DNA of 64,000 bases from DHVE2 group archaeon (GCA_026993785.1 JALWRZ010000012.1:61817-125816); one strand, 5' to 3'. Shown: positions 1 to 64,000, numbered from the stretch's first letter. A program made the numbers and translations. The notes: generated by a model not told the origin, from the letters alone.

Positions 1-1
1 C

Positions 2-373
2 AGGCTAATTGTAACCATGGAGAAAAAGCTAAAGGAGAAGCTCGGCGAGAAGGCGCATTTCACTGTAACTCCTCTTGCCTTCGTGCCCATGGGTGCCCTC
101 AAGGACAATGACTTCTTCGACGTGGTTAATCAGCTAACGCCGGGAAGAGTCCTCCACATTTACCACGCATGGAGGCATCTTGCCTATGAGGTGGATCATG
201 GTCTCAGAAGGGTAACCAAGGGTAATCCCAATTTCATGCTCTTTGCTCCAATAGCAAAATTCGGATCCAAACTTCTTGTGAACACCATAAGAAAATGGGC
301 AATTCGCAGAGGAATCGACGTGGATAAGCCCCTGGAGCCCATGGATCTCAAGATCGAGGAAATTGAAGTCTAA
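2..373 (+). CDS. C-terminal fragment of a larger protein truncated by the window edge; possibly a molybdopterin oxidoreductase C-terminal region
   Basis: Frame is open upstream of the ATG at 17 to the window edge (RLIVTMEKK...). The segment 'LTPGRVLHIYHAW' resembles the C-terminal region of DMSO-reductase-family subunits. Stop codon overlaps that of the convergent oxidoreductase. Confidence 0.5.
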   Translation, partial: RLIVTMEKKLKEKLGEKAHFTVTPLAFVPMGALKDNDFFDVVNQLTPGRVLHIYHAWRHLAYEVDHGLRRVTKGNPNFMLFAPIAKFGSKLLVNTIRKWAIRRGIDVDKPLEPMDLKIEEIEV

Positions 374-2280
374 ATTTTCTCAACTTCCACCCACACGGTA
401 TGCAAGATTGTGCAGTTGCCATATCCCTTATTTCCTTTATCTGGAGTAAGATAATTGGCATTCCATCCAAGCTTTGAAGGCCAGAATGCCTTGTAGATGA
501 GCGCCACACCTTGCTGAACGTCCCCGCTTACCCTGGCTCGCGTCTTTATTTCCCCGTATTCGTTGAAAACTCTAACGAGATCTCCGTCGCTTATACCTCT
601 TCCCTCAGCATCCACAGGATTTAGATATACGAAGAGGTCCTCATAACCATAGGTATTGTGATACTGGGACGAAATAAGCATTAGATGACTGGGGGTTATA
701 AGCTTGAGTCCCTTACCTCTGAGAGGGATATAAATAGGGAATGGTGACAGCCCTCTTTTTATAGCTCTGGAGGAGTATATTTCAATCATCCCACTGGGAG
801 TCTGTGGTGCATAGGATTTCACAGGTATTTTTAGAACCTTCTTTTTCTTCAGCTCCTCAAAGTTTATGCCAAGCTCTTCGAGAACTTTTTTAACTATGCT
901 CATCTCATCCTCGTAAAGTGCAGGCTCCTCAATATTCATTTTCCTGGCCAGAAGTTTTGCCACTTCCACATTGCTCTTTCCTTTATACTCCATCAGCTTC
1001 TCATTCACCGCGAGATACCTGTGATAATAGGAATCAGCTATATCGAACCTCTCGAAAAATGTGTTGGTAGGAAGCACCACATCTGAAAATAGGGCGGTGT
1101 CGGTGAGGAAGAGATCATGCAAAGCGATGAATGCCTCGCTGCTTAAAATAGCATCTCTTAGCTTTCTTTGATTGGGCAGCGTAGCAAGGGGATTTGAGCC
1201 GTAGATAAAGATAAATTTTATCTTTCCCTCCTCAATATAATCGGCAAGCTCTATCTGGGAGATCTGATAACCTTCTTCTCCCCGCAAAAATGTGCCGCGA
1301 ACATAATCCCGAGGCAGGATTCTCGTGCTGTAGATGAATCCCCTCTCCTTTCCCACCAAAGCGGGAAGAATCGCTATAGCTCTTACCGCCTCCCCTCCAT
1401 TTACGCTTCTCTGAAATCCATAACCGATGTGAATCACGCCCCTCTTTTCCGCATAATCCTCCGCAAATCCTCTTATTTTCTCCTCGCCCAATCCTGTTTG
1501 ATGGGCTATATACTCCAATTTTAAGCTTTTCAGATACTCTGCAAATTCCCCGAATCCCTTTATGCGATTCTTCACAAAATGTGCATCATACAGCTCTTCC
1601 TCCACTATCACCTTGGCAATCCCCAAAGCTAGGAGAACATCGGTTTCAGGTTTAATCATAAAGAAGCGATGGACCCTTTTTGCGGTGGCAGTTCTTACGA
1701 TGTCCACATCCCACAACTCCAGGCCCAGTTTTTTGGCGTAGATAAAACCGTGAAGATTAGTCCAAGCTGCATTTATTCCCCAGTAAACAAGTAAACTCTC
1801 ATTCTTGAGCTCTTCAGGGTCCATCCCATAGGCTGTGCCGTATACATCCTTCAATGCCTCCTCCCCTGCTCGGTCACAGATAACGTCATCCACAATGGAT
1901 GCATTGATGTAATTGAAGAGTCTATGTGGAAAATTGGCATTTAAAAATCCCCTGTCCCCGTAATAATAGTAGAGAAGCACTGCCCTATCCCCGTATCTTT
2001 TCCTTGTTTCTGATAGCTTTTGAGCTACGAGTTCCAAGGCCTCGTCCCATGACGCTCTACGAAAATCCCGCGATGGCTTTTTACCCTTCCTCACCAGCGG
2101 CTGCTCCAATCTCTCTCTGCTGTAAAACCATCTGGGAAGCAAAGCACCCTTGGGACACAGAAAATTGGAAGTTATGGCATTTGCAGAATTTGCCCGGACA
2201 CGAAGCTTTCCATTCTGTATTTCGCTCCACATGGCACAGGTATCGTAGCAATCCCGCATACACACATTATGGGTCCTCAT
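370..2280 (-). CDS. Molybdopterin oxidoreductase (DMSO reductase family, formate dehydrogenase/polysulfide reductase-like)
   Basis: 636 aa. N-terminal Cys cluster CMRDCYDTC...CPKG for a 4Fe-4S centre; candidate Mo-ligand Cys in 'DVICDRAGEEAL'; C-terminal molybdopterin dinucleotide binding region. Confidence 0.85.
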   Translation of the reverse strand: MRTHNVCMRDCYDTCAMWSEIQNGKLRVRANSANAITSNFLCPKGALLPRWFYSRERLEQPLVRKGKKPSRDFRRASWDEALELVAQKLSETRKRYGDRAVLLYYYYGDRGFLNANFPHRLFNYINASIVDDVICDRAGEEALKDVYGTAYGMDPEELKNESLLVYWGINAAWTNLHGFIYAKKLGLELWDVDIVRTATAKRVHRFFMIKPETDVLLALGIAKVIVEEELYDAHFVKNRIKGFGEFAEYLKSLKLEYIAHQTGLGEEKIRGFAEDYAEKRGVIHIGYGFQRSVNGGEAVRAIAILPALVGKERGFIYSTRILPRDYVRGTFLRGEEGYQISQIELADYIEEGKIKFIFIYGSNPLATLPNQRKLRDAILSSEAFIALHDLFLTDTALFSDVVLPTNTFFERFDIADSYYHRYLAVNEKLMEYKGKSNVEVAKLLARKMNIEEPALYEDEMSIVKKVLEELGINFEELKKKKVLKIPVKSYAPQTPSGMIEIYSSRAIKRGLSPFPIYIPLRGKGLKLITPSHLMLISSQYHNTYGYEDLFVYLNPVDAEGRGISDGDLVRVFNEYGEIKTRARVSGDVQQGVALIYKAFWPSKLGWNANYLTPDKGNKGYGNCTILHTVWVEVEKI

Positions 2281-2330
2281 TCTTCATTCACATGCCCATG
2301 GAGGATAAAATAGTTATCTCTGCGAAAGAA

Positions 2331-2339
2331 TTTATATAA
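2331..2339 (+). promoter_or_regulatory. TATA box for tRNA-Leu
   Basis: TTTATATAA about 25-30 nt upstream of the tRNA 5' end. Confidence 0.6.
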
Positions 2340-2360
2340 ATCCTGCAATTTCCATGGGTA

Positions 2361-2445
2361 GCGGGGGTTCTCGAGCCTGGCCAAAGGGGCCGGACTTAAG
2401 ATCCGGTGGCGTAGGCCTTCGTGGGTTCAAATCCCACCCCCCGCA
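2361..2445 (+). tRNA. tRNA-Leu (anticodon UAA)
   Basis: Acceptor GCGGGGG/CCCCCGC, anticodon stem-loop CCGGA-CTTAAGA-TCCGG, long class II variable arm, T arm GTGGG-TTCAAAT-CCCAC; T-rich tract follows. Confidence 0.95.
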
Positions 2446-2547
2446 CTGGCTTCTTTTTTCTAAATCTTCAGAAAAATTGTAAATATATGCACATTCATTT
2501 TTAGGATTATAATATCGACACAGTATGAAAAAGAAAAATGAGAAAAA

Positions 2548-5352
2548 TCAGAAAACAGAGAGCTGGAGAGAGTAGTTCTCCCAGATGCCAGAGCTGCGCA
2601 GTATCCGTAGCTCTATAGTATGCACTCCTGCATCAAAGCTTACCACTGGCTTATCTCCTGGCACATATGTGCCGTCCACATACCACATTATGCTGCATAT
2701 TCCATTGTAATTCTCCAGCAATGGCAAAAGAACGTAGCTCACATTGCTCTCTATCTCGCTCTGCAACTCCGCTTCCGCTATATTCACTTCATCCGCTCTT
2801 GCAATTCCTATACCCTTACCAATCATCTCATGGTTGAAATAGAATCCGTAGATTGCCAGGAGATACAGGCCATCACCCTTACTCTCAAAGCTCAGCCTTA
2901 CAAAGTCTCCTGGATTTAGGCGAAGATAGTTGCCATCCACCTCGCTTATATTCTCGTATCCATAGTTCGATTCTTCAAGATTCACTCTTTCAAGCGATGC
3001 CAGTCTGTAATCATGCGCTACGCCTATGAAATCTATGCCGTTGCGATCCCGCATCTCGAATCTAAGCTCTACCTTATCTCCCAGCAGGAGATGCAACAGA
3101 TCTAAATTAACTACATTGGTATGCAGATTATGCCTGACTTTTATCTCTCCCAACTTTATCCATTCATCGCTTACATTGGCGTATATCCACATGGTGGACT
3201 GGGTATGCGGCGGGTTATTATCGCCCCATCTCAATCTCTGCGGCTCGGGAGGATTATCTATTCCCCGTATCACTAACAGATTCTCACTGCTCAGATTCAG
3301 CGTGATATCCACATAATCTCCCTTATCGCCTATCCAGTAATTGCCATCCTCCTCGCCAATTAGCGAGGTAACATTCTCCCCATGGTTATCTTTCGCTATT
3401 CCACTCTCTACCTCTCTGTACGCGTAAACCATGCCGGTATAGCTCTCTGCCACCTCATAGCCCTCAGGAGCATCAACCTTGTACAGCTTTACCGCATCTA
3501 TGTAATCTACATCCTCTCCCGGTTCTCCTATGCCTATCGTTACCCTCTCATTATTCTCCGTGGCATTGAACAGATAGAAATCTCCCGTCTCTAAAAATGG
3601 CCTGGTCGCATTCTCCGCCCATACCAGCACATTGTTCTCCTCTCGCCAGCTATTCCCGCTGTAGGTGTAGAGGAACGGGCAGCCTCCACCTGGAGTGTTT
3701 CCATTATCCTGCCACACCAGTTCTATTCTGAACACTTGGGATAATAACACTGTATCTCCACTTTTGTAATATGCAAAGATCTGGAGGTATGGTGGATGGG
3801 CACCATAAGGTTCAGGAGCGCTCCACCATACATGACTTACATAGGTATTTGCAAAGGGATTGGCATCATTGATTTCTGTGTAACTGTTCTTTCCCCAGTC
3901 TACATAATAATTTACTTTGCTCACTGGCGAATTTGGAATCTTAAGGTAAAATTCATACAGCTCACCCTTGTTGATAATTTTTTGGGTTGGATGTGCGGGG
4001 TCATAGGGTATTGTTTCTCCTGTATTTTTATCCTTTACTGTAATCATTGGCAGTCCAAAACTCTTAGGTGCAGCATTGGGATTATCCTCTTCTGTAACTG
4101 CAAGTTTTAAAGTGGTAGTAAATGTATAGGGGTATGATTGACCATAACCGGGTGGCCCATAGTGAAACCATACTGTAAATGTTATAGGGACATCCATTGG
4201 AGTTTGAGGGTTTGTGGTTGGAGGCATTTGAACTACCGATATGCCAAAATCAAATGTTAAATGAGACGCAACTATCCAATTCTTGTAATGCCAGAAATAA
4301 AAATCGTAGCTATCATAAGTTCCGTCATCCATATCCTCTTGTGCACTCTTTTTGTCTGGCTGCGGATAAATATAGTCCGCCACTGCATCTAAATAGTTTC
4401 CCTTAGTATCTGCGCTGTGCCATTGCCAGTCGTTCAATCTACCCACATCCTCTACCATCTCTGTTATAATCTCACTCTCGTACATTGAATATATAAATTG
4501 ACCGATTCCCAATGTTCCCTGAGCAATACCCAATCCCGGAAGATTTCCTGCGCCTAAAGAAATCAGATTTAACAAATATCCCCCAGAAGACATTAGTGAT
4601 GTGTATTCATTATAAGTTTTAAGCAACTCTGCATCATTCTCAATTTGGTTAAGTAGATGATTCCTCCACTTTATGTAGGCATCGTGAAGATTTTGCTCAA
4701 CATTTATACCTTCTGCTACAAATTGTGAGTTTTCGGATTTGCTCATATATGCATCCCAGTTATTATCCGTATTTATATTTCCATTTAATTTCCATGTTCC
4801 CACCCAGTTGGCTGCAGATGTGCCTCCAAAATCAGCCATAACACGCCATGGGGCGGTATATTCTGATAACTCTGCTTTTAATTCTGTTTTTTCCAAGTAA
4901 AATGCGTTGATAGGAGGCAACTCCCAAGACTGGTGATTATAATCATCTGGCTCATCCAGATACCTTAAGGCTGGCTCATTTCTCGGGTAGCTCCCAGCGT
5001 TATATATTATCTCCACATCTATCAGAAATTCTCTGGTCTTTCCCCCAATATTGGTCTCTGCATCCCCTGAAATATGTGTGATAGGCGTAATGGTGAACAC
5101 GAGAGTCCCAACTTTAACCTCATGCCCATAGGACATAGAGAGCACTATGTCTTTTACATACACTCTCGCATATTTTTCAGTGTATATTTCATAGAATTTC
5201 TCAGGATAATATTTGCTTCCAGGATAATACTCTCTTTCATTTGTATCAGATGGATATATCCATCCATGGGCACTGGGCATCACTGTAACACTAGATATTG
5301 TAAGAAGTATAAAGCACATTAGGGCTATAATACCTATTCTTTTATGCATCAA
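2548..5352 (-). CDS. Large secreted/surface protein
   Basis: 934 aa, N-terminal signal peptide, many N-x-S/T sequons, and a 'GGGCPFLYTYSGNSWREENNVL' module near the middle-to-C-terminal part. 11 nt overlap with the preceding ORF. Confidence 0.75.
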   Translation of the reverse strand: MMHKRIGIIALMCFILLTISSVTVMPSAHGWIYPSDTNEREYYPGSKYYPEKFYEIYTEKYARVYVKDIVLSMSYGHEVKVGTLVFTITPITHISGDAETNIGGKTREFLIDVEIIYNAGSYPRNEPALRYLDEPDDYNHQSWELPPINAFYLEKTELKAELSEYTAPWRVMADFGGTSAANWVGTWKLNGNINTDNNWDAYMSKSENSQFVAEGINVEQNLHDAYIKWRNHLLNQIENDAELLKTYNEYTSLMSSGGYLLNLISLGAGNLPGLGIAQGTLGIGQFIYSMYESEIITEMVEDVGRLNDWQWHSADTKGNYLDAVADYIYPQPDKKSAQEDMDDGTYDSYDFYFWHYKNWIVASHLTFDFGISVVQMPPTTNPQTPMDVPITFTVWFHYGPPGYGQSYPYTFTTTLKLAVTEEDNPNAAPKSFGLPMITVKDKNTGETIPYDPAHPTQKIINKGELYEFYLKIPNSPVSKVNYYVDWGKNSYTEINDANPFANTYVSHVWWSAPEPYGAHPPYLQIFAYYKSGDTVLLSQVFRIELVWQDNGNTPGGGCPFLYTYSGNSWREENNVLVWAENATRPFLETGDFYLFNATENNERVTIGIGEPGEDVDYIDAVKLYKVDAPEGYEVAESYTGMVYAYREVESGIAKDNHGENVTSLIGEEDGNYWIGDKGDYVDITLNLSSENLLVIRGIDNPPEPQRLRWGDNNPPHTQSTMWIYANVSDEWIKLGEIKVRHNLHTNVVNLDLLHLLLGDKVELRFEMRDRNGIDFIGVAHDYRLASLERVNLEESNYGYENISEVDGNYLRLNPGDFVRLSFESKGDGLYLLAIYGFYFNHEMIGKGIGIARADEVNIAEAELQSEIESNVSYVLLPLLENYNGICSIMWYVDGTYVPGDKPVVSFDAGVHTIELRILRSSGIWENYSLQLSVF

Positions 5353-6475
5353 CGCTCACCTCCACGCGAGGATAGAAATTCCAAATATGGCTCAGTTCAA
5401 ATCTATCAAAATGTAACTCACATAGGGTATGATTCAAGGAGTAGAAATAAAAACTACCGTTGCCTTTGTAACTATAGAACACCATTATAGGATACTTTCC
5501 TGGTTTTGTGTAGTTGTGCCATACCACCTTACTTCTCGTAATCGTCCGATTCCCATCCATCCAGAATACATAGATATCTGTGTAGTTGTATGCAGGCTCT
5601 ATATCCAGTTTGACGCTTCTCTCTCCAATCTTCGTTATATTTACCTTCGGCTCTGGAAGGGCTAAACCATAAGAAATAAGAGGCATTTTTAAAGTAAGAC
5701 CTACTGAGAAATCCAACATCTTGTTTTCGTTCTTTATCCAGAAACCGAGTTTTGTGGGAATATGAAAATAAGAAATGGTGGCATTGGGGGCTATCCACAT
5801 AAGAGTAATATCATAGACTGTTGATATCTTAAGATTTTTTGCGCTTGTATTTATATTGTATGTAAGATTCCACCATGGTCCAACTATATAATGGAAAGAG
5901 TTGGGTGTCATCGCATATATTCCGTCCTCATTTATATGGGTGGTATAATTCACAGTTTTATTCTCATCCAAAGAGAAAACTGCATGGCTATCGGGATAAC
6001 CTCCGGCAAACACCATATTGGTACTATATTCGTGATGTTTCACCTCTGGAAGATTATACCCGGTATAACCCAGGGTGAATTTTACGAGGTTTCCAATATA
6101 GCCATGGTATGTGACGTTTACCATATAATTATAAACTGAACCGCCATAATTTTCAGGATACACACTCACAAATATATCCGCGTACTTTTTTCCCTGGTAC
6201 ATAAGTTCTTCTGTGAAGTTGTAATAATTATGATGCTTCCATAGAGCATACCAGTAGCGGATTATATTGTCATACTTTGAGTCGGCATAGGAATCGTGTG
6301 AATATTGAGGGTTATGGTAGATCGCAGTCCTATTATCCACCCAGATTTCCTGCACTGGAATCTGCGAATTATTTTGGGAAGATGGAGAATAATACGCTGC
6401 ATAGTAAAAACCACCTCCGCCTACAACCAACACGATGGGAAGCACCACCGCCAAGAGAGTTTTTGGCTTTATCAT
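5342..6475 (-). CDS. Membrane-anchored or secreted sequon-rich protein
   Basis: 377 aa; N-terminal hydrophobic helix (LLAVVLPIVLVVGGGGFYYAAYY) followed by an extracellular-looking Tyr/Asn-rich domain with many NxS/T sites; first gene of a two-gene operon. Confidence 0.7.
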   Translation of the reverse strand: MIKPKTLLAVVLPIVLVVGGGGFYYAAYYSPSSQNNSQIPVQEIWVDNRTAIYHNPQYSHDSYADSKYDNIIRYWYALWKHHNYYNFTEELMYQGKKYADIFVSVYPENYGGSVYNYMVNVTYHGYIGNLVKFTLGYTGYNLPEVKHHEYSTNMVFAGGYPDSHAVFSLDENKTVNYTTHINEDGIYAMTPNSFHYIVGPWWNLTYNINTSAKNLKISTVYDITLMWIAPNATISYFHIPTKLGFWIKNENKMLDFSVGLTLKMPLISYGLALPEPKVNITKIGERSVKLDIEPAYNYTDIYVFWMDGNRTITRSKVVWHNYTKPGKYPIMVFYSYKGNGSFYFYSLNHTLCELHFDRFELSHIWNFYPRVEVSVDA

Positions 6476-6725
6476 TTATATGCCTCCTAGGTTAAAGAAG
6501 GATGTAGGGATTCTCATATATATACTTTTTCAATTTCTAAGTATGAAGTGGAATTAAAGTTTTCTATTATTTTTATTTTAATTTTATTTTATATAATGAA
6601 TAAGAAAATTGTCTGAACTAAGCATAAGATACAGAAAAAATAGTATTATGCAGATAAAAATTTGTATCTCAAGATAATTTTCCTCACTCTTTTTCACCTC
6701 CAACAACTATTTTCAAAACTACCTG

Positions 6726-6787
6726 TGTTCGCACCTTATGCATATTCAAGCATCCGAACAAGGAGGGATGGCCGTAATATGCAGCCA
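6726..6787 (+). other. Structured intergenic element (possible ncRNA or regulatory hairpins)
   Basis: TGTTCG (6726-6731)/CGAACA (6755-6760) enclosing ATGC (6738-6741)/GCAT (6750-6753), followed by TGGC (6769-6772)/GCCA (6784-6787), in a patch more GC-rich than its flanks. Strand not determined by the hairpins. Confidence 0.3.
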
Positions 6788-6845
6788 CCGTAAAAATGAT
6801 CATGTGACTCTAATGCTTGGAAGTAAATCATAATGCAGAAAAAGA

Positions 6846-6854
6846 TTTATAAAA
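6846..6854 (+). promoter_or_regulatory. Putative TATA box of ileS
   Basis: TTTATAAAA centred ~25 nt upstream of the ATG at 6875. Confidence 0.5.
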
Positions 6855-6874
6855 GAAGCCAACATCCCCGTTTT

Positions 6875-9800
6875 ATGGAGCTGAGAAGCCTGGCAGATTT
6901 TCCCAGAGTTGAAGAGGAAATAATGAAGAGATGGGAAGAGAAGAAAATCTTCGAGAAACTGAGGGAGAAGAATAAAGGAAACAAAAGATTCATATTTCTG
7001 GAGGGGCCGCCAACGGCAAACGGCATGCCCCATATTGGGCACGCCTTAACACGCGCCATTAAAGATCTAATTCTCCGCTATAAAGCTATGGACGGCTACG
7101 ATATATATCCCTGGATTGCTGGCTGGGATTGCCACGGTTTACCCGTGGAGATTGAAGTAGAGAAAAAACTCGGCATCAACTCCAAGAAGGAGATTGAGAA
7201 GTTTGGAATCAAGGAATTCAACAGGCTTTGTAGGGAGAGTGTGTTTAAGTATAGAGATGAGTGGATAAAGATGTCCAAGCGCATCGGCTTCTGGATAGAT
7301 TTTGATAATGCCTATGTAACCATGGAGGATTATTACATCGAGAGTGTGTGGTGGGCATTGAAGAAAATCTACGAGCAGGGGCTCCTTTTCAAGGATTATA
7401 AAGTTGTCCCATACTGTCCCCGCTGCGGCACACCCCTGAGCAGCCACGAGGTTGCCCAGGGCTATAAGATCACCAAGGACCCATCCATTTATGTGAAATT
7501 CAAGCTTAAGAATGAGGACGCATATCTTCTTGTATGGACCACAACGCCATGGACTCTTCCATCCAATCTTCTTCTTGCAGTGGGTGAAGATATAGATTAC
7601 GCCCTTGTGGAGTATGGGGAGGAGAAATATTACATAGCGAAAGATCGCATAAAGGAAGTTCTGGGAGATGCGAAGATTCTAAAGCTTATCAAGGGTCGTG
7701 AATTAGCGGGAAGGAAATACGAGAGGCTCATACCCTTCGTTAAGGTGGATTTCGATGCTTTTTACATCACCACGGCAGATTTTGTGAGCACGGAGGAAGG
7801 TACTGGCATTGTTCATATTGCCCCCGCCTTCGGTGAGGATGACTTCAATCTCTGTAAGAGAGAAGGCGTTCCCATGGTGAAGCCCGTGGATGAGGAGGGG
7901 AAATTCACCGAGACCCCATGGAAGGGGATGTTTGTTAAAGATGCCGATCCTCACATAATTCAATGGCTGAAGGAGAATGGAAAGCTCTTCAAATCAGGGA
8001 AGGTGGAGCACTCCTATCCCTTCTGCTGGAGATGCGGCACACCGCTGCTCTACTATGCCCTGGATACCTGGTATATAGGGATGAGCAGGAAAAGAGAGGA
8101 GCTTCTGAGAAACAACGAGACTGTGAACTGGAAACCCGAGCATCTGAAGCATGGAAGATTCGGCAACTTCCTTGAGGAGGTGAAGGATTGGGCGTTATCC
8201 CGAAACAGATACTGGGGCACTCCGCTTCCCATCTGGGTATGCCCGGAGGGTCATGTTTATATGCCCGAGAGCAAGGAAGATTTATTAAAACACGCGGATA
8301 AAGATTCCATACCCGAGGATTTTGAGCTTCACAGACCATATGTTGACGAGCTCCGTATCCGTTGTCCTGTATGTGGCAAGGAGATGAAAAGGGAGCCGTA
8401 CCTCATAGATGTATGGTTCGATTCCGGAAGTGCCCCCTTTGCCCAGTTCCACTATCCCTTCGAGAATCAGGAGGATTTCCAAAAGGCGTTCCCCGTGGAT
8501 TTCATAACAGAAGCTCTCGATCAGACCCGGGGCTGGTTCTACACGCTGATGGCCATATCCACGCTCCTTTTCAATAAAGCCCCTTACAAGAATGTCCTGA
8601 CCTTAGGACTCATCTTAGATGAGGATGGGGAGAAGATGAGCAAGAGCAAGGGAAACGCAGTAGATCCCATGGATATAATGAATAAGGTAGGCGCGGATGC
8701 AGTTCGTCTGTATCTTTACGCATCGCCTGTATGGAAGAGCCGCCGCTTCTCGGAGAACTTGGTTCGCGAGTATATGCAAAGGACCATAGCAACGCTCTGG
8801 AACGTATACGTGTTCTTTGAAAACAACGCGAAACTTGATAATTTCACCCCCGAGAAGGTGGGTAAGGTGAGCAACGAGCTTGATAGATGGCTCCTTTCCA
8901 GGCTTAATTCCACAATAAGGGATGTGAGAAAGCACCTCGATTCCTTTGATATACACAAGGCCACAAGAGCGCTGGAGGTATTCATCGATGAGCTGAGCAA
9001 CTGGTATCTCCGCAGATCCAGAAGAAGATTCTGGAAGGAGGAGATGAGTGAAGATAAGACTTCCGCTTACACGGCGCTTTACACCACACTCAAAACCCTT
9101 GCAAAGTTGATGGCTCCCTTCACACCCTATTTCTCAGAGCTTATGTATCAGGGAACCTGGGGCGAGAAGGAGAGCGTGCATCTTGAAGATTATCCCAGAG
9201 AAGACGTAGTGCGGATAGATGAAAAATTGGAGGAAGAGATGAATTTAGCCATAAAGATAGCGGAAGCCGGAAGAAGAGCGAGACAGCTGGCCAACATAAA
9301 GCTCAGGCAACCCCTGGCGAAGATGAGTGTAGTAGCCGATGAGAAGTATCTGCAGGTGATTGCGAGATTTGCAGAGGTTCTGAAGGAGGAGGTTAATGTT
9401 AAGGATGTTGAGCTCAGAAGCTCCAAGGGCGAAATGGTGAACATAACTGTGAAGCCCAACTACAAGAGCCTGGGACCCATGCTTAAAAAGGATATGAAGA
9501 AGGTTATTGCAGCGCTGCAGAGCATGGAACCCAGAGAAATCGTGGATATGCTTGACCGAGATTCTTTGGTTATCGAGGGCTACCAATTGAGCAAGGAGGA
9601 TGTCCATATCGTTGAGAAGCCCAAGGAAGGTTTGCTTGCAGTTGAAGTTGAGGGGCTGCCAATTCTCGTGTACCTTGATACCCACATAACGGAAGAGCTG
9701 AAAAATGAGGGCTTTGCCAGGGAGATAGTGAGGAGAATCCAGGCCATGAGAAAAGAGATGGATTTAGAGTATGCACAGAAGATAGAGACAAGATTCGTGG

Positions 9801-9952
9801 GGGATGAGGAGCTTGTGGAGGCCATAGAAAAGTTCAGAGATTACATAATGCAGGAGACCCAGAGCGTTGTGCTTGAAGAAGGGGAGGACGGCTACACCAA
9901 AGAGTGGGAGATCGAGGGAAAGAAGATAAAGCTAAGTATAAAGCCCCAATAA
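6875..9952 (+). CDS. ileS: Isoleucyl-tRNA synthetase
   Basis: Class I motifs (PPTANGMPHIGHALTRAIKD; KMSKSKGN), CP1 editing domain, zinc-binding CPxCG motifs. ATG at 6875 preferred over 6833 because of the TATA box position. Confidence 0.95.
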   Translation: MELRSLADFPRVEEEIMKRWEEKKIFEKLREKNKGNKRFIFLEGPPTANGMPHIGHALTRAIKDLILRYKAMDGYDIYPWIAGWDCHGLPVEIEVEKKLGINSKKEIEKFGIKEFNRLCRESVFKYRDEWIKMSKRIGFWIDFDNAYVTMEDYYIESVWWALKKIYEQGLLFKDYKVVPYCPRCGTPLSSHEVAQGYKITKDPSIYVKFKLKNEDAYLLVWTTTPWTLPSNLLLAVGEDIDYALVEYGEEKYYIAKDRIKEVLGDAKILKLIKGRELAGRKYERLIPFVKVDFDAFYITTADFVSTEEGTGIVHIAPAFGEDDFNLCKREGVPMVKPVDEEGKFTETPWKGMFVKDADPHIIQWLKENGKLFKSGKVEHSYPFCWRCGTPLLYYALDTWYIGMSRKREELLRNNETVNWKPEHLKHGRFGNFLEEVKDWALSRNRYWGTPLPIWVCPEGHVYMPESKEDLLKHADKDSIPEDFELHRPYVDELRIRCPVCGKEMKREPYLIDVWFDSGSAPFAQFHYPFENQEDFQKAFPVDFITEALDQTRGWFYTLMAISTLLFNKAPYKNVLTLGLILDEDGEKMSKSKGNAVDPMDIMNKVGADAVRLYLYASPVWKSRRFSENLVREYMQRTIATLWNVYVFFENNAKLDNFTPEKVGKVSNELDRWLLSRLNSTIRDVRKHLDSFDIHKATRALEVFIDELSNWYLRRSRRRFWKEEMSEDKTSAYTALYTTLKTLAKLMAPFTPYFSELMYQGTWGEKESVHLEDYPREDVVRIDEKLEEEMNLAIKIAEAGRRARQLANIKLRQPLAKMSVVADEKYLQVIARFAEVLKEEVNVKDVELRSSKGEMVNITVKPNYKSLGPMLKKDMKKVIAALQSMEPREIVDMLDRDSLVIEGYQLSKEDVHIVEKPKEGLLAVEVEGLPILVYLDTHITEELKNEGFAREIVRRIQAMRKEMDLEYAQKIETRFVGDEELVEAIEKFRDYIMQETQSVVLEEGEDGYTKEWEIEGKKIKLSIKPQ

Positions 9953-10053
9953 TTTTTCTTCATTTTTGGAATTAGAAGAGTGCGATGAATAGCGGAAAAT
10001 TGCTTCATAAGTTTAAAATACAAAAAAAGGATATAGAAAACTGGTGTTAAATA

Positions 10054-11238
10054 ATGGCCAAGGACGAGATAGAGAGTAAGATCCTGGGATACGATTACGA
10101 TCGGGAGGAGCTTTTAAGGCAGATAAGGATACTTGAGGATGAGAAGAGATATCTTGAAGCGGAGCTTAGAAGGCTTCAGAACGAGGTGGAGCGTCTGAGG
10201 AAGGAGATAACCCGTATGAAGGCTCCTCCTCTTCTTGTTGGTACCATTGAGGATGTTCTGGATAATGATAGAATTGTTGTAAGAAGCACCGCAGGTCCTT
10301 CCTTCGTTGTGAATATCTCCCAGTATGTACCCAAGGACCAGATTCGGCCAGGGGCAAAGGTCGCGCTAAATAAGCAGAGCTTTGCCATCGTGCATCTAAT
10401 CCCCGAATCCTATGACCCAGCTATAGCTGCGGCGGAAATAATTGAGAAGCCACAGGTTACCTATAACGATATAGGGGGGCTGGATAAGCAGATAAGGGAG
10501 ATAAGAGAGGCTGTTGAGCTTCCGCTTCTAAAGCCAGAGCTGTATAAGAAGGTGGGAATTGAGCCACCCAAAGGTGTGCTCCTTGCTGGACCACCTGGAA
10601 CAGGTAAGACACTCCTGGCCAAAGCCGTGGCTCATCACACCCATGCCACATTCATAAGAACTGTGGGCAGCGAGCTTGTGAGAAAATATATAGGAGAGGG
10701 TGCAAAGCTTGTGAGGGACCTGTTCGACCTGGCCAGAAAAAAGGCGCCCAGTATAGTTTTCATCGATGAGATAGATGCCATAGGGGCAAGAAGACTGGAC
10801 CTGGCAACCTCAGGAGATAGGGAGGTGCAGCGCACGCTTATGCAGCTTCTCGCCGAGATGGATGGTTTCGAGCCCTTGGACAATGTGAAAATAATAGCTG
10901 CAACCAATCGTCCCGATATACTGGATGAGGCCCTTCTGAGACCTGGCAGATTTGATAGAATCATACTTGTGCCCTATCCAGATTTCGATGCAAGGTTGGA
11001 GATACTGCAAATTCACACCCGCAGAATGAACCTGAAAGATGTGGATCTTAAGGCCATAGCAAAGAAAACGGATGGCTTCACAGGCGCAGATCTGAAGGTA
11101 ATATGCATGGAGGCGGGAATGTTTGCCATTAGAGATGAGAGAGATTATGTGACCCAGGAGGATTTTGAAAAGGCTATAAAGAAGTTCTTGCACTCCGATG
11201 AAATGAGGAGGGAATCTGCCGGAGAGATGTTCGCTTAA
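10054..11238 (+). CDS. pan: Proteasome-activating nucleotidase (AAA+ ATPase)
   Basis: N-terminal coiled coil, OB domain, Walker A GPPGTGKT, Walker [12 protein letters not shown], second region of homology. Confidence 0.93.
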
Positions 11239-11247
11239 GGGATAGAT

Positions 11248-12753
11248 ATGGAAGAGGTTGTTGATAGCAAAGCTGTTGAGCTTCCATACGAGAAAGAGCA
11301 GGGTAGGGAGAGATTAAAGAGGGTTGGCATCATTTACGGCGAGGTAGGAACCACGCAATTCACCTTCTCGGTGACTGGAAGCGTTGAGCAAGGAGACTAC
11401 GTACAAGTTCTCCACGAAAAATTCGGCTGGGTTCTGGGACGGGTGGACGAGATAAAGAGAAAAACCAATCTGAGTATAGAGAAGGCAAAGGAGATGCTCC
11501 TTGGTAGCGATATAGAGGTAAAGGAGATGCTCTCTGCAACCGTGGTGGTGATCGGTTACAGGGATCGTAAAGGTTTCTTACAATATCCCCGCATTCCATT
11601 TAGAGTGGGGAGCATCGTGTATTTAGCCCAAGATTCCTTCATCAAGAAAGTTATTGGTATAGAGGAGATAAAGAACACCGGCGCATATATAGGCCGATTG
11701 TTCAGATACAGAAGTATTCCCATATATCTTGATATTAATGCTATGGTGCAGAAGCATGTGAGCATACTTGCCAAAACTGGAGCTGGAAAAAGCTATCTTA
11801 CAGGCGTACTTCTGGAGGAATTGCTCAAGCATGGGGTAACAGCAGTGGTTGTTGATTCCCATGGAGAATACCCATCCCTGAAGTATCCCGCAAAGAAAAC
11901 CAAGCTGCACGATGAGTTCAAGGTAAAACCCAGGGGCTATGCCTCTAAAATCAAGGTGTTTAGTCCAGACCCGCAGCTTAACAATGCCAAGCCCCTAAAA
12001 TTCACCCTAGCAGCTATGACCCCCAGAGAGCTCTTGAACCTCATGAACCTAGATGCAAGGCAGTATCTCATCCCCCTTAGAAAAGCCATGGATCTACTCA
12101 AAATGTCCCGAAAGTACTTTACCATAAGGGACATAATAAGGCTGCTGGAATCGGAGGAAAACAATAATTTAGCGCCGCTGATTTCGCAACTGGAATATCT
12201 GGATGAGATGGGGGTATTCGATAAGAAGGGTACAAGAATTGATGAAATCGTGGAAAAGGGAAAGCTCTCCATCATAAATCTGCGGGGCATACCCCCGGAT
12301 ATTCAGGAACTGGTGGTTCAAAGACTCTCCATGGCACTGTTTGAACTCAGAAAAAGAGGGAAAATCCCACCCCTCATGTTAGTTATTGAGGAGGCGCATA
12401 ACTATGCGCCACAGCAGGGTATGTCCTCTGCAACAAAGATACTTAGAACCATAGCCTCCGAGGGAAGAAAGTTCGGTTTAGGACTATGCATAATCTCCCA
12501 GAGACCTGCAAAGGTGGATAAGAATATCCTTTCACAGTGCAACACACAAATCATTCTTAAGGTCACCAACCCCAATGATCTCAAGGCCATTGGAAACTCT
12601 GTTGAGGGATTAACAAAAGGCTCCCTGGAAGAGATTCAGAGACTTCCTGTGGGCGTGGCTCTTGTCACTGGAGGAAACATCTCTATGCCTCTGTTTGTGG
12701 AAATCAGACCCAGGGAAACAAAACACGGTGGCGAGAGTGTAAAGGTGATATGA
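11248..12753 (+). CDS. herA: HerA-family DNA translocase/helicase
   Basis: N-terminal HAS-barrel, Walker A AKTGAGKS, 'VVDSHGEYPSL', Walker B LMLVIEEAHNY, 'IISQRP' motif. Confidence 0.85.
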   Translation: MEEVVDSKAVELPYEKEQGRERLKRVGIIYGEVGTTQFTFSVTGSVEQGDYVQVLHEKFGWVLGRVDEIKRKTNLSIEKAKEMLLGSDIEVKEMLSATVVVIGYRDRKGFLQYPRIPFRVGSIVYLAQDSFIKKVIGIEEIKNTGAYIGRLFRYRSIPIYLDINAMVQKHVSILAKTGAGKSYLTGVLLEELLKHGVTAVVVDSHGEYPSLKYPAKKTKLHDEFKVKPRGYASKIKVFSPDPQLNNAKPLKFTLAAMTPRELLNLMNLDARQYLIPLRKAMDLLKMSRKYFTIRDIIRLLESEENNNLAPLISQLEYLDEMGVFDKKGTRIDEIVEKGKLSIINLRGIPPDIQELVVQRLSMALFELRKRGKIPPLMLVIEEAHNYAPQQGMSSATKILRTIASEGRKFGLGLCIISQRPAKVDKNILSQCNTQIILKVTNPNDLKAIGNSVEGLTKGSLEEIQRLPVGVALVTGGNISMPLFVEIRPRETKHGGESVKVI

Positions 12754-13043
12754 TGCAAGAAATTAAGGAGGAAACGCTGGAACATTATTTCTCCGTGACA
12801 AAAAAAGCTCTGGAGACAGTTAAGATCGCTCCTCCTCAGAACTCGCATCTTCGCAGCATTGCCGAGGATTTTCTGAACATGGCCCGCTCCTACTTCTCAG
12901 ATGCCCAGTATTTTCGGAAAAAGGGTGATTATGTACGCGCTTTAGGCGCCGTTTATTACGCCCACGCCTGGCTTGATGCCGGTGCAAGACTTGGCCTATT
13001 CGATGTGGGAGATGACCACGAGCTATTTACCCTTGCAAGATGA
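12750..13043 (+). CDS. DUF357-like archaeal protein
   Basis: 97 aa; 'DFLNMARSYFSDAQYFRKKGDYVRALGAVYYAHAWLDAGARLGLF' typical of the DUF357 helical family; 4 nt overlap with herA. Confidence 0.75.
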   Translation: MMQEIKEETLEHYFSVTKKALETVKIAPPQNSHLRSIAEDFLNMARSYFSDAQYFRKKGDYVRALGAVYYAHAWLDAGARLGLFDVGDDHELFTLAR

Positions 13044-14438
13044 TTAGAGTGAGGAGATGGCCACATATCCCCCATTTTTCCTTATGATTATATTCTCCCT
13101 TAGTAATGCTTCAAAAATCTTCGAGGTCCTATCCTCGAGACCACGCTCCTCTATTTTCTTTTCAAAGTATTCATAGCTCCACCCTTCAGGGCGAAGGGTG
13201 TTGAGCTCCCATAGTACCCTGTTTATGATTCTCTCCACCCTTTTCTTCTCGCTTAATGCTGCAAGTTCTCTTCGTAGCCGATCCTGAAGCACGTCCTCCA
13301 ATCTTTCAAGCACGTGAATATAGAAGAGCTGTACCTTATCTCCAGGATTTCCCATATTCAAGCGTTCCCAGGAGTTAAGGAGCCTTGCGAGATGCTCTCC
13401 AAAACCATTCACATTGGCCATATCCATCACTATACCCATCTTCATAGCCTCCGAGAGAAGAGGCAGTTCCTTTTCGAGTTTTCCTATAAGCCTTTCCTTG
13501 AAAATATCTACACTTTCATCGGTCATCAGGGGACGCTCTAAATGCTTCTCAAGTACATAACGTGCGATGTCAAGGCCATATTCCCTAATCTCATCACCAT
13601 ACACCTGAATTTCTTCTCTGGTGGGGATAAAAGGGATATCCGAGACTCCTATAATCTCTTCCATTCTGATATCACTTTGGGTGAAGGCGCTCTTTTCCCA
13701 TTCCCTGCCCTTTCTTTTCGAGTAGAATTTAAGCGCTGATCTGCTGGCCAGAGACTGATATTTTATCTTCAAGTCCCCTCTAACCTGAATTTCAAAATCA
13801 TCGAGGTAGTGCAATCTCACCTTGACAGTATTTTTTCTAAGCAATGGGTGAAGAGAGAGAAGAAGTTCCCTGACCGCGGAGAAATCTGAAGCGTAGTATT
13901 TAGAGAGGGTATCCAGAAAGCTCAGGGTACAGCCACCAATCCGGAAGAGATAGCCAGATGAGGAGAGAAAGTATGGAACCATGGCATCCCTTAACCTCTC
14001 TGGAAAGGATAAATCCAGGATATTGTATATCTTTCTTCCATCCAGTCCGCTCTTCTCCAAGGATAGATACTTCTCCAAACTTATAGGCTTGAGCTTTTCT
14101 ACCAGGATAAATCTTCCACTTAGGTGTGAGAACTGAGAAAAATCGAGAATCCTACCCTCTATTTCTGCAACTCGAGGTAATTTGCCAAGGCGGCGGGAAA
14201 TTACCGCAGGCAATACAGGAAAGCCATCCTCTGGAAATGGTGTTATACCAACTACTTCAAAATCACCAACTAACGTAGATAGGGAGGACCAGGACCTTTC
14301 CCTCAGCTCGGCCGAGTTTGGAAGCTTTACCGTAAATCCCTGAAAGATGAGCCACTCCCCCACCCGCGTAGTGGGTTTTAAAAATCTAAGCTTAAACTTC
14401 TCGCTAAGTTTCTGGGGAAGGATATACTCCTCCATCAT
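13044..14438 (-). CDS. Uncharacterised protein with possible N-terminal OB-like region and C-terminal winged helix
   Basis: 464 aa; ends in a wHTH-like segment (RIINRVLWELNTLRPEGWSYEYFEKKIEERG...ALLRENIIIRKNGGYVAI). No recognised catalytic motif. Confidence 0.6.
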   Translation of the reverse strand: MMEEYILPQKLSEKFKLRFLKPTTRVGEWLIFQGFTVKLPNSAELRERSWSSLSTLVGDFEVVGITPFPEDGFPVLPAVISRRLGKLPRVAEIEGRILDFSQFSHLSGRFILVEKLKPISLEKYLSLEKSGLDGRKIYNILDLSFPERLRDAMVPYFLSSSGYLFRIGGCTLSFLDTLSKYYASDFSAVRELLLSLHPLLRKNTVKVRLHYLDDFEIQVRGDLKIKYQSLASRSALKFYSKRKGREWEKSAFTQSDIRMEEIIGVSDIPFIPTREEIQVYGDEIREYGLDIARYVLEKHLERPLMTDESVDIFKERLIGKLEKELPLLSEAMKMGIVMDMANVNGFGEHLARLLNSWERLNMGNPGDKVQLFYIHVLERLEDVLQDRLRRELAALSEKKRVERIINRVLWELNTLRPEGWSYEYFEKKIEERGLEDRTSKIFEALLRENIIIRKNGGYVAISSL

Positions 14439-14659
14439 CTGTACACGCTGTACTTGTACAGCAAATCAATCAGCTTTTTGGCCAGTTTCTCATCAATTAC
14501 TCCCTCTTCCTTCTTCTGAAGAATGTAGTCCTTTGCCTCTCTTATTCCCATGTTGGATGCTTTTGCGTATATAGTGCCCTTAAGTGAGCCCTGAATCCCT
14601 TCTGGCAAATCCTTTAAAAGCTGTCCCAGAAGATACCTGAACTCATAATCCTTCCTCAT
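14435..14659 (-). CDS. Small uncharacterised helical protein, operon partner of the 464-aa protein
   Basis: 74 aa from the internal ATG (MRKDYEFRYLL...); ORF track gives 97 aa from 14728. A TATA-like ACTTATATT lies inside the longer version; 4 nt overlap with the next gene. Confidence 0.55.
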   Translation of the reverse strand: MRKDYEFRYLLGQLLKDLPEGIQGSLKGTIYAKASNMGIREAKDYILQKKEEGVIDEKLAKKLIDLLYKYSVYR

Positions 14660-14835
14660 ATTTAGCTTTCTTACCCTTTTCACACACTCCCCATGGGCTG
14701 GGGGATAATATAAGTTGCGGTTATTCAAAAAAGAAAAAATTAGGAGGAGGGCGCTACTTCCAGCAAATAGGCTGGAGAATTGCCTGCAAAATTTAGAAAA
14801 CTCGAATCAAAAATATCATATCGTTGCATTTACAA

Positions 14836-16275
14836 CTAAAATTCCTCCAGATCGCTCTGGAAGCGTATTTTCTCGCCTTTAATTGGCACGGGATATCTTC
14901 CCGTGAGGCATCCCAGGCATATATCATTTCCGGGTAGCCCTATGGCTTCTACCAAACCATCTATGCTTATATAACCGAGAGAATCCGCGCCTATAATCCT
15001 GGCAATTTCTTCTATGCTTCTGCCCGTGGCGATGAATTGGTCCCTGGTCTTCATATCAATACCCAGATAGCAGGGCGCAATGATAGGTGGAGAGCCAATG
15101 CGAACATGCACCTCCCTTGCACCGGCATCCTTGAGCATTTTTACTATCTTGCGCATAGTATTACCCCTCACGATACTGTCGTCCACCAGTACTATGCTGC
15201 GATTCTCAATTACCGATTTCACAGGGCTCAGTTTCATATTTATCTCCATAACCCTGCTTTCTTGAGAGGGCATTATGAACGTTCTCTCCACATACCTATT
15301 CTTCATAAGTCCTTCAGCGTAGGGTATTCCGCTCTCCTCTGCGTAACCCAGTGCATGGGCTCTCCCTGAATCGGGCACGGGAATTACGAAATCCGCCTTG
15401 GCTGGATGCTCTCGAGCTAAGATTCTGCCTATTTTCCTTCGAACCTCATATACAGAGCGCCCATCGATAACGCTATCAGCCCTGGCAAAATACACATACT
15501 CGAACATGCAGTGGGCCTTGTTCTTTCTTTCGAATACGTAATGGGTCACAAATCCATCCTTTTTAATTTCCACAATCTCCCCCGGTAGCACATCACGAAG
15601 AAATTCGCCACCCAAGGCATGAAAGGCTGTGCTCTCAGAGGCAACCCCGTAACCATCACTTATCTTTCCCAGGGCCAGAGGTCTTATGCCCAAAGGGTCT
15701 CGTATTGCGAATAGCCTATCATCTATGAGAAGTGCAAGAGAGAAAGCACCCACGAGTCTGCGCACGGTGTTTTTTAGACCCTGAATTACTCCGTGTTTTG
15801 TTATTTCGTAGGCAAGGAGCCTCGCTATGACCTCACTATCGCTCTTTGTAACGAATGCGGAGCCCATGGAGCCAAGGAAATTCTTGAGCTCCTCCACATT
15901 AACTATCTCCCCGTTATGGGCCACCGCAATCTCATGCTCCATGGTGTAAATATGAATGGGCTGGGCATTCTCAGGCTTGGAACCCCCCATGGTTGAATAT
16001 CTCACATGACCTATACCCACATTACTGCTGAGAGAGTCCAGAATCGAGGAATTGAAAACCTCATGTACGAGCCCCATCCCCTTATATACCGATATAGTAT
16101 TATTCCGATATGTAGCTATGCCTGCGCTTTCCTGGCCCCTGTGCTGAAGGGCCCGCAGAGAGAAATAAAGAAACCTGGAAACATCTAAAGAGGAGGAAAA
16201 ACCCGCTACCCCGCAGTACTCATTTCTTTTTCTTGGCCCAAGAGTAGGATCTCCATCGCGGGGCAGGATATCCAC
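14836..16275 (-). CDS. purF: Amidophosphoribosyltransferase
   Basis: Ntn Cys context 'NEYCGVAGF', 'LRALQHRGQESAGIA', PRPP loop 'IVLVDDSIVRGNT'. Start uncertain; only ATG in frame lies inside rpl37e. Confidence 0.93.
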   Translation of the reverse strand: MDILPRDGDPTLGPRKRNEYCGVAGFSSSLDVSRFLYFSLRALQHRGQESAGIATYRNNTISVYKGMGLVHEVFNSSILDSLSSNVGIGHVRYSTMGGSKPENAQPIHIYTMEHEIAVAHNGEIVNVEELKNFLGSMGSAFVTKSDSEVIARLLAYEITKHGVIQGLKNTVRRLVGAFSLALLIDDRLFAIRDPLGIRPLALGKISDGYGVASESTAFHALGGEFLRDVLPGEIVEIKKDGFVTHYVFERKNKAHCMFEYVYFARADSVIDGRSVYEVRRKIGRILAREHPAKADFVIPVPDSGRAHALGYAEESGIPYAEGLMKNRYVERTFIMPSQESRVMEINMKLSPVKSVIENRSIVLVDDSIVRGNTMRKIVKMLKDAGAREVHVRIGSPPIIAPCYLGIDMKTRDQFIATGRSIEEIARIIGADSLGYISIDGLVEAIGLPGNDICLGCLTGRYPVPIKGEKIRFQSDLEEF

Positions 16276-16387
16276 AGTGGGAACACCTCTTTGTATGAAT
16301 ATTATAACTTCTATGACCGCATCTCCTACACACTATATGGGTATGCTTCTTGTTTCGTTTTCCCATTGATGCTGTACCCTTACTCAT
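16220..16387 (-). CDS. rpl37e: Large ribosomal subunit protein L37e (eL37)
   Basis: Manual translation: MSKGTASMGKRNKKHTHIVCRRCGHRSYNIHTKRCSHCGYPAPRWRSYSWAKKKK* (55 aa), CxxC...CxxC zinc ribbon. Below the ORF-track length cutoff; overlaps the purF 5' end. Confidence 0.95.
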   Translation of the reverse strand: MSKGTASMGKRNKKHTHIVCRRCGHRSYNIHTKRCSHCGYPAPRWRSYSWAKKKK

Positions 16388-16397
16388 CTAAATCACC

Positions 16398-16634
16398 TCA
16401 AGGGGGCGAGATGTATATCACATTATCTCCTCTCACTATTATGATATTGTGCACACCTTTGGATTCTCCATCTATTATCTCTTCCACATTTTTAAGCACC
16501 AGATTCAGATGCTGGTCATAGCCATCAAGCATGCCTCTGTACTCCTTGTTTCCTTTCATAGCCACTAACACAGGCTTGTTCAGGCTTTCGTGGAGAACAT
16601 GAAGCGGTTTAAGCTGAGTTGCCATTTCCATCAC
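16398..16634 (-). CDS. Sm-like (Lsm) archaeal RNA-binding protein
   Basis: Sm1/Sm2 motifs '[34 protein letters not shown]...[11 protein letters not shown]'; immediately upstream of rpl37e, a conserved archaeal arrangement. Confidence 0.93.
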
Positions 16635-16687
16635 TTGCCCTTGTATCTCCTTCCCCTATTTAAAATTTTGGCGTTGCCTCCATATTC

Positions 16688-17989
16688 ATGCTCCCCACAA
16701 AAATTTTTAACGGGGAAAATGATAAACAAGGGATGATAAAAAATCTCGGAGAGTTGTGTTCCCATGGCCGAAAAGAGCTACGAAGAATGCTTCTTCCCCT
16801 TGCGGATACCCTACTGGAGGAGATTAACGCAGGGAACATAGTGAAGGAAAGGGTAAAATTGGTGGGAGATTCCCTTCAGATAGGTTCTCAGAAATGGAAT
16901 CTTCGGAGGAAGCGCATATTTGTGGTGGGATTCGGAAAAGCCTCTCTCCCTATGGCCCAGAGTCTCCGCGATATCCTGGGGAATAGAATTATTGGCGGCA
17001 TAATAAACACACCCTTCCCCGGAAATTTAGAAGGCTTCAAAATAAATGTGCTTCCCCATCCGCTACCGGATAAAAGAACAGTAAAGGCATCAAGGGAAAT
17101 TCTGGAGTTTGTGAAAAAGCTGAAGAAGAATGATCTTCTTATTGTTCTTATTTCCGGTGGCGCTTCTGCACTTTTCGAAGTGCCCAATAATATGAGCATT
17201 GGAGAGGAGCGAAGAATCGTGGATAAGCTGCTGCGAAGCGGTGCGGATATAAAGGAGATAAACAAAATTAGAATTGCCATTTCCGCGGTTAAAGGTGGAA
17301 AATTCCTGAGATATGTGAATTCTGCCCATTGTATAGCTCTCATCATTTCCGATGTTTTAGGACCTCCCCAATTGGTAGGCTCAGGACCTACATATCCCCA
17401 GAGCTATGATATCTCGGAAATCGTGGAAAAATACGGATTGCAGGGAATACCGTCAATTCAGGATATGGGCAGTATATCCACTGAATGCACCAATGTGGTG
17501 CTCGCCGACAACACCTATGCCCTAAAAAAGGGAAAGATCCTCGCGGAGAAGATGGGCATACCTGCTCGAATTTTCCCCCACTTTCTTAAAGGGGAGCCAT
17601 CGCAGATTTACCGCCATATTCTCGAGATGGCAGAAAAGGGAGAACTTTTGCTATTCGGTGGAGAAACCACAGTCAACGTAGGAAATTCCAAGGGATTAGG
17701 CGGTAGAAATCAGGAGTTTGTTCTCTATCTGGCAAGAGAGGCCCCGAAGAATTCGTGTTTTATCTGTCTAGGCACCGATGGCATAGATGGCCCTACCGAT
17801 GCAGCCGGAGGAATAGGTGATGATTTATCGCTTGCAAGAATAAAGAAAGAAGGCGTGGATATAGATAAGGAGCTTAGTCACCATAACTCGTATTATGTTC
17901 TCAAAAAAATAGGGGATCTTGTGATTACGGGATACACTGGAACCAATCTGGCGGACATATGCATCTTCTATCAAGCTAAAGCTCCCTGA
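16688..17989 (+). CDS. Glycerate 2-kinase (DUF4147/MOFRL family)
   Basis: 'VVGFGKASLPMAQ', 'LIVLISGGASALFEVP', C-terminal 'GTDGIDGPTDAAGGIGD...GYTGTNLADI'. Start may be the ATG at 16733. Confidence 0.85.
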   Translation: MLPTKIFNGENDKQGMIKNLGELCSHGRKELRRMLLPLADTLLEEINAGNIVKERVKLVGDSLQIGSQKWNLRRKRIFVVGFGKASLPMAQSLRDILGNRIIGGIINTPFPGNLEGFKINVLPHPLPDKRTVKASREILEFVKKLKKNDLLIVLISGGASALFEVPNNMSIGEERRIVDKLLRSGADIKEINKIRIAISAVKGGKFLRYVNSAHCIALIISDVLGPPQLVGSGPTYPQSYDISEIVEKYGLQGIPSIQDMGSISTECTNVVLADNTYALKKGKILAEKMGIPARIFPHFLKGEPSQIYRHILEMAEKGELLLFGGETTVNVGNSKGLGGRNQEFVLYLAREAPKNSCFICLGTDGIDGPTDAAGGIGDDLSLARIKKEGVDIDKELSHHNSYYVLKKIGDLVITGYTGTNLADICIFYQAKAP

Positions 17990-18086
17990 TTCTCTCCCAT
18001 ATCCTCTTGGCTCTCTCATCCAGTATCTTTTCCTCGAGGTTCCGAAGAAGTTCCTCCCCGCTTATTCTCTTCTTTTTGCGCAACAT
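17976..18086 (-). CDS. Putative 36-aa charged helical microprotein
   Basis: Manual translation MLRKKKRISGEELLRNLEEKILDERAKRIWERIREL*; ATG lies 1 nt beyond the cupin stop codon (18088-18090); overlaps the convergent kinase end by 14 nt. Confidence 0.4.
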   Translation of the reverse strand: MLRKKKRISGEELLRNLEEKILDERAKRIWERIREL

Positions 18087-18087
18087 A

Positions 18088-18477
18088 TCACTTCTTTATG
18101 GGTATGATGCATATGAATTTCCAGAGTCCGTCGCCTGTATTACGGTACCAGTGGGGCACATCCGGTTCGATGTAGGCAAAGTTTCCCGCAGAAACTTCAA
18201 CCTCTTCTTCACCTGCACCTATTATACCCTTGCCTTCCAGCACAAAGATTTCATGCTCCCATGGATGCTGATGCCTGGCGATCACGCCACCAGGTTCAAC
18301 AGTGAAAAGACGCATTGCATAATTCTCCGCACCCTGCTCTTCCCTTATGAGCCACTGTATCCAAACACCTCGGGTTTCCTCTCCATCGATGCCTGTCATC
18401 TCCACCTTTTCCTTCTTCACCTTATCCACATGCGACACATACATAGTAATCCCCATGCCCGCATACAATTCTCTCAC
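18088..18477 (-). CDS. Cupin-domain protein
   Basis: 'PGGVIARHQHPWEHEIFVLEGKGIIGAGEEEVEVSAGNFAYIEPDVPHWYRNTGD' double-stranded beta-helix metal-binding motifs. Confidence 0.85.
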   Translation of the reverse strand: MRELYAGMGITMYVSHVDKVKKEKVEMTGIDGEETRGVWIQWLIREEQGAENYAMRLFTVEPGGVIARHQHPWEHEIFVLEGKGIIGAGEEEVEVSAGNFAYIEPDVPHWYRNTGDGLWKFICIIPIKK

Positions 18478-18995
18478 TATAAACCTTTCTTTCTATTAAT
18501 CTCCTCCATAACCTGGGTGGCCTTTTGAAGCGGATAGCTGGTAGCCCTCGATGTGGTAACGGCGATTTTGCCCCACCGGGTGTACAATTTATCCGGGTGT
18601 GCCTGGGAAATTGAGTAAAACAGAAGATAGGAACCGATTAATGCGGTGAGCATCATCCCCATGCCCCAGTAGGCACCTGTTAGCGAAGAGAAGAAGAGAG
18701 AAACGCCTATTTTGAAAAACATGATGTTGAAAATAGAGTACACCACAAGGAATAGAAGCCACAGGGAAAACCACAGAAATATCCCTCGTGTAGGATATAC
18801 ATGCTTGCCTCTCTCCCGAAGAATCCGAGAATCGTGGTTGAGATACGCTATTTTCCTCCCGCTGAGAAGCGAAGTCCCCCAAGAAATCACAGCGAGAAGC
18901 AGGGAGAGGATAGAGGCAAATGTTCGAAATTGAAACAGCAAAATTATAAAAGATAACAGGAGAAGAGCGATGCCGGCTACATACACACCTTTCAT
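18477..18995 (-). CDS. Integral membrane protein, unknown function
   Basis: 172 aa with four hydrophobic segments. Confidence 0.6.
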   Translation of the reverse strand: MKGVYVAGIALLLLSFIILLFQFRTFASILSLLLAVISWGTSLLSGRKIAYLNHDSRILRERGKHVYPTRGIFLWFSLWLLFLVVYSIFNIMFFKIGVSLFFSSLTGAYWGMGMMLTALIGSYLLFYSISQAHPDKLYTRWGKIAVTTSRATSYPLQKATQVMEEINRKKGL

Positions 18996-19037
18996 AGGGC
19001 ATCAAGTGAAAAAAAGAAAATAAATGAAGTAGTGCAG

Positions 19038-19904
19038 CTACTTATACACCTTCTCCAGCACCTGCGGGATTTCCCACGGGAACTCTGCCACAGGAACGCC
19101 TGCTTCATTGAACGCCTTTATCTTGCTCTCCGCGGTTCCTTTGCCACGGGTTATTATGGCTCCTGCGTGTCCCATTCTCTTGCCCGGCGGTGCAGAGCGT
19201 CCAGCAATATAGGCCACGACTGGTTTGCTCACGTTTTTCTTTATGTATTCTGCCGCTTCCTCTTCCGCCGTTCCACCTATTTCGCCCACCAACACGATAG
19301 CTTCAGTATCATCGTCTTTCTCAAAGAGCTCCAGAACATCCACGAAATTCAATCCCGTAATTCGATCTCCGCCAAGCCCTATAACCACACTTTGACCGTA
19401 GCCATTGAGGGTTAAAGCGTTCACTATCTCATAGGTGAGCGTACCACTACGAGATGCGACGGCTACAGTACCCTTGCGGAATATGTGATTGGGCATGATA
19501 CCTATCTTCGTCTTTCCAGGCACCGTAATTCCTGGACCATTGGGGCCTATAACCACATATCCATGGCTCCTGGCATAGGTTACGATTTCCAGAGCATCGT
19601 GCAGAGGAACCTTCTCCGTGAGGATATACACCACTCGGATTCCGTGATACATTGCCTCGAAGGCTGCATCCTTCACAAATCTCGCAGGCACAGCAATCAT
19701 GGTTGCATCGGGCTCGTGAACCATGGCTTCCTCCACCGTATCGTAAACGGGAACATCATGCACCTTCATGCCACCCTTTCCGGGCGTTACACCTGCAACT
19801 ACCTTGGCGCCAAATTTTATCATCTCTCCACTGTGAAAAGAGCCCTGATGCCCGGTTATGCCCTGCACTATTATCCTTGTATTTTCATCCACAATCACGC
19901 TCAT
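19038..19904 (-). CDS. sucD: Succinyl-CoA ligase (ADP/GDP-forming) alpha subunit
   Basis: 'RIIVQGITGHQGSFHSGEMIKFG', CoA-binding domain, active-site His region 'MGHAGAIITRGKGTAE'. Confidence 0.95.
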   Translation of the reverse strand: MSVIVDENTRIIVQGITGHQGSFHSGEMIKFGAKVVAGVTPGKGGMKVHDVPVYDTVEEAMVHEPDATMIAVPARFVKDAAFEAMYHGIRVVYILTEKVPLHDALEIVTYARSHGYVVIGPNGPGITVPGKTKIGIMPNHIFRKGTVAVASRSGTLTYEIVNALTLNGYGQSVVIGLGGDRITGLNFVDVLELFEKDDDTEAIVLVGEIGGTAEEEAAEYIKKNVSKPVVAYIAGRSAPPGKRMGHAGAIITRGKGTAESKIKAFNEAGVPVAEFPWEIPQVLEKVYK

Positions 19905-21013
19905 TGTGATCCCTCCATTATAGATTTGAGCTTTTCAATTGCATGCCGCATATCTGCAAAGGCATGAATACCCGCGTCTGCCAGCATCTTGCGTCCCTCT
20001 TCCTCGTGCACTCCGCTCAACCGAACAACAATTGGGAGATCGATTTTGAACTCATCCTTCGCTGCGATTATTCCCTGGGCAACCGTATCGCACTTGGTTA
20101 CACCACCGAATATGTTCACTAAGATGGCCTGGGGATTGGCTTTAAGAACGTAACGGAACGCGTTCTTGGTGATATCCACACTATCGGTGCCACCCAAATC
20201 CAGAAAGTTCCTGGGTTTGAGTCCATAGAGAAGCAGGGTATCTAACGTGGCCATAGTCAATCCTGCACCGTTGGCTATCACACCTATATTTCCGTCGAGT
20301 TCCACGAAGGCATATCCTGCTTTGTTTGCTTCTAATTCCAGTGGCGTTTTCTCCTCCGCGTTCTCCTCCAGGTCAGGATGTCTGTAAAGGGAGTCTGTGT
20401 CAATCACAACCTTGGAGTCCGCCGCTATAAGCTTTCCTTCACTCAGAACAAGGGGATTGATCTCCACCAATTCCGCATCGTACTCCCGGAAAAGACGATA
20501 TAGATTGATGAGAATCTTTGTGAATTGCTTTGCGAGATCCCCGGAGAATCCCATTTTTTTGGATAGAATGCGACCCACAAAGGGCTGTACACCGATCTCG
20601 GGATTTACGGAATACTTGTAAATTTTCTCATCGGGTACACTTTCTATTTCAACACCGCCCTCCGGTGAGGCCATGATGAGCGGTGCTCGCGTGCTTCTAT
20701 CAATGAGGATACTAAGGTAATACTCCTTCTCGATTTTCAGCTTCTCTTCCACGAGAACTGCATGTACCTTGTGTCCCTTGATTTCCATTGCCAGAATCTC
20801 CCTAGCTTTCTGGCGAGCTTCTTCAACACTGGATGCAAATTTTACACCCCCGCTTTTGCCACGACCCCCGGTGAGAACCTGGGCCTTCACCACTACTTCT
20901 CCTTCCACATTCACGATATCTTCAGGCTTATAAGCTACGAATCCCTGGGGTGTTGGTACCCCGTATTTTCTGAATAGCTCTTTTCCTTGATACTCGTATA
21001 GATTCATCCTCAC
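19901..21013 (-). CDS. sucC: Succinyl-CoA ligase beta subunit
   Basis: ATP-grasp start 'MNLYEYQGKELFRKYGVPTPQG'; 'NFLDLGGTDS', 'NIFGGVTKCD'; overlaps sucD. Confidence 0.95.
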   Translation of the reverse strand: MRMNLYEYQGKELFRKYGVPTPQGFVAYKPEDIVNVEGEVVVKAQVLTGGRGKSGGVKFASSVEEARQKAREILAMEIKGHKVHAVLVEEKLKIEKEYYLSILIDRSTRAPLIMASPEGGVEIESVPDEKIYKYSVNPEIGVQPFVGRILSKKMGFSGDLAKQFTKILINLYRLFREYDAELVEINPLVLSEGKLIAADSKVVIDTDSLYRHPDLEENAEEKTPLELEANKAGYAFVELDGNIGVIANGAGLTMATLDTLLLYGLKPRNFLDLGGTDSVDITKNAFRYVLKANPQAILVNIFGGVTKCDTVAQGIIAAKDEFKIDLPIVVRLSGVHEEEGRKMLADAGIHAFADMRHAIEKLKSIMEGSQ

Positions 21014-22323
21014 ACCTCCTTTATCAATCCGTTCTCCATAAGGAGTTTGAGAGATTTACGAGATCTTTCAATAATCTCCTTTGCATTCTCATACTCTTCA
21101 TCCCAAGTGATATATCTTCTCGCCACTCCTGCCTCCAGGGCCGCTACTGCTACGGTAGCTGCTTCCCTGGGAAATATATCCCAGTTCTCCATGGTGGGTA
21201 GGATTTTGTCCTCGTGTAACCCTTCCTCCTCACCCACTCTGGCAAGCTCATAGGCAGCTGCTACCGCCATGCTATCAGTAATCGTAGTTGCCCGAACATC
21301 TAATGCTCCCCTGAATATTCCCGGGAATCCCAGGGAGTTATTTATCTGATTGGGAAAATCTGAGCGTCCCGTGCCCACTATTCTCGCTCCAGCTTCCTTA
21401 GCCTCATCGGGCCATATTTCAGGCACAGGATTCGCGAGGGGGAACACTATAGCATCATCGTTCATCTTAGCGATCCACTCCTTCTTTATAACGCCAGGAC
21501 CCGGACGGGTAAAGGAGATAAGAATATCCGCGTCTTTGAGCGCTTCTTCCGGGCCACCCATCACATTGTCCCTATTGGTTTTTCTGAGTAGGCATCCTCT
21601 GTAGGGGAACAATCTCGCAAGATCCATATGCTGATGGAGCACCGTGGGTTCGCGATTTACAAGCTCTACCACCCTAATATTTCCGGGATCTACACCTGCC
21701 TCGATGAGCAATCTTATAACGGCGAATCCCGCAGCACCTGCTCCAAAGGATGCAACCACAACATCCTCAAGTTTCTTGCCCACAATTTTAAGTGCGTTTA
21801 TCACCGCGGCAAGAACCACTGTGGCTGTTCCCTGCTGATCATCGTGCCACACCGGTATATCCAGCTCCTTGCGAAGGCGATCAAGGATGTAAAAGCATTT
21901 GGGCGAAGAAATATCCTCTAAGTTGATCCCTCCAAAGGAGGGGGCTATAAGTTTGACAACCTCTATGAACTTGTCGGGATTCTTCGTATCAATCATTATG
22001 GGAAAGGCGTCCACACCTCCAAAATGCTTGAAAAGGAGAGATTTGCCCTCCATTACAGGCAATCCTGCAAGAGGCCCGATATCTCCAAGACCAAGAATGC
22101 GGGTGGCATCGCTTATAACGGCGACGGTGTTTCCCTTATTTGTGTATTCATAAACCTTCTCCCTATCTTCCTTTATCTCCTTGCAGGGCTCAGCCACACC
22201 TGGCGTGTACCAAATGCTCAGATCAGAGAGATTCCTAACCGGAACCTTGGAAAATACCTGAATTTTGCCACGATACCTGCGATGCAATTCCTTAGCCTTT
22301 TCCTTTAGAGCTTCATCTGTCAT
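21010..22323 (-). CDS. Malic enzyme (oxaloacetate-decarboxylating)
   Basis: 'SIWYTPGVAEPCKEI', 'FGGINLEDISSPKCFYI', 'VWHDDQQGTATV', 'FGAGAAGFA'. Confidence 0.92.
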   Translation of the reverse strand: MTDEALKEKAKELHRRYRGKIQVFSKVPVRNLSDLSIWYTPGVAEPCKEIKEDREKVYEYTNKGNTVAVISDATRILGLGDIGPLAGLPVMEGKSLLFKHFGGVDAFPIMIDTKNPDKFIEVVKLIAPSFGGINLEDISSPKCFYILDRLRKELDIPVWHDDQQGTATVVLAAVINALKIVGKKLEDVVVASFGAGAAGFAVIRLLIEAGVDPGNIRVVELVNREPTVLHQHMDLARLFPYRGCLLRKTNRDNVMGGPEEALKDADILISFTRPGPGVIKKEWIAKMNDDAIVFPLANPVPEIWPDEAKEAGARIVGTGRSDFPNQINNSLGFPGIFRGALDVRATTITDSMAVAAAYELARVGEEEGLHEDKILPTMENWDIFPREAATVAVAALEAGVARRYITWDEEYENAKEIIERSRKSLKLLMENGLIKEV

Positions 22324-22354
22324 TTTTATCGCCGCTATGGTATTGCTTCATGCC

Positions 22355-22362
22355 GTATATAC
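22355..22362 (-). promoter_or_regulatory. Putative TATA box of the malic enzyme-sucCD unit
   Basis: Minus-strand GGTATATACGG about 30 nt upstream of the malic enzyme ATG in the 44-nt gap after the LutB-like gene. Confidence 0.5.
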
Positions 22363-22367
22363 CTTTT

Positions 22368-23648
22368 CTATTGCACTTCCTTGGCAAATTCCTCGATTTC
22401 CTTGGCAAAGTCACGCACGATCTTTGGAACATAGCCCTCCTTGCGGGCATCATTGCGCAGCTTGGATATCATCGCAGGGATATCTATATTAAGGGGACAC
22501 ATGACTTTGCATTTTCCGCAGCGCACACAGGTGTATGCGATGGGACTAGCCTTTTCCAAACCTACCGTGGTGAATGCGTCCCATATAGCTCCGATTCCAC
22601 CCATATACTGCTGCCCAAAATAACCGGCGGTTACCGCATAAACTGGACATTCGTAGAGGCATGTGCCGCAGCGTAGGCAGTAAAGAGCCTCTTGATAGCC
22701 AGAATCACGCATCCTTGTCCTTCCATTGTCAAGAAGTATGACATGAAGCTCCTTTGGACCGTGGGCTCCGTAGGTGATGACCTTCTCTATATCCCCCGTC
22801 TTGCTCGGTCCGGATATAAGATTAACATACGCAGGCACCGTATAATTTGCGTATCTCCATGTAACCTCTGTTACCTTAAAGGCATCCTCAATGGTAGGCA
22901 CGATTTTCTCTACGCCGACAATCGCGATTTGCACAGGAGGTGCTCCTATGCTCAGCCTTGCATTTCCCTCATTTTCAATTATGAACATCGTACCCGTATC
23001 AGCGGCTAGCGCATTGGCTCCATTTATACCTATATCTGCGTTAAAGAACTTATCGCGCAGAAATTTACGGACAGTTTCCACCATCTTAGGAATATCCCTC
23101 TCATCCAGGTCCTCCGTTATTATACCATGCTCCTTCATGAATTTGCTTAAAAGCTTTGCCACATCCTCCCGTGGAACGTTTATAGCTGGGGCTAGGATAT
23201 GTGTGGGTCTAGTGCCCATCAATTGCACAATAAACTCGCCTAGATCAGTTTCGTAAACTTCGTTACCCAGTTCCTCCAGGAATCCTCGGAGGTCTATTTC
23301 CTCGCTCGTTAAACTCTTGCTCTTCACAATCAATTTTCCGCTGCCCACTAATTTTTTGAAGATTTCCAGCGCTTCCTCTTTGCTCTTGGCGTAATAACAG
23401 TGACCGTGATTGCGCTCTATGCTCTCGCATGCCTTCTTTATTAACTCGTCCATATGCTCTATGCTATATTCCTTTATCTTGCGAACTTCTTTAGCTAGTT
23501 CAATACTATGAGGGAACATACTCAACGCATTTCTTCGATTGTTCTCAAAAGCCTTAATCGCACGGGATAGTGCGATGCGAACCTTTTCGCTCTTTGCCCC
23601 GTATTCAACGATGCGGTTAACATATTCCCTGTAAACTTCGTCAATCAT
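22368..23648 (-). CDS. LutB-like LUD-domain iron-sulfur protein
   Basis: N-terminal LUD domain, then 'CLRCGTCLYECPVYAVTAGYFGQQYMGGIGAIWDA' and 'CVRCGKCKVMCPLNIDIP'. Confidence 0.85.
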   Translation of the reverse strand: MIDEVYREYVNRIVEYGAKSEKVRIALSRAIKAFENNRRNALSMFPHSIELAKEVRKIKEYSIEHMDELIKKACESIERNHGHCYYAKSKEEALEIFKKLVGSGKLIVKSKSLTSEEIDLRGFLEELGNEVYETDLGEFIVQLMGTRPTHILAPAINVPREDVAKLLSKFMKEHGIITEDLDERDIPKMVETVRKFLRDKFFNADIGINGANALAADTGTMFIIENEGNARLSIGAPPVQIAIVGVEKIVPTIEDAFKVTEVTWRYANYTVPAYVNLISGPSKTGDIEKVITYGAHGPKELHVILLDNGRTRMRDSGYQEALYCLRCGTCLYECPVYAVTAGYFGQQYMGGIGAIWDAFTTVGLEKASPIAYTCVRCGKCKVMCPLNIDIPAMISKLRNDARKEGYVPKIVRDFAKEIEEFAKEVQ

Positions 23649-24422
23649 TTACTCCACCCCCTCAAGGGCCATGTCCACAAGATTAGCATAGGCCATGGCC
23701 TTTATAGGGAATTTTCCGTGCTTCACTCCCGCCTTGAAAGCGTGATATCCATTTCCACAAGTTGATACCACTGCATCCACTTCCCTGGGCAGCGCATATT
23801 CCCGTATAACATTGCTTGCAACATAGGGCATGAGTTCAGGCAGTGTAAAATCCAGCCATCCACCGGGACACGCGGATATATCCCATGGCTTGAGATTTCT
23901 CTCCTTTACATAAAGCTCAGGGTGGTCAAAATTCAATACCTCCAATTTTGGAATCTTGGCCAGCACCTTTCTCGGCTCTTCCACAACACCCATCTTTCTT
24001 CCCAGCGTGCAACCATCATGAAGTAGGATTCTCATCGGAAGCTCCTTAAATTTAAGCTTGTCGAGGTTTTTGTAGAGGAATGTGGCCATATGCTCTATTG
24101 GCACAGGCAGTTCGTATCCTCTTTGCACAAGGAATCCGTTACGCTCCTTGCTCCAGGCGGCATAGGGTGCAGCGTAGGAAGTTAAGATCAGATCTACGTC
24201 TTCTTTGCTTACAACTTCCTCCACTTCTTTTAGAGTTGCCTTAGCTAGGGGATCCACAAGATTATCATAGCCAAGGAAGCCTATGGCCTCGGCGCATATC
24301 ACTTTGCTCTTGTGGGGCACATACTCGTGCCCCATTTTCTTAATTATCGAAACTGAGGCGTCGCAAATTTCAGGCACACCCAGGCGAGGCGATGTATCCC
24401 ACCCATAGAGAAGGATTCTCAT
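23649..24422 (-). CDS. CCG-domain-like (HdrB/LutA/SdhE-related) protein with depleted cysteine motifs
   Basis: Starts MRILLYGWDTSPRLG; 'HDGCTLGRKMG', 'ISACPGGWLDF', 'VVSTCGNGYHAF' sit where CCG proteins have C...CCG...CxxC. ORF-track start 24512 overlaps the upstream gene; ATG at 24422 preferred. Confidence 0.65.
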   Translation of the reverse strand: MRILLYGWDTSPRLGVPEICDASVSIIKKMGHEYVPHKSKVICAEAIGFLGYDNLVDPLAKATLKEVEEVVSKEDVDLILTSYAAPYAAWSKERNGFLVQRGYELPVPIEHMATFLYKNLDKLKFKELPMRILLHDGCTLGRKMGVVEEPRKVLAKIPKLEVLNFDHPELYVKERNLKPWDISACPGGWLDFTLPELMPYVASNVIREYALPREVDAVVSTCGNGYHAFKAGVKHGKFPIKAMAYANLVDMALEGVE

Positions 24423-24427
24423 TTTCC

Positions 24428-26125
24428 TCACTCCAGAATTGGTAAATCGATTTTCCTCGCCAGAGCCCTCTTTCCGCGGTAATCTGGTAGCAGTATCGGG
24501 GAGCGACGCCACTCAGGCACACCTATACGGCGAATCTCCTCGGCGAAGAGTTTAACATGCTTCAAGGTCAATTTGCCAGGCTTACCAGAATTGCGGACCA
24601 CTTTAGCTGCGGAGATTCCTGCACGGCGTCCGAAGACATTGTAATCAAGAAGCGAGTTGCCCATGAGGCGGTTCTTACCATGCACTCCGCCCTCCACTTC
24701 TCCGCCTGCGAAGAATCTCGGATAAGGTGAGCCATCTCCTTTTATCACCTGGGCATTGGCATTTATTTCTACGCCACCATTCTGATAGTGCAGCGTGGGG
24801 AACACAAGTATCGGGTCCTTGGTCATATCTATGCCAAATCTCTTATACATACGATACATAGCATCCAAGTTCTTGCGTATAGCACCTTCACCCTGCAATT
24901 CTTCAATCATCGGGGAATCGAGCCACACACCCCGCATTCCCGTGGGTGTTTTCACGCAATTGTTGCGGCCGTAGCATTCCCTTATGAACATGGCAGCCTC
25001 TACGTCTCTCGGCTCCAGAGGGAACACAAATCTTTCTCCGTATTTATTTACGGGAGTTGCACCCATAGCGCGGACCTTCTCCGTTATAAGTAATCCCACA
25101 ATCTGCTCCGGATAAGCAGCGCCTGTGGGATGATACTGCACGGAATCCAGATCTCTCAATCTCGCACCTGCACGATAGGCCATAACAAGGCCATCCGCCG
25201 TAGCTCCATAATGATTCGTCGTAGGGAACCCTCTTATGTGCAATCTGCCCCAGCCTCCAGTAGCAAGCACTGTTGCCTTAGCTCGCACAACGTAATACTC
25301 TTTGGTTTCCATATTCCAGAGGATGGCCCCACCTATCTCGCCATCTTCGGTGGTTATCAGCTCCACGGCGGGGGAGAATTCGAGTACAGGTATTCCACGA
25401 TTTCTTGCCTCGTCGCGTATCACACGCATAATCTCCATTCCTGTGTAATCCTTGGCGGAGTGCAATCTCTTGCGTGAGGTGCCTCCACCCCATCTCTCTA
25501 TGAAATTGCCTTTCTCATCCTTATCGTACATCACACCCAGTTCTTCGTGCCATTTTATAATGAGGGGAGCATCTTCTGTGAGTGCCTTCACCAGCTCATG
25601 TTTGTTGGCAAAATGGCCACCACCAACCACATCAAAGTAGTGAATAATAGGTGAGTCCCAGGGTCGATCGGCCGCTTGAATTCCGCCCTGAGCCATCATG
25701 GAATTTGCGTCTCCATGCCTCAATTTTGTCGCTATCAGTATATTCTCGGCAGGCACTCCCTCATAATTAGCCCAGAGAGCGGCGACGGTTCCTGCACCGC
25801 CACCTCCTATTATGAGAACATCCACATCGTAATCAATATCGCTCAAATCCACATCGTCAGGATTCAATGCAGGCCATGCCTCAAGAATATCAGCCACTTC
25901 ATTTGGTACTATTTCGCCGCGATTTACACCCACCTGTAGTTCTCTCTTTCCTCCAGGTGCGTAATCTGGATGGAATTTGTTAAGAACTTCCGCTCTTTCT
26001 TCTTCGCTGAGCGCAAGTTCTTTTTCCTTTTCTTTCTCCTTTATCCTCTGATCCCTTGTCTTTTCAACCATCTCGATGCTTTCACGCATATATTCAGGAT
26101 AACCTCTAATCAGTTTCAGTGTCAT
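24428..26125 (-). CDS. Fumarate reductase/succinate dehydrogenase-type flavoprotein (possibly thiol:fumarate reductase A-like)
   Basis: FAD motif 'DVLIIGGGGAGTVAALWA', 'ANSMMAQGGIQA', 'VQYHPTGAAYPE', 'LHYQNGGVEIN', 'GGEVEGGVHGKNRLMGNSLLD'. Confidence 0.88.
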   Translation of the reverse strand: MTLKLIRGYPEYMRESIEMVEKTRDQRIKEKEKEKELALSEEERAEVLNKFHPDYAPGGKRELQVGVNRGEIVPNEVADILEAWPALNPDDVDLSDIDYDVDVLIIGGGGAGTVAALWANYEGVPAENILIATKLRHGDANSMMAQGGIQAADRPWDSPIIHYFDVVGGGHFANKHELVKALTEDAPLIIKWHEELGVMYDKDEKGNFIERWGGGTSRKRLHSAKDYTGMEIMRVIRDEARNRGIPVLEFSPAVELITTEDGEIGGAILWNMETKEYYVVRAKATVLATGGWGRLHIRGFPTTNHYGATADGLVMAYRAGARLRDLDSVQYHPTGAAYPEQIVGLLITEKVRAMGATPVNKYGERFVFPLEPRDVEAAMFIRECYGRNNCVKTPTGMRGVWLDSPMIEELQGEGAIRKNLDAMYRMYKRFGIDMTKDPILVFPTLHYQNGGVEINANAQVIKGDGSPYPRFFAGGEVEGGVHGKNRLMGNSLLDYNVFGRRAGISAAKVVRNSGKPGKLTLKHVKLFAEEIRRIGVPEWRRSPILLPDYRGKRALARKIDLPILE

Positions 26126-26126
26126 G

Positions 26127-26951
26127 TTAATCCTCTCCTATTAATTCTAATGGGTCTTCAATTCTTTTCTCCTCTTTCTCACGACCTTCAGTAAGAAGCT
26201 GGTAGTAAAGATCCTTAAACTTATCAGGCTCTTCTTCACGCATCTTCTTCACCAATTCATAAGCCTTCTCGTACATTCCGCTCTCTATCTCCTTCAGCCT
26301 TCTCCTAAGCCAGGGACTCTTAGGAAGCATGTATTTGCCGTATATTCTGCGGGCGAACTGAGCCATATGGTAGTGTTGAATCTCGGCCGGGCAGCGAAGG
26401 GTGCACAACCCGCACTGAATGCAATCGAAGCTCAACTCCGCAACTCTCTTTATATCTCCACGTATTCCTGCCTGAATATAATACATCACATCCAGTTCCT
26501 GCGGGCATGCTTTGGTACAGGTGTTGCAAGAGACGCATCTTGCAATCTCTGGATAGTATTCCAGAAGGATATTGGGTGAGGGTTTGACCTTCTCCATATC
26601 GTAGGTTGCCTTGTTTGCAGGCACAAAGGGGATCTGGGCAAGATACATTCCGTCTTCCACAGTGGTTTGACATGCCAATGCTGTTCTGAATCTATATTCT
26701 CCCTTCTTTCTGTAGATGGTGGCGCAGGCACCACAGAATCCCGCACGGCAGCCAGCACCTCGGATATATCTGTAGCCCGCATATTCTAACGCTTTCATAA
26801 TTGTCAGGCCTGCGGGCACCTTATAGGGCTTACCCATCACATATATCGTCACCCAGTGCTCCACCTCCTCAGGGGGGGATGCTGCCTTCTTTATCTCCTC
26901 CATTATTTTCTCGCTATCCACATCAAGCAGCTCAACCTTCTTACCCATCAC
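26127..26951 (-). CDS. Succinate dehydrogenase/fumarate reductase-type iron-sulfur subunit
   Basis: 2Fe-2S-type motif 'GAGCRAGFCGACATIY' and two 4Fe-4S-type motifs 'CVSCNTCTKACP', 'CIQCGLCTLRCP'. Confidence 0.88.
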   Translation of the reverse strand: MMGKKVELLDVDSEKIMEEIKKAASPPEEVEHWVTIYVMGKPYKVPAGLTIMKALEYAGYRYIRGAGCRAGFCGACATIYRKKGEYRFRTALACQTTVEDGMYLAQIPFVPANKATYDMEKVKPSPNILLEYYPEIARCVSCNTCTKACPQELDVMYYIQAGIRGDIKRVAELSFDCIQCGLCTLRCPAEIQHYHMAQFARRIYGKYMLPKSPWLRRRLKEIESGMYEKAYELVKKMREEEPDKFKDLYYQLLTEGREKEEKRIEDPLELIGED

Positions 26952-28015
26952 TCCTCACCCCCTAACAGACCCTCGAATTCATGCAGTTCATCTTCGCGGA
27001 AGTCCATAACAGGCGGGATATCATCATTAACGCCAGGCTTGTAATCAAAGACCTTCTGCAGGTCGTTGCCTACTATTCCGAACAGACGATAAAGCGGGAT
27101 ATCCATTGGGCATGCCTGCTGACACAGACCGCAGCCTATACAGGAGGTTCCCATATGTATAAGCCTCCCTATGTGGAATAGCGTCTTATCTGTAGGAAGC
27201 CTGATTCCATCCTTGTCGTCTGCCCAGTTGAAATACTTGGAAGATTCATAGTCGAACACACTATGATCTTCGAAGAAGCACTCCTTGCAGAAGCATATGG
27301 GGCACATATCCTTGCAGTTGTGGCAGTTAAGGCAGGAGGAAAGGAACTCTTCTATGCCCTTCCTTCCGCCTGTTATGCGCTCCTCCTCAAGCCACTTCTC
27401 ACGGCGCTCACGATGCATTTTAATCCATTCGTCGGCGTTGCGGGAACCCTCCTGAATACCCATGGCCGCAAGAAATTCTTTACCGATATCGCTCAGGGAG
27501 AAGAACACGGGCTCTTTTGCATTTACAAGTCCCAGAGCTATATCTCCCACACCGGGAATCGGCGCAGGATATTCACATACTTTGCAGGAATCACGTATCT
27601 TATCGCTTTTTCCCCCTTTCTTTATCTCTTCTATAAGTTCCTCCACGGGTACCTTATCATATTTGTAATTCCTGGCATGAATTGTGCCCGGACAATCGTA
27701 GGTCAGCACAATAATATTCTCAGGATTAATCTGATTGAATTTCACAAGCTCCTTAAAGGTTCTCGTCTCACAGGGTCTAAGGATTGCAAGCATCCTTCTC
27801 TCGGCCTTTTTAAGTTTTGTGATGCGGCGGAGCATGTCCGCACCGTTCCACTGCATCACAGGGGCAATAGGAGTTAGCTTATCTACATCCTCCTTCTTGG
27901 TGATAAGCGCATAGGTATACGAATCCTGTGTGGCTGCAGGAGCCATGACCGCCTCTATGAGGCCCTTTTCAAAGGCATCCTTGAGGAATTTCTTCAGCAA
28001 TTCATTTTCACTCAA
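26948..28015 (-). CDS. FrhB/FdhB-like iron-sulfur flavoprotein (coenzyme F420 hydrogenase beta-subunit family)
   Basis: 'ILRPCETRTFKELVKF', 'CLNCHNCKDMCPICFCKECFFE', 'CIGCGLCQQACPMDIP'. Likely TTG start at 28015 after GGAGGTGA; ORF-track ATG is 28090. Confidence 0.8.
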   Translation of the reverse strand: MSENELLKKFLKDAFEKGLIEAVMAPAATQDSYTYALITKKEDVDKLTPIAPVMQWNGADMLRRITKLKKAERRMLAILRPCETRTFKELVKFNQINPENIIVLTYDCPGTIHARNYKYDKVPVEELIEEIKKGGKSDKIRDSCKVCEYPAPIPGVGDIALGLVNAKEPVFFSLSDIGKEFLAAMGIQEGSRNADEWIKMHRERREKWLEEERITGGRKGIEEFLSSCLNCHNCKDMCPICFCKECFFEDHSVFDYESSKYFNWADDKDGIRLPTDKTLFHIGRLIHMGTSCIGCGLCQQACPMDIPLYRLFGIVGNDLQKVFDYKPGVNDDIPPVMDFREDELHEFEGLLGGEE

Positions 28016-28454
28016 TCTCTTCACCTCCCAAAGAATCGAGATACTTGAAATCCGATGGACCTCTCTCCCTAATATACGCGGTATATTCATTCATTACCCT
28101 TGCAAATTTGGGGCCCTCGCTTCCGGAGATCCATTCAAGGAGTACGCGGGTATCGTCGAACCCGAGACTCTTGAGCACCGTCTTAACTATGGCCACTCTT
28201 CTCCTTGCCTTGTAGTTGCCCGTGATATAATGGCAATCTCCTGGATGGCATCCTCCTAATATAGTGGCATCAGCGCCTTCTTGTAAAGCACGAATAAGGT
28301 ACACAGGATCAACGGTGGACGAGCACATAACGCGTATGGGCCTTATGTTGGGTGGATAATGCAATCTTGCAGTACCTGCAAGATCCGCTGCCGCCGAAGT
28401 ACACCAGTTGCAGAAGAAGCCCACAATCACTGGATCAAAATTTTCTTCCTTCAT
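28008..28454 (-). CDS. MvhD/FlpD-type hydrogenase delta subunit
   Basis: 'GFFCNWCTSAAADLAGTARLHYPPNIRPIRVMCSSTVDPVYLIRALQEGADATILGGCHPGDCHY' is characteristic of MvhD. Confidence 0.92.
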   Translation of the reverse strand: MKEENFDPVIVGFFCNWCTSAAADLAGTARLHYPPNIRPIRVMCSSTVDPVYLIRALQEGADATILGGCHPGDCHYITGNYKARRRVAIVKTVLKSLGFDDTRVLLEWISGSEGPKFARVMNEYTAYIRERGPSDFKYLDSLGGEEIE

Positions 28455-30994
28455 TTTACTACCTCCTTTAACATTTCAAACACTCCAGTTGGGCTATACG
28501 CCCTTATTATGGCGGCCCCGCTGGGACAGACAGAGGTGCATGCGCCACATCCCATACAAAGTGCAGGGCGCACCTTTGCAATTTTATCTTCCTCATCAAT
28601 ATATCTTGCACCCGTGAAACAGGCATCTACACAAATTCCACAGCCTGCACATTTACGTGGATTAGTCACACTTATAAACTTGCCCGCCGGCGAGGTTATA
28701 TCTCGCATAAGATACGTAGCACTCTGTGCAGCGAATCCCGCTTCCTCCACTTCCTCTTCTATGCTCATGGGCCTATGGGCCAATCCAGCTATGAACACCC
28801 CGCCGAAAGGCTCTTCAAAGAGCATGAACTGAATACCAGCGCGCTCAACCCATTCCCTCGGCTCCTCGGCAAAGAAGAAGAATCCTTCCTCATCCAATTT
28901 GAGGCCCAGCAGCTCCGCGATCTTCCTGTTGTATTCTCTCGGCTTCACATAGGCCACCGGTTCACCCTTGCCACGCTCTGCCTCAGGGGGATTCAAATCT
29001 AAGAGAGAGAAAGATTTCATCAGATCATAGGTGGCCTTCACTCCCTTTCTCTTGGCATAGATGGATGCCAGGGATGCATGGAGCGTGGTGCCCTCCAACC
29101 TGGAGGTTATGTGTGAACCTTTTTCCACGATTTCTCCACCTGTGGCTATTATAAGAACTCCCACATCTATATCTTCATCCCCCACACTTATTCTGAAATT
29201 GCCCAGGGAACCTTCAATTGAATCCACGCTTCCCTTTATCCACTGCACCCTCTTTAGAACCCTCTCTTTGAGATCAGCGTACCATCTTTCCAGCTCTTCT
29301 CTTGGCATATTCAACGTATCGCTTTTTACCCCTGTTGCATCATACACAGGATCAAAGTCTTCCGTGATTATGTAAACAACCGGTACCTTATTCACAAGGT
29401 AATCCGCCGCTATCAGGGCAGCAAGATCACCGCCTATTATCGCCACCCTCTTTACCGTTTCAACTGTGGGAACTTCTACGAATACATCTCTGCGAGCTTT
29501 AGCCACCGCTGCATTGAGCATAGCACTCGCTTTCCTTGAATCTCCACCTACACGGGACACATATTCTCGAAGTTGCACGAGTTCCACATAGGATGAGTGT
29601 ATTCCCGCTTTGTTGGCAAGCATTTCAAGCATACCACCACGAAGCGCTGGACTGCACGCGCCAAATACCACGCGATTTAAGCCATTCTCTTTTATTTCCT
29701 TAACAATTTCCTCTGGATGCATACACAGGAAATCCTTTTCCACCACATAATCTGCATTCACCTCCGCCTTTAAATCTCCCAGAGCACATTTGCAGAGGAA
29801 AACGCCAACCTTGGGATTGAAATCATCCACGTTGAATTCCATCTTGGGCATCTCGGGCATTTGGGGAGGCTTCAAATACTTCTCCACCTGTGGAACTATG
29901 GCTGTACCCTGATATATAGCCTCGGTGCTACCCAGGGGTTTGAGGAATGGGCCTATGACAAATATGCCATCCCTTGTGGTCTCAAATGTAAAGGGCCTAG
30001 TTTTCGCAAATCCATTCTCAATTTCTATTCCCATTCTCTCAGCCATCTCTTTCCATTCTTCAGGAACCTTTTGGCCGGGCATGACAACAAAGAGATCAAG
30101 ATGAGTTCCATTTACCTTAACACCGTCTCCATCCTGCTCAATGGAGAAATCATCTATGAGATGAACATTTATTCCCTTCTCTATGGCCTTATCGTAGAGA
30201 ACCATCTGATTATGTCCGTAAAGACGTATCTCCTTGAGGAAGATATGGATATCAAGCGATGGATCCATTTCCTTCATATTCAGTGCTTCTCGGAATATTA
30301 TCACCTGCTCTTCATAGGAGCCCAAATACCCCTCAAAGCCTGCCGGGGTAAAGAATCCCAGAGATTTGGGATACTTCCCATCCTGGGTCTGGAGAAATCT
30401 CTTATCCACGCCCTTACCCCGGAATAGCCAGGCAAATTCCCGGAACGACATAACATTCTTTAAGTTTCCTCCAAATTTCTCAATGCTTTCTGGCTCATAT
30501 TCGGGGGATAGAACTACAGCATCCACCGTCTCCTCCTTCTCCTCTTCCTTGGGAATCTGAATGGCATTCACAGGACAAACATCTAGACACTCTTCCGCAT
30601 TCTTTATTATCCTCATACCAGGACCGAGGGGCATGGGGATGAATTTTACATCGCATTTATCGTGACATATGTCACAGCCTATGCACTTAAATTCATTGAC
30701 TGTCTGCGGCCTGTGCTTGAATTTTACTCTGAAATTGCCAGGACCTCCTTCAGCACCGAGAATTTCGGCATTGTGATACACCTCAATATTCCCCGTCATA
30801 TTTGCAACTCCAAGCAGAACGCCCTTGGAATAACCGTTTATGATATCCCTGGGCTGCTGCCACTGCATCTGGGTAAACTTGTGCCAGAGAAACTCTCCAC
30901 GATTGAGAAGAACTACCTTATGCCCCGCTCGGGCAAAATTGGCAGCGGCTCGATATGAGGCAAGAGAAGTTCCAAAAATGAGAACCTTACCCAT
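28451..30994 (-). CDS. HdrA-like protein 2 (degenerate nucleotide-binding motifs, multiple ferredoxin motifs)
   Basis: ~847 aa; 'CIGCDICHDKCDVKF', HdrA-like 'VGVFLCKCALGDL...VVFGACSPALRGG', C-terminal 'CAGCGICVDAC' and 'CMGCGACTSVCPSGA'. Start 30994 preferred over 31027. Confidence 0.8.
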   Translation of the reverse strand: MGKVLIFGTSLASYRAAANFARAGHKVVLLNRGEFLWHKFTQMQWQQPRDIINGYSKGVLLGVANMTGNIEVYHNAEILGAEGGPGNFRVKFKHRPQTVNEFKCIGCDICHDKCDVKFIPMPLGPGMRIIKNAEECLDVCPVNAIQIPKEEEKEETVDAVVLSPEYEPESIEKFGGNLKNVMSFREFAWLFRGKGVDKRFLQTQDGKYPKSLGFFTPAGFEGYLGSYEEQVIIFREALNMKEMDPSLDIHIFLKEIRLYGHNQMVLYDKAIEKGINVHLIDDFSIEQDGDGVKVNGTHLDLFVVMPGQKVPEEWKEMAERMGIEIENGFAKTRPFTFETTRDGIFVIGPFLKPLGSTEAIYQGTAIVPQVEKYLKPPQMPEMPKMEFNVDDFNPKVGVFLCKCALGDLKAEVNADYVVEKDFLCMHPEEIVKEIKENGLNRVVFGACSPALRGGMLEMLANKAGIHSSYVELVQLREYVSRVGGDSRKASAMLNAAVAKARRDVFVEVPTVETVKRVAIIGGDLAALIAADYLVNKVPVVYIITEDFDPVYDATGVKSDTLNMPREELERWYADLKERVLKRVQWIKGSVDSIEGSLGNFRISVGDEDIDVGVLIIATGGEIVEKGSHITSRLEGTTLHASLASIYAKRKGVKATYDLMKSFSLLDLNPPEAERGKGEPVAYVKPREYNRKIAELLGLKLDEEGFFFFAEEPREWVERAGIQFMLFEEPFGGVFIAGLAHRPMSIEEEVEEAGFAAQSATYLMRDITSPAGKFISVTNPRKCAGCGICVDACFTGARYIDEEDKIAKVRPALCMGCGACTSVCPSGAAIIRAYSPTGVFEMLKEVVK

Positions 30995-30995
30995 T

Positions 30996-33900
30996 TCAGA
31001 ACACCTCCGCCAGCACATCCACCGCACGAATTATTTGACCCTTCTTGAAATTCACAACCTGTATGGCGGTGGTGGGACAATTTGCGCTGCAAGCGCCGCA
31101 TCCCTCGCAAAGTGCCTCATTAACCACAGCCACGTGCCTCACGGGATCGATGCTGATGGCTCCATAGGCACACTGGTCCTTACATCTGCCACAACCTGCG
31201 CAGATTTCAGGGTCAACTCTTGCAAGAAGAGGTTCCTTCTCCAGCTGCGGCTTTGAAAGCAGAGCCATGGCCTTCGCCGCGGCACCGCTTCCCTGAGAAA
31301 CGCTATCCGTGATATCCTTCACAAATTGCGCGGCACCGGCGATGAACACGCCACCAACAGGTGTTTCAAGAGGCTTGAGCTTGAGATGCGTCTCCTTTAG
31401 CCAGCCCCACTCATCGTAGGGTATGCGCAATTTCTTAGCGAGCTCCTTTACACCCTCGCTTCCCTTGGCAGCGGTGGCCAAAACAACCATATCAACATCC
31501 ACTTCCACTATTCTTCCTGTGAGCGTGTCGACTCCCTGCACTCTATACTTATCGCCTACTTTGTAAACCTTGGAAACTTTGCCACGGATGAAATTCACAC
31601 CATATTCTTCCTTTGCACGGTGATAGAACTCCTCGTAACCCTTGCCGTTGGAGCGAATATCGATGTAGAAATCATACACCGCGGTATTGGGCAATGCATG
31701 CTTCACAAGCATTGCCTGCTTTATGGTGTACATACAGCATATTCTGGAGCAATATGGCACGCCGTTCTGGGGATCTCTTGAGCCTACGCAATGCACAAAG
31801 GCTATGCTTTCAGGAACTTTACCATCCGATGGACGGCGCGGTATTCCCGCAGTAGGTCCGGAAGGAGCAAGGAGCCTCTCAAATTGAAGAGCATTAAGAA
31901 CATCGGGATACTTGCCCCCCAGTTCGGGAAATGCTTCCGGGGGCATAACTTCGAAGCCCGTGGCTACTATTATCGCACCTACATCCTCCTCCACTATCTC
32001 ATCCTTCATGGTGAGATCTATAGCATTTACATCGCAGACCTCCAGGCACAGTCCGCACTGGGCACATCCGCCGCAACCAAGGCAGCGCTTCGCTTCATCC
32101 ACAACATCCTCATCGCTGTAGCCAAGATTGAATTCCTTGAAAGTCGAAACCCTCTCTTTCAAATCCAGTTTCATGGTGTCATGGCGCCCGGCAGGATATG
32201 CAAGCTCGGGGAAGCCACGGAGATTGCTCTTCCACTCTATCTTTACCTCCTCCATCTCCTCTCCTTCAAGGTAATGCATAACGTTCTTGGCAGCCCATCT
32301 TCCATAGGCGGCAGCATGAACCCAGTCCCAAGCACCGGTGACGGCATCCCCTGCGGCAAAAACACCATCAAGGGATGTGCGAAGATATTCATCCGTCTTT
32401 ATCCTGTTTCTCTCCACCTCAATGCCAAGCTTCTCAGCGAAGGATGCATCGGGAATTTCACCAACTGCAAGGATTACAAGATCCGCAGGCATTTCCTCAT
32501 ACTCACCTGTTGGAATGGGTCTTCTCCTTCCACTCTCATCCTTCTCTCCAAGTTTCATCTTCTCAAGTTTTATAGTGCCATCCTTTATCTCCGCCGGGGA
32601 TACTAGGAATTTGAATTTTACGCCCTCCTCTTCAGCATCATCCACTTCCTCGGGTATTGCGGGCATCATCTCGCGCACGCGGCGATAGGCAATGGTTACA
32701 TCCGCACCCAATCTCAACGCAGTTCTAGCCGCATCCACCGCGCTGTTTCCTCCTCCTATAACCACAACCTTCTTGCCCTTGAGGTCCATCTTCTCTCCAA
32801 GATTTACCTTGCGCAGGAATTCGAGAGCATGCAGCGCTTTTTCCTCTCCAGGAATGTTGAGATGCCTCTCCTTATGGGTGCCTATTGCTATAATAACTGC
32901 ATCATGCTTCTTTCTTATTTCCTCGAAATTCTTCTCATTGACCTCATAATTGAGAACAAATTTAACGCCTGCATCTATAAGGGGCTGCACTTCCCTATCG
33001 ATAACCTCCTGCGGCAATCTGTAAGGCGGGATGCCCACAGCGAGCATGCCTCCAATCACTGGCAACTTATCATAAACGGTGACCTTATACCCCTTCTTTC
33101 TCAAATCATGGGCAGCCATTAACCCAGCGGCTCCGGCACCTATAATTGCAACGCTCTTATCCTTCTCACCCTCAACATGGAGCACATACCTCTTTTGGTT
33201 CTTCTCAGCCCAGTCGGCTACGAATCTCTTTATTTCACGGATACCCACAGGCTTATCCACAAATCTGCGGGAGCAGGCATCCTCGCATGGATGTGTGCAT
33301 ATTCTCCCGGCAATTCCCGCAAAGGGTAAGTTCTCCCATACAACCTCGATGGCACGGTCAAATCTGCCGGCCTTGGCAGCGGCCACATAACCCTGAGCGT
33401 TGAGATGCAGCGGACAAGCTGCGTTGCATGGCGGCACACCGTAGCGGGTAATGGTGTATTTGAAAGGTACCGCCTGCTCAAAGGGTATATGCGTGGCTTT
33501 TCTCGTAGCCATTTTAAGATCAAAATCACTTGGCAGCACTGTGGGACACACCTTGGCACATTCTCCGCAGCCCGTACACTTGTTCCAATCTATATAGGGG
33601 GATTTCTTCCTTATCTTAACTTTGAAATTGCCTAAATAACCCTCTACCTCCTCCACCTCGCTATATGTGTAAAGCTTTATATTGGGATGCGAACCTACAT
33701 CGTTCATTTTAGGTGTGAGGATGCACTGGGGGCAATCCAGCGTGGGAAATGTTTCGCTCAATCTTATCATGTTTCCCCCGAGAGAGGGGTTCTTCTCCAC
33801 AACCACCGTTTCGATTCCCGCGTCTGCAAGATCCAGGGCTGCCTGCATTCCTGCAACACCGCCTCCAATTACAAGCGCACGTTTTATAACCGGCACCTCT

Positions 33901-34313
33901 ATGGGATGTAGCGCAGCATTGGCCTTGAGCTTCTCTATGGTGGCGTTAATTATACGTATCGCCTTTCTTGTGGCTGCCTCTGGGTTATCCTCATGGGGCC
34001 AGGCAGCCCACTCTCGTATATTTGCAATCTCCACACGATAGGGATTCAAACCCGCTCGGGCAGCGGCATTGCGCATGGTCCTCTCATGCAGTGTCGGGGA
34101 GCAATTGGCAACCACAACCCCATCGAGATTGTATTTTTTAATGGAATCCTCAATAAGTTTCTGGCCTGGCTGTGAGCACATGAAAACGTAGGTTGTGGAA
34201 AATGCCACATCCTCCCTCTTTCCAATCTCCTCAGCGACGCGTTTAACATCCACAGTACCTGCAATATTGCGACCACAATGACAGATAAACACACCTATTC
34301 TTTTCATAGCCAT
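30996..34313 (-). CDS. hdrA: HdrA (heterodisulfide reductase subunit A) with an inserted GltD/NfnB-like NAD(P)H:FAD module
   Basis: HdrA start 'IGVFICHCGRNIAGTVD', 'CSPTLHERTMR', FAD 'VIGGGVAGMQAALDLADAG', HdrA Cys cluster; GltD segment 'VAIIGAGAAGLMAAHDLRKKGYKVTVYDK' and 'VVVIGGGNSAVDAARTALRLGADVTIAYRR'; terminal ferredoxin domain. Confidence 0.93.
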   Translation of the reverse strand: MAMKRIGVFICHCGRNIAGTVDVKRVAEEIGKREDVAFSTTYVFMCSQPGQKLIEDSIKKYNLDGVVVANCSPTLHERTMRNAAARAGLNPYRVEIANIREWAAWPHEDNPEAATRKAIRIINATIEKLKANAALHPIEVPVIKRALVIGGGVAGMQAALDLADAGIETVVVEKNPSLGGNMIRLSETFPTLDCPQCILTPKMNDVGSHPNIKLYTYSEVEEVEGYLGNFKVKIRKKSPYIDWNKCTGCGECAKVCPTVLPSDFDLKMATRKATHIPFEQAVPFKYTITRYGVPPCNAACPLHLNAQGYVAAAKAGRFDRAIEVVWENLPFAGIAGRICTHPCEDACSRRFVDKPVGIREIKRFVADWAEKNQKRYVLHVEGEKDKSVAIIGAGAAGLMAAHDLRKKGYKVTVYDKLPVIGGMLAVGIPPYRLPQEVIDREVQPLIDAGVKFVLNYEVNEKNFEEIRKKHDAVIIAIGTHKERHLNIPGEEKALHALEFLRKVNLGEKMDLKGKKVVVIGGGNSAVDAARTALRLGADVTIAYRRVREMMPAIPEEVDDAEEEGVKFKFLVSPAEIKDGTIKLEKMKLGEKDESGRRRPIPTGEYEEMPADLVILAVGEIPDASFAEKLGIEVERNRIKTDEYLRTSLDGVFAAGDAVTGAWDWVHAAAYGRWAAKNVMHYLEGEEMEEVKIEWKSNLRGFPELAYPAGRHDTMKLDLKERVSTFKEFNLGYSDEDVVDEAKRCLGCGGCAQCGLCLEVCDVNAIDLTMKDEIVEEDVGAIIVATGFEVMPPEAFPELGGKYPDVLNALQFERLLAPSGPTAGIPRRPSDGKVPESIAFVHCVGSRDPQNGVPYCSRICCMYTIKQAMLVKHALPNTAVYDFYIDIRSNGKGYEEFYHRAKEEYGVNFIRGKVSKVYKVGDKYRVQGVDTLTGRIVEVDVDMVVLATAAKGSEGVKELAKKLRIPYDEWGWLKETHLKLKPLETPVGGVFIAGAAQFVKDITDSVSQGSGAAAKAMALLSKPQLEKEPLLARVDPEICAGCGRCKDQCAYGAISIDPVRHVAVVNEALCEGCGACSANCPTTAIQVVNFKKGQIIRAVDVLAEVF

Positions 34314-35194
34314 GGGGCAAGCACCTCCTTCGGGGAAATGTAATGGCGATCAAAATGAAGTACATCATCGCCCTTCAATCCAAAGGCAATCGCCATTAAC
34401 TGCGTGAAATACACTATGGGCATATGCTCAAAATCATTGTGTTTTTGCTTTGCTATCTCCTGCCTCCTATCTAAATTGAAGAAACAGAGAGGGCATGACG
34501 TGGCAATAACATCCGCACCCACATCTCTGGCAACGGAAACCAGTTTGTATGTTCTCTCCGCCACGAATTCTCTTTTATCCACCGTATGATATGAGCCGCA
34601 GCACTCGTTCTTGAGGGGATAATCCACAACTTCTGCACCCAAAATTTCAAGCAATTCTTCCATTATGTGAGGGTCCTCTCGATCATCGATTGCCACCTCA
34701 TCGGGGCGGAGAAGAAGGCATCCATAATAGGGGGCCACTTTAAGTCCTTTCAGAGGATTATTCACCTTCTCAGCAATGTTATCGAATCCATATTCCTTTA
34801 GAAATTGAAGATAGTGCTGCACATTGATATTTCCCTCATAATCTGGCTCTTCATCCATAAAAAGGTCCAAAGTTTTAAGTTTGTCGCGATTTCTCATTAC
34901 ATCGATATGCGCCCTCCGCAAATTATTGTAGCACATTGAGCATACTGCAATGAGACGATTGTCCCCTATCTCCTTGCCGTATTCCTGCGCCTTAATAAGA
35001 TTGCGAACATTGGCGATGGTGAACTTTACGCTATCCTGCGCGAGTCCATAGACAGCACCGCAGCAGGTCCATCCAGGTAGCTCGATAAATTCATAACCCA
35101 GTTCTCTGGCCGTGGCAAGGGTGCTATCTTCCAAATTTTTTGCTACACCCTTCAACGTGCACCCAGGGTAGTACATGATTTTCTTCAAGGCCAT
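34304..35194 (-). CDS. hdrB: Heterodisulfide reductase subunit B (HdrB)
   Basis: Two complete CCG motifs: 'YYPGCTLKG...GWTCCGAV...CSMCYNNL' and 'YYGCLLLRP...ECCGSYHT...CPLCFFNL'. Confidence 0.95.
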   Translation of the reverse strand: MALKKIMYYPGCTLKGVAKNLEDSTLATARELGYEFIELPGWTCCGAVYGLAQDSVKFTIANVRNLIKAQEYGKEIGDNRLIAVCSMCYNNLRRAHIDVMRNRDKLKTLDLFMDEEPDYEGNINVQHYLQFLKEYGFDNIAEKVNNPLKGLKVAPYYGCLLLRPDEVAIDDREDPHIMEELLEILGAEVVDYPLKNECCGSYHTVDKREFVAERTYKLVSVARDVGADVIATSCPLCFFNLDRRQEIAKQKHNDFEHMPIVYFTQLMAIAFGLKGDDVLHFDRHYISPKEVLAPWL

Positions 35195-35203
35195 TCTTTC
35201 ACC

Positions 35204-35605
35204 TCACGGAGTGAATTTTCTAAAGTTGCTAACCAAGGCAATTGGAGGCAAAATATCCCTCTCATCCACCTTGTAGGGATCAACATAATCGTAATTCTTG
35301 CGAAGCTGCAGTTCGCGGATTGCTTCCATAACAGCAGCTAAATCAAGGCCCACGGGGCAGCGAACCGTGCAGGTGAAGCAGGCGGCGCAGATCCAGGGGG
35401 TTTTCGCTTTAAGAAGTGTGTCCACATCACCCTCCTGGAGAAACATGAAAACCTGATTGGGGAGAACATCCATAAACTCGGCCATGGGGCATCCTGAGGA
35501 GCAGCGCCCACATTGATAGCAGGAGAAAATATTCTGGCCACTTATCTCAATTATTTCCTGAACCCTCTCATCCTGATGCGGATCTTTTTTAATGGTATAT
35601 TTCAT
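35204..35605 (-). CDS. hdrC: Heterodisulfide reductase subunit C (HdrC)
   Basis: 'CYQCGRCSSGCPMAEFMDVLPNQV' and 'CAACFTCTVRCPVGLDLAAVMEAIREL'. Start at internal ATG (MKYTIKKDP) preferred because of TATA/SD placement; ORF track starts at 35680. Confidence 0.9.
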   Translation of the reverse strand: MKYTIKKDPHQDERVQEIIEISGQNIFSCYQCGRCSSGCPMAEFMDVLPNQVFMFLQEGDVDTLLKAKTPWICAACFTCTVRCPVGLDLAAVMEAIRELQLRKNYDYVDPYKVDERDILPPIALVSNFRKFTP

Positions 35606-35611
35606 TTCTTT

Positions 35612-35625
35612 CACCAACCTTGGTG
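35612..35625. promoter_or_regulatory. Inverted repeat CACCAA-CC-TTGGTG at the hdrC translation start region
   Basis: Perfect 6-bp arms, 2-nt spacer; on the minus strand the downstream arm contains the GGTG of a Shine-Dalgarno-like GGTGA ahead of ATG 35605. Confidence 0.55.
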
Positions 35626-35630
35626 GTTTT

Positions 35631-35649
35631 ATATTCCAAAGTGGAATAT
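35631..35649. promoter_or_regulatory. Operator-like palindrome ATATTCCA-AAG-TGGAATAT overlapping a TATA box
   Basis: Perfect 8-bp arms, 3-nt spacer; minus strand reads TTTGGAATATAAAACC, so one arm overlaps TATAAAA located ~25 nt before the hdrC ATG. Confidence 0.65.
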
Positions 35650-35837
35650 CGAGAGATAAACCGTGAATAATGACATCCATATTAATATTTTCGGTGGAGC
35701 GTTTATTTAACTTATTTTTTTGCGTTTTTTATCACAAAATTTACGGCTTCTGAACAAAAAATTCTTCCAAATTTACAATTTTCGAAACGCGTTCTCCCAG
35801 GAGAAACTACAAATAGAGTTTTTAGCATTCCCCCAGC

Positions 35838-36662
35838 ATGAAAACCATCATTTTGCACGGTGGTGCATCCCATAGAAGTGAGCTTAGCAAAATTCTTGAA
35901 AAATATGCGAAGGAGGCCATCGAGGAGAATAGCGCCCTGGATGCGGTAGTCAAGGCAGTAGTTCTAATGGAGGACGACCCGGAGTTTAACGCGGGCACCG
36001 GTAGCAATATGCGTCTGGACGGTAGCATACAGATGGATGCAGCGGTTATGATTCCCGGTGATTTTGGCGGCGTTATAAATATAGAAGAGGTGAAGAACCC
36101 TGTGCTCGTTGCCAGGGATGTAATGCTCAAATCCCCCCATATGCTTCTGGCCGGCGATGGCGCGGTTAATTTTGCCAGGAAGATGGGGTATCCTACCTAT
36201 GATCCCTCCACAGAGAAAGCCAGAGAGAGAAGGGAAAAAGTTCTACAGAAGCTTAAATCTGGAGAGATTCCCGAGTACTATCACCCTCAATTTTTCAGGG
36301 AATTTCTGGGAGATACCGTTGGAGCTGTGGCAAGATTTGATGGAGAGTTTGCGGCAGCCGTATCAACGGGAGGAACAAGCCTTACCCTGCGGGGCAGGGT
36401 GGGCGATTCGCCCATCATAGGCTCCGGTATATATTGCGGTTCGCGAGGTGCCGTGGTGGCTACGGGAATAGGCGAAGAAATAATGAGAAGAATGCTTTCC
36501 ATAAGAATCTACGAGAGAATCGGAGAAGCACCTCTACAAAAAATCTGCAGGGAAGAAATAGAAAAATTCGGAAGCATACCGGTGGGTGTTATAGCCATCA
36601 CGGCTGAGGAAGAATGCGCTATGTCAAATCTCGCCATGCCCTATGCCCAAGTTACGAGGTAA
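35838..36662 (+). CDS. Isoaspartyl peptidase/L-asparaginase (Ntn threonine hydrolase)
   Basis: 'ILHGGAS', 'DPEFNAGTGSNMRLDGSIQMDAAVM', catalytic 'GDTVGAVA', 'VSTGGTSLTLRGRVGDSPIIGSGIY'. Confidence 0.92.
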   Translation: MKTIILHGGASHRSELSKILEKYAKEAIEENSALDAVVKAVVLMEDDPEFNAGTGSNMRLDGSIQMDAAVMIPGDFGGVINIEEVKNPVLVARDVMLKSPHMLLAGDGAVNFARKMGYPTYDPSTEKARERREKVLQKLKSGEIPEYYHPQFFREFLGDTVGAVARFDGEFAAAVSTGGTSLTLRGRVGDSPIIGSGIYCGSRGAVVATGIGEEIMRRMLSIRIYERIGEAPLQKICREEIEKFGSIPVGVIAITAEEECAMSNLAMPYAQVTR

Positions 36663-36704
36663 CAGGGCGGTAAATTTAAATTCTTTGCAATCATATTCAT
36701 ATCC

Positions 36705-37088
36705 ATGGCAAGTTTAGATGAACTCACTTCTGAGATTATAAAGATGAGAAAGATGTTAAGGAATATGGAGAAGAAGGTGGAGGCCATTAGAGAAAAGCAG
36801 CTTGAAATTGAAGAATTTCTTAATAAGCTGAAGGATATTTCCGAAACAATCGAAACCTTTCCGGTAAAGCTTAACACCACCACTTACCAGATAACCTCGC
36901 AGCTTGAGGAGAAGATGGAAAAAGTGGATAAAATCATAAAAGATAGGGTGGATGAAAGCCTATCGAAGCTCGATAGCTTGATGGAGATCAATAAGAGATT
37001 GGATACCTTTGAGGAGAACATGAGCGCGTACCTTGCAAAAATAAGGTACATGCTTATGGAGCTTGAAGATTCCGTGAGGAGGAGATAG
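36705..37088 (+). CDS. Coiled-coil protein
   Basis: 127 aa, heptad-like charged helical sequence throughout. Confidence 0.65.
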   Translation: MASLDELTSEIIKMRKMLRNMEKKVEAIREKQLEIEEFLNKLKDISETIETFPVKLNTTTYQITSQLEEKMEKVDKIIKDRVDESLSKLDSLMEINKRLDTFEENMSAYLAKIRYMLMELEDSVRRR

Positions 37089-37090
37089 AT

Positions 37091-38098
37091 ATGGTTAGCG
37101 CAAAAAAAGAGAGAGAAATAATAATAGATGTTCTAAGCTCTATAAGAGGCGCCATTCCGAGGGCATTGAAAAAGAGAGTACCCGATGCTGAAAAATATGT
37201 GGATATGGCCATTGGTATCGTGAAAGAATACGAGGATATGAAGGTCAGCATCGAGGAAAATACAAAGAAAATGGAGGAGAGTATAGAGATTCTCAAAAAG
37301 CTTAGCGATGTGGATGTAAAAAGAATAAGGGAAAGAGAAAACGACTTAGCTGCTAAGGAGAGGGATATACAGGCACTTCTCGAAAAGTTATCGGACATGG
37401 AGGCCAGAGTTCACAATGTGGAGAAAAGGGAGAACGATTTGGAGAAAAGAGCAGAGGAGCTAAATGCCCGAGAGGAGGCTCTTAAACAGAGAGAGGAAAG
37501 CTTAAACGAGCTTATAGAATCCTTTAAGAATATAGCAGCCACCTTGAACGATAAAGCTGAAAAACTTTCAACGTTGGTGGAAAAGATAGAGGAAGAAAGG
37601 GTAAGGTTAGAGGATCAAAGAAAGAACTTTGAGGAAGAGATCTCCAGGAGAGAGAAGGCACTGGAGAAGCTGAAGAACACCCTGGAATTAAGGGCCAGAG
37701 ATATAGAGAGAAGAGAGGAAGAGATGAACCGCTTCGAGATGAAGAAGTTCGAGCTAAGGAAAGAGCTGGAGGAGATGGAGAAGAGAAAGAGGGAGGAATT
37801 CACGGAATACGAGAAGAAACTGAAGGAATGGGAGAAGAAGCTCCTTGATAAAGAGAAGGAGCTCGCAGGATATGCCCGAATACTCAGTGAAAAAGAAGAG
37901 AAGCTTAATGCCTTGAAGATGAAAATGGAAGAAAAAGAGGAGACACTCAAGAGAAAGGAGAAGAAGCTGAAAGATTACGAGAAGATAATACAGGACCTTC
38001 AGGAAGAAATAAAATTCCTGAATCGCAGAATAGAAGAGCTTACATCACAGAAAGAGGAACTTCTAAAAGACCTGGCTAGTTTGAGGGCCCAGATCTAA
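37091..38098 (+). CDS. Long coiled-coil protein
   Basis: 335 aa; N-terminal ~50 aa globular-looking, then ~280 residues of E/K/R/L-rich heptads; follows the previous CDS after 2 nt. Confidence 0.7.
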   Translation: MVSAKKEREIIIDVLSSIRGAIPRALKKRVPDAEKYVDMAIGIVKEYEDMKVSIEENTKKMEESIEILKKLSDVDVKRIRERENDLAAKERDIQALLEKLSDMEARVHNVEKRENDLEKRAEELNAREEALKQREESLNELIESFKNIAATLNDKAEKLSTLVEKIEEERVRLEDQRKNFEEEISRREKALEKLKNTLELRARDIERREEEMNRFEMKKFELRKELEEMEKRKREEFTEYEKKLKEWEKKLLDKEKELAGYARILSEKEEKLNALKMKMEEKEETLKRKEKKLKDYEKIIQDLQEEIKFLNRRIEELTSQKEELLKDLASLRAQI

Positions 38099-38156
38099 TT
38101 TTCACCATTTTTCTTTCATATTGCCGCTCTTTTCTATTTCCCAGACACTATGGAGT

Positions 38157-39020
38157 TTATGCATAATCAGCCCTCTCAACCTGGAAGTAGTAATAGCCAC
38201 GTTTATCATCGTATCTAAGGTAGCCGGTAAGGGTGGTAAGAGGGGAGGTCTTTAAGCGGGTATAGCTCCATATTCTTATTGTGTAATTCCCATCCACAAG
38301 ATATCCGCTCACACGCAGAAATTTGGAGTAATTTAAAATCACAGCGTACACATGAATTCTCTTCCCCTCCCAATGGGATATCTCGCCAACGCTCACATTT
38401 TCATATTCTTCCGAGTTATAGACAAGGGATATCCTTTCCACATTCAGAATACCCTCTTTAACCACACCCACAAGATGAACCCTTCTCTCTCCATAATATT
38501 TCCAAGGCACATGGACCCAGGTGGTGTTTATCCCGTCGCTTATTCTTAAATAGTGATAATCCCTGTACTCTTTCACGTCCTGAATTTCTCCCCTTATCAC
38601 AAGCCGCATTCCCAAGAATGACTGAGGTGATGATAGCAAAGCTGAAAGGGGTAAAGTTTGAGCCCTGGCTATTACCTCCACATCTTTTTTATTTTCCACC
38701 AGAAGCTCCAATTCGCCACGATACGTGGTTATGATGCCACGGAGCCTGAGAATGCAACCTGGTTTTATATCCTCTTTAAAATTAAGGAATACCTCAAGGG
38801 TATAGTTTCCATCCTCCAGCGTTAAAAGGGTAGCCCTACTTAATTTTTGAACTTTAATTGCTATACCCGCCACTTCCACATAATCACCCACGAAATTTGC
38901 AGCTTCCTTCACCTCTATTTTTCTAGGAGTGATATTTATCCTCCAGGCATAGAGCAAAGATAGGAGCAGGATGATTAAAAGGATTAATGAAAGAATCCTC
39001 TTATCTATTTCTTTTCCCAT
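38157..39020 (-). CDS. Membrane-anchored protein with three tandem OB-fold-like domains
   Basis: N-terminal TM helix (ILSLILLIILLLSLLYAW), then three segments with OB-like beta patterns (FVGDYVEVAGIA..., FLGMRLVIRGEI..., WEGKRIHVYAVI...). Confidence 0.6.
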   Translation of the reverse strand: MGKEIDKRILSLILLIILLLSLLYAWRINITPRKIEVKEAANFVGDYVEVAGIAIKVQKLSRATLLTLEDGNYTLEVFLNFKEDIKPGCILRLRGIITTYRGELELLVENKKDVEVIARAQTLPLSALLSSPQSFLGMRLVIRGEIQDVKEYRDYHYLRISDGINTTWVHVPWKYYGERRVHLVGVVKEGILNVERISLVYNSEEYENVSVGEISHWEGKRIHVYAVILNYSKFLRVSGYLVDGNYTIRIWSYTRLKTSPLTTLTGYLRYDDKRGYYYFQVERADYA

Positions 39021-39094
39021 ATTCGCCTGATAGGATTTACATATTTAATCCTTAATCCAAAAGGATTTATACAAGGCACTCTTAAGAGAGATGG

Positions 39095-41578
39095 ATGGCA
39101 ACCCCGCTGATGCGTCAGTATTACCGCATTAAGGCGAGATATCCCGACGCAATACTTTTCTTTCGTGTCGGCGACTTCTATGAAACCTTCGAGGACGATG
39201 CCAAGCTCGTATCCAAAGAGCTAAACATTGTGCTCACCAGGAGAAGCAAAGAAGAGCCGGTGCCCATGGCTGGCATACCCAACCATGCCCTGGACGCTTA
39301 CCTAGGAAGGCTGGTGAAGAAGGGATACAAGGTTGCCATCTGCGAGCAGCTTGAAGACCCTGCCAAGGCCAAGGGCCTGGTAAAGAGAGATGTGGTGCGC
39401 ATTGTAACTCCAGGCACCCTTATAGAGGATTCGCTGCTCAACGAGGATAACAATTTTCTTATGAGTGTGTTCTGTGGTGATGACAAATATGGATACGCCG
39501 CCCTGGATATTTCCACGGGTGAGTTCTTCGCAGGTGAGCTGGATCTGCAATCCCTCAAGGCGGAGATTCTCCGAATACAACCCTCCGAAATAATAGCGAG
39601 CTGTGATTTGAAAATTGATGCCCCGTTTAAGAAGATGGAAGCTCACTATTTTGAGGATTACGGAGAAGTCCTAAAATCCCATTTCGGCGTTGCTGAGCTC
39701 TCAGGCTTTGGACTCGGGACCCACGCACTTAAAGCGGCCGGTGGAGCTCTTAAATATGCGAAAGAGAACACTATGTCGGAGCTAAAAAATATCACCTCGC
39801 TTCAGGGTTACTTCGACGAGGATTACCTTATCCTTGATTCTACCACGCTTAAGAATCTCGAGGTTTTTCGAAATCTGTTGGGTGAGGAGAAATACACGCT
39901 GTATTCAACGATAAATAAATGCGCAACCTCCATGGGTGCCAGGCTCCTGAAGCGCTGGATGCAGAGACCTTTAAAGGATATCAAGGAGATAAATTTGAGA
40001 CTGGATGCGGTGGAGGAGCTCTACACAAAAGATTTTCTGAGGGAGGAGCTTCGGGAGGAGCTGCGAAAAATAAAGGATTTGGAGAGGATAGAAACTAGGA
40101 TTTCACTGGGTAAGGCATCTCCCCAGGATCTCATAGCTCTAAAAGAGAGCCTGATTCATGCCCAGGAGCTCAGAAAAAATTTTGAGACAAAGCTGCTCCG
40201 GGATGCTACTGCAAAAATAGGGGAGGATGTATCAAAAATAGTTGAGTTGGTGGAGAGAAGCATAGCGGGAAATTTTCCGGTGGGAGAGGGAGTTATAAAA
40301 GAGGGTTACAGTGAAGAGCTGGACTCTTTGCGTGAGATTTCCCGCGAAGCAAAGAGAATCATTGCCCACATAGAGGAAAAGGAGCGCCGCAGAACCGGAA
40401 TTAAGAATCTCAGAATTAGATACAACGACATCGTGGGATACTACATTGAGGTGAGCAAAGCACAGCTTTCCAAGGTGCCATCAGATTACAAGAGAAAGCA
40501 GACCCTGAAAAATTATGAAAGATTCATAACAGAGGAACTTAAGGAAATAGAATACAAGATTATGGGTGCCCGGGAGCAGATAATGGAGCTGGAGAAAAAG
40601 CTCTACGAGGATATATTGAAAAAGCTGGCGGAGTACGGACGAAGAATAAAAGAGATCGCGGCAGCTGTGGCAATTCTCGATGTTATCTCAACCCTAGCAA
40701 CAGTTGCCAAGGAGTACAACTACATCAGGCCCATTGTAGATGAAAGCATGGATATTGAAATAAGGAACGGCAGACATCCGGTAGTTGAGCTTTACACAGA
40801 ATTTGTGCCTAACGACACCTCCATAAACTCCGAGGCCAGATTCATCATCCTGACAGGTCCCAATATGGCGGGTAAGAGCACCTACATGAGACAGGTGGCA
40901 TTGATAGTAATTCTTGCTCAGATGGGGTCCTTCGTACCTGCAGACTATGCAAAAATAGGTATAGTGGATAGAATTTACACAAGAGTGGGGGCCAGCGATG
41001 ATATAACCAGAGGACGCAGCACCTTTATGGTGGAGATGGTTGAGCTTGCCAATATTCTTAACACCGCCACTGAGCGCTCATTGATTCTTCTGGACGAGAT
41101 TGGTCGCGGCACAAGCACCTACGATGGATTGGCCATAGCCTGGAGTATCACGGAGCATATACATAATGAGATAAAGGCGCGAACAATTTTTGCAACCCAT
41201 TATCATCATCTAATAGACCTGGAAAACATCCTGGAGCATGTGAGGAATTATCATATTGCCGTGAAAGAATCCCCGGATGGCCTGGTCTTCGTTAGAAAAG
41301 TGATGCCTGGAGGAATGAGCAAGAGCTACGGGATAGAGGTTGCCAGGCTCGCAGGCATCCCAAGTAAGGTTGTGGAAAGAGCCAAGGAGGTTCTGAATCT
41401 CATTGAGAAGGAGAATGCCATTGAGGTTAGAAGAAGCAGGAAAATTCTCCAAACTGTGCTCTTTGGTGGTGAGGATAATACCGAAGTTATTGAAGAGCTG
41501 AAAAAACTGGATATAATGAATATGACACCCCTGGAAGCTCTGAACAAGCTCAATGAATTGAAAAATAAACTAAAATAA
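39095..41578 (+). CDS. mutS: DNA mismatch repair protein MutS (MutS1 type)
   Basis: N-terminal '[29 protein letters not shown]' with the FxE mismatch-recognition motif; Walker A '[10 protein letters not shown]', '[21 protein letters not shown]'. Confidence 0.95.
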
Positions 41579-41598
41579 GAGAGAAAAAATTAATAGCC

Positions 41599-42855
41599 GT
41601 GAGGGATATGAGGAATGCAGTGATACCCAAGGATAGGATGTTTTACAAATTCGCATTCTACGGGTTTCTGAAAAATTTGAGGCTCTTTGAGCCCTTTCTC
41701 TATCTATTCCTCTTAGATGCAGGATTGAACTATGCGGAGATAGGCTCGCTCATAGCCATAAGAGAGCTCTCTGTGAATTTTCTGGAGATTCCCACAGGCG
41801 TGTATGCCGATGCCTTTGGAAGGAGGAAATCCATGCTCATGTCCATGGGCTCCTATATGCTCTCCTTTCTCATATTCTACACCTTTTCAAGCTTCTGGTT
41901 ATTCGCGGTGGCCATGGTTCTATATGCTCTTGGAGATGCATACAGAACAGGCACCCATAAGGCCATGATCCTCGAATATCTCAAGATCAAGGGGCTGAAA
42001 GATAAGAAGGTGGAATATTATGGAGCTACCCGCTCCTACTCACAGCTCGGCTCTGCTATAAACTCACTACTTGCGGCAGCCGTGGTATTCTACAGTGGGA
42101 ACTACAGGTACATTTTTCTGATAACCATACTCCCCTATATTCTAAACTTCTTCAATTTAGCCACATATCCCAAGTATTTGGATGGCGAAATTCTTGGAAA
42201 GCTGGAGAGAGGGAAAATAAAAGAGCAGGTAAAATCCACACTGCGAGACTTTGCCTACATGTTCAAAAACAGGGTCCTGCTCAAGGCCATTATGAACTCT
42301 TCCATATTTTCCGCCAGCTACGAGGCCCTGAAAGACTACCTTCAACCTGTTCTCCAGAGCTTGGCTCTCTCCCTCCCGATTTTCCTGTTCCTAAGTGGCA
42401 AGCAAAGAACTGCGGTGGTTATAGGCATAGTCTTCTTCTTCATCTACCTGCTTACAAGCTACTCATCCAAGAACGCCTATAAGCTGGTAAACCGAATAGG
42501 GAATTTAGGAAAGGCAATAAATATGACCCTCTTACTAGCGGGCATATTCATCATATTCGCAGGCTTTTTCTATCATATAGAGCTAACAGCCATATCCGTT
42601 GTATTCTTTCTCCTCATCTATGTGTTCCACAACATCAGAAGGCCTATGAATGTGGGATACATAAGCGATCAGATAAAGAGCCGTGTCATGGCCTCCGGAT
42701 TGAGCGTTGAATCTCAGGTAAAAACATTCTTGGCAGCGGCCTTCGCATTCATAATGGGAATCTTCGCGTATCTCTTTGGCGTTGGAATTGGGCTCATGCT
42801 TGTGGGTCTTATAATTCTCGCTATTTCTCCTCCATTCTTTGTGGAGCAAAAATAA
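41599..42855 (+). CDS. Major facilitator superfamily transporter
   Basis: Multiple TM helices; 'IPTGVYADAFGRRKSMLMSMGSYM' MFS loop motif. Confidence 0.85.
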   Translation: MRDMRNAVIPKDRMFYKFAFYGFLKNLRLFEPFLYLFLLDAGLNYAEIGSLIAIRELSVNFLEIPTGVYADAFGRRKSMLMSMGSYMLSFLIFYTFSSFWLFAVAMVLYALGDAYRTGTHKAMILEYLKIKGLKDKKVEYYGATRSYSQLGSAINSLLAAAVVFYSGNYRYIFLITILPYILNFFNLATYPKYLDGEILGKLERGKIKEQVKSTLRDFAYMFKNRVLLKAIMNSSIFSASYEALKDYLQPVLQSLALSLPIFLFLSGKQRTAVVIGIVFFFIYLLTSYSSKNAYKLVNRIGNLGKAINMTLLLAGIFIIFAGFFYHIELTAISVVFFLLIYVFHNIRRPMNVGYISDQIKSRVMASGLSVESQVKTFLAAAFAFIMGIFAYLFGVGIGLMLVGLIILAISPPFFVEQK

Positions 42856-42859
42856 AAAA

Positions 42860-44275
42860 TTATTGAGAGAGGAAAGCGGCGTATGTGCGATAGGCGCTCC
42901 AAACATCCATTTTGCTTGCTATCTCAAAGGGTGAGTGCATACCTATAAGGCCGGGACCGATATCCACCACATCCATTCCGTATTGGGCAAAGAACTTGGC
43001 TATGGTACCTCCACCGCCTTCATCCACCTTTCCAAGCTCAGCCACCTGATAAGGGATGTGGTGCTTGGATAGAAGCGCCCTTATCTCTGACATAAATTCT
43101 GCGGTAGCCTCGCTTGCTCCGTATTTTCCACCATGACCAGTATACTTGGATATCACAACTCCATAGCCAGCCTTGGCCGCATTGGGTATATCATGAACTC
43201 CTTTAAAAAGGGGATTTATGGCCGCACTGACATCTGCGCTTATTGCCTTTGTTTTATAAAGCATCTCCAGGAACTCCACATGGGTATACCTAGGATTCAG
43301 AAGAGACGTAACCTTGGCAAGGACATATTCAAGGAAATTGCTCTGTGCCCCCACATTTCCATCGCTCCCGATTTCTTCCTTGTCGTAGAAGAACGCTATG
43401 CTTGTATATGTAGGATTATCCACTTCCAGGATTGCACGGAAAGATGTGTAAGCACAGATTCTATCATCCTGACCGTAGGCGCCTATCATGCTGCGATCGA
43501 ATCCAACGTCTCTGGGTTCTTCAGCAGGAACTATCTCTATATCTGCAGAATTGAAATCTTCCTCCACAATACCATATTTTTCATTGAGATATTTGAGAAT
43601 ATAGGCCTTCACCTTGTTCTTCACTTCCTTGTCCTCTACGGGTATATTTCCAACCACAAGCTGCAGTTCCTCCCCCTTTATCCCCTCAAACAACTTTCTG
43701 TCGCCCTGAGCCTTCCTAGCGAGATGCGGAAGTAGATCGGGAATCACGAACACAGGGTCTCCAGGATTATCCCCCACTTTTATATCGATTCTCTTTCCCT
43801 CCTTGGTATACACCACACCATGCAAAGCTAATGGTCTGGAAACCCAGTGATATTTCTTTATCCCTCCGTAGTAGTGCGTCTTAAGAAGCGCAAGAGCCGC
43901 GTCATGATCCTCCACAAGTGGGTTGGGCTTCAAATCCATACGGGGCGAGTCAATATGGGAAACCACAAGTCTGAATCCCTCGTAGGGCTTCTTGCCCACG
44001 ACTCCAAGAGCAAGGGACTTGCCCCTGTTTTCGATGTAGAACTTATCACCCACGCTTAAGGTCTTTGCTTTCCTTAAGTTCTTAAATCCTCTTTTCTCAG
44101 CCTCTTTCACCATGAACTCCACAGCTTCCCTCTCTGTCTTGACCTCCTTCAGAAAATTCTTGTAATCCTCCGCAAATTTCATTGCCTCCTTTATTTCCTT
44201 TTTCTTCAGGGCAAGCCACATGCTCTCCTTTTTCATTCCATATTTCTCCTCAATGTTCTCTTTCTTTTTTGCCAT
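42860..44275 (-). CDS. M18-family aminopeptidase
   Basis: 'VSHIDSPRMDLKPNPL', 'DDRICAYTSFRAIL', 'FYDKEEIGSDGNVGAQS', 'KYTGHGGKYGASEAT'. Confidence 0.9.
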   Translation of the reverse strand: MAKKKENIEEKYGMKKESMWLALKKKEIKEAMKFAEDYKNFLKEVKTEREAVEFMVKEAEKRGFKNLRKAKTLSVGDKFYIENRGKSLALGVVGKKPYEGFRLVVSHIDSPRMDLKPNPLVEDHDAALALLKTHYYGGIKKYHWVSRPLALHGVVYTKEGKRIDIKVGDNPGDPVFVIPDLLPHLARKAQGDRKLFEGIKGEELQLVVGNIPVEDKEVKNKVKAYILKYLNEKYGIVEEDFNSADIEIVPAEEPRDVGFDRSMIGAYGQDDRICAYTSFRAILEVDNPTYTSIAFFYDKEEIGSDGNVGAQSNFLEYVLAKVTSLLNPRYTHVEFLEMLYKTKAISADVSAAINPLFKGVHDIPNAAKAGYGVVISKYTGHGGKYGASEATAEFMSEIRALLSKHHIPYQVAELGKVDEGGGGTIAKFFAQYGMDVVDIGPGLIGMHSPFEIASKMDVWSAYRTYAAFLSQ

Positions 44276-44359
44276 ATATAATCACCTCTGAAATGTAATT
44301 TGCATGAGAATACATCTATGCAATTTAAAACTTATGGAGATCGCGCCTCCTGATATTTT

Positions 44360-45175
44360 TTACCGCTCCACCTTTATAGCTGCGTATCCAACCACATCCG
44401 GCATAGATTGAACATCGCCACTGGTGGCATATTTCAAAAGCTTACCCCTGCCTCCTGTGGCTGTAAGCATGGCTGCTACAGGGCCATAACCACACATGCT
44501 TATCCTGTAACGATAAATCACATCATATAGTCCACGAACATCACCATTCACAATCTTCTCTATGGCTCTGGCATCATTTCTATACGCCATATCCTTGGGT
44601 ACATAGTGGGAGAAATCGGAGGATGCAATAATCACCACATCCCTGCCATCTATGGCTTCTTTTAGCACCTCTCCAAGCTCCACAGCCACCTCATATTCCT
44701 GAGAAAGCATGGTGATAGGCACAAATTTTATCTCCCTCTTAAGAAATTGCAGGAACGGCAGCTGAACTTCAATGCTATGCTCGTATCTATGCGCCGAGGA
44801 ATCTATGTCCACAAGCTCCTTCGCAATTTCTCTGGCAAGCTCCTTATCCACCTTTACCACGCCGTAGGGAGTAAGAAAGTCCTCCAGGGTCAATGCTACA
44901 GGGGAACCCAAACCATAATGGTTGGGACCTATTATTATAAAGCTCTCGGGAAAACCGTCCTTGGCAAGCTCATAATAGAAATGGGCCGCTATAGGCCCCG
45001 AGAAAATGTAGCCTGCATGGGGCACTACACCACCCTTAATCCTTCGTGCCCCATCCTGCACAAGATTTGGCACTTCCCCCGGGCCCAAGGGGTGTAGATA
45101 AAGCTCTCTGATGAGGATATCCAGCCCCTCTTTCTCCGCAGGATAAAACTGTCCTGCAACTGCCGGATGCCTCAT
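44360..45175 (-). CDS. MEMO1-family protein (AmmeMemoRadiSam)
   Basis: '[18 protein letters not shown]', '[20 protein letters not shown]', '[12 protein letters not shown]', '[10 protein letters not shown]'; adjacent to rpsB. Confidence 0.93.
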
Positions 45176-45777
45176 AGCGGTGCCTCGAAGTCTTCCACCG
45201 AGTACTTGAAATCCTCGTTCTTCTTTATTTCGCCCCGCTCCTTGAGTATTTCTCTGGCCAGCAGCCAGTATACAAGAGCGAGGGACCTGCGACCTTTGTT
45301 GTTTGCCGGAATAACCAGGTCAACATAACTTGTACGATTATTCGCATCGCACAAAGCAACCACAGGTATCCTTGACTTTACCGCCTCCTTCAAAGCTTGA
45401 GAATCTGCTGCGGGATCATTTATGAATATCACGCTTGGTTCAATGTAAGTAGGAAGCTGCGGATTTGTAAGCGTGCCGGGAATAAATCTACCTGCTACAA
45501 CCTTAGCGCCGCCGATTGCCTGTGCAAACATGGTCGCTGGTTTCTGGCCATACTGACGCTGTGCCACAACCAGAATCTCCTCGGGTGGGTAGCGAGCCAA
45601 GAATTTGGCCGCAATCCTTATCCTCTCATCGGTCTTCTTTATATCCAGGATGTAAAGTCCATCGCTTCTAACCTTGTAGATGAATTTCATCATGTCCTTG
45701 TTTTTCACCTGCGTTCCTATATGCACACCGGCTGTTAGATACACATTTTCTTCCACAAGCAACTCTCCCATTATCAC
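45172..45777 (-). CDS. rpsB: 30S ribosomal protein S2 (uS2)
   Basis: '[47 protein letters not shown]', '[11 protein letters not shown]', '[12 protein letters not shown]'. Confidence 0.95.
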
Positions 45778-46979
45778 TCACCTCTTATCTCTTCCTCTAT
45801 CCTAATAAGCTCATTAAGCTTTGCCGTTCTCTCTCCACCAATAGCGCCAGTCTTTATGAATTCGCAGCCAAAAGCAACACCTATATGCGCTATACTCGTA
45901 TCACATGTCTCTCCGCTCCTGTGGGATATTACCGTGGCATAACCGTTCTCCTTCGCATATCTTATCGCATTTACAGTATCCGTCAGGGTGCCTATCTGAT
46001 TGGGCTTTATTAGGACTGCATTGGCTGCGCCTTTTTCCACACCCATCTTGATCCTTTCCACATTGGTAACAAAGAGATCATCACCCACTACGTAGGCGAG
46101 ATGCCCGATTCTCCTGGTAAGCTCTGCAAAACCTTCAAAGTCCTCTTCATGGAGAGGATCTTCCACTATGTATACTCCATAATCGCGAACAAGAGATTCC
46201 ACAAAATCGATCTGCTCATCGCGACTCTTCTCTCCGTCCCTATAAATGTATTTTCCGTCCTTGTAAAAAGAATTTGCCGCGAAATCCAGCGCGGGACGAA
46301 TATCTATCCCATATTCATTTTTTACCTCTTCTATGGCTTCCACCACAAGCTCTAAAGCTTCTATATCACCCATGGGAGCAACCCATGCCTTCTCATCTCC
46401 CAATCCTATGGAGAGGTTAGGAAATCTTTCTCTTAACTTCTTTCCAAGAACCCTATGAACCTCTGCATTGGCAAACACATTATCCTTGGCACTATCGCTC
46501 AGCGGAACTGCGAGCATCTCCTGAATGGTGGTGCCACCCACCGCATGCTTGCCCCCTCCTAAAACATTGCCCACAGGTTTGGGAAGCTTTCTGGCATATA
46601 TCCCGCCAAGATACTGATAGAACGATAGCCCCAAAGAATTCGCAGCAGCCTTTGCCACCGCTAGGGACACAGCCACAGCTATGTTTCCACCCAGCATGGA
46701 GAAATCCCGGGTTCCATCTATCTCATGAAGCATAGCGTCTATATCTTCCTGCTGTGTGGCATCCATACCTATTAGATTGTCCATCCTGTCTTTGAAATAC
46801 TTGATTCCCACATCTATACCGCCGGCAGGATAGGCTTTTACCTCATGAAGCCCGGTGGATTTGCCAGCAGGAGCTGCAGCTCTACCGTAACCGCTCAGGG
46901 TATATACCTCCACCTCCACCGTGGGATTGCCTCTCGAATCCAGTATTTTCCTTATAACGATATCCTCTATGAGTGTCAT
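45774..46979 (-). CDS. eno: Enolase
   Basis: '[16 protein letters not shown]', '[17 protein letters not shown]', '[13 protein letters not shown]', '[15 protein letters not shown]'. Confidence 0.97.
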
Positions 46980-47004
46980 CCAAACACACCTCTTTAAAAG
47001 GGCT

Positions 47005-47019
47005 TATGTGTATCACATA
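47005..47019. promoter_or_regulatory. Operator-like palindrome TATGTG-TAT-CACATA upstream of eno
   Basis: Perfect 6-bp arms, 3-nt spacer, next to a minus-strand TATA-like TTTAAATATG, 26-40 nt upstream of the eno ATG. Confidence 0.5.
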
Positions 47020-47066
47020 TTTAAAGTTTGCAAAATTATTTTTAAAAGCTTTTCATTTGCTTTCTT

Positions 47067-47480
47067 ATGGAGCTTATGAGCACCAACGCCAAGGGAAAAA
47101 ACATACGAGGAAGAAAGCTACTAATCTACGGTACATGCGTGGATGAAACTCCAAATTTTCTTGAGAATTTCGCGGATTACACGCATCTATCCTTCTGTCC
47201 CGAGAGAGTGCATATAAATATGGCATTTTACAAACTCGTCGCCATGTTTTCTGTTGCTAAAGAGGCGGTGATACTCACCAAAGATGGTTCACCACATTGT
47301 GTGCAGCTACATTACATAGCTCAGGAGGTTCTAAAATATTCTGAAAGAAAAATACCGCTTCGACACTATGTAATAAGCGATGGCAAGCTGGTTGAGATAG
47401 AGCCTGAAGATATCAAGCTCTCCCGGTATCTTTCAAAAATAAGAAAATTGAGATTATCGGAACTTGGGTCTCATAGATAG
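47067..47480 (+). CDS. Conserved-looking archaeal protein of unknown function
   Basis: 137 aa intact ORF with TATA-like sequence upstream (TTTAAA); convergent 27-nt overlap with thrS. Confidence 0.6.
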
Positions 47481-49298
47481 AAGCTCTGGAAGAGGTAGCT
47501 TTCTCCTTGGCTTTCCTTCCATCTTCTGCAGGATTTCTCTCTTGAGCGATGCTCTCTCCATCTCCCTGACTCCATCGCCCCTAATCCTTACAGTTACCTT
47601 TCCACTCTTCATCTCTTTTTCTCCTATCACTACAATGTAGGGGATCCATTCCATCTCGGCCTCTCTGATCTTCTTGGAAACACTCATATCCCGGTCATCC
47701 ACATCTGCCCTTATTCCTTCCCTCTTCAACTCGTTCATGAAATCTATGGAGCAGCCCAAGAAACTGTCGCTAACGGGTATAATTCTAACCTGCGTGGGAG
47801 AGAGCCATAGGGGAAGCATGGGCTTCTTTCCCCGGCGTGAGTCCATGTAGGCCTTTTCCAGCATGGCGTAAATAACACGCTCCACGGCACCGCTGGGCGA
47901 GTAGTGCAGGATGTAGGGATACTTCTTCTCACCCTCCTCATCATAGTAGGTGATCCCGTATCTCTTGGCGTTTTCCACATCAATCTGCACGGTGCTGAGA
48001 GCCGCCGCTTTGTTCATGGCATCTACAAAATTGAATTCGAACTTGAGAACGAAGTAGAAGAAGCGTTCATCCCACATTTGTATGAGGACAGGTCTGTTAA
48101 CTATCTCCACCAGCGACTTGATGAACTCTTTATTCTCTTCGTAGAAATCGCGGGTGAAGCGAATTGCGACTTCGTAATCTCCCAGCTCGAGGCCAAAATC
48201 TTTCAGAATGTCTATGGCCAGGGAATACTGATTCTTGAACTCTTCCATTGCCTGATGTATATCCGCTGTTAATGTATGCATATCCGGCATGGTGAAAGCC
48301 CTTAACCTCCTTAATCCCACAAGCTCCCCTTTCTGCTCCCTTCTGAAGGAATACTTGGCAAGCTCATATATCTTTATAGGCATATGCTTGTAGGAAAAGG
48401 TGGCATCATGCATTATCAAAAACTGCCCGAAGCAGGCCGCAAATCTCAGAAAATATTTGTTTTTGCCACTGAGCACGATATACTGTCTTGCCGGAAAGCG
48501 ATTTAGATAGCTCTTAAGCGAAGGATGCTCATAATCGTACATTATGGGTGTTTCCACTTCCATGGCACCATAATCTAACACACGGGATTCTACATAATCT
48601 TCGATCAGGGCCTTTATAAGCTTCCCCTTGGGATAGTATCTCATGTTTCCAGAATCGCTTCCCGGCTCATAGTCTGCGATTTCCAGCTTCTGCATAAGCT
48701 CCACATGGGGCGGTATCTGCCTAACCGCCCTGCTCCCCGAAATCTCGTAATCTGCAAACTTCTTCAAATTGGGATACTTGGAAAAATCGAAATCATCTAT
48801 CTCGTGCATCGCCCCATCAGGAGTCATAATGTACCAATAGGTAGTCCTTTTCTCCGCCTTAAGCGCCTCGCTCTCTTCCTCCTTCTCCTCTCCTTCACCC
48901 CTAATCTCCTTGCTTAACTCACTGAGGGGATGACCCTTGCACGATATCACGAAGCTTTTGTACCAACCGAAGGGCGCACGATGTACCTCATATTCCGAGG
49001 ATAGCCTTTCCTCCAAGGACTTGAGAACTTCCAGGGCCTCTTGGGGCTCCGCAAGATTGCTGCTCAAATGGGCATAGGGATAAAGAACAAGCCTTACAAC
49101 ATTGAGTTTTTGTGCAACATCCTTTATCTCCTCCGATGCCTTATCCACTATGCCCCTATCTCCCTTCTCAACGCTTATAAAGGCTACGAGGCATTCTTCG
49201 TATCTCTCCTTTCTCCTCTCAATCTCCTCTGCAGATTTCATAGCCTTCTCTCTGGCCTCAAACTCTATGAAGTCGGCATGAATGAAAAGCACACGCAT
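47454..49298 (-). CDS. thrS: Threonyl-tRNA synthetase (archaeal type with DTD-like editing domain)
   Basis: '[19 protein letters not shown]' archaeal editing domain, '[18 protein letters not shown]', class II core, C-terminal anticodon-binding domain. Confidence 0.95.
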
Positions 49299-49473
49299 AG
49301 GAAGGTAATTTTAGTTTTTGTATAAAAACATATCCTCTCCACCTCCTGAATTGGTATGAGTTCCTCCTTCTATTTTATCTATCTCCGCCAACTTATTACT
49401 TAGAGTGGCAGGAAAATATCTCGCTGGATGGCTAGGGAAAATATTATATCTCACCATTTTCTACGGCTAAATA

Positions 49474-50046
49474 ATGGAAACTGTGAAAGACCTGCTGGTG
49501 GAAATCAAGGAAAAATCGGAGCTTATCGTGGACCTCGCCTATTCCGCCTTAATCCTGGACAGCGAAGATATGGCCAAGGAGGTAGAAACCCTGGAGAAGG
49601 AGATAGGAGAACTGACCTATAAGATTAAGATTTCAACCATGCTCGCTGCTAATAATCCCGAGGAGGCTGAGCAGCTTGCAGGTATACTTCAGGTAGCCGA
49701 GGCGTCGAAAAATTTAGCCAACGCTGCCACGGATATAGTTTATCTCCTGGACATAGATATAAGCAACCGACCTTTCCTGCCAAGCCTGTTTCTAAATGCG
49801 GATGAAAAGATACATGCGGTAAAAATATATCCCAATTCCACCATTGTGGATAGAAAAATAGGGGAGCTTAATATAGAGAAGGAAACAGGGGTAAGGGTTA
49901 TCGCCATAAAGAGGGGCAGAAGATGGATTTATGATCCGGAGGATTATGTTCGCATAAAAGCAGATGACATTCTTATAATCAGAGGCACAGAAGACGGATA
50001 TAATTTCCTGGAAAGGGTTGCAAGGGGGGAGGAGAGTTGGGATTAG
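49474..50046 (+). CDS. PhoU/TrkA-C domain protein (putative ion-channel regulatory subunit), copy 1
   Basis: PhoU-like helical N-terminus 'ELIVDLAYSALILDSEDMAKEVETLE' and TrkA-C 'STIVDRKIGELNIEKETGVRVIAIKRGRRWIYDP..RIKADDILIIRG'. Confidence 0.85.
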   Translation: METVKDLLVEIKEKSELIVDLAYSALILDSEDMAKEVETLEKEIGELTYKIKISTMLAANNPEEAEQLAGILQVAEASKNLANAATDIVYLLDIDISNRPFLPSLFLNADEKIHAVKIYPNSTIVDRKIGELNIEKETGVRVIAIKRGRRWIYDPEDYVRIKADDILIIRGTEDGYNFLERVARGEESWD

Positions 50047-50606
50047 GTGAGATGCTGATTCAGATGAAGAATATATCAGAGCTCATGGTTGATCTTGCCT
50101 ATTCAGCGCTTATTTTCAACAACAAGGAGATAGCTGAGGAGGTTAAATATTTGGAGGAAAAGATAGACGAGACCTACTACAAGTTGCAGGAAGCAGCAAT
50201 ACAGAAAGCAATAGAAGATCGAAATCCTTCAGCCGCTCTGATCCTCATAAGGCTTGCCACGAGTATAGAAGCCATATCGGATGCTGCGGTGGAAATAGCC
50301 GATGTGGTGCTACGGAATGTGCCACCCCATCCCGTGCTACTTGAGAGCATAAAAGAGAGCGATATAACAATAACTAGGGCCACGGTAAAAGAAGGAAGTG
50401 TGCTGGCCAACAAGACCCTTGGAGAACTGAATCTGGCCAGTGAAACAGGTATGTGGGTTCTTGCAATAAAAAGAAAAGAGCATTGGATTTTCGGACCCAC
50501 AGAGAATACCAAGATTCTAGTTGGGGATATTCTACTGGCGAAAGGACCCATAGAAGGTGTGCCACATTTCCAGAAGCTTTGTTCCGGCGAGGATAAGAAG
50601 ATTTAA
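50037..50606 (+). CDS. PhoU/TrkA-C domain protein, copy 2
   Basis: Paralogous to copy 1: 'ELMVDLAYSALIFNNKEIAEEVKYLE', 'SVLANKTLGELNLASETGMWVLAIKRKEHWIFGP..KILVGDILLAKG'; overlaps copy 1. Confidence 0.85.
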   Translation: MGLGEMLIQMKNISELMVDLAYSALIFNNKEIAEEVKYLEEKIDETYYKLQEAAIQKAIEDRNPSAALILIRLATSIEAISDAAVEIADVVLRNVPPHPVLLESIKESDITITRATVKEGSVLANKTLGELNLASETGMWVLAIKRKEHWIFGPTENTKILVGDILLAKGPIEGVPHFQKLCSGEDKKI

Positions 50607-50612
50607 ATAGGA

Positions 50613-51875
50613 GTGGCGATAAACCCTCCCACAATGGGTTATGAGATAGAGGCGCAGTTCTTAGGCGGTGCTGAAGAAATAGGAAGCTTGGGGCTTTACC
50701 TCCGGTTAGGTGAGCTTAGATTATTATTTGAATACGGGCTTACTCCATCAAAACCGCCTGCATATCCGGCGCCTGCGCCTCCTGTGGATTCCGTATTTCT
50801 CACCCATGTTCACCTTGACCATTCGGGCATGTTGCCAAGATTGACGACGGAGTATGATGTTAATGTTTATGCCACCCTTCCCACCATTGCTGTGCTCCCT
50901 CTCCTTCTAAATGATACAATAAAGGTCGCTGACCTGGAAGGCTTTCCCATACCCTATCAGAAGGAAGAGATAGAGAATTTAATGGACAATATGATTCCCA
51001 TAGACTACGGAAAGAGCATAGAGCTGGGAAGCATAGAGGTCGTGCCTCATAACGCGGGCCATATACCAGGAAGTGCCATGTATGAGATAAAGAACGAGAA
51101 AAGCATACTTTTTACCGGGGATATACAGACGGTGAATACCCATCTTGTATGGGGCAGCAAACCCGTGAAAACTGATATACTTATTATGGAAAGCACCTAT
51201 GCCGGGAGGGAGCATCCAAAGAGGGATGAGGTAGAAAAGGAATTTCTCGAGAAAATAGATGAGGTAGTGGGCAGGGGAGGAAAGGCCATAATACCCGCAT
51301 TTGCCGTGGGCAGAACCCAGGAGGTCATGCTCATTCTAGCCAAGAGTGACCATGAAATCTGGGTTGATGGAATGGGTAGATTTGTTACCAACTTCTTTCT
51401 CCAATATCCACAATATCTGAAATCAGGAAAGAAGCTAAAGAAGGCTAGGAACAAAATGAACATTGTTAAAAGGAGAAGCGATCGCAGAAAAGCGCTAAAA
51501 GGCGAAGTTATCGTGGCCACCAGTGGAATGCTTGAGGGAGGCCCGGTGCTTCATTATATCAATCATCTTAAGAATGACCCTAAAAGTGCGATTCTGCTTA
51601 CAGGCTACCAGGTGGAAGGAACCAATGGGAGATTGCTTATGGACCGCGGAATTCTTGAGCTATACGGTATAAAAGAAAAAATCGATACAGAGGTTTCATT
51701 CTTTGACTTTTCGGCTCATGCGGGACACAGCGAGCTTATAGACTTCGCAGAAAGATGTTCACCGGAGAAAATAGTGCTTATGCATGGAGATAACAGAGAA
51801 GCTCTGGCCAAAGAATTGAAAGAGAGAGATTTCGATGTGATTATGCCAAAAAATGAAGAAAGGTTTTTCCTATAA
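50613..51875 (+). CDS. Beta-CASP metallo-beta-lactamase RNase (aCPSF2/archaeal RNase J-like)
   Basis: 'FLGGAEEIGSLGLYL', 'FLTHVHLDHSGMLPRL', 'HNAGHIPGSAMYEI', 'FTGDIQT', 'IPAFAVGRTQEVM', 'SAHAGHSELIDF', 'VLMHGDNREALA'. Likely start at MGYEIEAQ (50634). Confidence 0.88.
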   Translation: MAINPPTMGYEIEAQFLGGAEEIGSLGLYLRLGELRLLFEYGLTPSKPPAYPAPAPPVDSVFLTHVHLDHSGMLPRLTTEYDVNVYATLPTIAVLPLLLNDTIKVADLEGFPIPYQKEEIENLMDNMIPIDYGKSIELGSIEVVPHNAGHIPGSAMYEIKNEKSILFTGDIQTVNTHLVWGSKPVKTDILIMESTYAGREHPKRDEVEKEFLEKIDEVVGRGGKAIIPAFAVGRTQEVMLILAKSDHEIWVDGMGRFVTNFFLQYPQYLKSGKKLKKARNKMNIVKRRSDRRKALKGEVIVATSGMLEGGPVLHYINHLKNDPKSAILLTGYQVEGTNGRLLMDRGILELYGIKEKIDTEVSFFDFSAHAGHSELIDFAERCSPEKIVLMHGDNREALAKELKERDFDVIMPKNEERFFL

Positions 51876-52061
51876 CTACTGAGCTTTTCTCTTAACTGTT
51901 ATGGGTATTGCACCTTTTTTAAACTCGTACATGGCGATATCCAGAGGATCTATGAGGTCCTCAGGGACATGAATTAAAATGGGCGCCCCCATCGAAATCT
52001 GCAGGGCTCGGGCACCTATTATTCGTGCAATTTCAAATCTTGTGTACTCCATAAAAATCAC
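51876..52061 (-). CDS. rpoK: DNA-directed RNA polymerase subunit K (Rpb6/omega)
   Basis: '[26 protein letters not shown]...[21 protein letters not shown]'. Confidence 0.93.
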
Positions 52062-52226
52062 CGCAAGCCGTTTATTGTGTTTTCATATTTAAACTTTTTC
52101 ACATGTAAAGCTAGAGGTGGTAGCGAGGTGTGAAAAATTGCAAGTATTTAATTTTATCAAACAAAATCAGTGATGAGGATAAGTTTAAATAGGAAATGCG
52201 CTCTATAGTAAAGTGGTGCTGTATTT

Positions 52227-53117
52227 ATGAAGAGAATATATGCGAAGAAGGAGGAAGGGATTGCTTCGACTGTGGGGACTATATTTGCGCTTATGATATT
52301 TACATCTCTACTATCCATGTTTATGATGCAGGTTGTACCGGTTCAGATGAAAGGAAACGAGGCACAACATGATTTAAAGGTGGTGTCTCAGTTCTCCTAT
52401 ATGAGGAGTATGGCTGACTTACTCACGCTCACGAGAAATACAAATTACACGGCTTATGTGCCCATAAAGCTGGGGGCGGAGGGAGTAACACTATTTGCAT
52501 CACCAACCTACGGACAGCTATCCCTGTTTCCTGGAGATGTCAACAGCAGTTTTCTCCTTTCTATTCATTTCCTGGACAAATTTGGTAACAGGATATATGC
52601 CAACAGCTCCGGCAGCTTGCAGATATTTCTGCCCAATCGATACTATGTGGCAGAGGCCATCTCCTACGAAAACGGTGCGATTATAAGATACAATTTGGAT
52701 GCCAATAATGCATCCTTCGTTATCGAACCAAATATAAAGTTCCAGTATTCCGATGCACTTGGTGGCCTAGTGATCTCCGCAGTTCTCCATGTGATTTACG
52801 GACTTCCAAAGTCGGTTACTGGAGTAGAAACGAGAAATATAGGGCTAACCTATGTTGGTTCATCCTCTGCGACATTCGAGCCAAGCAATGATGTGAATAT
52901 TACCGTAAGAAGCAATTACTCCTACGGAAATCTAAACCTGAATTTTACACAGGCATGGATTAACTATCTCAACGAAAGCGTGAATGGGGCAGTGTTTGGA
53001 ATTTCTGGAAGCGGTGTGAGTGTTAGGGCAACCAATAACAATACCACGCTGGAGATAAGTAATGTGGTGCAGGTGAATGTTGAAATAGTATATTTTGAAG
53101 TGGAGATAGGCATGTGA
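52227..53117 (+). CDS. Type IV pilin-like/FlaF-FlaG-like secreted protein
   Basis: Class III-like signal 'KKEEGIASTVGTIFALMIFTSLLSMFMMQVVP', then an extracellular domain; first gene of the pilus-like operon; TATA-like TTTAAATAGG upstream. Confidence 0.7.
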   Translation: MKRIYAKKEEGIASTVGTIFALMIFTSLLSMFMMQVVPVQMKGNEAQHDLKVVSQFSYMRSMADLLTLTRNTNYTAYVPIKLGAEGVTLFASPTYGQLSLFPGDVNSSFLLSIHFLDKFGNRIYANSSGSLQIFLPNRYYVAEAISYENGAIIRYNLDANNASFVIEPNIKFQYSDALGGLVISAVLHVIYGLPKSVTGVETRNIGLTYVGSSSATFEPSNDVNITVRSNYSYGNLNLNFTQAWINYLNESVNGAVFGISGSGVSVRATNNNTTLEISNVVQVNVEIVYFEVEIGM

Positions 53118-54760
53118 TTAAAATGGTATCCAAAAGCGCAAAAAGGGTTAGTTTCGGATTCTTCCAAGGCCTCATAAAACCCAAGGTAAAGATTAAGATT
53201 CCCAAGTTTGAGGTAGCTAAAAGTAGTGATATAACGCCTATCCCACCCCTGGAGAATCCAAATTACGAGACGGTGGAGGTATATCCCATATATCCACCCT
53301 ATGTGTACGCGAGAATCATTTACAATAGAGAAGAGTACGAGTACATTTACGATCTTCTCGAGCCGCCTTTAACTGAGGAAGAGGAGGAGTTGCTCAATAG
53401 CATAAAGGATACACTGGAGAGGACTCTGACATACAACTGGAAAATAATGTCCAGAAAGGATAAAGAGCAGTATCTCATGGATAGTGTGGATAGCTTTTTA
53501 AGAAGCAGGGAAATCAAGGTAGACGAAATTTCAAAGCAGAAGATCCTTTACTATGTGGTGAGAGATTATATAGGATACCAGAAAATCGACGGTCTTATTA
53601 GGGATGAGCAAATTGAGGACATATCCTGCGATGGGGTTGGCATACCCATATACATATATCATAGGAAATATCAATCCATAAAAACTAAAGTGATGTTCAA
53701 CGACGATGATGAGCTAAATTCATTCGTCGTGTATATCTCACAGAAATGCGGGAAGCAGATATCCGTCGCAGATCCAATTCTGGATGGAACAACTGAAGAG
53801 GGACATAGAGTTCAAGCTACCTACGGGAGAGAGGTCACCACAAGGGGTGCTACTTTCACTATAAGGAGATTTAAAGAGCGCCCATTCACCCCAACAGAGC
53901 TGGTGCTCTACGGTACAGCATCCCCGGAAATCGTTGCATATTTCTGGCTCATGGTAGAGCAGGGTGAGAGTGCCATAGTAATTGGAGGGCCCGCCTGCGG
54001 AAAGACATCCACGCTCAACGCCTTTGCCATGTTCATACCCCCCGCTGCCAAGATTGTGAGCATGGAGGACACTCGAGAGATAAATCTGCCACATCAGAAC
54101 TGGATTCCGGGAACAACGAGAAGCGGAAGGGGAGAGGCAACACTCACAGGTAAGGCAGCGGGAGAGATAGATATGTACGATCTTGTCCGTGCAGCCTTAA
54201 GACAGAGGCCAAACTACATAATTGTGGGAGAGGTAAGAGGCAAGGAAACCTACACCATGTTCCAGGCCATGGCTACCGGCCATACCACCTATTCCACCAT
54301 GCATGCGGATTCCATCGTCTCGATGATTCATCGTCTTGAGAATCCGCCCATAAACTGCCCGAGAATCTTGATGACCGCTTTGAACAATGTAATAATTCAG
54401 AAGATAGTGAGAATCAGGGATACTATAGCCAGAAGAATTACGCAGGTGGTGGAGAATGTGGGTTTCGAGCCTGAGACAAATGAACTGATTACCAACGTGG
54501 TTTTTGAGTGGGAGCAGGACAAAGATGTTCATCGCTTTAAGGGCCACAGTTATCTCTTCGACAAGATAATGACCATGAAGAATCTTACCCACAACGAGAT
54601 GATGGAGGAATTTGAGAGAAGGAGGGACATAGTCAGATACTGGGTAAAGAAGAAGGTTCTGGATTACAGGGAGATCTGGAAGACTATCAACGATTATTAC
54701 AAAGACCCCATCGGAACCGCCGAGGCTGTTAGAAAGGAGCTGGAGGAGGTGGAAGAGTGA
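53114..54760 (+). CDS. Type II/IV secretion system ATPase (VirB11/TadA/FlaI family), copy 1
   Basis: Walker A 'GGPACGKTSTLNAF', 'VSMEDTREINLPH', 'IIVGEVRGKETYTMFQAMATGHTTYSTMHADS'. Confidence 0.93.
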   Translation: MIKMVSKSAKRVSFGFFQGLIKPKVKIKIPKFEVAKSSDITPIPPLENPNYETVEVYPIYPPYVYARIIYNREEYEYIYDLLEPPLTEEEEELLNSIKDTLERTLTYNWKIMSRKDKEQYLMDSVDSFLRSREIKVDEISKQKILYYVVRDYIGYQKIDGLIRDEQIEDISCDGVGIPIYIYHRKYQSIKTKVMFNDDDELNSFVVYISQKCGKQISVADPILDGTTEEGHRVQATYGREVTTRGATFTIRRFKERPFTPTELVLYGTASPEIVAYFWLMVEQGESAIVIGGPACGKTSTLNAFAMFIPPAAKIVSMEDTREINLPHQNWIPGTTRSGRGEATLTGKAAGEIDMYDLVRAALRQRPNYIIVGEVRGKETYTMFQAMATGHTTYSTMHADSIVSMIHRLENPPINCPRILMTALNNVIIQKIVRIRDTIARRITQVVENVGFEPETNELITNVVFEWEQDKDVHRFKGHSYLFDKIMTMKNLTHNEMMEEFERRRDIVRYWVKKKVLDYREIWKTINDYYKDPIGTAEAVRKELEEVEE

Positions 54761-55761
54761 GTTTTCTGGCAAAGCTATTTTCAAAATATGCACCCAAACC
54801 CAAGGAAGAGCGAAAATACAAGGTTAAGCTGCCGAAAGGTGTGCTGCCTACCTATATTCATATTTCTCCATATTACAAAATGGCCTGGAAGGTAATGGGA
54901 AAAATTGCAGAGAAGAACATAAAGAATAAAAAGTACTCCAAGCTCGAAATGGACCTTCTCAAGGCGCACATTCTTCTGAGACCCCAGGAGTATCTCGCCT
55001 ATGTATATTTCACAACCTTAGTGATGGGCATTGTAGGTGTGGCCCTTGGGGGATTCATAATAGCTTTCGGTGCATTACTGCTACCAAAACTACCCCTTGT
55101 AATTTTCATCGCATTGGGAGCCCTGGTAGCTGTTTTGCCACCTATGATGGCTCTGATTACTTTGCCCTCCTCCCCAGCATCTAAAGCTAAGAAAAGGGCT
55201 AAGGATATAGATGTGCATCTTCCCTCTGCCATGAATTTTATAGCCTCCCTCTCCTCGGCGGATGTTACCGTCTCCACCATCTTCAAAGAGCTGGCTCAGA
55301 GAACGGAATATGGGGAGATAGCCAAGGAAGCGGAATGGATTACAAGAGACACAGAGCTTTTGGGCAAGGACATTTTAACTGCTCTAAGTGAGGCTTCAAG
55401 AAGAAGCCCATCCACAAAATGGCAGGAGTTTTTGCAGGGCGTTGTAACCACAGCTACTTCGGGAGGACGTTTAAAGCCCTATTTTATGCTAAAAGCCGAG
55501 GAATTTGAGAAAGAGGAGAAACTGAATTTGAAAAGAAATATGGAGAATCTTGGTGTTTTCGCCGAGATATATGTAACCGTTGGTGTGGCATTTCCACTTT
55601 TCCTCGTGGTTATTATGGCCATCATGGCGCTTATCAATGCAAACTCCAGCGCGACTATCGTGCTTCTCCTAGAAATAGTGGTGATGGTGATGATCCCCCT
55701 CATCATCTTTGTGTTCAGCTATTTCATATACAGCACCAGTAAGGAGGTGGCTATTAAATGA
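54757..55761 (+). CDS. TadC/FlaJ-like pilus assembly membrane protein, copy 1
   Basis: T2SSF-like: 'MNFIASLSSADVTVSTIFKELAQRTEYGEIAKEAEWITRDTELLGKDILTALSEASRRSPSTKWQEFLQGVVTT'; TM segments. Confidence 0.85.
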   Translation: MSFLAKLFSKYAPKPKEERKYKVKLPKGVLPTYIHISPYYKMAWKVMGKIAEKNIKNKKYSKLEMDLLKAHILLRPQEYLAYVYFTTLVMGIVGVALGGFIIAFGALLLPKLPLVIFIALGALVAVLPPMMALITLPSSPASKAKKRAKDIDVHLPSAMNFIASLSSADVTVSTIFKELAQRTEYGEIAKEAEWITRDTELLGKDILTALSEASRRSPSTKWQEFLQGVVTTATSGGRLKPYFMLKAEEFEKEEKLNLKRNMENLGVFAEIYVTVGVAFPLFLVVIMAIMALINANSSATIVLLLEIVVMVMIPLIIFVFSYFIYSTSKEVAIK

Positions 55762-56633
55762 AAATGGAAAAGGAAAAATTCATATCCTACTCATCTGCCA
55801 CTGTGGCAGCGGTATTTATAGTTCTGGGCATTATGGGATACTTCACCCAGTTTTATTTCTTTGGATTGGAATGGCTTGATTTCATAGTCATTGGAATAGC
55901 GATATTCCTAATAGGGCCTGGAATTTATGATATGCTAAAGCAGAGGAGGATAAAGAAAATTGAAGAGAGGTTTCCCGATTTTCTGAGAGATGTGGCAGAA
56001 GCTGGAAGATTCGGTATGACCCTGGCAGAGGCTATTGTTGTGGCATCTTCCGGCAGATATGGTGCGCTTACAGATGAAATAAAGAGAATGGCATCCAAGA
56101 TTGAATGGGGTGTGCCTGTAAAGGATGCGCTTCTTTCTTTCAATGAAAGGATTAACACACCTCTGATTAATAGGATGATAGCCATCATAATAAAGGCAAA
56201 CGAGGCTGGAGGCAATGTGGCCGATGTGCTTTCCATGGTGGCCCATGCCGCTAGGGAGACCCAGCTTATGCAAAAAGAGAGAAGCATAGAGATGTTTACC
56301 TATGCCTTTGTTCTATTAACCTCCTTCTTCGTATTTGTGGCTACCATAATAATTCTTAACAGGTCATTCCTGCCAGAGATGGCAAAGGCAGGAAGGGCTG
56401 TGAGAGAGAGCCTTAAAAACATAGTTGGCGGTGCCCAGCTTCCGGTAAACATTGCCTATGAGAATATCCCCATCATCAGTTTACTATTTGTAATAGCCAC
56501 TATAATGCATGGGGTAGGCGATGGGATAATGATCGGGCTCCTTTCCGATGGTAGATTGAAAAGCGGTATGATCTGGGCCTTCATGCTCCTTGTCTCTGGA
56601 TATCTAATCCTGAGACTGGCAGGAGCAGCATGA
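55758..56633 (+). CDS. TadC/FlaJ-like pilus assembly membrane protein, copy 2
   Basis: 'FPDFLRDVAEAGRFGMTLAEAIVVASSGRYGALTDEIKRMASKIEWGVPVKDALLSFNERINTPLINRMIAII'; overlaps the preceding gene. Confidence 0.85.
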   Translation: MKMEKEKFISYSSATVAAVFIVLGIMGYFTQFYFFGLEWLDFIVIGIAIFLIGPGIYDMLKQRRIKKIEERFPDFLRDVAEAGRFGMTLAEAIVVASSGRYGALTDEIKRMASKIEWGVPVKDALLSFNERINTPLINRMIAIIIKANEAGGNVADVLSMVAHAARETQLMQKERSIEMFTYAFVLLTSFFVFVATIIILNRSFLPEMAKAGRAVRESLKNIVGGAQLPVNIAYENIPIISLLFVIATIMHGVGDGIMIGLLSDGRLKSGMIWAFMLLVSGYLILRLAGAA

Positions 56634-56634
56634 G

Positions 56635-58293
56635 GTGATGATAATGGCAATCTCAAAGAAGGATATGCCCTCCAAACTGAAGCTGATGAATCTTATGTTT
56701 CCCATGGTAAAAAAAGAGGGGTTCAAGATAAAGCTTCCCAAAAGAGGTGAAGAGCTGGGAAGCGATATCACGCCTGTACCCAAGATAACAAATCCCAACA
56801 TAAAGGAGATAGAAATCAGAAGTATTGAGGAGCCCTACTCCTATGTGAGAATTTTGTTTGACACATTTAATAGCGAATACATATATGAGGTCATAGAGCC
56901 TCCCCTCAGCAAGGAGGAGGAAAAGATACTTCAAGAAATAAAAGCGAGGCTTGTGGAGTATCTGGAGCTCAAGGTATTTGAAAGTGTTGAAGAAAGAAAG
57001 GAATATTTATTCAAGATAGCCGAAAAGGTAAGGGATGAGACATGGAAAGGCATGGATCCTGTGCTCTGGGAGAGGCTAAAATACTACATCTACAGAGATT
57101 TCATCGGGTATGGGCTTATCCAGGTGCCCATGATAGACAGTGAAGTGGAAGATATATCATGTGATGGTGTTAATATCCCAATTTACATATATCACAGAAT
57201 GTACGGTTCAATCAAATCCAATTTGATGTTCCAGAAGGAGGAGGATCTTGATCAGTATGTAATATGGATTGTTCAAAAATCGGGAAAGCACATATCCATC
57301 TCAAGCCCCATGGTTGATGCCTCACTTCCCGATGGCTCGAGATTGCAGGCTACCCTGGGGAAATATGTTACCAAGAGAGGGTCGTCATTCACCATAAGAA
57401 GATTCAAACCTAATCCCTTCACACCCATAGACCTCATAAGATTCAAGACCATGAGCAGAGAGATGATGGCCTATCTCTGGCTCGCGGTAGAGAACGGTAT
57501 GAGTATAATCGTGTGCGGAGGAACTGCAAGTGGTAAAACAACAACACTTAATGCAATACTTCTTTTCATCCCTCCAAATATGAAAATTGTTAGCATAGAG
57601 GATACCAGGGAGCTCAATTTACCGCATGAAAACTGGATACCATCGCTCACAAGAGAAGGTGTGGGCGAGCCACATCCCGTGACGGGAAAGAAGCCTGGAG
57701 AGATAGATATGTTTGATCTTCTTAAGGCAGCGCTGAGACAGAGACCGCAGTACATCATGGTCGGAGAGGTTAGAGGAGCCGAAGCATACACCGTCTTCCA
57801 GGCCATGGCCACAGGTAAAACATGCTTCACAACATTCCACGCAGAAGATGTAAAATCCATGGTGCATAGATTTGAGAACGCCCCCATCAATCTGCCTCGA
57901 GCGTTAATTAGCGCCTTAGATATCGTTATTCTTCAGGCTCAGGTTAAGGTAGGTAACACCATGACCAGGAGAGTCAAAAGCATAACGGAAATTGTTGGCA
58001 TAGACCCCGAGACCAACGAGATAATCACCAACAACGCGTATATATGGAACCCAGCCGATGATACTTTCAACTACAGCGGGCACAGCTATGTGTATGAGAA
58101 AATCGCTACAATAAAGGGCTGGTCACAGAGAAGGATGGAGCTTGAAGTGAAAAGGAGAGAGAGAATTCTCGAATACATGGAAAAATTAGGTGTAAGATAT
58201 TACAGGGACGTGGCAAGAATAGTCTCCGCATATTATAAGAACCCAGAAGAAGTTCTAAAAAGAGTAAATGAGGTATTGAGAGAAGAGACTTAA
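56635..58293 (+). CDS. Type II/IV secretion system ATPase (VirB11/TadA/FlaI family), copy 2
   Basis: Walker A 'GGTASGKTTTLNAI', 'VSIEDTRELNLPHENW', 'IMVGEVRGAEAYTVFQAMATGKTCFTTFHAED'; N-terminus homologous to copy 1. Confidence 0.93.
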   Translation: MMIMAISKKDMPSKLKLMNLMFPMVKKEGFKIKLPKRGEELGSDITPVPKITNPNIKEIEIRSIEEPYSYVRILFDTFNSEYIYEVIEPPLSKEEEKILQEIKARLVEYLELKVFESVEERKEYLFKIAEKVRDETWKGMDPVLWERLKYYIYRDFIGYGLIQVPMIDSEVEDISCDGVNIPIYIYHRMYGSIKSNLMFQKEEDLDQYVIWIVQKSGKHISISSPMVDASLPDGSRLQATLGKYVTKRGSSFTIRRFKPNPFTPIDLIRFKTMSREMMAYLWLAVENGMSIIVCGGTASGKTTTLNAILLFIPPNMKIVSIEDTRELNLPHENWIPSLTREGVGEPHPVTGKKPGEIDMFDLLKAALRQRPQYIMVGEVRGAEAYTVFQAMATGKTCFTTFHAEDVKSMVHRFENAPINLPRALISALDIVILQAQVKVGNTMTRRVKSITEIVGIDPETNEIITNNAYIWNPADDTFNYSGHSYVYEKIATIKGWSQRRMELEVKRRERILEYMEKLGVRYYRDVARIVSAYYKNPEEVLKRVNEVLREET

Positions 58294-61200
58294 CTCTCCT
58301 CTCTCTTCTTCTCCTCTTCCTCAAGAGCTATCACTTTCTTTATCACCTTTTTCTTGACTACTGGCTTTCTCTCAGCCGGTTTCTTTTCTTTCTCTGGGGG
58401 CTTCTCTTCCGGAGGTTTTTCCTCTTTTTCTTCCTTTTCCTTCTTCTCCTCTTCCTCGGGTACCTTGCCCTTTCTCTTGGCCCATTCTTCCACAGTAATA
58501 ACTCCTGGTCTCTTAAGTCTCTCGTATTCCTCCGGTTTCAGAAGCGCCCCTTCTTTAGGCTTCTCCTCTTCAGGCGCTGCTTCAGCTTCAGCAACTTCTT
58601 CTTTCTTTTCTTCCTTCTCTTCCTTCTCTTGAGGTAGAGGCGAGCCGCATACACGGCAGATCTTGGCACCCTTGGGATTTACCGCTCCGCATACCGGGCA
58701 TATTACGGTTTCTCCTTCAATTCTTTCTTCCTGTCTCTTAAGCCACTCTTGGAATGAGATAAACTCGGGATGTGTCTTCCACCACTTAAAGAATTCCTCA
58801 GTGGTGAATTCCTCGCCTATGTACTTCTTCGCCTCCGTCTTGTACTTCTCCAGATATCTCTCATACTTTGTCTTCATCTCCGAATACTTCTCATACTCAG
58901 GATCACTCTTGTCCATGAAAATGGTGCCGCAAACCGGGCAGTACTTGGAATCTTCGTCTATCCAGGAACCGCATTCGGGGCACTTGACCTTCTCCTTTTC
59001 GAATACCACACCGCAGTAGGGGCATCTCTCTGCATCTGCAGGAACAAGACGGCCACAGTTGCCGCAAATCATATACTCCTTGGCCTTCTTCTTGAAGTGC
59101 AGGAAGCCATACAGGAAGAAGCCGCCCACACCGGCAGCAATAGCCGCTACTATGATCCACAGCCAAGGTAGCTGCAGGGGTTTTTTCTCCACGACGACCT
59201 TGTATTCTTCAGCCGTAAGCACGAAATTCTTCTTTGCACCATGATACTGAAGCGTCACAATGGGGGTGTATTCACCCACCTTCTTTACAGGTATCTGGAA
59301 TATCGCAACACCATATTCGGAGGTTACAGCCGTGTATCTACCAAGATCACCAAGATTCAGAGATACAGTTACATTCCTCATATAAACCGTTCTACCCAGT
59401 GATTCTGTAGCATTCTTATTTATCACCTTCACAATCACCACAAGATGGTCATCCTGGTATATCACCTTATTATGCTCCTTGGAATATTTGGAGAACACTA
59501 TTTGCATATCTGGGGGAATCACATTAAGGCTGTAAGAGGCATTATTGTTATTGTAATTATTCTCTGTGACATTCCTATCGGGATTCAAGGCCACTTTTAT
59601 TGTATGGGAGCCTATGCCAGCGATGGTGTAATTGTATTCTATAACAACACTATCACCGGGATTGAGAATGCCTATACTCTTTTTCTCAAGGACCTTTTCA
59701 TTGTCCATTATCAAATAGGTAAGATTTGCAGGCAAACCTCCTACATTTTTAGCAACGAATGTTATGGTGACCTTCACGCCCTCAGCAACCTTATCTACCT
59801 TATTGCCATTCAGCTGAACTTCCAGGGTTCCAGAAACCACCGTGAGGTCTGCTATTTCCTGGATGTAAATTTGCTTTGGTCCGAAGGAATATTGGGCATC
59901 ACCTGTTCTGTTTGAAGTTACGTTCACATAGAAGGTTAGCTTTGCTGAAGTTCTGCCCTTAAGCAATGGGGCATACTTTTCAGCAGGCAAAATGAATTTA
60001 ATCGTGGAGGATGAATCGGCCTTAACGCTCACAGGATTGCCACCTACAGGTTCCAAAAGAATCCCCAGCTCAACCACATATAGCTGCGCATTTACTTGCG
60101 CAGTTATCACGCTATAAATTGTAACATTCACCACTATATCAGTTCCATTTATATACTCATTTTCACTCTGTATGGTGATATCATAGGGCACAGGATTTAC
60201 TGAGAAGTTAGAGGTATAAGCATCATTATTGGTATTTATATCTTCCGAGGAGTATACCTTGACCTGGACCGTGTAAGTGCCTGCCATCTGAGGTGTGAAA
60301 GTTACGGAATAGCTGGAAGGATACGTAAAGCTCTTTTGCAAAATCAAGTTCCCTGAGGGATCATAAATGGATATGTATATCGTAGCGCTGGATGGTGTGT
60401 CCTTTCCAAGATTCACCACATTGGCTGTGATATCTACGCTTTCCTCCACATATATCTCTGAGGGAGATACCGATAGGGAAGATACCGATAGATCCACATC
60501 CGCTACCACAGTGAAGGTGAAGGTACCCACCTTTTTGGCATTCACATAAAGTATGAAGGTATGCTGCCCTTGAGAAAGGGAACCCACATCCCACGAATAC
60601 ACGAAGGAATTATCTCCGGATTTCAAGTCCGTGGTATACTCGGTAAGCAGGTTGCTTTCATTATCAAGGTAGAGGGATACCTTCACGTTGCTCCACGGAT
60701 AGGTGGAGTATATCTTCCAAGTTACATTGGTGCTATGGTACCTTACCACTTCTGAAGGTGCCCAGTTCTTTGCATAGAGGTCCCCCACAGATATAGCTAC
60801 GCTCTTTTCATTATTCGCTCCATTATAGTCCCAAAGATGATAAACTCTGGCTTTAATTACATACTCATTGGGCGTGGCAAAATAGCTGCCTGGAAGAGTG
60901 AAACTCTGGGTGTATTCTGAAGAGCCTCCCATATCAGGCAGGGTAATATTGGTGTACATCACATTGTTAATCCATATGGAAAGAGAAGGTGCCTCAGCTG
61001 AGTCTTTCCCAAGATTCGCAACTTTTACGGTGAGAGAGACATCTTCACCAGTCACATAGGGTTTTTCGTTGAGAATCTTTATCTCTTCCACGGTTAAATC
61101 TACATCCTTGTATTTGGAAAGTGGAAGGTTATAAAGCACGGTGTTATTGCTTTCCAGGAGCCAGGGGAAATAGTTAAGTCCTATCTGCACCGATGCAAAT

Positions 61201-62921
61201 TGCTTTGTATCATTCTTAACCTCCAGGTTGTAGATGCCAACAAATTTGCTGTTCGGCATCTCTGAGTTATTGAGAATATCGGAGAGAAGCGGCAGTTTGG
61301 CTATACCATTTACAGTGGTATCCCATATGGTATTGCCTGTAATATGACCAAAACTCATTCCATCCACATTCTTTGTCTCCGTGATATAGGTGGATATGAT
61401 ATTCACTATGCGGCTAACAATCTGCGAATTATCTGCCGAATCCACAGGATAAGGCGTGGCATAGACCTTAAGACCATCTATGGGATGATGATGGAATGTA
61501 ACATCAGCAACCACGTATCTGAGTATGTATGCCTCAGAACTGTTATCCTGGAATAGGAAAGAGGTATCCTCTCTTTTCTGTGTGCCGGTATCATTGATGG
61601 TTAGATTAAGGAAATATAGGCGGGAATCGCCCATCACATTGAACATATTGTGCGTTGTGCCAAGATATCTCCTGTGACGATAATCAACATCCACATAGGT
61701 ATCCTTGAGGAATATGGTGGAATGTACCACATTGAATGAATACCCTTCTATTCCGTCAACAAGCAGATTCTTCTCCACATTGAGAAGTATGGTTACGCCA
61801 TTTATTGTTAAATTGCCCTTCTCCGGTGAAATAAGCCGCACAATTATCTTCCCATTTTGAAGAGCGGCAAAGAAGTCATTTCCTGTGAAATTGTAATTTT
61901 CCAGAGAAATTGTTTGATTTATCCATCCCGTGGGCTTATTGCTCCCGGGGATTGTGAAATTCGCGAGGTATGTGTCCTTATATTTCCCAACATAGATTAT
62001 CTGCATAAGAGCACTCTGGTCATAATCGGTATCGTTGGAGTAGCTGAAAACCACATTTATGTCCTTGAGTATTACGTATTTCCAGAAATTAACGTACTCA
62101 AGAAACATTACCCTCTTGAAATTGGCAAGAGTTACATTCTGATCCGACCTTATATTTCTGGCTGCACCAAAACCACCGGTGGGCGGTAGATGTATCACCG
62201 TGTCATTATAGACCCAGCCTATGGGGCCGCTGCCCGAGGAAGGTCTCTTGGGCAGATCACGGAATTGCGAGTGGGATATAAACACCTTGGAATTATACAG
62301 GTAGGGTATCGGTCCATAGCTTGGAGGGTTATCCAGGGGGCCACCACTCATCTTTCCGAAGGTGGAGTTGAGGATTACCACATTCCCTCCCTTGTTAGTT
62401 ACATTGAACCATCCGGGATAAAGAAGCTTGGAATTGATTATTTCAACCTTTCCCCACCCAGGACCTTGGATATTTATGGAGAAGGGATAGTGGGGAAGTA
62501 TTAATCCCTTGCCAATGGTTACAGTAGCATTATAAAGATACAGATTGCCTTTCACCGTTAGGGTATAATGGTGATTCTCATCACTAAGAAAATATATGGT
62601 CGCGTTTTCCACCCGAAGTGTGCCTGTGGATGTGACAACCACATTGGCATCAAATCCATATTTGCCTCGCTCTCCAGTGAGCGGATCGATGGTGGTCTGA
62701 TTAATCACAAAAACCCCCGTGATATTCACAGTCTCGCTCCTTTGAATTGATGAAGCGGGATAAGGTGCATAGCTTACCTCACCACCGCTTGATGCCTGTG
62801 CCTCCCCTAAAAGCATCGCAGGAAATACACCAGTAATTATTATCAACATAACCAATACTGCCAGGATTGTTTTTTTAACATACATTATTTCGCACCTCCA
62901 GTTTGCAACATTATTAAGCAA
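58290..62921 (-). CDS. Giant surface protein: beta-helix-like N-terminus, CARDB-type repeats, one TM helix, cytoplasmic zinc ribbons and a K/E/P-rich tail
   Basis: 1543 aa; signal peptide; repeats such as 'ADLTVVSGTLEVQLNGNKV..VAEGVKVTITFVAKNVG'; TM 'LPWLWIIVAAIAAGVGGFFLYGFLHF'; CGNCG..CPYCG, CPECG..CPVCG, CPVCG..CRVCG. Confidence 0.85.
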   Translation of the reverse strand: MLNNVANWRCEIMYVKKTILAVLVMLIIITGVFPAMLLGEAQASSGGEVSYAPYPASSIQRSETVNITGVFVINQTTIDPLTGERGKYGFDANVVVTSTGTLRVENATIYFLSDENHHYTLTVKGNLYLYNATVTIGKGLILPHYPFSINIQGPGWGKVEIINSKLLYPGWFNVTNKGGNVVILNSTFGKMSGGPLDNPPSYGPIPYLYNSKVFISHSQFRDLPKRPSSGSGPIGWVYNDTVIHLPPTGGFGAARNIRSDQNVTLANFKRVMFLEYVNFWKYVILKDINVVFSYSNDTDYDQSALMQIIYVGKYKDTYLANFTIPGSNKPTGWINQTISLENYNFTGNDFFAALQNGKIIVRLISPEKGNLTINGVTILLNVEKNLLVDGIEGYSFNVVHSTIFLKDTYVDVDYRHRRYLGTTHNMFNVMGDSRLYFLNLTINDTGTQKREDTSFLFQDNSSEAYILRYVVADVTFHHHPIDGLKVYATPYPVDSADNSQIVSRIVNIISTYITETKNVDGMSFGHITGNTIWDTTVNGIAKLPLLSDILNNSEMPNSKFVGIYNLEVKNDTKQFASVQIGLNYFPWLLESNNTVLYNLPLSKYKDVDLTVEEIKILNEKPYVTGEDVSLTVKVANLGKDSAEAPSLSIWINNVMYTNITLPDMGGSSEYTQSFTLPGSYFATPNEYVIKARVYHLWDYNGANNEKSVAISVGDLYAKNWAPSEVVRYHSTNVTWKIYSTYPWSNVKVSLYLDNESNLLTEYTTDLKSGDNSFVYSWDVGSLSQGQHTFILYVNAKKVGTFTFTVVADVDLSVSSLSVSPSEIYVEESVDITANVVNLGKDTPSSATIYISIYDPSGNLILQKSFTYPSSYSVTFTPQMAGTYTVQVKVYSSEDINTNNDAYTSNFSVNPVPYDITIQSENEYINGTDIVVNVTIYSVITAQVNAQLYVVELGILLEPVGGNPVSVKADSSSTIKFILPAEKYAPLLKGRTSAKLTFYVNVTSNRTGDAQYSFGPKQIYIQEIADLTVVSGTLEVQLNGNKVDKVAEGVKVTITFVAKNVGGLPANLTYLIMDNEKVLEKKSIGILNPGDSVVIEYNYTIAGIGSHTIKVALNPDRNVTENNYNNNNASYSLNVIPPDMQIVFSKYSKEHNKVIYQDDHLVVIVKVINKNATESLGRTVYMRNVTVSLNLGDLGRYTAVTSEYGVAIFQIPVKKVGEYTPIVTLQYHGAKKNFVLTAEEYKVVVEKKPLQLPWLWIIVAAIAAGVGGFFLYGFLHFKKKAKEYMICGNCGRLVPADAERCPYCGVVFEKEKVKCPECGSWIDEDSKYCPVCGTIFMDKSDPEYEKYSEMKTKYERYLEKYKTEAKKYIGEEFTTEEFFKWWKTHPEFISFQEWLKRQEERIEGETVICPVCGAVNPKGAKICRVCGSPLPQEKEEKEEKKEEVAEAEAAPEEEKPKEGALLKPEEYERLKRPGVITVEEWAKRKGKVPEEEEKKEKEEKEEKPPEEKPPEKEKKPAERKPVVKKKVIKKVIALEEEEKKREES

Positions 62922-63002
62922 TAGAGTTTAAGGTATAAATACCTTGCCTCTCATATTTCGGTGAAGATAAAAAAAATTCAGGGGTTTATAAATCTCCGTT
63001 AC

Positions 63003-63012
63003 CCTTAAATAC
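63003..63012 (+). promoter_or_regulatory. Putative TATA box of the 23S rRNA transcription unit
   Basis: CCTTAAATAC in the short gap between the surface protein gene and the rRNA leader. Confidence 0.4.
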
Positions 63013-63139
63013 AAGTTCTCTATACATCCCATTGCGGTTTTGGATGCACTCGATAATCCTCGGGGTTATCGGGGAAGGGCTTAGATCATTACGATCGATG
63101 AGGCCAGTCATAGGCGCTCCGGCACAATGGACTGGAAGG

Positions 63140-64000
63140 TAGCACCTTAAGCCGTCCGGGGGATGGCTTGGCTCGGGTGCCGAAGAAGGACGTGCCCAGC
63201 GGCGATACGCCACGGGGAGGCGTATGGAGCCCGAGATCCGTGGATCTCCGAATGGGACCTCCTGGCCGCTTCGGCGGTCACTCCCTTATGGGAGGGGGAA
63301 CCCGGGGAATTGAAACATCTTAGTACCCGGAGGAGAAGAAACCAATAGGGATTCCGTGAGTACCGGCGAGGGAAAACGGAACAGGGCAAACCGAATCCTT
63401 CTCCGAAAGGAGGGGGAGATGTGGAGTTGTGGGACCCGACCCAACGCCTCCCAGGCGAACCCGAAGTCCCCTGGAATGGGGCGCCGTAGAGGGTGAAAGC
63501 CCCGTAGGGGTAAGTCTGGTGGCCATGAGGTTGGGTATCCCGAGTACCGTGCCTTGGATATGGCGCGGGAATCTGGGTGACACCAGGCATCCAACCCTAA
63601 ATACACCCCGAGTCCGATAGCGAACTAGTAGGGTGACCGAAAGCTGAAAAGTACCGCGGAAGCGGGGTGAAAAGAGCCTGAAACCGGGCGGCTACAACCT
63701 GATGGGGCGAGAAAGGGAAGAAGTCCCGTAGCTGGGATGGACCGTCGTCCCATCGTCCGTGTTGAAGAACGGGCCAGGGAGTTCCGTCCGTCGGCGAGGC
63801 TAAGCGCGAAGGCGCGTAACCGTAGCGAAAGCAACATGCCCGCAGCCCCGCTACGGGGTCAGGGGCGGGGTGTGCTCGCCCGGAGTCGGCGGAGGGAGAC
63901 CCGAAGCCGGTCGATCTAGGCCTGGGTAGGTTGAAGCCTCTCGAAAGGGAGGTGGAGGACCGAACCGGTGCTGACGTGCAAATCGCTCGGTTGACCTGGG
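63140..64000 (+). rRNA. 23S ribosomal RNA, 5' part (continues beyond window)
   Basis: Conserved 23S 5' sequences: 'GGATGGCTTGGCTCGGGTGCCGAAGAAGGACGTG', 'GGGGAATTGAAACATCTTAGTACCCGGAGGAGAAGAAA', 'GTGAGTACCGGCGAGGGAAAACGG'. Exact 5' end is approximate. Confidence 0.93.

Follow-up and report, generated by a model that had tools for sequence, protein, structure and literature searches.

Hdr-type bifurcation genes have been seen next to fumarate reductase genes before. In tubeworm symbionts and in Thioflavicoccus mobilis, flxABCD-hdrABC is interspersed with korABCD and tfrAB, which encode a 2-oxoglutarate:ferredoxin oxidoreductase and a fumarate reductase, and a joint complex has been proposed in which electrons pass straight to Tfr and OGOR (PMC6315080); in the Riftia symbiont this cluster is co-expressed in an operon-like manner, with a different pattern for tfrAB (PMC11636981). 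The methanogen TfrAB is a soluble enzyme in which an FrdA-type flavoprotein is paired with a [2Fe-2S]/[4Fe-4S] partner, TfrB, that has a CCG thiol site of its own (Heim 1998, cited in PMC6315080). Other relevant systems are the methanogen HdrABC-MvhADG and HdrABC-FdhAB complexes, the type III HdrA of Bathyarchaeota and ANME-1, with a GltD domain within the HdrA ferredoxin domain (PMC12054007), and the Ehe cluster of Culexarchaeia, in which SdhA and HdrA2B2C2 share one cluster in a non-methanogen without CoM/CoB synthesis (PMC9723716).

A thirteen-gene hdr-frd operon in a DHVE2 archaeon

The window analysed here is a stretch of 64,000 nucleotides from a heat-loving DHVE2 group archaeon whose genome (1.66 Mb, 99.8% complete) has DHVE2/Aciduliprofundum MAGs as its closest named relatives. 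A sequence-only reading had described ten packed redox genes, from hdrC to a LUD gene, and their location, order and strand were all borne out, as was the packing: neighbours are spaced by -83 to +9 bp, the -83 hinging on the uncertain start of fdhB. The ten genes are indeed present, but the operon does not stop there. Genes for malic enzyme, SucC and SucD (19038-22323, minus strand) come 44 bp after the LUD gene, the largest intergenic gap of the run, and overlap by 4 bp; given the shared strand, the short gap and the overlaps, we treat the whole as a unit of 13 co-directional minus-strand genes, hdrC to sucD (19038-35605). Its features are, in order of transcription:

35606-35837, minus strand: intergenic region toward a divergent asparaginase-like gene; A+T-rich, a possible promoter judging from sequence only
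35204-35605, minus strand: hdrC, 133 aa; the start is the one backed by relatives, the ORF being readable from 35680
34304-35194, minus strand: hdrB, two CCG motifs
30996-34313, minus strand: hdrA1, with a GltD domain at about aa 289-740, inside the ferredoxin domain
28451-30994, minus strand: hdrA2, a degenerate double HdrA
28008-28454, minus strand: mvhD/flpD (PF02662, E 8e-49)
26948-28090, minus strand: FdhB-like subunit, start uncertain (PDB 9t1s, 8rvu, 7bkb; weak FrhB_FdhB)
26127-26951, minus strand: Fe-S subunit of the putative fumarate reductase, [2Fe-2S] and two [4Fe-4S], CCG domain absent
24428-26125, minus strand: frdA flavoprotein with N-terminal extension (PF00890, E 1e-68)
23649-24422 (ORF 23649-24512), minus strand: degenerate CCG protein, accessory
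22368-23648, minus strand: LutB-like LUD and Fe-S protein, accessory (PF02589, E 2e-53)
21010-22323, minus strand: malic enzyme (family search; position conserved in relatives)
19901-21013, minus strand: sucC, succinyl-CoA synthetase beta (NF001913, above cut-off)
19038-19904, minus strand: sucD, succinyl-CoA synthetase alpha, an assignment based on sequence and on its location behind sucC; 4-bp overlap with sucC, adjacency kept in relatives

This operon shares features with each of the described systems and differs from each. The Flx-Hdr-Tfr-Kor cluster is bacterial and takes NADH through FlxABCD, whereas the system described here is archaeal, has GltD, FdhB or MvhGA as input and is spread phylum-wide; the window's operon further adds a second HdrA, malic enzyme and SucCD, and its Fe-S subunit has no CCG domain. 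In contrast to the methanogen TfrAB, the thiol site of the Fe-S subunit is missing, HdrB adjoins and there is no methanogenesis. HdrA1, HdrB, HdrC, MvhD and the FdhB-like subunit all have counterparts in the methanogen HdrABC complexes, but here fumarate reductase genes stand in place of the methanogenesis partners, and a degenerate HdrA2 is present. Unlike the type III HdrA with its GXGXXG motif (PMC12054007), the window's protein has a GXGXXA motif of the NADPH type, is linked to a fumarate reductase and carries an insert that varies among close relatives. The Ehe cluster, finally, is centred on a membrane hydrogenase and includes CdhA and GcvH (PMC9723716), subunits that the window's operon lacks. 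In the open-access literature, a search outside which most subscription journals fall, we found no published description of such a system for DHVE2/Aciduliprofundum or Thermoplasmatota. The combination, which the sequence-only reading thought might be undescribed, is not unique to this genome, and related proposals have been published (PMC6315080, PMC9723716). Since the Flx-Hdr-Tfr-Kor proposal precedes it (PMC6315080), we regard the operon as an archaeal version of an already predicted, unproven coupling.

Subunits of the operon

The genes for an HdrABC-MvhD core are all there: an HdrA with FAD motif and clusters, an HdrB with two CCG motifs, an HdrC with two [4Fe-4S] motifs, and MvhD. The eight cysteines of HdrC are kept in 30/30 sequences and the 10 CCG cysteines of HdrB at 94-100% among 32. 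This active-site-type double CCG of HdrB would also fit a true disulfide. HdrA1 has the FAD motif GGGVAG at 150 and four CxxCxxCxxxC motifs, and is an otherwise normal HdrA in which the GltD domain, lying within the ferredoxin domain as in type III HdrA, separates the cluster at residue 246 from that at residue 750; it scores 773 bits against an HdrA model, under that exception model's cut-off of 1100. The nucleotide motif of the insert, GGGNSA (GXGXXA) followed by YRR, suggests that it would bind NADPH. HdrA2, first described as HdrA-like, is related to HdrA (its nearest solved structures by sequence comparison), but is better described as a degenerate double HdrA, with two eroded dinucleotide motifs and three intact CxxCxxCxxxC motifs; it is probably a wire or scaffold. 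The AlphaFold models were of low quality (mean pLDDT 37 for FrdA and 57 for HdrA2).

FrdA, whose nearest solved structures by sequence comparison are Sdh/Frd flavoproteins, is the sole Sdh/Frd homologue in the host genome. It scores 298 bits against the TfrA model, under the cut-off of 718, and has an FrdA-type active site: H332, T348, E349, R373, H446 and R486 match the dicarboxylate site in an alignment with E. coli SdhA, and at every readable position in 36 sequences these six fumarate-site residues are unchanged. The histidine that binds FAD covalently in SdhA/FrdA is replaced by Asn141, an asparagine in all 36 sequences, and we would expect the FAD to be bound non-covalently. Non-covalent FAD goes with fumarate reduction, as seen in soluble fumarate reductases and in H44 mutants of E. 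coli FrdA. The loss of this histidine, together with the thermodynamics discussed below, makes fumarate reduction the likelier direction. The 12 cysteines of the Fe-S subunit are invariant in 37/37 sequences, and in all lineages examined the protein has no CCG domain. It is thus not the Fe-S/CCG fusion that TfrB is: CCG motifs are found on the separate HdrB and on the degenerate CCG protein. This makes HdrB the obvious partner of the Fe-S subunit. Neither does the operon look like a complex II, as it contains no membrane anchor gene and the genome yielded no MqnA-type gene in a search restricted to the MqnA-type route of quinone synthesis.

The protein first called FrhB-like is of the FdhB type: its best solved relatives (9t1s, 8rvu and 7bkb, E 3e-28 to 1e-18) come from HdrABC complexes, in which they are the beta subunit of F420-linked formate dehydrogenase, and the Pfam FrhB/FdhB models match it at E 0.06-0.08 only. 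F420, one of the electron partners initially suggested, was rejected as a carrier and is an unlikely partner because CofD was not found in any of 18 genomes, while control genomes were positive. The CCG-like protein is of CCG kinship but degenerate, with few cysteines left. The LutB-like protein scores 344 bits against TIGR00273 (cut-off 445), and with a single LUD protein in the genome and a degenerate CCG partner it does not correspond to a LutB/LldF lactate-oxidation system. Both genes are missing from several relatives and are therefore accessory; a place for the LUD and CCG proteins in the core, as first proposed, was rejected, and there is no LUD protein anywhere in those genomes whose operon lacks the LUD gene.

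A constant core with variable electron input

In the DHVE2 family, the operon is present wherever the region is covered, including two closed genomes (1,486,778 and 1,437,090 bases), the former with the complete gene set. Judged by size, the former is presumably A. boonei T469 and the latter Aciduliprofundum sp. MAR08-339. The gene order is kept through the family. Two parts vary. lutB and the CCG gene are missing together, and malic enzyme is then found at the same position in a diverged form (62-70% identity versus 78-91%). The GltD insert is present in 7/14 operons and absent from the other seven, counting as present one (L002) whose fragment covers the insert partly. With half of the relatives devoid of this insert, NADPH cannot be the universal donor.

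Beyond the family, about 60 genomes across the Thermoplasmatota encode an FrdA of this subfamily, which carries the N-terminal extension; in many other families identity is 55-77%. We compared 29 loci outside the window's family with 15 other Frd/Sdh genes of Thermoplasmatota as controls. The Fe-S gene is adjacent to frdA in 29/29 loci (0/15 controls); near frdA we found hdrA in 26/29 (0/15), hdrB in 25/29 (2/15), hdrC in 23/29 and mvhD in 19/29 (0/15), hdrB being within 2 kb of the frd genes and on the same strand in 18/29. The kor genes are near frdA in 21-22 of the 29 (korA in 22, versus 1/15 controls), so that the linkage of hdrABC to frd/tfr and kor that defines the Flx-Hdr-Tfr-Kor cluster is seen in relatives, whereas the window's kor lies elsewhere in its genome. 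MvhG/A hydrogenase (11-12 loci), FdhB-like (5) and sucC/D (6) genes are less frequent neighbours. As the 29 loci are not independent (several come from the same family) and some contigs end early, these figures are counts and not a formal test. The order kept within the DHVE2 family and the clear-cut contrast with the controls exclude chance as the source of the arrangement. The constant core is HdrABC-MvhD plus Frd, and the electron input is variable: GltD insert, FdhB, MvhGA or NfnAB-like.

A putative bifurcating fumarate reductase and its alternatives

We favour, with moderate confidence, the view that the product of the operon is a fumarate reductase/succinate dehydrogenase that is soluble, works without quinones and is wired to an HdrABC-MvhD bifurcating core. 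The original proposal of a soluble Hdr-centred unit for NAD(P)H, ferredoxin and fumarate/succinate is supported by gene content and order, by conservation and by the active-site and cluster residues; from these we infer the physical complex, the direct transfer from HdrB to Frd, bifurcation, the preference for NADPH and the direction. In such an enzyme, the FAD of HdrA would be reduced by NADPH entering at the GltD domain of HdrA1, by a donor acting on the FdhB-like subunit, or by both. One branch would run from HdrA through HdrC, HdrB and the [2Fe-2S]/[4Fe-4S] subunit to the FAD of FrdA and on to fumarate (+33 mV), and the other from the HdrA FAD to ferredoxin, with the net reaction 2 NADPH + fumarate + 2 Fdox -> 2 NADP+ + succinate + 2 Fdred. 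With E0' values of +33 mV for fumarate, -320 mV for NADPH and -420 mV for ferredoxin (PMC5861303), we compute a standard free energy of about -49 kJ/mol (-68 and +19), or near -33 with ferredoxin at -500 mV. The GltD insert in type III HdrA has been proposed to block ferredoxin at that domain (PMC12054007). Given its position in the ferredoxin domain here too, ferredoxin may bind at another site, on HdrA2 or FdhB, or go unused; FdhB might also be where the second branch terminates. The scheme gives no firm role to HdrA2, the FdhB-like subunit or the LUD/CCG pair.

The metabolic setting, checked by single-family searches, is that of a non-methanogen, as had been noted: mcrA was not found in the 99.8% complete genome. 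ComA was not found in it either, a search in which the control Methanosarcina acetivorans also gave no match. Fumarase is present in the genome, as are, elsewhere than in the operon, hydrogenases of the NADPH-sulfhydrogenase and membrane-bound types and a 2-oxoacid:ferredoxin oxidoreductase (KOR) of the same type as flanks the cluster in relatives. Aspartase was considered as a fumarate source and rejected: two Lyase_1 matches were read, from sequence and context, as adenylosuccinate lyase and argininosuccinate lyase, the latter adjoining argininosuccinate synthase. SucCD, malic enzyme, fumarase and KOR, the last of the 2-oxoglutarate type, would complete a malate-fumarate-succinate-succinyl-CoA-2-oxoglutarate segment, which would be redox-balanced because the 2 Fdred gained per fumarate equal the 2 used by KOR per succinyl-CoA, and which could be reversed, by confurcation, upon 2-oxoglutarate oxidation. 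This match between the ferredoxin made and that needed, and the kor genes adjoining the cluster in 22/29 loci, together with the free energy given above, lead us to favour a soluble bifurcating fumarate reductase.

Alternatively, Frd could oxidize a small or protein thiol to reduce fumarate, as the methanogen Tfr does, with HdrABC-MvhD separately reducing the disulfide by bifurcation and a thiol carrier being what the two share an operon for. HdrB keeps both CCG motifs, and among named proteins FrdA comes closest to TfrA (298 bits), and the CCG and Fe-S proteins to TfrB. We nevertheless find such a cycle unlikely: no lineage examined has a CCG thiol site on the Frd Fe-S subunit, most CCG cysteines are gone from the extra CCG protein, which several relatives lack altogether, no carrier thiol is known, and mcrA was not found in the genome. 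A disulfide substrate may exist but is not needed to explain the operon, since HdrB regularly adjoins the CCG-less Fe-S subunit.

The relatives ferment peptides, and the same complex could work mainly in the oxidative direction, confurcating electrons from succinate and from the Fdred of 2-oxoglutarate oxidation to NADPH or H2 during peptide or glutamate fermentation. KOR, MvhGA hydrogenase, malic enzyme and SucCD as neighbours would suit this direction, and a similar succinate-to-pyruvate route has been proposed for Culexarchaeia (PMC9723716). With NADP+ as the acceptor it would however have a standard free energy of about +33 to +49 kJ/mol, and a non-covalent FAD is expected, so we deem it improbable as the main direction. 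Finally, it is very improbable that hdr and frd are co-transcribed but yield independent enzymes, Hdr serving general redox balance and Frd fed directly by NADPH or ferredoxin: although the complex is a prediction from genes and accessory genes come and go, hdrB and hdrC are linked to frd phylum-wide (hdrB at 2 kb or less on the same strand in 18/29 loci) and no alternative electron-input subunit lies beside the Fe-S subunit.

More tentatively, the bifurcating fumarate reductase may be a phylum-wide enzyme, in which HdrABC-MvhD is wired directly to FrdA and its Fe-S subunit, inputs (NADPH, H2 or other) are swappable, and Fdred is made exactly for the neighbouring 2-oxoglutarate:ferredoxin oxidoreductase. 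The family includes cultivated Aciduliprofundum, which makes the proposal directly testable. The system also illustrates clearly how electron-input modules are swapped on a fixed core. If true, fumarate would be a terminal acceptor of HdrA-type bifurcation, something that has hitherto been a published prediction only. This would explain how anaerobic archaea without an obvious quinone route reduce (or form) fumarate and obtain low-potential ferredoxin for 2-oxoglutarate synthesis, and would give the reductive TCA arm an energy-coupling site that needs neither quinones nor membranes.

Two alleles of HdrA1

HdrA1, one of the operon's two HdrA proteins, occurs as two alleles, with or without the GltD domain, that are interspersed among close relatives of the window. 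We compared the window copy (30996-34313) with those at the relatives' loci L001-L010, L024, L025, L029 and L069. In its N-terminal part HdrA1 clusters by allele (support 0.99), whereas the remaining operon proteins give a conflicting tree, with the window and the insert-free L001 as sisters. The conflict suggests recombination or transfer between genera.

At locus L067 (7520-12953), NADPH-sulfhydrogenase-type genes adjoin a GltD/NfnB-like protein that stands alone and shares 39% identity with the HdrA1 GltD insert.

Accessory genes and frdA copies

The pair formed by lutB and the CCG gene is lost jointly, together with a change to a diverged malic enzyme (window 21010-24422 versus L001, L007, L008 and L010), as if the three genes were swapped as one cassette.

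Some copies of the flavoprotein gene frdA, in genomes G074, G080, G161 and G277, are interrupted in frame by one or two stop codons (TAG, TAA or TGA), which could mean that they are second copies in decay, that the assembly is wrong or that the codons are recoded.

Genes of the window outside the operon

Two further genes of the window deserve mention:

370-2280, minus strand: formate-dehydrogenase-alpha-like molybdopterin protein, 636 aa (TIGR01591, 240 bits, below the cut-off of 666)
35838-36662, plus strand: beta-aspartyl-peptidase/asparaginase-like gene, divergent to the operon

The molybdopterin protein is a possible partner of the operon's FdhB-like subunit, though unlinked. The asparaginase-like gene is likewise divergent in G001, L005 and the two closed Aciduliprofundum-type genomes, and its product may supply aspartate towards fumarate.
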